Source: an uncultured Bacteroidota bacterium
GTDB lineage: Bacteria; Bacteroidota; Bacteroidia; UKL13-3
Length of the DNA: 32,032 nucleotides
NCBI GenBank assembly: GCA_903910445.1
Contig: CAIVZR010000013.1
Span: 1-32,032 of the forward strand
Direction: 5' to 3'
Shown here: piece by piece, positions 1 to 32,032 of the stretch
How the letters are laid out: each line of letters begins with the position of its first letter
How positions within the stretch are numbered: the first letter of the stretch is position 1
Notes under the pieces: model-generated
Seen by the model: only the letters and a program-made list of their open reading frames with translations
Databases searched by the model: none
Told to the model about the DNA's origin: nothing
Translations under genes and position numbers: made by a program

Positions 1-1
1 C

Positions 2-3000
2 ACAAATTCTTATGATAATTCAACATCAAGTGCGGATAAATCTTATGCTATATACAATTCGACTACTTCTGCATTAATGTATTCGAACCTTGACTATAAT
101 GCTTATAGTGTCGCCTCTTCAAATGGTGTTCTTGGATTTATCAATTCTACCGATCGTCCTACACTTGCTGATATTTTCACAGGATTTTCAGGAAATGCAA
201 ATTCAAAAATAGTTACTCCTACTTTTGTTTCTAATACTAATTTACATCTTATTACTTCAACCGTTAACTGGTGTTTAAATGGTACAGGTGCAACAATTGC
301 TGCCGTTACTTCTGACTTTGATGGGGATGCAAGAACAACAACTCCTGATATGGGAGCTGATGAAATTACTTTAAGCGTGACGGCCGTTGCTACACCATCA
401 ACTCAATCAGTGTGTTCAAATTCACCAATAACCTCAATTGTATTTTCGGGAACTCCAACCGTTTTCACTTGGACTAGAAACAATACCGCAACTGTTACTG
501 GTATCGCGGCTTCTGGAACTGGAAATATTTCAGGTACCTTAGTAAACAATACTGCAGCTGCAATTACAGTGACTTTCACTGTTAATACTTTAATCAGCGG
601 TTGTGCAGGGCCATCATTTACTGCAACTATTGTTGTTAATCCATTACCAACATTTGGTTTCACTGGTTCTCCTAACGCAGTAACTGGCCCTCCTTACACA
701 AGTTTCTCTAATACTAATGCTGCTGCAACCTATACAGTACCTTCGGTGGCGGGTGTTACGTATCTTTGGTCGATTACCAATGGTACAATCACCGCAGGAG
801 GAACAACCAACTCGGTAAGTGTGCTTTGGGGAACTGTTAATGGTTCAACTGGAAGAATTAAATTGGTTGAAACGATTACTGCTACGGGTTGTTCTAGAGC
901 GGATAGTGTATTGGTTGGATTGGGTTGCGCTACAATCGCTCCTCCTTATACGGCTACAACCTTGGCATTGCCAACTACTGTTTGTTCTGGATCTACTTAT
1001 ACCTACTCGGTTACACCAATTACAGGATACCAATACAAATGGATCGTTGTAGGTGGTACTATTTCAGGATTGGCCTCGGGTACTTCAGTAACAGTAATTT
1101 GGGGTGCTGCCTCAACTGGAGCTTCGGTTAGAATTATTGATAGTTCAAACTGTGCACCTTCATCTACACCAATCAATATTACGATAAATGCCGCTCCATC
1201 AGCGATAATTGCTGGTCCATCTTCAGCATGTGCCAACTCATTTAACTCCTATTCATTAGGAAATATCACAGGAACAATTGCATCATACAATTGGACAGTA
1301 ACAGGTGGTGGTGTTATTTCATCAGGTCAAGGAACTTCAACTGTTGGGGTAACTTGGGGATCTGCAGGAGCGGGAACATTATCTTGTACCTTAACCTCAA
1401 GTGTAGGTTGTACAGGAACTACACCAACATTCAATGTAGGTGTAACAGCAAATCCTACCGCAGTGTTTACAGGCCCAACCACAGTATGTATTTCTACTCC
1501 TTATACCTATGCTGCTTCAACTGGTACCAGCGCTTCATATACTTGGATTCCTACCAATGGAACAATTATTAGCCAGGCAGGTAACAGTTTAACCATTGTA
1601 TGGAGTAATTCGGCAACAGCATCACTTACTTTGGTTGAGAAATTTGCAAACGGATGTTCATTCTCTACTTCTCAAAGTATTAATGTTACCGGTCCAATAA
1701 CTGGTAATATTACTGGTTCATTGCAAGCTTGTATTAATAGCAATCAGGCATATTCTTTAAATAGCACGGCAACCGCAACAACATGGTCGGTTACAGGAGG
1801 TAGTATCACAGCAAGCACGGGCACTACTGCCAATATTACTTGGACTACCACTGGAATTCAAACACTCACCGCCAATTATACCAATGGTGCTTGTAACTAC
1901 ACATATACATTATCTGTAAACGTAAATGCATTACCTACCCCAGTTGTAACTGGTCCGAATACTACTTGTTCCGGAACCAATGCTACTTATTCTACACCAG
2001 GAACAGCGGGTCGTGCTTATGTTTGGAATATTACTGGTGGTGGAAATATCATCTCTGGTCAAGGTACTAATTCAATCACTGTATTCTGGTCTACTACTGG
2101 TGGAACCACAGTAAATGTTAATGAAACAATTATTTCAACTGGTTGTTCAGTTACCAGTGGTTCATTGATAGGTGTTGTTTTAGCTACACCTACTTCTACC
2201 ATTACTGGTTCGGCCAATGCTTGTAGCAGTACAACATTTACATATACTGCATCAGCTGCAACAACTTATTCATGGTCGGTTACTGGTGGCACAATTAGTG
2301 GCGCTGCCAACGGATCTTCAGTAAACGTTGTATGGGGCGCTGCAGGAACTGGAACGATTACCTTGGTTTCTTCAAATGGAATCTGTTCTACAAATTCAAC
2401 TTTACCAATTGCAATCAACACAACACCGGCTCCAGTGATTACTGGTCCAAATGCAATTTGCACAGGAACAGCCACAACATTCGCCGCAACCTTTAATGCT
2501 AATCATAACTATACCTGGAATGTAATTAATGGAACTTATACTGCAGGTGGAAATGGCAGCGTTATTAATATAACACCAAATACAGGCGCTACTTCAGTTA
2601 CTGTATCGGTAACTGCCAATGTTAATGGTAGCACTTGTACTGGTACTGCAACCAAAGTATTAAATGTAAACGTAACTCCAACAGTTTCAATTACTGGTAA
2701 TAATATAGCTTGTCAGAATTCATCACAAGTTTATACAGGTGTTGGAGCAACGAGCTTTATATTCACCGTTACTGGTGGTACTATTACTTCGTCTACTGCG
2801 ACTACCGCCACGGTAACATGGGGTGCTAGCAATGGAACGATATCAGCAATTGGAACTAATGTTTCAGGATGTTCGTCAAGTGCACAATTAGCAGTAACTG
2901 TAAACTCACTTCCATCGAGTGTTATTAGTGGTTCAGCTCAAGTATGTGCTAATAATAGTTCAAGCTATAATGTTGTATCACAAGGTGGTGCTTCATACGC

Positions 3001-3877
3001 ATGGACAGTTACAGGTGGAGCCATTAGCGGAGCTGCTAATGGAAACAGTGTTAATGTAAATTGGGGGTCTGCAGGTGCAGGAACAGTGAATGTTACAGTA
3101 ACAAGTAGCTTAGGCTGTACTAGCAATCGTACGATGAATGTTACTATTAATTTACAACCTACTCCTTCGATCACTGGTCCTGCAACAGTTTGTCAGAATA
3201 CCAATCAAACCTATACCATTTCTGCCATCTCAGGTGCTGCTTATAACTGGGCTGTTACTGGAGGAAATATTGTAAGCGGTTCGGGTACTAATAGTATTAC
3301 TGTTAACTGGACTACTGTTGGAAATGCTTCAATCAATGTATCACAGAGCAATGGATCATGTGTTGGTTCAGGAAATACTTCAGTAGTAGTTAATGCAGCT
3401 CCAGCAATTCCAGTAGTTTATAAAGTGGGTAATAACTTATCTACTACTGTTACAGCAACAAGCTACCAATGGTTTAATAATGGTGCAGCAGTGTCGGGTG
3501 CAACCTCTCAAACACTTACCGCTATTGCTCCTGGAACTTATACTTTAGTAGTTACCAATGCTCAAGGATGTACTACATCATCAACTGGAGTTATTGCTAA
3601 TGTAGGTATTAAGAACAATGCCAATATTACTAATGTGATGGTGTATCCAAATCCAGCAACCAATGTAATTACCATTGCAGCTTCATTAGGAAAATCACAA
3701 AACGTTAGATTGAATATCTTTGATATGAATGGTAAATTGGTTTATACAATATCACAAATCAATGCCGATGCTAACTATAGCAAGTCAATCAATTTAGATG
3801 GATTTGCTAGCGGTGTTTATATGGTTCAGTTGGTTACCAACAATGGTTCTGTGCAACAACGCATCGTAAAAGAATAA
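2..3877 (+). CDS. Giant T9SS-secreted surface protein, C-terminal part (beta-helix end, PKD-like repeats, type-A sorting domain)
   Basis: The reading frame is open to the left edge, so the start lies outside the window; the first in-window ATG (77) is internal. The first ~120 residues resemble the end of a right-handed beta-helix of the 'choice-of-anchor Q' kind, closing with DFDGDARTTTPDMGADEI. About 11 PKD-like repeats of ~75-85 residues follow. Each carries a Cys near its start (pattern ITGPxxxC), a central W-x-VTGG turn and a second Cys before NGC/GCS-type ends. An Ig-like stretch (nt ~3410-3600) leads to a C-terminal T9SS type-A domain beginning VMVYPNPATN and ending QQRIVKE. Such proteins are exported by the Por system and are adhesins or matrix proteins; the ligand cannot be read from the sequence. 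Composition is dominated by Thr, Ser, Asn and Gly, as usual for these proteins. A terminator follows the stop directly. Confidence 0.9.
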   Translation, partial: TNSYDNSTSSADKSYAIYNSTTSALMYSNLDYNAYSVASSNGVLGFINSTDRPTLADIFTGFSGNANSKIVTPTFVSNTNLHLITSTVNWCLNGTGATIAAVTSDFDGDARTTTPDMGADEITLSVTAVATPSTQSVCSNSPITSIVFSGTPTVFTWTRNNTATVTGIAASGTGNISGTLVNNTAAAITVTFTVNTLISGCAGPSFTATIVVNPLPTFGFTGSPNAVTGPPYTSFSNTNAAATYTVPSVAGVTYLWSITNGTITAGGTTNSVSVLWGTVNGSTGRIKLVETITATGCSRADSVLVGLGCATIAPPYTATTLALPTTVCSGSTYTYSVTPITGYQYKWIVVGGTISGLASGTSVTVIWGAASTGASVRIIDSSNCAPSSTPINITINAAPSAIIAGPSSACANSFNSYSLGNITGTIASYNWTVTGGGVISSGQGTSTVGVTWGSAGAGTLSCTLTSSVGCTGTTPTFNVGVTANPTAVFTGPTTVCISTPYTYAASTGTSASYTWIPTNGTIISQAGNSLTIVWSNSATASLTLVEKFANGCSFSTSQSINVTGPITGNITGSLQACINSNQAYSLNSTATATTWSVTGGSITASTGTTANITWTTTGIQTLTANYTNGACNYTYTLSVNVNALPTPVVTGPNTTCSGTNATYSTPGTAGRAYVWNITGGGNIISGQGTNSITVFWSTTGGTTVNVNETIISTGCSVTSGSLIGVVLATPTSTITGSANACSSTTFTYTASAATTYSWSVTGGTISGAANGSSVNVVWGAAGTGTITLVSSNGICSTNSTLPIAINTTPAPVITGPNAICTGTATTFAATFNANHNYTWNVINGTYTAGGNGSVINITPNTGATSVTVSVTANVNGSTCTGTATKVLNVNVTPTVSITGNNIACQNSSQVYTGVGATSFIFTVTGGTITSSTATTATVTWGASNGTISAIGTNVSGCSSSAQLAVTVNSLPSSVISGSAQVCANNSSSYNVVSQGGASYAWTVTGGAISGAANGNSVNVNWGSAGAGTVNVTVTSSLGCTSNRTMNVTINLQPTPSITGPATVCQNTNQTYTISAISGAAYNWAVTGGNIVSGSGTNSITVNWTTVGNASINVSQSNGSCVGSGNTSVVVNAAPAIPVVYKVGNNLSTTVTATSYQWFNNGAAVSGATSQTLTAIAPGTYTLVVTNAQGCTTSSTGVIANVGIKNNANITNVMVYPNPATNVITIAASLGKSQNVRLNIFDMNGKLVYTISQINADANYSKSINLDGFASGVYMVQLVTNNGSVQQRIVKE
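650..3408 (+). repeat. Tandem PKD-like domain repeats within the surface protein
   Basis: About eleven consecutive protein repeats share the order ITG(P/S)-x3-C, aromatic-W-x-(V/I)TGG-x-I, S(V/I)xVxW(G/T) and a late Cys. Two of them, near nt 2270-2360 and 3000-3090, are close in both protein and DNA: GGTISGAANGSSVNVVWG against GGAISGAANGNSVNVNWG. This implies a duplication within the gene more recent than the others. Confidence 0.8.
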
Positions 3878-3895
3878 ATCTGATCACACTTTTTT

Positions 3896-3934
3896 GAAAG
3901 CCGTCTCCAGCAATGGGGGCGGCTTTCTGCTTTT
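3896..3934 (+). terminator. Intrinsic terminator of the surface-protein gene
   Basis: A 13-bp stem, GAAAGCCGTCTCC (3896-3908) with GGGGGCGGCTTTC (3915-3927), pairs fully if two G-T wobbles are allowed. The loop is six bases and a short T-rich tail (TGCTTTT) follows. It lies 18 bp after the stop codon. The tail favours plus-strand termination. Confidence 0.8.
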
Positions 3935-4100
3935 AGATTCAGCAAATGTGTGCAATCCAATTCCATTGAATTAGTGAATGCTATAAATGCGGAATGAAAA
4001 TGAATTTATTAGAGAGAGCAAAGTTTAGAGAAAGAGGTAGTCAATACTACTTATTATCGGGATGCATTTTCTTTCTCTGGTCAATAGAATTTTGAAACAT

Positions 4101-4472
4101 TTATACCAATATATCAGTATCAATCCCTTCCAATTTATTAATATAAATACAACCTTTACCTTCCTTATATTTTCCGAATTTAGAAAGTAAAATATCTCTT
4201 TGATTAAATTCAGAACCGAGATAGCAAGTGATTGCATTGGCTCTTGCAGCCAGGCCTGCCAAATGAGCATCGCCTTCTCTACCTGATTTATAGATATAAT
4301 GATAGCTTCCAAATCCTACGATGGCTGTACCCCACATCTTAGGCTTGCCGCCTAAGTGTTTGGCAAGCAACTTTAAAATTGAAGTGAAGTCGGACTTCCT
4401 TTTTTCGTCAGCGATTGAATTAATAAAATCCTCTACACTATTTGTATTCTCTGTGGTATTGTTTTTTGCCAT
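4101..4472 (-). CDS. DUF1801 (YdhG-like) protein
   Basis: This 123-residue protein matches the DUF1801 pattern: an N-terminal TTENTNSVEDFINSIADEKR segment, then PKMWGTAIVGFGSYHYIYKS, then EGDAHLAGLAAR, and near the end GKGCIYINKLEGIDTDIL. The family has a small alpha/beta fold with some structural relation to frataxin-like and iron-binding proteins, but its biochemical role is not established. The protein is cytoplasmic, with no signal or membrane segment. The family usually continues about ten residues further (LxxLIxxSV); here a TAA intervenes, so the tail is slightly short. It lies downstream of the exonuclease gene on the same strand with a 51-bp gap and may be co-transcribed. It is one of three DUF1801-type sequences in the window. 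Confidence 0.85.
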   Translation of the reverse strand: MAKNNTTENTNSVEDFINSIADEKRKSDFTSILKLLAKHLGGKPKMWGTAIVGFGSYHYIYKSGREGDAHLAGLAARANAITCYLGSEFNQRDILLSKFGKYKEGKGCIYINKLEGIDTDILV

Positions 4473-4523
4473 ATTAGAATAATTGAAAATTATTGAATAG
4501 ATATTATTGAAAGATATAAATTT

Positions 4524-5891
4524 TTACAAATTATCAATAGCTTCTATTTGATATTCATTCACCCCTTTTTCAGTAAAAGTTTGAATCGCTGTTATGGCAG
4601 AATGGTTATGCTTTGCAGGTTGTATGATTTTGAAGATATTTTGAATATTGGGAGAAGTTTCTTTAGTAAAACCGTACCCGCAATATTGTCCTTTGCGAAC
4701 TAAGATATAGGCTTGTTCAGTCTTTGCCCTTCCCGGCGCCTTGATTAGGAAACTCTGCTGCTGCTCGTCCAAATTTTTCTTGGCTTTGAGAATTCGTTTA
4801 TTATACAATTTCGCACTTTTCTTACAACCACAATCTGGATTACATGATTGTATTGATTCGGCGGTGGTTTGTATCGATGTTTTAGTGAAGCATAAAGAAT
4901 GCTGCAAAATTAAACTCATCAGAGTTTCGTGTGCTTCAGCAAATGTATTATATCGTATTAGTGGACTACTATTCAATTTGCTTAATGCATCAATTGCCAA
5001 TCGTTCGTAGCCATCTTGACCGGTATAGCTGAAAATTCCAAAACTTTTTTCAGCCTTCTTTTGGGCTCGATTATACTTAGGCCATAACCTTCTTATTTCA
5101 GAACTTTCGTGCAGTAAGGCAATGAGTTCACTACCCGTTAATTCATAGGTAATACTGTGAATCTCTCTTAAAAAATGCTGGCGTTGCGGTGTTTGAACAT
5201 TGCCAGTAAAGTGTGAATTGACTCGCTTTCTGATATTAATAGCCTTTCCAACATAAATTACTTTTTGATGTTCATCTCTAAAATAATATACTCCAGCTTC
5301 TTTTGGCAAATTCTCAAATTGTTCTTTAGGTAAATTAGGAGGGAGTGTTTGGTCGAAACTGTTTTTCTTTAATGATTTTGGAATTTCATTCTGCGTATCA
5401 TTCTTAAGCAAACGTAAAAATAACTCTACTGTAGCATAGGCGTCGCCCATGGCTCGATGGCGGTCGCTCACATCAATGCCTAACTGACTGCAAATATTTC
5501 CTAGTGAATAATGTTTATAGCCTGGAAATATTCGGCGGCTCATTCGCAAGGAACAAAGCTTATTCGTGTTTAGTATATAGCCATGATTTTCTAATTCCTT
5601 TCGAACAAAGGAATAATCGAAATTTACATTATGAGCTACGAAAATACAATCCTTCAAAAATGAAAATACGGTACCAGCAATAGCCCCGAAATTTGGTGCA
5701 GCATTTACCATCTCATTGCTAATGCCTGTGAGCCCCGTGATGAACCGAGGAATGGGCTTACCCGGATTAACTAACGACTCGAAACGATGCAGGATTTCTA
5801 TGCCATCAGTAATAATGATAGCGATTTCGATAATGCAATTTTGTGATGCATGACCTCCTGTAGTTTCAATATCTACAATAGCGTATTTAAT
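4524..5891 (-). CDS. DEDDh 3'-5' exonuclease fused to GIY-YIG (UvrC/Cho-like) endonuclease, probable ATT start
   Basis: The product is 455 residues when read from ATT (5889-5891). Residues 1-165 form a DnaQ-type exonuclease with all five acidic/His residues: D7 and E9 (VDIETTGG), D92 (AHNVNFDYSF), H145 and D150 (HRAMGDA). Residues ~195-275 form a GIY-YIG nuclease: GVYYF (200-204), VIYVGKA (211-217), R221 and catalytic-type E262. A Cys-rich patch (CNPDCGC) follows. The fusion is known in Bacteroidota and resembles bacterial Cho/UvrC-type excision nucleases, so a role in DNA repair is likely. The first in-frame ATG (5709-5711) would start at residue 61 and delete exonuclease motif I. Upstream the frame reaches a TGA after about 13 codons with no ATG, GTG or TTG. 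ATT stands exactly where relatives have ATG (MKYAIVDIETTG), so an AUU start is the best reading. A mutated start or a sequencing error remains possible. Confidence 0.88.
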   Translation of the reverse strand: MKYAIVDIETTGGHASQNCIIEIAIIITDGIEILHRFESLVNPGKPIPRFITGLTGISNEMVNAAPNFGAIAGTVFSFLKDCIFVAHNVNFDYSFVRKELENHGYILNTNKLCSLRMSRRIFPGYKHYSLGNICSQLGIDVSDRHRAMGDAYATVELFLRLLKNDTQNEIPKSLKKNSFDQTLPPNLPKEQFENLPKEAGVYYFRDEHQKVIYVGKAINIRKRVNSHFTGNVQTPQRQHFLREIHSITYELTGSELIALLHESSEIRRLWPKYNRAQKKAEKSFGIFSYTGQDGYERLAIDALSKLNSSPLIRYNTFAEAHETLMSLILQHSLCFTKTSIQTTAESIQSCNPDCGCKKSAKLYNKRILKAKKNLDEQQQSFLIKAPGRAKTEQAYILVRKGQYCGYGFTKETSPNIQNIFKIIQPAKHNHSAITAIQTFTEKGVNEYQIEAIDNL

Positions 5892-5958
5892 GGGATGAAA
5901 ATTTAAATGGAGAGTAAATTTAAGGAAATTATTTCACTCGAATGTTAATTGTGTAAAA

Positions 5959-6014
5959 TGCTTTTAACCCCAAATATCATTTTATTATGACTCATTTAAA
6001 TGGGGTTAAAAGCA
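5959..6014. repeat. 14-bp perfect inverted repeat between the efflux operon and the exonuclease gene
   Basis: The arms TGCTTTTAACCCCA (5959-5972) and TGGGGTTAAAAGCA (6001-6014) are perfect inverse complements with a 28-base AT-rich spacer. On the minus strand the second-read arm ends in GCATTTTAC. It may therefore be a long-loop terminator for the efflux operon (stop at 6088) or a paired operator upstream of the exonuclease gene (start 5891). The sequence alone does not decide between these. Confidence 0.6.
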
Positions 6015-6087
6015 ATTATATTAATATACAATTCCGTAGATCAATGACTTTAATTAGAATGGCTATCGCGGAAATAAATATTAAAGG

Positions 6088-7221
6088 TTATTCTGATTTA
6101 TTTTTTAATTGCATCAATAAAGAATATGCCCCCTTGGTTACAATTTTTTTAGTTTCCAATTCTACAGTATTCTTTGATGTGATTTCACTAAATCCGTTTT
6201 CAGTATTCCCTCTTGTTATTTCAATCATTTCAAATTGATGATTGTCAATGGCCACAAATACATAATCCTTTCCTAAATAATTTACAATGGCTTCTTCTGC
6301 GATGCCTAATGAGTTATTTGTTTTCACCTGAACCTCTGCATTCATATACATTCCAGGCAATAATAACCGGTCATAATCTTCAAAGTGGCAATGCACCTCC
6401 GCACTTCTATCTGCCGATAAATCCTGGCTTATTAGAATTATTTCGCATGGGTGTTTTTTATCGGGATAGGTATTATTAAACGCATTGAGTTTTTGACCCA
6501 CTGCCAGTAGTGCTAAATCTTTTTCGAATACTTGTAAATTTAGATGAATGTCTTCGGGGTTAATCAATTCAAATAGAATATCTGAAGGGTTCACATATTT
6601 GCCAATATTCACATTTACTTTTGAAACATAACCTGTAATAGGAGCGAGGATTGGAATGGTACGAGAAAGATTATTAGCGGTTAATAACTCTGGCTTAATT
6701 CCTACTAAGCGCAATTTTTCGGCCAATGCATTTTCGGTAATGCTTGCATTTTGATAATCCATTTCACTTTGCTGATACACTTTGTCGCTGCTTGCTTTAC
6801 TTTGGTTGAGTGTTTGTTGGCGCTGATACTCGGCCTTGGCATAAATATTTTTTGATTTTGACATCAGGTATTCTTGTTGCAGTGCAATGTATTGCTGATC
6901 TTCCATTACAGCGATTACTTCACCTTTACGCACGGGCATTCCTGGCAGGAGCTGGGTTGATTTAAGAAAGCCTCCTAAAGGCATGCTTACCGATATCATG
7001 TTTTGTGGCGGGACATCAATTTTTCCATGTAGGGTAAGCGTAGTGGAAATAGCACGGTGATCTAACTGAGCTGTTTCAATTTTTGCGTTGGCTAATTGAG
7101 CATCGTTAAGCACAACGAGCGTTTCTGTATCCGCCGGCGCTTGCTCGGCAGATGTTGTGGGTTTACTTCCGCATGAAGAAAGAATGATTAACAGAAGGAT
7201 ATAAATGTATTTTGGTTGCAT
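6088..7221 (-). CDS. RND efflux periplasmic adaptor (CusB/HlyD family) lipoprotein
   Basis: This is the membrane-fusion subunit of a tripartite cation pump. The 377-residue protein starts with a lipoprotein signal, IYILLLIILSSC, with Cys17 as the lipid site, so it should be anchored in the inner membrane facing the periplasm. A barrel-sandwich half-motif (QNMISVSMPLGGFLKS, PVRKGEVIAVMEDQQY) is followed by a coiled-coil hairpin at ~125-180 rich in Gln, Lys and Glu. The second lipoyl half (PILAPITGYVSKVNVNIGKY) and beta-barrel/membrane-proximal domains come next. The ATG follows the pump's stop codon by 6 bp, so the two are translated from one mRNA. No obvious His-rich or Met-rich metal-binding tail is present, so the cation cannot be named. 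Family confidence is high. Confidence 0.92.
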   Translation of the reverse strand: MQPKYIYILLLIILSSCGSKPTTSAEQAPADTETLVVLNDAQLANAKIETAQLDHRAISTTLTLHGKIDVPPQNMISVSMPLGGFLKSTQLLPGMPVRKGEVIAVMEDQQYIALQQEYLMSKSKNIYAKAEYQRQQTLNQSKASSDKVYQQSEMDYQNASITENALAEKLRLVGIKPELLTANNLSRTIPILAPITGYVSKVNVNIGKYVNPSDILFELINPEDIHLNLQVFEKDLALLAVGQKLNAFNNTYPDKKHPCEIILISQDLSADRSAEVHCHFEDYDRLLLPGMYMNAEVQVKTNNSLGIAEEAIVNYLGKDYVFVAIDNHQFEMIEITRGNTENGFSEITSKNTVELETKKIVTKGAYSLLMQLKNKSE

Positions 7222-7227
7222 GATTAC

Positions 7228-10200
7228 TTATTTGTTAGAGAGATAATAAAGTTGAATTGATGTTTCGTTTAAATTCATTAATGCGGTTAGGTATCCTGAT
7301 TGGATACTAATGGCTTGATTTGTGAGCATAACCCATTCGAGATAATTGAGTTCCCCATTTTGAAACTGCTGAATGGCTGTCTCGCTTATTTTGAGAGCAT
7401 TGGGTAATGCTTCATTTTGATAATATGTAACAGCCGAAATTTGTGTTTGATAGGTTTTAATTAACGATACATAATTCAATTCCAGATTTTGCATCATTAA
7501 TTTTGTTTCATTCTCCGCAATATTAATTTGGGTTACACTCGATTTGATACGGGCTTTTTGCGATCCATAAAAAAGCGGAATACCTAATCCAGCTTGTACC
7601 GATTTGAAACGTGTGGAATTATCGTAAAACTTATTATTGGCACCCGTACCATTCATGGTCATGGTATTCAAGCCCAAGCTTAGATCGGGGAGTAGTTTCG
7701 ATTTCTCCAGTTTCATATTCGCTTCAGCTATTTGTTGTTTTTGCATGGCTGCCTTCGCCATTGGGTGCTGTTGCAATAAGTTTGCAGAACCAATACTATC
7801 AAAAGCCAATTTAAAATTTTTATCATCAGGAAAGAAACTAGAATTATTTAACAGATATTGAAATTGTAGTAACAATAATTCTTTCTCTTGTCTTAATTGC
7901 TTTAGTTGAAGTGCAATGCTGCCTCTCTGAGTTTGAGCTGTTGTTTCTTCTAAGATATTAGCTTCTCCACTCTTCAATCGCAATTTGGCTTTTTCAAGAA
8001 ACAAGGCGTAGGTACTATCATTTTTCAGAAGCAGGTTTTCTTGTTGCCCCAGGAGCGTCCATTGAAAATATACGAGTCGTATTTTTTTCTTTATCTCAGC
8101 CTCTTGTATCGATACTTCCAAAACTGATTTAATCCATTCCTCTTTTAATAATTTTGATTGCCTTTGATATACTGTTGGGAATTGAATGGACTGTGAAATT
8201 CCCAAATGCTGATCGTTATATGCACTATTCATTTGCCCGTATCCAGCGCTTATATTAAGTTGGGGGATATTAGCACCTGTTCGAATTAGTTGTTGTTGAT
8301 AGGTCGCTTTAAGTCGCTCGTTCCTAATGGTGAGATTGTTCTTCAATGCAGTATCAATCGCTGCATCAATATTAATCGGTGTTTGAGACATTCCAACCGA
8401 TGTCATTCCAAAAATCAGTATTAGGGATGCGATGGCTTTATGAGGAATTTTTTTATTAAATCCTTTTTCAAACAGAATAAATAAAACAGGAAGTACAAAT
8501 AAGGTAAGTAGGGTTGCAAATAGCAATCCGCCAATAACTACCGTAGCTAAAGGTCGTTGAACTTCAGCGCCAGCTCCGTCGCTAATCGCCATGGGCAAGA
8601 ATCCCAGGGAAGCAACAAAGGCGGTCATGAGTACTGGGCGTAATTTTATTTTTGTTCCCATTAATACAATTTTACGTGTATCGTGCCAACCTTCATTATG
8701 CAATCGGTTAAACTCAGCAATAAGTACAATGCCATTGAGTACCGCCACGCCAAAGAGTGCGATGAAACCTACACCAGCGGAAATGCTGAAAGGCATATCA
8801 CGCAATGCGAGTGCAAATATTCCACCAACTGCCGACAGTGGAATCGCGGAATAAATTAATAAACCTTGTTTCATTGAATTGAAAGAAAAATAAAGTAATA
8901 GGAAAATGAGGAGTAATGAAATAGGAACTGCAATCGCCAATCGGGCTTTTGCTGCATTTAAGTTTTCGAATGCCCCACCATAGGTGATATAATATCCAGC
9001 TGGTAATTTTAAATTTGTTTTAACTTTTTCCTGCAGGTCTTCTACGATGGATTGTACATCTCTTCCACGCACATTAAACCCTACTACGATGCGACGTTTA
9101 GCATCTTCTCGTTGTATCTGATTGGGGCCTTCTTTAATAGCCACATTCGCCAACTGGTATAAAGGAATTTGAGCACCACTTGCTGTTGGCACCAAAAGAT
9201 TTTTCACATCTTCCAAATTTTTACGTTGCTCACCAGCGAGTCGTACCACCATATCAAATCGTTTTTCACCTTCAAATACAAATCCAGTGGATTGCCCTGC
9301 GAGTCCTGTATTTACAATTCGATTGATGGTGTTTACATCCAATCCATATTGTGATAATGCGGCGCGATTGTATTCGATAATGAGTTGAGGCATGCCGCTA
9401 ACAGGCTCCACATATAGGTTACGGGTACCTTCAACAGTTTCCGAAAGTTTGCCTAATTGTGAAGCATAGAAGGCAAGGGTATCCATATTCTCGCCAAATA
9501 TTTTACATACTACATCCTGCTTAGCGCCTGTCATCAATTCGTTGAAACGCATTTGAACAGGGTATTGAAAGCTCGTGGTAACGCCTGGTACAGCCGAAAC
9601 AGCTTTCGACATTTTTTCAGATAACTCTGCAAAGGTTTTGGCAGATGTCCATTCTTTTTTATCTTTTAAGATGACCATCATATCAGCAGCTTCCATGGGC
9701 ATTGGGTCGGTGGGGATTTCTCCACTTCCAATTTTTGTCACCACTTGTTTTACCTCCGGGAATTGGGTTTTAAGAATATGTGCTGCTTGTTGCGTTGATG
9801 CGATGGTGGTTGTTAAATTACTTCCTGTAAGTACCCTCGTCTCCACTGCAAAGTCGCCTTCTTCCAAGGCGGGTATAAACTCACCTCCCATGCCAGATAA
9901 GACAATGATAGATGCAGAAAACAAAACCAAAGAAATTGCTATTACAGTTTTTGGAAAATGTAATACTTTGTCGAGTGTTGATTGGAAATGTCGTTCAAGA
10001 AATACCATGACACGATCGGAGATGGTTTGCTTATGTGTGATTTTTTTACTTAAAATCAAAGCACTCATCATAGGTACATAGGTAATTGAAAGTAAGAATG
10101 CGCCTAATAAAGCAAAGGCTACTGTTTGTGCCATTGGAATAAACATCTTTCCTTCAATGCCTTGTAAGGCAAAGGTTGGTAGGTAAACTATCAATATAAT

Positions 10201-11571
10201 TATCTGACCAAAAACAACACTTCTCGCCATGCGCTTTGATGAGCCACTCACTTCCGAATCCATTTGTTTGCGAGATAGGATATCAACATGTAGAAAATGT
10301 TTGCTATGTGTGAGTTGATGTAAAACTGCTTCAACAATAAACACAGCACCATCTACTATCAATCCGAAATCGAGCGCACCCAAGCTCATGAGGTTGCCAA
10401 TAACTCCAAAAGCATTCATCATGATAACGGCGAATAGCATGGCCAGCGGTATTACCGAAGCCACCAGAAATCCTGCGCGTAGGTTGCCCAAGAAAATGAT
10501 GAGAACAAAAAGTACAATGAGTGCCCCTTCAATTAAATTTGTCTTCACTGTACCAATGGCGTTGTTCACCATTTTTGTACGATCGAGGAATGGCTCCACA
10601 ATAACCCCTTCGGGCAACGACGATTGAATTTGCGCTACACGTTCCTTGATATTTTTGATTACATCGCTGCTGTTGGCACCCTTTAACATCATCACTACTG
10701 CGCCTGCTACTTCTCCTTCATCGTTAAAGCACATGGCACCATAGCGGGTTGCCGAGCCTAAATGCACTTCAGCAATATCTTTAAGCATCAAAGGCGAACC
10801 TGTTGATGTGTTTTTTACGAAGATGGTATTGATATCCTCCATCGAACCAACCAATCCTTCACTGCGTATATAAAGTACCGATGGCCCTTTTTCTATATAG
10901 GCGCCCCCAGTGTTTTGATTATTATTTTCAAGTGCAGTAAAAACATCATTGATGGTTAGATTGTAAGATTGAAGCTTGGCAGGGTTTACTGCAATTTCAT
11001 ATTGCTTCAGCTTACCACCAAAGCTACTTACATCGGCAACACCTTTTACGCCAAGTAACTGACGACGAACAATCCAATCCTGAATGGTACGCAATTCCAT
11101 AGGACCGAATTTAGATTCATAGCCAGGTTTGGCGCGCACCGTGTATTGATATATTTCACCTAATCCTGTTGTCACGGGACCCATAGAAACTGTTCCCACG
11201 CCTTGAGGTAAATCGGCTTGTACTTGTTGCAATCGCTCGGCTACTTGCTGTCTTGCCCAATAAATATCTGTGGCATCATCGAATACGATGGTTACCAAAG
11301 AGAGTCCGAATCGAGAGAAGCTTCGAATTTCTTTGATGCCAGAGATATTGCTATTCGCCAATTCAATTGGGAAAGTGATGAGTCGTTCGATATCGGTAGC
11401 ACCAAAGGATGGTGCAACGGTTATAACTTGTACCTGATTGTTGGTGATATCTGGCACGGCATCAATAGGCAGTCGGGTGGTTTGGTATCCACCATAACCA
11501 ATTAAGGCAAAGATGAATAAACCTATAATGAGTTTATTCCGCACGGAAAACTCAATAATTCTATTTAGCAT
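7228..11571 (-). CDS. CusA/CzcA-family heavy-metal RND pump fused to a TolC-like outer-membrane factor
   Basis: The product is 1447 residues. Residues 1-1035 are a complete HME-type RND pump: N-terminal helix, two periplasmic loops, and the proton-relay helix LGALDFGLIVDGAVFIVE with D401, D407 and E414, matching the essential D402, D408 and E415 of CzcA. A segment GEIPTDPMPMEAADMMV occupies the region where CusA relatives bind metal. Residues ~1040-1063 form a positively charged, hydrophobic stretch (KAIASLILIFGM, then TSVGMSQ) that looks like a signal peptide. Residues 1064-1447 are a TolC/OEP-like domain with long coiled-coil helices. Pump and exit duct are thus encoded as one chain, an arrangement found repeatedly in Bacteroidota. 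The pump should move divalent or monovalent metal cations (Co/Zn/Cd or Cu/Ag type; which one is not resolved). It lies between a small upstream gene (84-bp gap) and the adaptor gene (6-bp gap). Confidence 0.93.
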   Translation of the reverse strand: MLNRIIEFSVRNKLIIGLFIFALIGYGGYQTTRLPIDAVPDITNNQVQVITVAPSFGATDIERLITFPIELANSNISGIKEIRSFSRFGLSLVTIVFDDATDIYWARQQVAERLQQVQADLPQGVGTVSMGPVTTGLGEIYQYTVRAKPGYESKFGPMELRTIQDWIVRRQLLGVKGVADVSSFGGKLKQYEIAVNPAKLQSYNLTINDVFTALENNNQNTGGAYIEKGPSVLYIRSEGLVGSMEDINTIFVKNTSTGSPLMLKDIAEVHLGSATRYGAMCFNDEGEVAGAVVMMLKGANSSDVIKNIKERVAQIQSSLPEGVIVEPFLDRTKMVNNAIGTVKTNLIEGALIVLFVLIIFLGNLRAGFLVASVIPLAMLFAVIMMNAFGVIGNLMSLGALDFGLIVDGAVFIVEAVLHQLTHSKHFLHVDILSRKQMDSEVSGSSKRMARSVVFGQIIILIVYLPTFALQGIEGKMFIPMAQTVAFALLGAFLLSITYVPMMSALILSKKITHKQTISDRVMVFLERHFQSTLDKVLHFPKTVIAISLVLFSASIIVLSGMGGEFIPALEEGDFAVETRVLTGSNLTTTIASTQQAAHILKTQFPEVKQVVTKIGSGEIPTDPMPMEAADMMVILKDKKEWTSAKTFAELSEKMSKAVSAVPGVTTSFQYPVQMRFNELMTGAKQDVVCKIFGENMDTLAFYASQLGKLSETVEGTRNLYVEPVSGMPQLIIEYNRAALSQYGLDVNTINRIVNTGLAGQSTGFVFEGEKRFDMVVRLAGEQRKNLEDVKNLLVPTASGAQIPLYQLANVAIKEGPNQIQREDAKRRIVVGFNVRGRDVQSIVEDLQEKVKTNLKLPAGYYITYGGAFENLNAAKARLAIAVPISLLLIFLLLYFSFNSMKQGLLIYSAIPLSAVGGIFALALRDMPFSISAGVGFIALFGVAVLNGIVLIAEFNRLHNEGWHDTRKIVLMGTKIKLRPVLMTAFVASLGFLPMAISDGAGAEVQRPLATVVIGGLLFATLLTLFVLPVLFILFEKGFNKKIPHKAIASLILIFGMTSVGMSQTPINIDAAIDTALKNNLTIRNERLKATYQQQLIRTGANIPQLNISAGYGQMNSAYNDQHLGISQSIQFPTVYQRQSKLLKEEWIKSVLEVSIQEAEIKKKIRLVYFQWTLLGQQENLLLKNDSTYALFLEKAKLRLKSGEANILEETTAQTQRGSIALQLKQLRQEKELLLLQFQYLLNNSSFFPDDKNFKLAFDSIGSANLLQQHPMAKAAMQKQQIAEANMKLEKSKLLPDLSLGLNTMTMNGTGANNKFYDNSTRFKSVQAGLGIPLFYGSQKARIKSSVTQINIAENETKLMMQNLELNYVSLIKTYQTQISAVTYYQNEALPNALKISETAIQQFQNGELNYLEWVMLTNQAISIQSGYLTALMNLNETSIQLYYLSNK

Positions 11572-11640
11572 AACAATTAAAAATTAAATAAAGGAAAAAT
11601 AGGAAACATCAGCAAAAATTAAATGCATGAAATTTCAATG

Positions 11641-11667
11641 AAAAGCGGCTAGTAATTAGCAGCTTTT
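11641..11667 (-). terminator. Hairpin overlapping the stop of the small efflux-operon gene (possible attenuating terminator)
   Basis: AAAAGCGGCTA (11641-11651) pairs with TAGCAGCTTTT (11657-11667) with one mismatch and a five-base loop. On the minus strand the stem ends in GCTTTTC. It overlaps the stop codon of the gene at 11656-12042 and sits 70 bp before the pump's ATG. It could partly terminate or insulate the downstream pump message. Confidence 0.45.
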
Positions 11668-12042
11668 AGGGGGTTGCCAGATAGAGGCGAGATAGGTAGC
11701 TGGCAAGAATTTCTCAGTAAAGAAATAATATGCAGAAGTATCTTTATAACCAGGTTTTTTTATTAGTTCAAGCATTGCTTGTGGCATAAAACCCAATACT
11801 ACTGAGTTAAAGGAGCCATCGATTGATTTGAATGGAAGTTGCATATCCTTTTCCGAATCAGCATCTTTTAAATCAACGGTGGTATAGTGTATGGTAAGAA
11901 ATTTCCAGAGAGATAATGAGTTATCTTTGGATTTATGCTCATTGTAATGATCGATTAACGCAGGAAGTCTTACCAGTTGTCTTAGTTCGGTGAGCGACAA
12001 CAAGTAAATTGCGAATAATGATATGGCGATGAACTTTTTCAG
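11656..12042 (-). CDS. Small membrane-anchored or exported protein heading the metal-efflux operon, probable CTG start
   Basis: Read from CTG (12040-12042) the product is 128 residues. It begins (M)KKFIAISLFAIYLLSL, a lysine-led hydrophobic segment that should act as a signal or membrane anchor. The body follows with LRQLVRLPALIDHYNEHK, a short basic/acidic pattern and LWKFLTIHY. Proteins of this LPxLxxHYxEHK type often sit beside Cus/Czc-type pumps in Bacteroidota. I know no assigned function; several His and acidic residues (HYNEH, IHYTT, DLKDADSEKD) would suit metal contact, but this is inference. There is no ATG in frame between the upstream TAA (12082-12084) and this segment. A TTG at 12001-12003 would give 115 residues and lose the hydrophobic segment, which is why CTG is preferred. 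The stop overlaps a hairpin. Confidence 0.65.
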   Translation of the reverse strand: MKKFIAISLFAIYLLSLTELRQLVRLPALIDHYNEHKSKDNSLSLWKFLTIHYTTVDLKDADSEKDMQLPFKSIDGSFNSVVLGFMPQAMLELIKKPGYKDTSAYYFFTEKFLPATYLASIWQPPKSC

Positions 12043-12101
12043 AGCGGCAAAGATAAGGATATTTTCAAAACCATCATTTCGTTAAAGTTAATTTTCATTA
12101 A

Positions 12102-12371
12102 TTACACTTCGATGTATTTCCATTTGCCTCGATAAAAAAAGTACCATGATATCAGCGCTATCGATGTTTCCGCAACTGGAATGGCAATAAATGCACCCGT
12201 TGATTTAAAGTCTAAGCCCATGGCTAAAAAGTAGGCAAATGGAATTTGAAATATCCAGAAGCAAAAGAAATTAATGAGCGTAGGGTTGCGAGTATCACCG
12301 GCACCATTGAGGGCTTGCGACATCAACATGCCGATGCCATAAAAAATAAATCCAGAGCCAATGATACGCAT
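12102..12371 (-). pseudogene. MATE-family efflux transporter, C-terminal remnant
   Basis: The 89 residues match only the last fifth of a NorM/DinF-type MATE transporter (normally ~450 residues): RIIGSGFIFYGIGMLMSQ, ALNGAGDTRNPTLINFFCFW and IPFAYFLAMG, ending in RGKWKYIEV. The GAGDTRxPTxxN signature of the C-terminal half is intact. Everything upstream of RIIGSG is missing, and the frame meets a TAG a few codons before. Two or three helices cannot form a transporter, so this is a remnant. Its ATG overlaps the TAA of the fragment at 12371-12457 (TAATG), which appears to be chance produced by a deletion join. Confidence 0.8.
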
Positions 12372-12457
12372 TAGTGCTTTGGATATCTAGATAAAATCTT
12401 TTCAATAAGCTTATTTGCTGATTCCTTCTCTGCAATATTAGTTTTAAAAACAAACAC
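12371..12457 (-). pseudogene. N-terminal remnant of a small, possibly HMA-like protein
   Basis: Read from GTG (12455-12457) this gives FVFKTNIAEKESANKLIEK, then ILSRYPKH and a TAA. It resembles the first half of a short Bacteroidota family beginning VFKTN(I/V), followed by a helix ending in LxxxYPxH. I recall such proteins as having a second half like INFDLEDCDxxLR, with a ferredoxin-like fold. That second half is absent: the sequence runs directly into the MATE remnant. The assignment rests on about 28 residues and on memory of the family, so it is tentative. A TTG at 12464-12466 is an alternative start. Confidence 0.35.
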
Positions 12458-12513
12458 CCAGCTCAAAATATTTATACAAGCTAAACTCTTTAAGGGCAGC
12501 TAGGATAATTTGA

Positions 12514-12900
12514 TTACTCAGCTAGGGATATTAATGATTTCATTATTTGAGTTAGCACTTTTTGTTTTCTAGTGATATCGTTCATATCAGCGAAATACAT
12601 CATGCGTCGATCTTTATAATCGCCCAAAAGCCATTCTGAATGGATGTTTATGATGGCTTCATGATGAAATACAAGGTGCACCTGCTTTATGTTTCGGTGA
12701 TTGAAAGTAACCAAATCAGCATTGGTGAAAAAGCTGGGAGCATTCCATTTTATTCGCTCTTTTATTTTTGTACTAGATAATTTGATGATAGAACGAACAG
12801 CATCGATTTCATTTTTCAATGGATGTTCTAATTTGAGCATGTATGCATTTACTGCATCTGAATCATTCTCATTTTTTTTTAAAGTAGCCTTTTTAATCAT
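12514..12900 (-). CDS. DUF1801 family protein
   Basis: This 128-residue cytoplasmic protein has the DUF1801 layout: DAVNAYMLKLEHPLKNEIDA, then KIKERIKWNAPSFFTNADLV, then TFNHRNIKQVHLVFHHEAI, and GDYKDRRMMYFADMNDI near the end. The IKWNAPSF and GDYKDRR blocks are diagnostic for the subgroup that acts as small stand-alone proteins in Bacteroidota. Function is unknown. It begins 7 bp after the stop of the SRPBCC gene, so the two should form a two-gene transcript. DUF1801 and SRPBCC (AHSA1-like) genes are often neighbours, which argues for a shared but undefined small-molecule role. Confidence 0.88.
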   Translation of the reverse strand: MIKKATLKKNENDSDAVNAYMLKLEHPLKNEIDAVRSIIKLSSTKIKERIKWNAPSFFTNADLVTFNHRNIKQVHLVFHHEAIINIHSEWLLGDYKDRRMMYFADMNDITRKQKVLTQIMKSLISLAE

Positions 12901-12907
12901 AGTGCTT

Positions 12908-13441
12908 TTATTTTTCTAGGTTCTTTTTAAGAAGATTCAAACTCTCATCTAAATCCTTTCCTAGTGCACTACTCATTAATAAGGTCATCAAATTCATCGG
13001 GTATTTATTTGTCCCATTCATGCCCCATATTACCTTGGTTTCGTTGGCGGAAATAGCTTCGGTATGTATAGGAGTATTGGCAATTCCTTTAAAAGGTTTT
13101 TCGAAACGAACTTCTATATCAATGCCTTCCCCATCATTAATTTTTTTGATTTCTTGTTCGCCTTTACCCGCTTGTTTGTTTTTACTGTCCCAGGCATAAA
13201 TAAAACCCACAGTGCCATCAGGACCTGTGAAAGTTTTTTTCATATTGGGGTCGGTCATCACCCATTTACTATACTGCTCCTGGTTTTTAATAAGTTTAAT
13301 ATAATCGAATACCTCTTGTTGTGGTTTGTTAATAATGATGCTACGGGTAATTTTATAATCATTACTTACGAAGAGTGCGATGATGAGTGGAATTGCGATA
13401 ATTACCACGATAACGAGTAGGATGATCTTTAGAATTTGCAT
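12908..13441 (-). CDS. Membrane-anchored SRPBCC (START/Bet v 1-like) protein
   Basis: The chosen ATG (13439-13441) gives 177 residues starting MQILKIILLVIVVIIAIPLI. An upstream in-frame ATG at 13486 would add 15 residues before this helix and seems less likely. One N-terminal transmembrane helix (~3-25) is followed by an SRPBCC fold at ~28-177: YKITRSIIINKPQQEVFDYI, QEQYSKWVMTDPNMKK, then GFIYAWDSKNKQAGKGEQEI, and a C-terminal amphipathic helix (LGKDLDESLNLLKKNL). This matches the polyketide-cyclase/dehydrase-like proteins common in Bacteroidota, which bind hydrophobic ligands in a deep pocket; the ligand is unknown. It is the upstream partner of the DUF1801 gene. Confidence 0.87.
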   Translation of the reverse strand: MQILKIILLVIVVIIAIPLIIALFVSNDYKITRSIIINKPQQEVFDYIKLIKNQEQYSKWVMTDPNMKKTFTGPDGTVGFIYAWDSKNKQAGKGEQEIKKINDGEGIDIEVRFEKPFKGIANTPIHTEAISANETKVIWGMNGTNKYPMNLMTLLMSSALGKDLDESLNLLKKNLEK

Positions 13442-13550
13442 GTTAAATAAATTAGTTCTCATGCAAACATAAAAAACTTTCTTCAAATATTTAGGGGGGA
13501 TATGTCACTAAAAGGGTGATTTCGACAAGTCAAATAATTATTGTTTAGGC

Positions 13551-13773
13551 ATCAAACATATTCCTATTTTGCTACCCACAGTTGAGGAGGCTGTCGTTTT
13601 TATTTAAAGCTGCCAAGAAGAATTTGGAAGCCATTCGTAAAAACATCAATGTAGTGATTGTTGAAATTGGGTATTCGGATATTAAAACCTTTCGCACCAT
13701 CTTCAATAAAACCACTGGGTTATCGGCCATGGATTATCGCAACAAATACAATAGGGCGGCAATGATGCTTTAG
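13551..13773 (+). pseudogene. DJ-1/PfpI-AraC regulator, internally deleted remnant
   Basis: From 13600 onward the frame encodes FKAAKKNLEAIRKNINVVIV, EIGYSDIKTFRTIFNKTTGL and SAMDYRNKYN. This is the second helix-turn-helix of an AraC-family regulator (GYSDxxxFRxxFxKxTGLSxxDYR). Relatives are ~320 residues. Just upstream, in another frame (13551-13607), IKHIPILLPTVEEAVVFI and a stop resemble the start of the DJ-1-like N-terminal domain of the same family (MKHISILVPExAV). If so, about 250 central residues were deleted and the start ATG became ATC. The AraC end is well supported; the N-terminal match is weaker. Its TAG overlaps the stop of the convergent DUF962 gene. Confidence 0.6.
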
Positions 13774-14222
13774 AATAATTTGTTCATCACCCAAGCGAGG
13801 CCAATTAAAAGAAATTGTAAGTCTTTTAAAAATGATGGTTTCTTACCTTCAATATGATGCCCATAAAATTGTCCAATCCAGGCTGTAGTAAATACAATGA
13901 TTGAAAATGTAAATAATGATATGAAATTACTTATGTATTGATTGAGGATGATGCATCCCGAGGAGAACACCAGCATTTTCAGGGCTAATAAAAATGATAA
14001 TCTTAAATAGAATAGCATTGCAAGTGCCAAGGCTATGGTTGCCCAATTTGCCATACCCGAAGGAAGGATATCTTGCAGAAACAACGGTGGAATACTCATG
14101 AGCAACCCAACGATAGTGAAAAATATCAATGGCACACAGATATAGTGAATTGCTTTATTGGTGCTATTCTTATGGCTCTCAGCATACGCATCAAGCCAAG
14201 TTTGCAATGGTTTCGTCGTCAT
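13770..14222 (-). CDS. DUF962/Mpo1-like membrane protein
   Basis: The 150-residue protein carries the hallmarks of DUF962: WLDAYAESHKNSTNKAIHYI with H17 and H26 near the N-terminus, and WIGQFYGHHIEGKKPSFLKD with H122 and H123 near the C-terminus. Three or four hydrophobic helices lie between. Yeast Mpo1 of this family is an iron-dependent dioxygenase in 2-hydroxy fatty-acid alpha-oxidation; the four conserved His residues seen here are the expected metal ligands, so a similar lipid reaction at the inner membrane is plausible. The ATG follows the TonB-receptor stop codon by 2 bp, suggesting translational coupling. Confidence 0.9.
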   Translation of the reverse strand: MTTKPLQTWLDAYAESHKNSTNKAIHYICVPLIFFTIVGLLMSIPPLFLQDILPSGMANWATIALALAMLFYLRLSFLLALKMLVFSSGCIILNQYISNFISLFTFSIIVFTTAWIGQFYGHHIEGKKPSFLKDLQFLLIGLAWVMNKLF

Positions 14223-14224
14223 TA

Positions 14225-16717
14225 TTAAAATTTTAAATAAACACGAAAATTTAATCTGCGTGCGGTTAAATAATTAGGAACAGCATAGGTTGTGCCCGTC
14301 AAATCTTGAATCCATAAATAGGATAATGTGTTATTTATATTCAGAAGGTTGAAAATTTCAAGACTCAGTTTCAATTCTTTAATATGCTTGCTCATTTGTC
14401 CTTTTCCTTTCGATTCATCATCGAAGATGACACGTGCAAAGCCAATATCCACGCGCTTATACTGTGGAACACTAAAAGTATTTCTTAGTTGTGGATTGCC
14501 TGGAGGTGATGAGGGCATACCAGTGCCAAACAATAGATTCAGATACATTTTGTTTTTAGGAAATGCGGGCAATGCATCTTGAAAATAGATGGCTGCTGTA
14601 ATTCGTTGGTCGGTAGGTCGACGTAAATATCCAATGGGATGTAAAACGCCATCGGCATCGGTGTATTTATCTCCAACAATATCTTCCTTGGTATTTAAAT
14701 ATGAGAGTGAGAACCACGATTCTTCATTTTTAATGAATTCACCATTGATACGAAAGTCGAACCCAGTAGCATACCCATTGGATACCTCGTTGGCCAAATA
14801 GCGAATACGTACATCATTAATTTCGTATGGGATTAAATTATTAAGAATTTTAAAATAGGCTTCCGAAAATATTTTGAATGGTCGATCCCACATTTTAAAA
14901 TTCATATCACCACCCAAAACAAAGTGTGTGCTTTTTTGTGATTTAATATTGGGGTTCAAGTTACCATCAATATTTCGAAGCTCTCTATAAAATGGAGGCT
15001 GGTAATAGATACCAGCAGCAGCTTTAAGAATGATATCTCGGCGTCGTTTCACGGTGCTATCGCCTTCATGCAATACATTGTATTTTTTATTGGGTAGCCA
15101 ACTAAACTGAAAACGTGGAGAGATATCTGTTTCATTATTGTAATTCCAATAGGTAGCGCGAATTCCGTAGGTGAGTGTTAAATCGGCGTTCTTTTTGAAG
15201 TGCTGCATATTTTGCACGAACCCACTTACACGTTGTGAAGCCAAATTTAAATTCGTACGCAACTGATAACTTAATGGGAAGGTATTGCTAATGTCATTGG
15301 GGTTATAGGGTACAAAATAATTTGAAGAATCATTAAATTTCCATTCACTGATTTCATCGGCAATGCGCTCTTGCTGCCATTTTAAACCCCAGTTGATGAT
15401 ATTATAATCGCCTACATAGTTGCCTAAGTGCTGGATATTAAACACATTGATATCCATATAATTTCTGATATGACTAAAGTATCGGCCATAGCCTAAATTG
15501 TATTTTACCTTTCCGAAATCGGGTTTTCCGAAATCGTTTTCCAATTGGTCGAGGTTATAAATAGCATCGATATCGGCCAGTTCATCCTCCAATGAATAGT
15601 AGTATGAACTCATGAATTTGAGTTTCATTTTCTCACTTGCCTCATAGGTAAAGTTCAATCCATTCATCATCGACTGGTATCGAAGTATGTTTCTCCCATC
15701 ATAAAATACACTCAGCTGCTTCGCGTTTTTCACTGTTCCAAAGCGCGTTTTACGATCCTGCGGGATGCTCAAATAATTGTTGGATGCGGCATATCCCAAC
15801 CAACTCACATTCCATCGTATACTTAATCGATAGGAGAGGAGGCTCTGAAAATCCTGAAATGTGGTTTGATATTCACCTTTTGTTTCCAGTGAGTTTAATA
15901 ATATCTGACTATTTCTTAGGCGATAGCCTGCCATCCAAGTGAAGCGTTCATTTTTCGAACTCCCTTCATTATGAATTGCGATACCTAATAATCCGGCGCT
16001 CACAGTGGTGATATTCTCATTAGGCTCATTGTATTTGATATCGAGCACCGAAGAAAGTTTGTCGCCATAACGTGCTTCAAAACCACCCGCACTGAAGGAA
16101 ATATTTTTCACTAGGTCGGGGTTGATAAAACTCAATCCCTCTTGCTGACCAGCGCTAAGCAAAAGCGGACGATAAATTTCGAAATCATTCACATACACCA
16201 AATTCTCATCGAAGTTTCCACCACGAACATTGTATTGAGATGATAATTCGTTGTTGGTACTTACACCTGGTAAAAGTTTTATCACCGCCTCAAACTGCCC
16301 CGTGCCGGGAATATTTTTAAGAAGTTTAGGGTCGATGGTGATTACTGAAGGTTTGTTTCTATTGTTTTGGGCATCGATATTAATATCTACAATTTGGAAT
16401 TTATAAGCGATACGAATATCTATTTTTAATCTTTCATCGGCCTTAAGTGCTGGCACATAAATATGTTTTGGTGCGGTACTAAAATAGGTGAATACAAGGT
16501 TTAAAGGCTTTCCAGCAGGTACTTTGAGTGAGAAATAACCATATTCATTCGTACTTGTAGTTATTTGAGTTTTATCGATGAATACATTCACGTCTGAAGC
16601 AGGGGTTCCGCTGCTATCGAGCACAGTACCATAGATGGTGGCCGTTTGGGAATGACTTTTAGGAGCCATTAGCAATAGAATGAAAATAAGGAATATACTT
16701 CTAAGAAAGGCCCGCAT
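14225..16717 (-). CDS. TonB-dependent outer-membrane receptor with carboxypeptidase-like regulatory domain
   Basis: The ATG at 16715-16717 gives 830 residues starting MRAFLRSIFLIFILLLMAPK, with probable signal cleavage after SHS. A longer frame from 16807 would put 30 residues in front of this signal and is unlikely. Residues ~26-110 are the carboxypeptidase-D regulatory-like domain (ATIYGTVLDSSGTPASDVNV). The plug follows with IPGTGQFEAVIKLLPGVSTN and YNVRGGNFDENLVYVNDFEI. A 22-strand-type barrel extends to the C-terminal RRLNFRVYLKF, with the final Phe typical of outer-membrane proteins. No SusD partner is adjacent, so this is the stand-alone type; the substrate is not apparent. It lies between an RNA methyltransferase gene (91-bp gap) and a DUF962 gene (2-bp gap). 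Confidence 0.92.
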   Translation of the reverse strand: MRAFLRSIFLIFILLLMAPKSHSQTATIYGTVLDSSGTPASDVNVFIDKTQITTSTNEYGYFSLKVPAGKPLNLVFTYFSTAPKHIYVPALKADERLKIDIRIAYKFQIVDINIDAQNNRNKPSVITIDPKLLKNIPGTGQFEAVIKLLPGVSTNNELSSQYNVRGGNFDENLVYVNDFEIYRPLLLSAGQQEGLSFINPDLVKNISFSAGGFEARYGDKLSSVLDIKYNEPNENITTVSAGLLGIAIHNEGSSKNERFTWMAGYRLRNSQILLNSLETKGEYQTTFQDFQSLLSYRLSIRWNVSWLGYAASNNYLSIPQDRKTRFGTVKNAKQLSVFYDGRNILRYQSMMNGLNFTYEASEKMKLKFMSSYYYSLEDELADIDAIYNLDQLENDFGKPDFGKVKYNLGYGRYFSHIRNYMDINVFNIQHLGNYVGDYNIINWGLKWQQERIADEISEWKFNDSSNYFVPYNPNDISNTFPLSYQLRTNLNLASQRVSGFVQNMQHFKKNADLTLTYGIRATYWNYNNETDISPRFQFSWLPNKKYNVLHEGDSTVKRRRDIILKAAAGIYYQPPFYRELRNIDGNLNPNIKSQKSTHFVLGGDMNFKMWDRPFKIFSEAYFKILNNLIPYEINDVRIRYLANEVSNGYATGFDFRINGEFIKNEESWFSLSYLNTKEDIVGDKYTDADGVLHPIGYLRRPTDQRITAAIYFQDALPAFPKNKMYLNLLFGTGMPSSPPGNPQLRNTFSVPQYKRVDIGFARVIFDDESKGKGQMSKHIKELKLSLEIFNLLNINNTLSYLWIQDLTGTTYAVPNYLTARRLNFRVYLKF

Positions 16718-16808
16718 CGTGATATTAATAGTTGGGTAAATCAACGGTTTTTTTTTGAAATTATTTGAAATGTTATAAACGCAAATTGTCATTATTAAGG
16801 ATGACAAA

Positions 16809-17549
16809 TTACAAACGACGACCTAAGAAATTATCACAGGCAATAGCTGCCGCCACCGCCACATTCAACGATTCGGCTTTGCCAATGCGGGGGATGGTGA
16901 TGGGGTGAGTGATAGCGCTCATGATATTGTCGCTTAGCCCTTGACTTTCATTGCCAAAAAGAATCATGGAGTTGGCATCAAAAAGGGTAGCATATATGCT
17001 GAAACCATCGAGTACCATGCCGTATACTAGTTTTTGAGAGAGTCGTATATAAGCTTTCAAGTCGGTATAATGCACTTGAACCCTACAAAAACTGCCCATG
17101 GTGGAGTTGATAACCTTAGGATTATAAACATCCACGGTATCCTCGCTGCAAATGATATGCTTGATACCGTACCAGTCGGCTAGACGTATGATTGTGCCTA
17201 AATTGCCAGGATCTTGTATGTTCTCAAGGCCAATAACAGTAGAGGTTTCGAAATGCGACAAGGCATAGCGTGGCATTTCTGCTACAGCCAGTACTTTATT
17301 AGGACTAATTTGTGTGCTAATTTGTGCCAACTCTTTTTCGTTAACTTCAATTATTTCGATGGGCTTGTCTATTTTTGCATTATTATTGTTTAACCATTCA
17401 GGAAGTGCAAAAAGGAAATTTACAGTAAGATCCGATTGCAGCAGTTCTGAAACATTTTTTTCACCTTCCACAATAAATTGATGCGTACTATTGCGTGCCT
17501 TTTTTTGGTGTAACGACTTTACAAATTTGACCTGAAATTTAGATAACAT
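16809..17549 (-). CDS. SpoU/TrmH-family RNA 2'-O-methyltransferase
   Basis: The enzyme transfers a methyl group from S-adenosylmethionine to a ribose 2'-OH in rRNA or tRNA. The 246 residues split into an N-terminal substrate-binding domain (1-95: KSLHQKKARNSTHQFIVEGE) and a SPOUT knot. Motif 1 is GLENIQDPGNLGTIIRLADW (107-126, N116 and R122), motif 2 is ILFGNESQGLSD (E201), and motif 3 is IPRIGKAESLNVAVAAAIA (N229). All are intact. The length and the 'LSKFQVKFVKSL' opening fit the RlmB-like/YsgA-like group of Bacteroidota, with the exact RNA target unknown. Its ATG is only 2 bp from the ATG of the divergent Omp85-family gene, so its promoter must lie inside that gene. Confidence 0.93.
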   Translation of the reverse strand: MLSKFQVKFVKSLHQKKARNSTHQFIVEGEKNVSELLQSDLTVNFLFALPEWLNNNNAKIDKPIEIIEVNEKELAQISTQISPNKVLAVAEMPRYALSHFETSTVIGLENIQDPGNLGTIIRLADWYGIKHIICSEDTVDVYNPKVINSTMGSFCRVQVHYTDLKAYIRLSQKLVYGMVLDGFSIYATLFDANSMILFGNESQGLSDNIMSAITHPITIPRIGKAESLNVAVAAAIACDNFLGRRL

Positions 17550-17551
17550 AG

Positions 17552-19939
17552 ATGTTTAAAAAATCGCATAAAATTAACATATTACTTGTAATTGTCATAC
17601 TTTTTTATGCGTGCAATACGGCAAGACGCGTCCCTCAAGGGAAAGCGCTACTTCAGGAGAATTATATAAAGGGCGTAAAAGGCGAATTGGCCGATGTCTT
17701 AGAAGGTCAAATCAGGCAACAGCCCAATCGAAAAATCCTCAATTCATTCAAATTTTTTCTCGCCACTTACAATACTTTCGATACAACGTATAAGACCAAT
17801 TGGTTTCGTAGAAAGTTCATTCGTTTGGGTGAAGAACCTGTGATATATGATAGTAGTTTGAATCACTCTTCGGCACAAAATATTGAACAAGCACTTTTTA
17901 ATTTGGGTTATTATGACGCTTCAGTAACTTGGACGGATACCATTGTGGGCAAAAAGCACAATTATGCCAAGGTTACCTATCATGTTATTGAGAATAGTAG
18001 TTATTCAATTTCCAAAGTGGACTTTTATGTGAGTGATAGATATTTGGATAGTATTGTTCAAACTGAATTATCAAATTCATATATCAAAGTTGGGAATGTA
18101 TTTAATAAGTCGGATTTTGATGGGGAGCGTAATCGAATCACGAATCAGATGCGTAACTTAGGATACTACTATTTCAATAAAGAATATATTTATTATGAAC
18201 TCGACTCCCTCATCGATTCACGAACAGTGAAGGTTAAGGTGATCATTGAAAATCCAGCGCAATTCTCTGAACATAAAATTTATCAAATCAGCGATATATT
18301 CTTAGTCATTGATAATCCATTGGAATTTCATAAGCCTGATACTCTTTTCTCTTCATATAAAAATTATTATATCAAACGCAATGGATACAATATATCCAGA
18401 GATATTTTGTTAACCAAGATATTCATTTATAAAGATGAATTGTACCGACAAAAAAACACCGTGGCTACCTACGACCACTTGAACGATTTACAATTATTTA
18501 AATATGTAAATATATTGTACGTGCCTGATACAAGTAAATGGGTACATACCATAATTAACGATCCATATCTTGGCGATTATGAATTTTTTGGAGATACAAC
18601 CAATTCACCTCCTTCGCTCAAATGTTATATAAGCATGTCGCCAATGAGCAAGTATGAGATTGTGTTTGAACCCCAGGGAATTATTTCCGACCTCACCACC
18701 ATTGGTGGAGGCAGGACAACCAACTACGGAGGGGCTTTGAATGTTTTGTTTAGGGATAAGAATATCTTATCAAAAGGAGAAACTTTCCAACTCACTGCCA
18801 ATGGTGCCTTGGCCTATCAGCTTGGAAAGTTCAATGGGAGTAACAAAAGAGAAATTGCCTACAAACAATTTGGTATCGATGCACAACTTAAAATTCCAAA
18901 ATTTGTACTCCCAGGTAATTTTAAATTTATCGATGCTCGAAGCTCAAATACCACCTATAATGCCAATTATAGTTTTGAGTCATTCCCCGAATTTAATCGA
19001 GATATTTTCGGAATTAGTAACCGATATCAAACGACACTCTTAAAATCGTTGATCCTTAATTTTGCTCCATTAGATATAAGTTTTATTCAATCAAGAATTT
19101 TAGATCAGGCATATGAGGCGATTATTAATTCGAATACGCTCACCAAGATTCAGTTTCAGCCTAAGTTTATTGTGAGTTTAAGGGCATTTGCACAATACAA
19201 TAGTAAGGTGATGATAAATAATTCGCCTATGTTTTCAGGCAGGGTAGGGGTAGAATCGTCGGGATTTCTATTGCATCAATTATCACAAAAATTAAATGCT
19301 GAGTACGACACAGCAATCAAAGCATATAAATTATTAGGAGTCCCTTATTCTCAATTTTTGAGAGGAGATGTTGATTTGCGTTATAATTTGAAATTGGGAA
19401 TTCAAAAGAGTTTTGCTTTGCGTTTTTATGCAGGCGTTGCCATTCCTAAGGTCAACTCAGAATTCACGGGTATTCCATTTGAAAAACGTTTCTTTGTTGG
19501 AGGCACCAACGATTTACGTGGATGGCGTATTCGTAAACTAGGACCCGGAAGCTATTATTATACCGATGCTCAAGATTTTTACAGGGCAGGAGATATCAAG
19601 CTAATGCTCAATATGGAGTATCGAACCTTTTTGTATAAAGCATTTAGTGGGGCGGTATTTATGGATGCGGGTAATGTTTGGAATTTAAAACTTGATGCGA
19701 GTAAACCTGGGGCTGAATTCAATCCATATAAATTTTATCGTCAGATTGCTGCCGATTTTGGTTTGGGAATTCGGTACGATTTTGATTTCTTTGTATTGCG
19801 TTTGGATGCTGCGTTTCCTTTATATGACCCACGTGATATTCCTAACGTAGCTGATAAATGGGTTATTCGTCGAATAAATAATTATGACGATTTCCAAAGA
19901 AACATAAACTTTAATATCGCCATTGGATTGCCATTCTAA
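17552..19939 (+). CDS. Omp85/BamA-TamA family outer-membrane assembly protein with lipoprotein-type N-terminus
   Basis: The 795-residue protein starts with a lipoprotein-like signal ending LFYAC (Cys21) and then ARRVPQGKALL, typical of the Bacteroidota tamL-like/BamA-like group. POTRA-type modules at ~60-330 include QNIEQALFNLGYYDASVTW and RNRITNQMRNLGYYYFNKEY. The C-terminal Omp85 barrel contains the lid-lock motif region FFVGGTNDLRGWRIRKLGPG and ends FNIAIGLPF with terminal Phe. It should insert or export proteins across the outer membrane. A lipidated Omp85 is unusual outside this phylum but known in it (TamL). The following gene starts 17 bp before this stop codon, so expression is coupled to the M48-like protein. 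Confidence 0.92.
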   Translation: MFKKSHKINILLVIVILFYACNTARRVPQGKALLQENYIKGVKGELADVLEGQIRQQPNRKILNSFKFFLATYNTFDTTYKTNWFRRKFIRLGEEPVIYDSSLNHSSAQNIEQALFNLGYYDASVTWTDTIVGKKHNYAKVTYHVIENSSYSISKVDFYVSDRYLDSIVQTELSNSYIKVGNVFNKSDFDGERNRITNQMRNLGYYYFNKEYIYYELDSLIDSRTVKVKVIIENPAQFSEHKIYQISDIFLVIDNPLEFHKPDTLFSSYKNYYIKRNGYNISRDILLTKIFIYKDELYRQKNTVATYDHLNDLQLFKYVNILYVPDTSKWVHTIINDPYLGDYEFFGDTTNSPPSLKCYISMSPMSKYEIVFEPQGIISDLTTIGGGRTTNYGGALNVLFRDKNILSKGETFQLTANGALAYQLGKFNGSNKREIAYKQFGIDAQLKIPKFVLPGNFKFIDARSSNTTYNANYSFESFPEFNRDIFGISNRYQTTLLKSLILNFAPLDISFIQSRILDQAYEAIINSNTLTKIQFQPKFIVSLRAFAQYNSKVMINNSPMFSGRVGVESSGFLLHQLSQKLNAEYDTAIKAYKLLGVPYSQFLRGDVDLRYNLKLGIQKSFALRFYAGVAIPKVNSEFTGIPFEKRFFVGGTNDLRGWRIRKLGPGSYYYTDAQDFYRAGDIKLMLNMEYRTFLYKAFSGAVFMDAGNVWNLKLDASKPGAEFNPYKFYRQIAADFGLGIRYDFDFFVLRLDAAFPLYDPRDIPNVADKWVIRRINNYDDFQRNINFNIAIGLPF

Positions 19940-20702
19940 AATATACGCTACATTATTCATTGTGTTGATCTCATTCACACAATGTATGAAGCGAGATGCT
20001 CCAATAAATCGAAACAATCAGGATATCAAAATTGGGAACTTGATTGATGCGAAACTCCAGACAGTGTTCGATTCAACAACCCTCGATTCGGTTCAATATT
20101 TACGCAATTATAAAACTTTAGATTCCTTGCAAAATGAAGTACTCACTAGTATAATCAATGACCCAAATTCATTTAAATGCAAAATTATTTTACTAAACGA
20201 TAGCACCCAGCGCTTATTCTCATCAACCAATGGAACGCTCTATATCAGCTCTGGATTACTTCGAAATTTAGAATCATATAAAGAGCTCCAGGCATTGATT
20301 TTACATCAGTTCAATCATGTTTTGCATCACGATATTTCAGATTTTTTAATTGATAAATATGGAGTCGAAACTTTTAATATGGCCGCATTGGCTCTCGATT
20401 TATACAATTTGAGCGAAATTGAAAATGACGTGCAATATATTGAGTTTAATTTCATGCAAGAGCGTGTTGCTGATGAAGCTTGCGATTCAATCATGAATAT
20501 ATTAAACCATCATGATGCTTTACCGCTTGCCTATTTAAGTTTGGGATTGGGAAGCAAGATTGGTAATCTCAATTTTTTCAAAATGCATTATAATTATATT
20601 GGCAGGGTAAACGAGTTGCTTTACAGAGCAACACATACCTCAGTGTCGAGTGCTTCAGATATTTTAGCATATCATTATTTCTTATCAAATCTACCCAACT
20701 AA
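19923..20702 (+). CDS. M48-like metallopeptidase homologue with HQxxH in place of HExxH
   Basis: The 259-residue product reads from TTG (19923-19925), the only standard start that keeps the hydrophobic signal IYATLFIVLISFTQC (possible lipid Cys21, though Gln before Cys is atypical). The core resembles M48 peptidases: GTLYISSGLLRNLESYKELQ, then LILHQFNHVLHHD, then QERVADEACDSIM. Zinc ligands H128, H132 and E180 are kept, but the catalytic Glu of HExxH is Gln129 (codon CAG, one base from GAG). It is therefore probably a non-proteolytic or greatly impaired relative. It overlaps the Omp85 gene by 17 bp and its TAA overlaps the next gene's ATG (TAATG). E. coli BepA and LoiP are M48 proteins that serve the Bam machinery, so an outer-membrane assembly or sensing role is a reasonable inference. 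Confidence 0.75.
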   Translation: MDCHSKIYATLFIVLISFTQCMKRDAPINRNNQDIKIGNLIDAKLQTVFDSTTLDSVQYLRNYKTLDSLQNEVLTSIINDPNSFKCKIILLNDSTQRLFSSTNGTLYISSGLLRNLESYKELQALILHQFNHVLHHDISDFLIDKYGVETFNMAALALDLYNLSEIENDVQYIEFNFMQERVADEACDSIMNILNHHDALPLAYLSLGLGSKIGNLNFFKMHYNYIGRVNELLYRATHTSVSSASDILAYHYFLSNLPN

Positions 20703-21478
20703 TGAATAATCTAAGAATCACTTTAGTTCAAACTCAGCTAGCCTGGGAAGACGTAAATAAAAATATCCATCGATTAAATAATTTATTGATTGGTGTAGAT
20801 GATACAGATATCATCGTCTTGCCCGAGATGTTTACTACCGGTTTTACTACCAATGCTGCACCATTGGCAAAGGATAGTTATGAGAAGGGAATGATCTTCT
20901 TGCGTAAGATTGCCTTGATAAAAAATGCGGCAGTATGTGGAAGTTTGATTTGCGAAGAAGATGGACATTATTACAATCGTTTTGTATGGATTTCGCCCGC
21001 AGGGGAGCCAATATTCTATGATAAGCGACATTTGTTTACGATGACGAATGAACATGCCTATTTTAACCGAGGTGAGCGGGAGGTGATGATTGAATATAAG
21101 AATTGGAAAATCCGTCCATTGATTTGCTACGATTTACGATTCCCAGTATGGAGTAGGAACAAGAAAAATAACCCTTACGATTTATTAATATATGTTGCCA
21201 ATTGGCCAGAAAAGCGAATTATGCAATGGAATAAATTATTACAGGCACGTGCCATCGAAAATGTATGTTATGTAGCCGGCGTGAATCGTGTAGGAACGGA
21301 TGGGAATGATTTTTTATATAATGGGCAAACGATGATGGTGACTTATAAAGGCGATGCAGAAGTACTTGAAGAAATGAAAGAAGAATTCCGAACTTTTACC
21401 ATTAATAAAGAAGAATTGTTAACATACAGAGACCAGTTCCCTGTTTTGAATGATGCAGATGATTTCTCGATTCTTTAA
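20702..21478 (+). CDS. Nitrilase-superfamily omega-amidase (YafV/Nit2-like)
   Basis: The 258-residue cytoplasmic enzyme has the Glu-Lys-Cys triad of carbon-nitrogen hydrolases: E42 in LPEMFTTGF, K108 in YDKRHLF and C142 in LICYDLRFPVW. The FTTGF and CYDLRFPVW blocks and the length are those of YafV-type omega-amidases, which hydrolyse alpha-ketoglutaramate and alpha-ketosuccinamate to the keto acids and ammonia (metabolite repair after glutamine transamination). A further conserved stretch, YVANWPEKR followed by LLQARAIENVCYVAGVNRVG, supports this. The start codon overlaps the stop of the M48-like gene by one base, implying translational coupling, although no functional link is obvious. Confidence 0.92.
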   Translation: MNNLRITLVQTQLAWEDVNKNIHRLNNLLIGVDDTDIIVLPEMFTTGFTTNAAPLAKDSYEKGMIFLRKIALIKNAAVCGSLICEEDGHYYNRFVWISPAGEPIFYDKRHLFTMTNEHAYFNRGEREVMIEYKNWKIRPLICYDLRFPVWSRNKKNNPYDLLIYVANWPEKRIMQWNKLLQARAIENVCYVAGVNRVGTDGNDFLYNGQTMMVTYKGDAEVLEEMKEEFRTFTINKEELLTYRDQFPVLNDADDFSIL

Positions 21479-21522
21479 TATTATTTCAAACTACGAACAA
21501 AAATTAATTAATTTATTTATAC

Positions 21523-22347
21523 ATGAAATTTTATCCTATCCATCAAGTGATTGCAGCTGGAATTATATTATTAATTTCGGCATGTAATAATTTAAGTACA
21601 ACTAAAACCCAACACAAAGTGTTAATCAAAGAAGAATCTGTAAAATATGTATCGGATAGTGTAACGATGCAAGGCTTTTTGGCCTATGATGAGTCAATCA
21701 AAACAAAACGCCCCATTGTAATTATAATACCTGAATGGTGGGGATTGACTGAATATGCAAAGAGCAGGGCACGTCAACTTGCCGATTTAGGTTATCTCGC
21801 ATTTGCAATGGATATGTATGGCAATGGAGAAACGGCCGATAATCCAAGCCGTGCGGGTGAATTGGCTGGGCCATTCTATAAAAACCCAATGATAGCCAAG
21901 GCTCATTTTGATGCCGCTTTGAATGAAATGAAGAAACATGAATTGGCCGATGTATCGAAAATTGCAGCCATTGGTTATTGCTTTGGTGGTGGCATGGTTT
22001 TAAATATTGCACGCATGGGTGAAGACCTGAATGGTGCCGTAAGTTTTCATGGAAGCTTGATGGGTGTTCCTGCTGATAAGAATACTTTGAAAGCAGATAT
22101 ATTAGTACTTCATGGTGAGGCGGATCAGTTTGTAAAAGCAGAAGAGGTGGCGACTTTCAAACATGAAATGGATTCGATAGGAGCGAAGTACAAATTCGTA
22201 GGATATCCAAATGCTACCCATGCATTTACCAATCCAAATGCTACCGCGATGGGAGAGAAATTTACTATGCCCATTGCGTATAATGCTGAAGCTGATACGG
22301 CATCATGGATAGAGATGAATCAATTTTTCGAGAAGATTTTTAAATAG
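21523..22347 (+). CDS. Dienelactone-hydrolase-family lipoprotein
   Basis: The 274-residue protein begins with a lipoprotein signal ending LLISAC (Cys21), so it should be membrane-anchored outside the cytoplasm. The alpha/beta-hydrolase triad of the DLH family is present: C153 in GYCFGGG, D201 in HGEADQFV and H233 in NATHAFTNP. E71 in IPEWWGL corresponds to the Glu that tunes the Cys nucleophile. Classical DLH opens dienelactones in the cytoplasm; this exported branch has no settled substrate and may act on esters or lactones in the periplasm. It starts 44 bp after the amidase gene and is probably the last gene of the plus-strand operon; a small hairpin overlaps its stop. Confidence 0.9.
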   Translation: MKFYPIHQVIAAGIILLISACNNLSTTKTQHKVLIKEESVKYVSDSVTMQGFLAYDESIKTKRPIVIIIPEWWGLTEYAKSRARQLADLGYLAFAMDMYGNGETADNPSRAGELAGPFYKNPMIAKAHFDAALNEMKKHELADVSKIAAIGYCFGGGMVLNIARMGEDLNGAVSFHGSLMGVPADKNTLKADILVLHGEADQFVKAEEVATFKHEMDSIGAKYKFVGYPNATHAFTNPNATAMGEKFTMPIAYNAEADTASWIEMNQFFEKIFK

Positions 22348-22366
22348 GATTCTTCTATTCTTTTTT
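22343..22366 (+). terminator. Weak hairpin and T-run at the end of the plus-strand operon
   Basis: AATAG (22343-22347) and CTATT (22355-22359) form a short stem followed by C and six T residues. It sits between two convergent genes and overlaps the TAG stop. The stem is short, so termination may be inefficient. Confidence 0.35.
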
Positions 22367-22778
22367 ATTTCTTACGATGTAATAAAACTATATCCTTACC
22401 TGTTTCTCCACTAAAATTAGGTGTGCGTTCTCTATCAAAAAACACTTCCCATTTGAGGGTATCGTTGTTAATGAATACTAGTAGGCTTTTCATTGTATTA
22501 ACTTCTCCTCCATCTTCTTCTTCAATTATTATATCGAAGTGCATCGGTGACTTTGTTGTGTCGACTTGATATTTACATTCAATAGAATCAGTTGGTGATA
22601 ATACAAGTAGCAAGATGCCATTGTTCTTAACGATGATGCTTCCTGTTTCTTGAGCCGTATCAATACTTTCCCAGGTGCCAATAAGCTTCTCAGTGATTTT
22701 TGTTTGAGCAGATGTCTGAATAAAGAAGAGCGAGAATACGATGGCGATTAACTTTGAGAGTTGAGAGAGGTATTTCAT
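22365..22778 (-). CDS. Small secreted protein, lipocalin-like in outline, function unknown
   Basis: The 137 residues begin with a signal peptide (KLIAIVFSLFFIQTSA, likely cleaved before QTKITE). The mature part has KLIGTWESIDTAQETGSIIV followed by alternating beta-strand-like segments and ends GKDIVLLHRKK. The LIGTWE opening and strand pattern recall small lipocalin-like secreted proteins of Bacteroidota, but no motif proves it. It lies 73 bp downstream of the 12-heme cytochrome gene on the same strand and could belong to that transcript. It converges on the hydrolase gene with 17 bp between stop codons. Confidence 0.75.
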   Translation of the reverse strand: MKYLSQLSKLIAIVFSLFFIQTSAQTKITEKLIGTWESIDTAQETGSIIVKNNGILLLVLSPTDSIECKYQVDTTKSPMHFDIIIEEEDGGEVNTMKSLLVFINNDTLKWEVFFDRERTPNFSGETGKDIVLLHRKK

Positions 22779-22851
22779 TGACGAATTTTATTATCAGTGG
22801 TTTTGTGCTTAGAACTTTATGCAAGAAACAAAATTAATTCAATAATTGAAT

Positions 22852-23901
22852 TTAGTCATCATCATTTTCCTTGTCTTTTTTATTCTCTTTTAGGTATTTA
22901 TTAATTTTATTAATATCCTGAGTACCTCCATTACTCCCTTCACCACCATTTCTAATATCGTGTTCGTTGCCGCTTCTATGGCATGAAACACAATTATTCA
23001 AATTCGTAATACCTTCTTCTTGGTGTTCGCTTAGAATCTTGCTTTCAGAATGTTCGTGACAACCATAGCAGGTATACGTTTTAAAATTTTTATTCGTATG
23101 GCAAGTATTGCAAGATGCCGCATGATTACCATCGAGGATAAAGTAACGCGAATGCTCGAAGGTGGCTGGTTTCCATCGATCTTGTGAATGACAAGTTGTG
23201 CATGATTCGTTGCTCATTTGATGCATTCCATCATTCGGTTTTTGATGACAAGCGATACAATTTTTAGCATCTTTCCCTTGAATCATGGCATGATTAAATT
23301 TCACGTTTCCTTTCCAAGCAGTGGTATTATGGCAAGCGCCACATTCGGTAGCAATATTTTGATGCATGGCATTGCTTGGATTTAAATGACAGGCCACGCA
23401 ATTCTTCTGATTGGCAGGCTCAATTTGTTGATGATTGAAACTTGCCGATATCTTCCAGCCTTTAGTTTGATGACAGCCCCCACAATTGGTGCTACTCATT
23501 TGATGTAAACTATTTTCTGGCGGCGCATGGCAGCTCTTGCAATCGTTGGCATTGGAGGTGCTAAGTAGTGTATGCTCAAAATGATTGATATTGGCTTGTA
23601 AGCCGTGGTGGTCGGTATGGCAAGAAGTGCATTTTTGGTCAGCTAGCTGTTGATGAAAGCGTACTTTATTTCGTTGAATAGAATCAATTCCAAGGCTATC
23701 TTTTCCGATATCGGCGATGGCATGACATGAAATACATTTACTATTAGGTATTCCTTTAAATAACTCGTGGCAAGCAGAACATTCTGTATTGACTTTTTGA
23801 TGTGGCTGGATTAGTTCGCCTGGTTGAAACATCCAATGCGGAAACAAATATCCTAAGGATAAGAATCCAATAACAATTATGGAGATAAGTGCCTTTTTCA
23901 T
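22852..23901 (-). CDS. Twelve-heme c-type cytochrome (cytochrome c3/NapC-NirT-like repeats)
   Basis: The 349-residue protein has one N-terminal hydrophobic segment (ISIIVIGFLSLGYLF) serving as signal or anchor, then twelve CxxCH heme-attachment motifs between residues ~41 and ~305: CSACH, CISCH, CTSCH, CKSCH, CGGCH, CVACH, CGACH, CIACH, CTTCH, CNTCH, CYGCH and CVSCH. Recurrent FxH and MHQ elements (NHFEH, FNHQQI, FNHAMI, FEHSRY) supply the distal His ligands expected of bis-His hemes. The tail is acidic/lysine-rich and low in complexity. It should carry electrons in the periplasm. Its ATG overlaps the stop of the membrane cytochrome gene by 4 bp (ATGA), so the two are coupled and probably form a quinol-to-periplasm electron path. 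Confidence 0.93.
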   Translation of the reverse strand: MKKALISIIVIGFLSLGYLFPHWMFQPGELIQPHQKVNTECSACHELFKGIPNSKCISCHAIADIGKDSLGIDSIQRNKVRFHQQLADQKCTSCHTDHHGLQANINHFEHTLLSTSNANDCKSCHAPPENSLHQMSSTNCGGCHQTKGWKISASFNHQQIEPANQKNCVACHLNPSNAMHQNIATECGACHNTTAWKGNVKFNHAMIQGKDAKNCIACHQKPNDGMHQMSNESCTTCHSQDRWKPATFEHSRYFILDGNHAASCNTCHTNKNFKTYTCYGCHEHSESKILSEHQEEGITNLNNCVSCHRSGNEHDIRNGGEGSNGGTQDINKINKYLKENKKDKENDDD

Positions 23902-24470
23902 TTGCTATACATCAATATTGAAACGATATGAATTATAGAAAGAACTGCAAGCATTAATGTGATGGGTAGATGAACCACCCTCCATTGCTTCATTAAATCG
24001 ACTGTTATGGAATCGAAGAATAAAATCTTATCAGCCTCATCGGACATTGCACCTTGGGAGAGTAATAACTGTCGTTTTTCCTTCAATGTTTCACTTGATT
24101 TTTTAAGTAAAAACTTACCAACCAATCCGCTGCCAACGGTGATGAGTAACATGACAATAGCAAGCCATGGTAGGATAGCGTTAAAATGAATTCCAGCGTG
24201 TACTAAGAGCATGATGGAACCAATCCAACTTAGGTATTCATGAAAGAGAAGTAATTGCTTAGGAGAGCCCGAAGTAATCATTTTTCGTTTACGTGCAGAG
24301 TATATAAAGGATATTCCAATTGTTATGGTTCCAATAATCCCTAGGTATCTGCCTAACGATTCCCATTGAAAGTAATGAAGTATATAATCGATTCCAATAG
24401 CAACGATTATCATTAATGCGAACCAAAGAAAAAATGGCCAGACATACTTGGATACCAAAGGTTGTTTCAT
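23898..24470 (-). CDS. Membrane b-type cytochrome-like protein (electron donor to the 12-heme cytochrome)
   Basis: The 190 residues contain about five hydrophobic helices: ~12-32, 42-58, 76-96, 100-120 and 168-188. Paired His residues lie within or at the ends of helices: H77 (FHEYL), H91 and H95 (VHAGIHF), H167 (VVHLPIT) and H181 (IIHIVS). This is the pattern of a diheme cytochrome b561-like or ferric-reductase-like membrane protein. The loop QLLLSQGAMSDEADKILFFD lies between helices 4 and 5. With the coupled 12-heme cytochrome it may oxidise menaquinol and pass electrons outward; that role is inferred from the pairing. I do not recognise a named family. It begins 152 bp after the copper monooxygenase stop. 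Confidence 0.78.
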   Translation of the reverse strand: MKQPLVSKYVWPFFLWFALMIIVAIGIDYILHYFQWESLGRYLGIIGTITIGISFIYSARKRKMITSGSPKQLLLFHEYLSWIGSIMLLVHAGIHFNAILPWLAIVMLLITVGSGLVGKFLLKKSSETLKEKRQLLLSQGAMSDEADKILFFDSITVDLMKQWRVVHLPITLMLAVLSIIHIVSILMYSK

Positions 24471-24622
24471 AATTCCTAATTTCGAAGCAAAGTGTAATTT
24501 TCAGTTTCGAATTTCGGAATTTTATTGAACAATACTTATGATGCTGGTCAGTAAAGGCTTATTTGCAATTAGTATTTCAAGAAAAATTGAATCGAGTAGC
24601 GCAAGGGTTGAATGATGGTACA

Positions 24623-26173
24623 TTACCATTTAAACACTTTCTTCCAACCCGTTTCACCTTGCTGCGTAACTTTCAAGATATACATCCCTTGAGGCAGCGA
24701 ACTGATATTCAAGTTGTATTCAGGTTCATTAATATTAGATTTCAATCGCTCTTTTCCATCCAAATCAAAAATTGATACAGAAGCCATTTGAGGGTTGTCT
24801 AACGTTATCGTAACCTGATCATTGGCGGGATTAGGGAAGACATTAAATTCGAGAGCTGCGTTTACTAATTTAATTCCAGTGGGGTTGAGTAAGGTACTAT
24901 CCAAAATAATATTTTCATCACCTGCTTGATAATTGGTATAGGTGAAATAACATAACATCATTTCATCGGTGGTGTTTTCTCCTAGGCCAACATTCTTTGG
25001 CGGACTAGAAGGATTGAAAACATTATTCACCGTATTATCATAAACACCGACACCGTAAATTTTAGTGCCTTTAGGGAATTTTACAATCTTGCGAAAAGTA
25101 TAAGCCCCTTGCCAATGAAAATCCCAGCTAGGAATATTGCATAGTTTTAAAGTATCGTTTAAAGAAGTTACAGCAAACGTTTTATATGATTTGCCGATGA
25201 GATGCATATGCGGGGCTACTGAGATTATACTGTAATCGGCAGTATTATCCATGGTAAATAATTGATTGAAAGTCTTGACGGTATTGGCAGGAATAAAGAG
25301 TGGGCCATTGGTAATACCACCATTGACGGCGCTGATATGATTGAGAATAGGGGCAACAAAAACCTCACGTGGATTTGTTATGGTTGAATATTTGAAATGG
25401 CATGATGTGCTATCTCTTTTAGTCATGCTGCCTGGAGCGTAGTGAATTTGCATGATGTAAAAAGCATTGGCAGATACTCGAATTCCCATATTGGCAGGAA
25501 TGTCGATAAGGTTGCCTCCCGGTACCCATCCTCCAATAAGCGTTGCGGTATTACTTCCTACACCACCACCCGAACTAGAATAGCCAGGCAGCGGGTCGGC
25601 AATATCAAGATTTTTGCATGTTTGTGCATTGTCTTGGAACAATAAAATATGATGAACGATGGATAAATTTTTCGGTTCAAATTCAATTTGTGCTAAAAAT
25701 TTATCTGCTGTGATGCCCGATGGAATTACAAAGCAACGATAGTCGTCGGTATTTTTATTGACAGCGTAAGTTGGGATGCTTATAGATTTATCGGGGCTTT
25801 GCATTTTAATCCCTGTTGGGAATGTTGGTGCAATTGGGGCGGTATTCAAATCGCCAGAGGGTGCACCAGCATTCACCCAGTCGGCGATATCTGTAATTTC
25901 CTGAGTGCTTAAAACACGTTCGCCTTTGAAGTGATTATAAGTTGGATCGGCATGCCAAGGAGGCATAATTTTGGAACTAGTGGCTACCTTAATTCCGAAA
26001 GCATTGGCTTGTGCATTGGCATAGCTCGATAGAGGAAATGGAGCAATACCGCCTGTTCTATGACATTCGGTGCAATGGGTATAAATAATCTTTGCGATTT
26101 TAGAACTCCAGGTAGGAGTTTGTGAATAGGCAATTGAGCTGATGAACAGCAATAAGATGGAAATTCGTTTCAT
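24623..26173 (-). CDS. T9SS-exported cytochrome c / PHM-like copper monooxygenase fusion
   Basis: The 516-residue protein has four parts. Residues 1-17 are a signal peptide (SILLLFISSIAYS). Residues 18-~105 are a cytochrome c domain with CTECH (34-38) and a likely distal Met70 in KIMPPW. Residues ~130-430 are a type-II copper monooxygenase pair of domains as in peptidylglycine and dopamine monooxygenases: CuA ligands H174-H175 (VHHILLF) and H244 (MQIHY), and CuB ligands H322 and H324 (APHMHLIG) plus M405 or M406 (TDEMMLCYF). Residues ~440-516 are a T9SS type-A sorting domain (FNVFPNPANDQ, ending GWKKVFKW). All copper ligands are kept, so an active O2-dependent hydroxylase at the cell surface is likely; the substrate is unknown. 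A good promoter precedes it, and cytochrome genes follow. Confidence 0.9.
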   Translation of the reverse strand: MKRISILLLFISSIAYSQTPTWSSKIAKIIYTHCTECHRTGGIAPFPLSSYANAQANAFGIKVATSSKIMPPWHADPTYNHFKGERVLSTQEITDIADWVNAGAPSGDLNTAPIAPTFPTGIKMQSPDKSISIPTYAVNKNTDDYRCFVIPSGITADKFLAQIEFEPKNLSIVHHILLFQDNAQTCKNLDIADPLPGYSSSGGGVGSNTATLIGGWVPGGNLIDIPANMGIRVSANAFYIMQIHYAPGSMTKRDSTSCHFKYSTITNPREVFVAPILNHISAVNGGITNGPLFIPANTVKTFNQLFTMDNTADYSIISVAPHMHLIGKSYKTFAVTSLNDTLKLCNIPSWDFHWQGAYTFRKIVKFPKGTKIYGVGVYDNTVNNVFNPSSPPKNVGLGENTTDEMMLCYFTYTNYQAGDENIILDSTLLNPTGIKLVNAALEFNVFPNPANDQVTITLDNPQMASVSIFDLDGKERLKSNINEPEYNLNISSLPQGMYILKVTQQGETGWKKVFKW

Positions 26174-26199
26174 GGGGAAAATTAATTCTCGTTATAAAA

Positions 26200-26230
26200 C
26201 AAATATAGAGAAAAAAGTGATTGGTGGCAA
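26200..26230 (-). promoter_or_regulatory. Bacteroidota-type promoter of the monooxygenase gene
   Basis: On the minus strand TTG (26228-26230) is followed after 20 nt by TATATTTG (26200-26207). This matches the -33 TTG and -7 TAnnTTTG elements of the Bacteroidota housekeeping sigma factor. The expected start of transcription is near 26193-26197, leaving a leader of about 20-25 nt before the ATG at 26173. Confidence 0.65.
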
Positions 26231-26368
26231 GTTGAATTAATTGAATTATAGCATTGATAACTTTTGCAAAGTTCATAAAAGAATAAATAGAAAAACCCTC
26301 GATTTGCAAACCTTATTGTTGGCTTTAAATTGAAATTTTACAAATCAAAACTTTTTCAAAGTTATTCC

Positions 26369-29300
26369 CTAATTCTTCACCACTTTCTTCACCCATTGTA
26401 CCCCATCTTCATGATTTATTTTCAAGAGATAAACACCGTTACTTAGTGCAGAAGTATTGATATTGGTTGTGGTCAATAATTTTCCAGTTATAATCACTTT
26501 TCCACTCATATCACAAATGCTATAATTTGATTTTGCAATTTCTTTGGGTTCAATGAAACTGTGAATGATAAGCAGGTCGTGCATTGGGTCGGGATAAACA
26601 GCGAAGGTTTGATTGTTCCATTTCTGTATATTAATGCCATTCGTTGTAACATTTACGGTTACTGTTTTTGTAACGCTGCAAGTATTTGAATCGGTTGCTA
26701 AAACAGAATAAGTAGTATTAACGATGGGTGAAGCAATGACAACACTACCGCTGCTAGTATTCAATCCAACAGTTGGTGTCCATTGATAATTTTGCGCACC
26801 GGAGGCTGTGAGTATAACCGTTTGCCCTTTGTTGATCGTTGGTGATGATGGGCTTATCGATACCGTTGGAAGATCGTTTACAGTGATTGAAAAGTCAGCG
26901 GTATCTCTGCATTGATTATTTGAAATTGCGATGACATGATACACTGTGGAGTTAACTGGTGATGCAATTACGGTGGAAGTATTGGTGGCATTTAATCCGA
27001 GGCTAGGGTACCATTCATAATTTAATCCTCCACTGGCGGTGAGTGTGATAGCTTGTCCTTTGCATAAATAATTTGAACCTGATATTTTAGCAATAGGTAA
27101 TGGGTAAACATTGATGGTAATTTGTGCAGTATCGGCGCAGCCTCCAGCATTGGAACCTACAACAAAATAGGTGGTAGTTGTAGTTGGTTTAACATTTGCA
27201 ACCGTGGCAAAACCTCCGAGTAAACCTGGTGCTGGCAACCAGTTATAAAATAATCCACCAGATGCTGTGAGGGTTGTTTGTTCGCCAACGCATAATGAAG
27301 TATCAAGAGCAGATAAGCTCACCGTTGGGAAATTATTTACCTCAACTCGAATTGATATTGTATCGGTACAGCCATGAGAATTTAGTCCAGCCAATCGGTA
27401 TATGGTAGTAGCGGAAGGTGAAACGGTAATACTATTTGAAGATGCCCCAGCAAAGCCGTTGGTTGGAAGCCAATAATAATTGGTTCCTCCACCAGCACTT
27501 AACTGAGTACTTTCTCCAATACACAATTGCGTATCGGTTGCCTGAATTTTTAGATGTGTTGCACTGTAATAATTGAGCATGAATTCGGCAGTGTCGATGC
27601 AACCTTGCGCATTGGTACCAATCACCTTATAAAGGGTTGGTGATGGTGGATTCACCACAACAGTTGCCCCCACACTATCATTCAAGCCTGGAGCAGGAAG
27701 CCATCTATAGGTGCTCGCTCCTGAAGCCACAAGGGTGAGCGGTTTATTAGGGCAAGCACTATCTTGTGATGGGGTAATTTTAACAACTGAATTTTGATTG
27801 ACAATTATTGTAATGAAAGATGAATCGGTGCAGCCCGATGCATTTCTTGCAAACATTTTATAGGTGGTGGTTAATGATGGAGTTGCTTTTACAGTGATAC
27901 CAAAGCCGGTATCCAAGCTTGTTGTTGGTGTCCATCGATAGAATACTGCTCCTGAAGTGGCGGTTAATTGAGTGCTGTAGCCTTTACAAATTGAGGTGTT
28001 GCCTGTAACACTCTTTGCTGGAAGTGGCAATACATTGATGGTGATATAATTGGTATCGGTGCAACCATTAGTTGTTTGCATCACCACCCTATAAGTTCTT
28101 GTTGTATCAAGGGTTGCAATTACATTTCTTCCACTGGTAGTATTTAAGCCGGTAGCTGGCGACCAATTAAAAATGGTACCAATACCATCGGCGAATAGTT
28201 TTACAGGTTGGAATTTACAGGTTGTTGTTTTATCCGCAGCAATGCCAACTCTTGGTTTGCAGGCTGAGACTGTTGTGCAGCCACCTACCATTTGGCCATC
28301 AATCCAGGAGAAACGATTGAAAATCCAGTTTTTCAATGCCATCACCTCATCTTCTCGAGTATAACTAAGAGGAGAAGGGTTAGGCCATACATACAATCCC
28401 AGTACAGGCCATCGCTGCTCATTTCTTACGGCTGCATCTTTCAGGTAATTTGCTGTTGAATCTAAGAAATTACTTATTTGATTGAAGGATAAAGTTTTTT
28501 GCCGGAGCTCATTCCATCGGCAATAAAAGGCACGCACGTAAGTAGTGTCTTGTCTGAATCGTTTCCACCAAAATGGGGCCGTGGATGATAAATCAATTTC
28601 CCATCCTGTTGGGTCGGAACTATTGCCATAGTCAGCATTATTCCATGCCAGATTGAAATCCCAAATAGGCCCCATGATAAGCTTCCCTCCATGGTTATCT
28701 TTGTTTTTATAAAAATAAGAACTGAGTCGATAGCCATCTACATTTTTGCTAATTTCATTCATGATAGAAAAATCAATGAATGAATTCATGTCGGCATATT
28801 TTCTGTAACCATTGGTATCGCTTATTTGTGAGCCGTACAATGCATTTTCAAACAAGTAAACATAGTTCTTTATATAATTTAATTGTTGTGTTGTCATATC
28901 AGGGCCATTGGGATAATCGTACTGAAAATAAACACGGTTAGGTGAGCCAGGATAAGTAGGAAATGTATCCTGCCAACCTCCATTATTATTCCCTGTGGTT
29001 TTATCAATTTTAATGATATAGCCACCAGTTAAATTTACTCCTGAAGTATCGTCAATTTTTAATTTTGAAATATCTACACGATTCACATCACGCTTTATCT
29101 TTTCCATTAAAATATAAATACCTTCATAGTTTCCATTAATAAATAATTCGAAATAACGATAGCGTGTTGCATATCGGCCTGTTCGTTTTGCAAGTTCGTA
29201 GGTGAGTACATCGCGCATCAACGATTTATCGTTATAGGTTGCATTAAGAATCCAATCGTGTTCGGGAGGCATTCCTAATAAGGAAGTATTGCTATCCAAT

Positions 29301-30052
29301 CCAGTACCATCGACTGTGCTAAAGCTATAGGGCTTTTTGGGAAAGCTTTGAGAAGATGAACCTCGTGTTTCAATGGTAATACGATGGGTGTAAAATCTCG
29401 TAGTATCGGCAATCTTATTTAAAGAGGTATCAATGCTAACGATGCACATGCGAGCATTAACTCTCGATGCGTCGGGGATGCCTTGATTGAAGGTATTCAT
29501 CCACATGATGGGTAAGTTTGAATTGATGAAAGGAAATGGCTTGGAAGGATTACTTGAGAAGATTAAACTCCATCCTAATAAACTTCCGGCATCGCTACTT
29601 TTCTTGGAATCAAAAATCATCAACTTCCAAATTCCATTCGGGTTTTGGCCATTATTCACGGCACTTAATGAAGCTTCAGGTCGGAAGCTACCAGTGAAAG
29701 GCGCATTGGCATTCACTATTTTATTGGTAGTATTATTTGTGAAAATACAATTGGTATAATTGTCACCACTTCCTCCATTTTTTGTACTTAATTCAACGGT
29801 AACGCCATTAGGTGAAACCAAGAAGATATTCAAGTCGGCATCATTAGGGTGGGAGATATTTACCACGACTCCATAAACACCAAAATTAGTATCGATATAG
29901 TTATTGCCCATGCTAACTGATTGTGTATAGAAATTGGGCACGCTATCGTTGGTAATAGACCCTCCCGTTCCATTATAAACTTGGGCAGTAATTGCACCAT
30001 GGAACAAAAAGAGCGTTGAAAATAATAATATAACGCGTAAAACGTATTTCAT
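26369..30052 (-). CDS. T9SS-secreted CotH-kinase-family protein with P-domain and seven Ig-like repeats
   Basis: The 1227 residues begin with a signal peptide ending HGAITA. Residues ~25-170 are a proprotein-convertase P-domain (VVVNISHPNDADLNIFLVSP, then NPNGIWKLMIFDS). Residues ~195-590 are a CotH domain with FELFINGNYEGIYILMEKIK (~301-320) and GPIWDFNLAWNN (~463-475), the blocks that carry the ATP- and metal-binding residues of CotH protein kinases. Seven ~77-residue Ig/PKD-like repeats follow (~595-1140), each with C-x-G near the start and xGCxD near the end; the seventh has lost the first Cys (SPTINKGQ). The T9SS type-A domain ends the protein (FAVYPDPMHD, ending VKKVVKN), with Asp replacing the usual Asn of YPNP. 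Bacillus CotH phosphorylates spore-coat proteins; the target here is unknown. Confidence 0.92.
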   Translation of the reverse strand: MKYVLRVILLFSTLFLFHGAITAQVYNGTGGSITNDSVPNFYTQSVSMGNNYIDTNFGVYGVVVNISHPNDADLNIFLVSPNGVTVELSTKNGGSGDNYTNCIFTNNTTNKIVNANAPFTGSFRPEASLSAVNNGQNPNGIWKLMIFDSKKSSDAGSLLGWSLIFSSNPSKPFPFINSNLPIMWMNTFNQGIPDASRVNARMCIVSIDTSLNKIADTTRFYTHRITIETRGSSSQSFPKKPYSFSTVDGTGLDSNTSLLGMPPEHDWILNATYNDKSLMRDVLTYELAKRTGRYATRYRYFELFINGNYEGIYILMEKIKRDVNRVDISKLKIDDTSGVNLTGGYIIKIDKTTGNNNGGWQDTFPTYPGSPNRVYFQYDYPNGPDMTTQQLNYIKNYVYLFENALYGSQISDTNGYRKYADMNSFIDFSIMNEISKNVDGYRLSSYFYKNKDNHGGKLIMGPIWDFNLAWNNADYGNSSDPTGWEIDLSSTAPFWWKRFRQDTTYVRAFYCRWNELRQKTLSFNQISNFLDSTANYLKDAAVRNEQRWPVLGLYVWPNPSPLSYTREDEVMALKNWIFNRFSWIDGQMVGGCTTVSACKPRVGIAADKTTTCKFQPVKLFADGIGTIFNWSPATGLNTTSGRNVIATLDTTRTYRVVMQTTNGCTDTNYITINVLPLPAKSVTGNTSICKGYSTQLTATSGAVFYRWTPTTSLDTGFGITVKATPSLTTTYKMFARNASGCTDSSFITIIVNQNSVVKITPSQDSACPNKPLTLVASGASTYRWLPAPGLNDSVGATVVVNPPSPTLYKVIGTNAQGCIDTAEFMLNYYSATHLKIQATDTQLCIGESTQLSAGGGTNYYWLPTNGFAGASSNSITVSPSATTIYRLAGLNSHGCTDTISIRVEVNNFPTVSLSALDTSLCVGEQTTLTASGGLFYNWLPAPGLLGGFATVANVKPTTTTTYFVVGSNAGGCADTAQITINVYPLPIAKISGSNYLCKGQAITLTASGGLNYEWYPSLGLNATNTSTVIASPVNSTVYHVIAISNNQCRDTADFSITVNDLPTVSISPSSPTINKGQTVILTASGAQNYQWTPTVGLNTSSGSVVIASPIVNTTYSVLATDSNTCSVTKTVTVNVTTNGINIQKWNNQTFAVYPDPMHDLLIIHSFIEPKEIAKSNYSICDMSGKVIITGKLLTTTNINTSALSNGVYLLKINHEDGVQWVKKVVKN

Positions 30053-30415
30053 GATTTAATCTTAAAATGCCGAAATTAATGATTTATTATGGAATGTAGA
30101 AAGAAATAGAAAATGGGTTTTTATTTGAGTGATTGGCGTTTTTTGAATTAATTTACCTTGCAATATTGTTACTCAACTGTTTCGTCGTTATGATTTCTTA
30201 TTCAGCACATTAAATTGAATGTTAGCTGGTTTTTGAGCTCATTACAAACCGAAGGCCTTAAAGATTGAATCAGTGAAAATTGCCTTGTGCAATTGTTGAA
30301 TTAGCTTTTGTTGCTTAGCAGGAAATTGTGAAATAAATTCATCGATGGTACTTGCCTTTTGCATCTAAAATAATTTATTTCAAAAAAAGCAAATAAATGG
30401 AAATTTCAAAAATGA
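30053..30415. other. Intergenic stretch holding only a DUF1801 remnant
   Basis: Apart from the 123-base remnant at 30242-30364, this AT-rich stretch shows no coding sequence, tRNA, strong hairpin or clear promoter. The 190 bases upstream of the CotH gene lack an exact TAnnTTTG box; TAATTTCG near 30075 is one base off and has no matching TTG. Confidence 0.5.
30242..30364 (-). pseudogene. DUF1801 N-terminal remnant
   Basis: An ATG at 30362-30364 opens a 40-residue frame: MQKASTIDEFISQFPAKQQK, then LIQQLHKAIFTDSIFKAFGL and a stop. The first 29 residues match the start of DUF1801 proteins (TIDEYIAQFPxxxQxxLxxIRxxI), but the family's core and C-terminus (~90 residues) are absent. I see no downstream frame that restores them. 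It is most likely a truncated gene copy; translation of the short peptide cannot be excluded. Confidence 0.6.
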
Positions 30416-30778
30416 TTATGAAATTCTAGCTTGTTTTTTATTTTGTACTGCACGTATTATTAATAAAACTATGGTGGCTAGCCATCCAATAGGGTAGGTA
30501 ACCATGGTTAAACCCCACCACATCGAGTAAGCACTTGTACCTCCTATGCCTCCTAAACTCGTCCAAAAAAAAAGAAAGAATACGCCAACTAAAATCAAGG
30601 CTGCGTAGAGAATAAAATAATTTTTGTGACGATCTTTTTTTAGATATGCAGCAATAGCAAGTAATATACTGCCTATGGCAATGACTACCGAACCCTCCAT
30701 TGGGTCGAGCGCCCCGGCGATAACGCCGATGACGCCAATAATAAAAAGTATCTGAATCCAGTTTGTTTTCTCTTTCAT
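30416..30778 (-). CDS. Small four-helix membrane protein, function unknown
   Basis: The 120 residues form four hydrophobic segments at about 8-24 (IQILFIIGVIGVIAGAL), 28-46, 53-72 (NYFILYAALILVGVFFLFFW) and 87-110, with lysine-rich loops and tail (KKDRHKN, QNKKQARIS). Proteins of this outline, with the DPMEGSVVIAIGS segment between helices 1 and 2, are common as hypothetical proteins in Bacteroidota. No catalytic motif is visible. It stands alone between nadE and the remnant; the 83-bp gap upstream shows no clear promoter box. Confidence 0.75.
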   Translation of the reverse strand: MKEKTNWIQILFIIGVIGVIAGALDPMEGSVVIAIGSILLAIAAYLKKDRHKNYFILYAALILVGVFFLFFWTSLGGIGGTSAYSMWWGLTMVTYPIGWLATIVLLIIRAVQNKKQARIS

Positions 30779-30861
30779 AAATAAGATTGGTTTTCTCTTA
30801 TGAAAACTTAAAAACGAAGGTAGAAATTGGATTTATTCCCAACTATGATGTAAGTCAGTTA

Positions 30862-32032
30862 TTAACTTAAGTACTTCCCAACGATTGGCAAACGACGACC
30901 GCTGCCAAATGCTTTGGGAGAGACTCTCAAAATTGGGGGCGTTTGATGACGCTTGTATTCATTGGTATTCACCATTTTTAAAATGCGTTGTACCAAGGCA
31001 CTATCGAATCCCATGGCTACCAGTTCGTTGGGGCCTTGACGGTTTTCAATATATTCATACAATACCTTATCTAAAATACTGTAATCGGGCAACGAATCGC
31101 TGTCTTTTTGACCAGGGCGTAATTCCGCACTCGGCGCTTTTTGAATAATATTTAAAGGTATAATTTCTTCATTCCGATTGATATATTTTGCCAGTTCGTA
31201 AATCTGAGTTTTATATACATCACCTAAGACAGCCAACCCTCCGCACATATCACCATATAGTGTTCCGTAACCGACAGCGGCTTCACTTTTATTGGTGGTA
31301 TTTAAAAGGATGTATCCAAATTTATTACTCATTGCCATCAATAATAAACCGCGCGCTCGCGCCTGTATATTTTCTTCGGCAATATCGGGGGTGGTGCCTT
31401 CAAACTGAGTTTTTAAAGTGCTTTCCACGCTGTTTACAATCTCTTCAATTGGGATGATATCATAAGGCGACTGGGTGTTTTTAATCATTTGCAAGGAATC
31501 ATTTACGCTGCCTTCACTGCTGTATTTACTTGGCAGCATCACACTTCTTACATTCTCTTTTCCTAATGCCTCAACCGCTAACGCGAGTACAATGGCACTG
31601 TCAATTCCACCACTCATGCCAAGTATCGCTTTCTTAAATCCAAGCTTTGAAAAGTATTCACTGATACCTAAAACCAGGGCATCATGAATGAGTTCAATAC
31701 TACTAAAACCAAAATCGAGTACAGGTTCTTCATAGTCATCGGTATCCACTACTTTGAAATCTTCTTCAAAATATTTCAACTCATTTACCAGCTCTGCTTT
31801 TCCATTGAATGCTACACTGCCGCCATCGAAGATGAGCTCGGTTTGAGCTCCCACATGGTTCACATAAAAGAGTGGTATCTGATATTTTTCTGCATTATCT
31901 CTCAATGCTTTTTTACGTTCTTCAATATGCTTGTAGTCGAAAGGAGAGGCTGCAATATTAATCATCATCGTAGGCTCCTGCTTGATGAGTTCATCCATCG
32001 GACAAATGGTGTACAATGGATTCTCATTGATA
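30862..32032 (-). CDS. nadE: NAD+ synthetase (glutamine-dependent type), 3' part
   Basis: The frame is open at the right edge (codons before 32016 read INENPL), so the start is outside. The first ~95 in-window residues are the end of an N-terminal nitrilase-type glutaminase domain (TMMINIAASPFDYKHIEERK, then YVNHVGAQTELIFDGGS). The synthetase domain follows: P-loop ILGMSGGIDSAIVLALA, then NTTNKSEAAVGYGTLYGDMC, GDVYKTQIYELAKY and PSAELRPGQKDSDSLPDY, ending GSGRRLPIVGKYLS. It makes NAD+ from nicotinic-acid adenine dinucleotide, ATP and glutamine in the cytoplasm. All expected synthetase motifs are intact. Full-length relatives are ~540 residues; about 390 are in view. Confidence 0.95.
   Translation of the reverse strand, partial: INENPLYTICPMDELIKQEPTMMINIAASPFDYKHIEERKKALRDNAEKYQIPLFYVNHVGAQTELIFDGGSVAFNGKAELVNELKYFEEDFKVVDTDDYEEPVLDFGFSSIELIHDALVLGISEYFSKLGFKKAILGMSGGIDSAIVLALAVEALGKENVRSVMLPSKYSSEGSVNDSLQMIKNTQSPYDIIPIEEIVNSVESTLKTQFEGTTPDIAEENIQARARGLLLMAMSNKFGYILLNTTNKSEAAVGYGTLYGDMCGGLAVLGDVYKTQIYELAKYINRNEEIIPLNIIQKAPSAELRPGQKDSDSLPDYSILDKVLYEYIENRQGPNELVAMGFDSALVQRILKMVNTNEYKRHQTPPILRVSPKAFGSGRRLPIVGKYLS

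Follow-up and report, generated by a model that had tools for sequence, protein, structure and literature searches.

A heme c-fused PHM/DBH-type monooxygenase beside a cytochrome pair in a Bacteroidota genome: one oxidative system or two?

Does a copper monooxygenase gene that stands next to two cytochrome genes share an electron path with them, or only a place on the chromosome? The question is raised by three minus-strand genes spanning positions 22852-26173 of a 32,032-nucleotide stretch of DNA from an uncultured Bacteroidota bacterium (the whole stretch is called the window below; its features are collected in Table 1). In animals, PHM/DBH-type enzymes take their electrons from ascorbate. 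The sequence-only reading of this locus had proposed that respiratory-chain electrons reach the monooxygenase through the cytochromes instead. Its gene set, including the gap at 24471-24622, was confirmed by minus-strand open reading frames of 516, 190 and 349 aa, and the last protein contains exactly 12 CXXCH motifs as claimed. The “quinol-to-12-heme electron path” is an interpretation rather than an observation. We favor, with fair confidence, a reading in which a self-contained heme c-fused bicopper monooxygenase and an independent quinol/multiheme pair stand side by side.

Table 1. Positions of the features discussed (window coordinates; residue numbers refer to the monooxygenase).
Feature	Position	Strand	Basis
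Dodecaheme c protein, 349 aa, 12 CXXCH	22852..23901	-	Cytochrom_CIII 1.6e-14
190-aa multi-helix membrane protein, probable diheme b cytochrome	23898..24470	-	invariant His pattern
152-bp gap, monooxygenase to cytochrome pair	24471..24622	.	sequence scan
Heme c-fused PHM/DBH-type monooxygenase, 516 aa	24623..26173	-	Pfam, PDB profile search, AlphaFold2 model
Monooxygenase domain layout: signal-peptide-like N-terminus (by eye); heme c domain; bicopper core about 126-416; T9SS tail 445-513			
Heme c attachment motif CTECH, residues 34-38	26060..26074	-	invariant in aligned relatives
Gap upstream of monooxygenase with -7-like element	26174..26368	-	sequence reading
1227-aa CotH/P-domain/Ig_7 T9SS protein	26369..30052	-	domain hits and congener comparison

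As a single sequence the 516-aa protein scored just below the Pfam cut-offs for both Cu2_monooxygen (4.6e-6, 27.3 bits, cut-off 30) and Cu2_monoox_C (2.1e-4, 21.3 bits, cut-off 23); in the genome search the latter reached 23.5 bits and thus passed its cut-off. A profile built from 45 family members retrieved DBH (2.2e-12) and PHM (2.6e-11) from the PDB sequences. The AlphaFold2 model (pLDDT 90.9) superimposes on PHM (6ala) with a Z-score of 23.8 and an rmsd of 2.6 over 258 residues, and on DBH (4zel) with a Z-score of 23.2. In the family profile alignment H174, H175 and H244 as well as H322, H324 and M405 fall on the copper positions of PHM/DBH, whose ligands we take to be three His for CuH and two His plus one Met for CuM. 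All six positions are invariant in 44/44 aligned relatives with identity down to 29%, a sign that the bicopper active site has been preserved. Fold, ligand conservation and profile hits together bear out the assignment as a PHM/DBH-type bicopper monooxygenase.

W350, F352 and Q355 are invariant and peculiar to this family, so its substrate side may not be like that of PHM. At the position of PHM Arg240, presumably the residue holding the peptide carboxylate, the family profile alignment has Ala in place of Arg, and neither Pfam nor NCBIfam found a PAL lyase domain within the monooxygenase protein. Because both the Arg and the PAL domain are missing, a peptide-amidating function was judged unlikely. 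Unlike PHM, the enzyme probably does not act on glycine-extended peptides.

The N-terminal domain resembles a class I cytochrome c, with a CXXCH followed by a distal Met (M70). The residues C34, C37, H38 and M70 are invariant in the same 44 relatives, an alignment that comprises 44 of the 68 other monooxygenase rows collected and leaves out 24, including one row (L118) that begins at a contig edge and lacks the CXXCH. This row is the only exception among the 69 rows, window included, the other 68 having kept the motif. Cytochrome_CBB3 matches 15 of the 45 aligned members, the copy in the window not being among them. A search with the copper domain only (PF03712, 247 genomes of the phylum) gave 26 proteins. 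Sixteen of them, including the one in the window, combine CXXCH with MPP(W/Y/F), and all of these have copper motifs of the VHH/PHMH type; nine have motifs of the SHHF/SHxH type, four with CXXCH lacking MPP and five lacking CXXCH; the remaining one (L174) is cut at a contig edge. These motif counts indicate that heme-free bacterial homologues exist and that the fusion looks fixed in the motif group of the window. With copper-ligand and heme c positions that do not vary across 44/44 relatives, the heme-copper fusion marks a bacterial family, which was found in 191 of 395 genomes of the class.

The sequence-only reading had given the protein a CTECH heme motif and a T9SS tail. Both hold: CTECH occurs a single time, at residue 34, and the C-terminus matches Por_Secre_tail in Pfam (1.3e-15). 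The C-terminal domain of the model superimposes on the mirolase CTD with a Z-score of 12.4, and the genome encodes a PorU sortase (1242.7 bits, above cut-off). Judged from these sequence features the monooxygenase is probably surface-exposed. The tail is not universal, Por_Secre_tail matching only 34 of the 45 aligned family members, and surface display may therefore not be part of the core function of the family.

Less can be read from the 190-aa protein by similarity. Its six His are invariant in 18/18 aligned sequences, window included, and four of them form pairs with a spacing of 14 residues, H77/H91 in predicted helix 70-95 and H167/H181 in predicted helix 163-188; the others are H32 and H95. 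Two His pairs about 14 residues apart on two membrane helices correspond to what we take to be the spacing of diheme b cytochromes. The copy in the window has no Pfam or NCBIfam match at E 0.01, and its relatives give weak matches to Ni_hydr_CYTB (5/18 members, best 3.9e-4) and DUF4405 (7/18 members, best 0.0045). Of the multi-His membrane cytochrome in the sequence-only reading, a membrane protein with a diheme-b His pattern is supported. The structure model is mediocre (pLDDT 72, pTM 0.51); a fold search with it gave 58 matches with E values of 10 or below, none of them at 0.001 or better, which does not imply novelty of the fold, and neither do the 0 hits of the protein's profile against PDB sequences. 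The 12-heme protein has a hydrophobic N-terminus (by eye) and an acidic C-terminal tail. Its gene shares a 4-base overlap with the 190-aa gene, and the two were adjacent in 19/19 loci read, a count that leaves out a weak match in G412 (E 8.5e-9) and a distant second pair-like cluster in G003 (L062). The pair is probably an inner-membrane quinol/multiheme module consisting of a diheme b protein and a periplasmic multiheme c protein.

The idea of one conserved oxidative system fails on co-occurrence and on gene order in relatives, a test that the sequence-only reading had itself set. The gene order is absent in relatives with the exception of one close genome, G003, where the pair also adjoins a monooxygenase 92% identical to that of the window genome (G000). 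The monooxygenase is absent from 18/18 other stretches around the pair, an absence that weighs less where stretches are short or a contig end is near the pair (L121, 8.1 kb; L126, 6.1 kb; L059, L061, L119); G003 does carry both. Conversely, the pair is absent from 20 of 21 other monooxygenase stretches, the exception again being G003 (of 26 stretches, L072, L142, L143 and L145 were dropped as the gene was not recognised). Among the 395 class genomes the monooxygenase occurs in 10 of 18 with a match to the 190-aa gene vs 181 of 377 without one (Fisher p 0.63, the weak G412 match being counted among the 18), so that 181 of the 191 monooxygenase genomes have no match to it. One respiratory oxidative system as a conserved unit is rejected on these data; genes lying side by side on one contig turned out to be no evidence of an electron path.

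The same-genus genome G001 has the monooxygenase in the orthologous chromosomal place without the pair, which sits on another contig beside rubrerythrin and sensor-kinase genes; the two are on different contigs in G019 and G037 as well. The gene for the 1227-aa T9SS protein adjoins the monooxygenase also in the congeners G001 and G003. Beyond genus-shared genes, the only families seen near the monooxygenase were ones common to two loci (Q9, Q10, Q13, Q14). The adjacency in G000 and G003 could have arisen either by insertion of the block 21479-24622, which also includes a hydrolase and a 137-aa gene, or by its loss from that place in G001. Nothing in G000 or G003 matched the DUF2231-like gene that accompanies the pair in G001, so the search for an empty donor site came up blank. 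The pair gene trees are poorly resolved: a group of the window, G003, G001 and G002 was not rejected (p-AU 0.088) and one of the window, G003 and G001 alone was borderline (p-AU 0.043), both groups having been picked with the tree already at hand. The pair may have come by horizontal transfer or by vertical descent with relocation.

In the 152-bp gap no terminator-like site, sigma-70-like site or TAnnTTTG motif was found. Upstream of the monooxygenase, TATATTTG starts 34 bp before the start codon and fits what we take to be the Bacteroidota -7 consensus. The scan ran at background level, with 13 promoter-like sites vs 15.5 expected and 1 terminator-like site vs 2.8 expected, and is uninformative. 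Local co-transcription is possible given the adjacency in two genomes, the common strand, the gap length and the lack of a terminator-like site in the window.

Such a local arrangement leads to a narrower proposal, namely that in the G000/G003 lineage electrons from menaquinol travel via the 190-aa diheme b protein and then the 12-heme protein until they reach the surface monooxygenase at its heme c. We regard it as very improbable. The shared strand, the gap without a terminator-like site, the adjacency kept in G003 and parts that are redox-compatible in principle would fit, yet this adjacency is confined to two genomes, the 18 other pair stretches lack the monooxygenase and co-occurrence is at chance level. 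Moreover, the pair looks inner-membrane while the monooxygenase is sent outside, and an outer-membrane porin-cytochrome part was among none of nine neighbouring proteins scanned.

The neighbours of the pair in some relatives, among them rubrerythrin, VIT1-rubrerythrin, histidine kinase and DUF2231-like genes, could point to another partner. The pair could serve peroxide or iron handling, with electrons running from quinol through diheme b and multiheme c to a periplasmic rubrerythrin lipoprotein. Rubrerythrin lipoprotein-like genes lie near it in L056, L057 and L059 (Pfam was run on L056 and L059), L127 has a VIT1-rubrerythrin gene and L128 a BLAST homologue of it. These are only 5 of the 18 other loci, though; no rubrerythrin was recognised among the genes that flank the pair in the window, and the DUF2231-like neighbour has no match in G000. 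We consider this role rather unlikely. The monooxygenase domain, in turn, might not carry out O2-dependent hydroxylation at all and instead store or sense copper or heme, or persist as a structural relic, as the lack of a known substrate, the missing peptide-carboxylate Arg and the family-own W350, F352 and Q355 could suggest. Six copper-ligand positions held invariant over such divergence speak against it and make it improbable.

For the preferred reading of two separate systems the following course can be envisaged. The monooxygenase would most likely first enter the periplasm, where its heme is attached, and the T9SS would then carry it across the outer membrane to the exterior. Its His/Met heme c may accept electrons one at a time from a donor that is periplasmic or external and hand them to CuH, probably replacing ascorbate as electron donor; CuM would bind O2 and hydroxylate the substrate. 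The 190-aa and 12-heme proteins would work separately, as diheme b and periplasmic multiheme c in the manner of Geobacter CbcL. Only tentatively, and with slightly more doubt than trust, do we extend this to a widespread, apparently undescribed bacterial PHM/DBH-type bicopper family, mostly T9SS-displayed, whose built-in cytochrome c replaces ascorbate and lets electrons of respiratory or extracellular origin power an O2-dependent hydroxylation outside the cell.

With the heme-fused branch present in about half of the sampled class genomes, nature would offer an enzyme with a likely donor in the same polypeptide. If the built-in donor is true, electron entry and CuH-to-CuM transfer become testable by heme mutants in the PHM/DBH superfamily, and O2-dependent surface chemistry would be added to Bacteroidota. 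In textbooks PHM and DBH figure as animal enzymes, which make amidated peptides and noradrenaline. A table in a 2020 review places both under eukaryotes only (PMC7435645), and we found no description of a heme c-fused bacterial PHM/DBH protein in the open-access literature searched.

With PHM the monooxygenase of the window has the fold and the six copper-ligand positions in common; unlike PHM it is bacterial, carries a fused heme c and a T9SS tail, and lacks the PAL domain and the peptide-carboxylate Arg. DBH shares fold and ligands as well, and both have an extra N-terminal domain. In DBH this is a DOMON domain. In the present protein a CXXCH cytochrome c domain takes that N-terminal place, and T9SS export is predicted. 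The heme domain of cellobiose dehydrogenase has a part in electron supply to LPMOs. In that system a redox donor likewise feeds a copper monooxygenase, but the copper fold is unrelated and the donor is a separate enzyme; cellobiose dehydrogenase is a redox enzyme giving electrons to these copper monooxygenases (PMC5987398). The cytochrome pair, compared by architecture alone with the Geobacter inner-membrane cytochromes CbcL and CbcBA, is like CbcL in its general layout, a membrane di-heme b domain plus a periplasmic nine-heme c domain (PMC9129911). CbcL joins its six-helix membrane domain and c domain in one polypeptide, whereas in Bacteroidota the layout is split over two genes, one for the 190-aa membrane protein and the other for a protein with 8-12 hemes.

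If the window protein is regarded alone, both Cu2_monooxygenase domains fall just short of the Pfam cut-offs (27.3 against 30 bits and 21.3 against 23 bits). The profile of the 45-member family matches dopamine beta-hydroxylase (2.2e-12) and PHM (2.6e-11); the alignment puts the copper ligands of these two enzymes on H174, H175 and H244 (CuH) and on H322, H324 and M405 (CuM). Superposition of an AlphaFold2 model (pLDDT 90.9, pTM 0.77) gives Z scores of 23.8 against PHM and 23.2 against DBH. Profile and model together argue for a genuine PHM/DBH-type monooxygenase. The C-terminal domain resembles T9SS sorting domains in sequence (1.3e-15) and in fold (Z 12.4), and PorU is encoded in the same genome (3.43 Mb in 107 contigs, one of which, at 32,032 bp, is the window in full); the tail domain is frequent in the family but not general (34/45 aligned members). 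Peptide amidation is unlikely as a function, because the family profile alignment has Ala in place of the Arg that in PHM holds the peptide carboxylate.

Genes around the monooxygenase in the window
Feature	Coordinates	Strand	Transcription order
CotH/T9SS protein	26369-30052	-	first
Monooxygenase	24623-26173	-	second
190-aa membrane protein	23898-24470	-	third
12-CXXCH protein	22852-23901	-	fourth

The sequence-only reading gave correct coordinates, and its CTECH motif, 12 hemes and 152-bp gap are all present in the sequence. The CotH kinase-like protein comprises a P-domain, Ig_7 repeats and a T9SS tail, and adjoins the monooxygenase also in G001 (same genus) and G003 (a close relative). Elsewhere in the window, a 1447-aa RND pump with a C-terminally fused outer-membrane efflux (OEP) domain (7228-11571) adjoins a CusB/HlyD-like adaptor (6088-7221); together they possibly serve heavy-metal or copper efflux.

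To describe the heme fusion across the family we collected 68 rows besides the window. No variation was seen at C34, C37, H38, M70 or any of the six copper ligands in the 44 relatives that were aligned out of these 68. With the window included, CXXCH is kept in 68/69 rows, the sole exception beginning at the edge of its contig. None of the 69 rows has lost M70 or any of the five His copper ligands, and the Met ligand is retained in 68/69, the remaining one being a gap in a fragment. Since the 69 rows came from a query containing the heme domain, we searched 247 phylum genomes with just the copper domain (PF03712) as a control, which yielded 26 proteins in 24 genomes, 24 of the 26 above the cut-off. 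CXXCH followed by MPP(W/Y/F) occurs in 16 of them, window included, and all 16 possess VHH/PHMH-type copper motifs. Nine carry SHHF/SHxH-type motifs, four with CXXCH but without MPP and five without CXXCH; one protein is truncated at a contig edge. The five proteins without CXXCH mean that heme-free bacterial homologues exist. The window protein sits in a group, set by motifs, in which the heme fusion looks fixed, and the alignments indicate that the fused heme domain is a family trait.

The stretches L166, L167, L168 and L172 encode bacterial Cu2_monooxygenase-type proteins with CXXCH, without MPP and with SHHF/SHxH copper motifs, which suggests more than one heme-bearing group. Tandem heme-fused copies occur in G046 (two; L065, G046:C47) and in G340 (four; G340:C38:34226-40497). 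The closest named matches found for the tail-less monooxygenase are Bacteroidetes MAG contigs of 95% and 79% identity, probably G003:C49 and G001:C19 themselves; more remote relatives, about 30% identical, come from MAGs of Myxococcales and Deltaproteobacteria.

The sequence-only reading had proposed the monooxygenase and the cytochrome pair (the genes of the 190-aa six-His and the 349-aa 12-heme protein) as one respiratory-chain-driven oxidative system, to be checked by synteny. Neither synteny nor co-occurrence bears out its conservation past two close genomes. Among eight genomes with pair matches, the monooxygenase stands beside the pair only in the window's own and in G003, whose contig stops within the 190-aa gene, so that any 12-heme gene would lie beyond its end. 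Both are on different contigs in G001, G019 and G037; the monooxygenase matches listed for G002 and G012 comprise the tail only, the best in G004 has E = 2.6e-7, and the class search gave none at 1e-30 in G002 and G004. The adjacency is found in none of the 18 other pair loci: a tblastn search with the tail-less monooxygenase against these and G003 matched G003 only, several of the 18 stretches being short or reaching contig ends close to the pair. In G001 the monooxygenase is flanked on one side by four genes common with the window and on the other by the CotH gene; the intervening block 21479-24622 (hydrolase, 137-aa gene, pair) is absent, and so, further out, is the peptidase-like gene (19923-20702). 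The G001 pair is located on a separate contig.

At E up to 1e-30 the monooxygenase is found in 191/395 class genomes; for the 190-aa gene the figure is 18/395 at E up to 1e-8, one match being weak. Counted by hand from both genome lists, the monooxygenase is present in 10/18 genomes with the 190-aa gene compared to 181/377 others (Fisher p 0.63). Of the 22 monooxygenase stretches where the gene was recognised, the window among them, only the window has a multiheme gene within three ORFs; the 190-aa gene is present in the window and G003 only, and no neighbour family outside the genus occurs in more than two loci. The pair is a module separate from the monooxygenase.

In the model that we favour for the monooxygenase, heme c would be the entry point for electrons, CuH their relay and CuM the O2 site, with the reaction placed at or outside the outer membrane. 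Fold, ligands, heme fusion and tail are established by the results above, and the route of the electrons, the location and the activity are inferred. In view of the synteny results, heme c probably draws on a general reductant of the periplasm or the extracellular space. In the table of a 2020 review (PMC7435645), PHM and DBM appear only among eukaryotes. Searches of the open-access literature, which do not extend to subscription papers, listed no paper describing a bacterial PHM/DBH with a fused heme c; unreviewed database annotation of this architecture may well exist. What still deserves attention is the family of heme-fused monooxygenases.

The pair genes are adjacent in 19/19 loci examined (window, L056-L061, L119-L130) and matched in the same 8/58 genomes, a tally that includes the window's and takes in a distant G003 match and a broken G012 copy. 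The 190-aa protein keeps each of its six His in 18/18 aligned sequences, two pairs being spaced by 14 residues, and it fits a diheme b cytochrome, the sequence match to a named family being weak. Neighbours of the pair in the remaining 18 loci include DUF2231-like proteins (8/18; the one scanned reached 26.2 bits, the cut-off being 26.4), rubrerythrin lipoprotein-like genes (3/18), VIT1-rubrerythrin homologues (2/18) and a sensor kinase with response regulator (3/18). An acidic tail forms the C-terminus of the 12-heme protein (22852-22870 in the window) and of its homologues, the final residue being Asp in 19/19 aligned sequences, window included; the DUF2231-like neighbour in L056 likewise terminates in DDD. 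Distant kin of the pair in L062 (G003:C19) and L131 (G412) comprise proteins of 275-280 aa and 444-447 aa, followed by proteins with at least 20 CXXCH.

CbcL is described as a di-heme b membrane domain joined to a nine-heme periplasmic domain (PMC9129911). The pair resembles it in its probable diheme b membrane part and its multiheme c part, and by this analogy would most likely work like CbcL.
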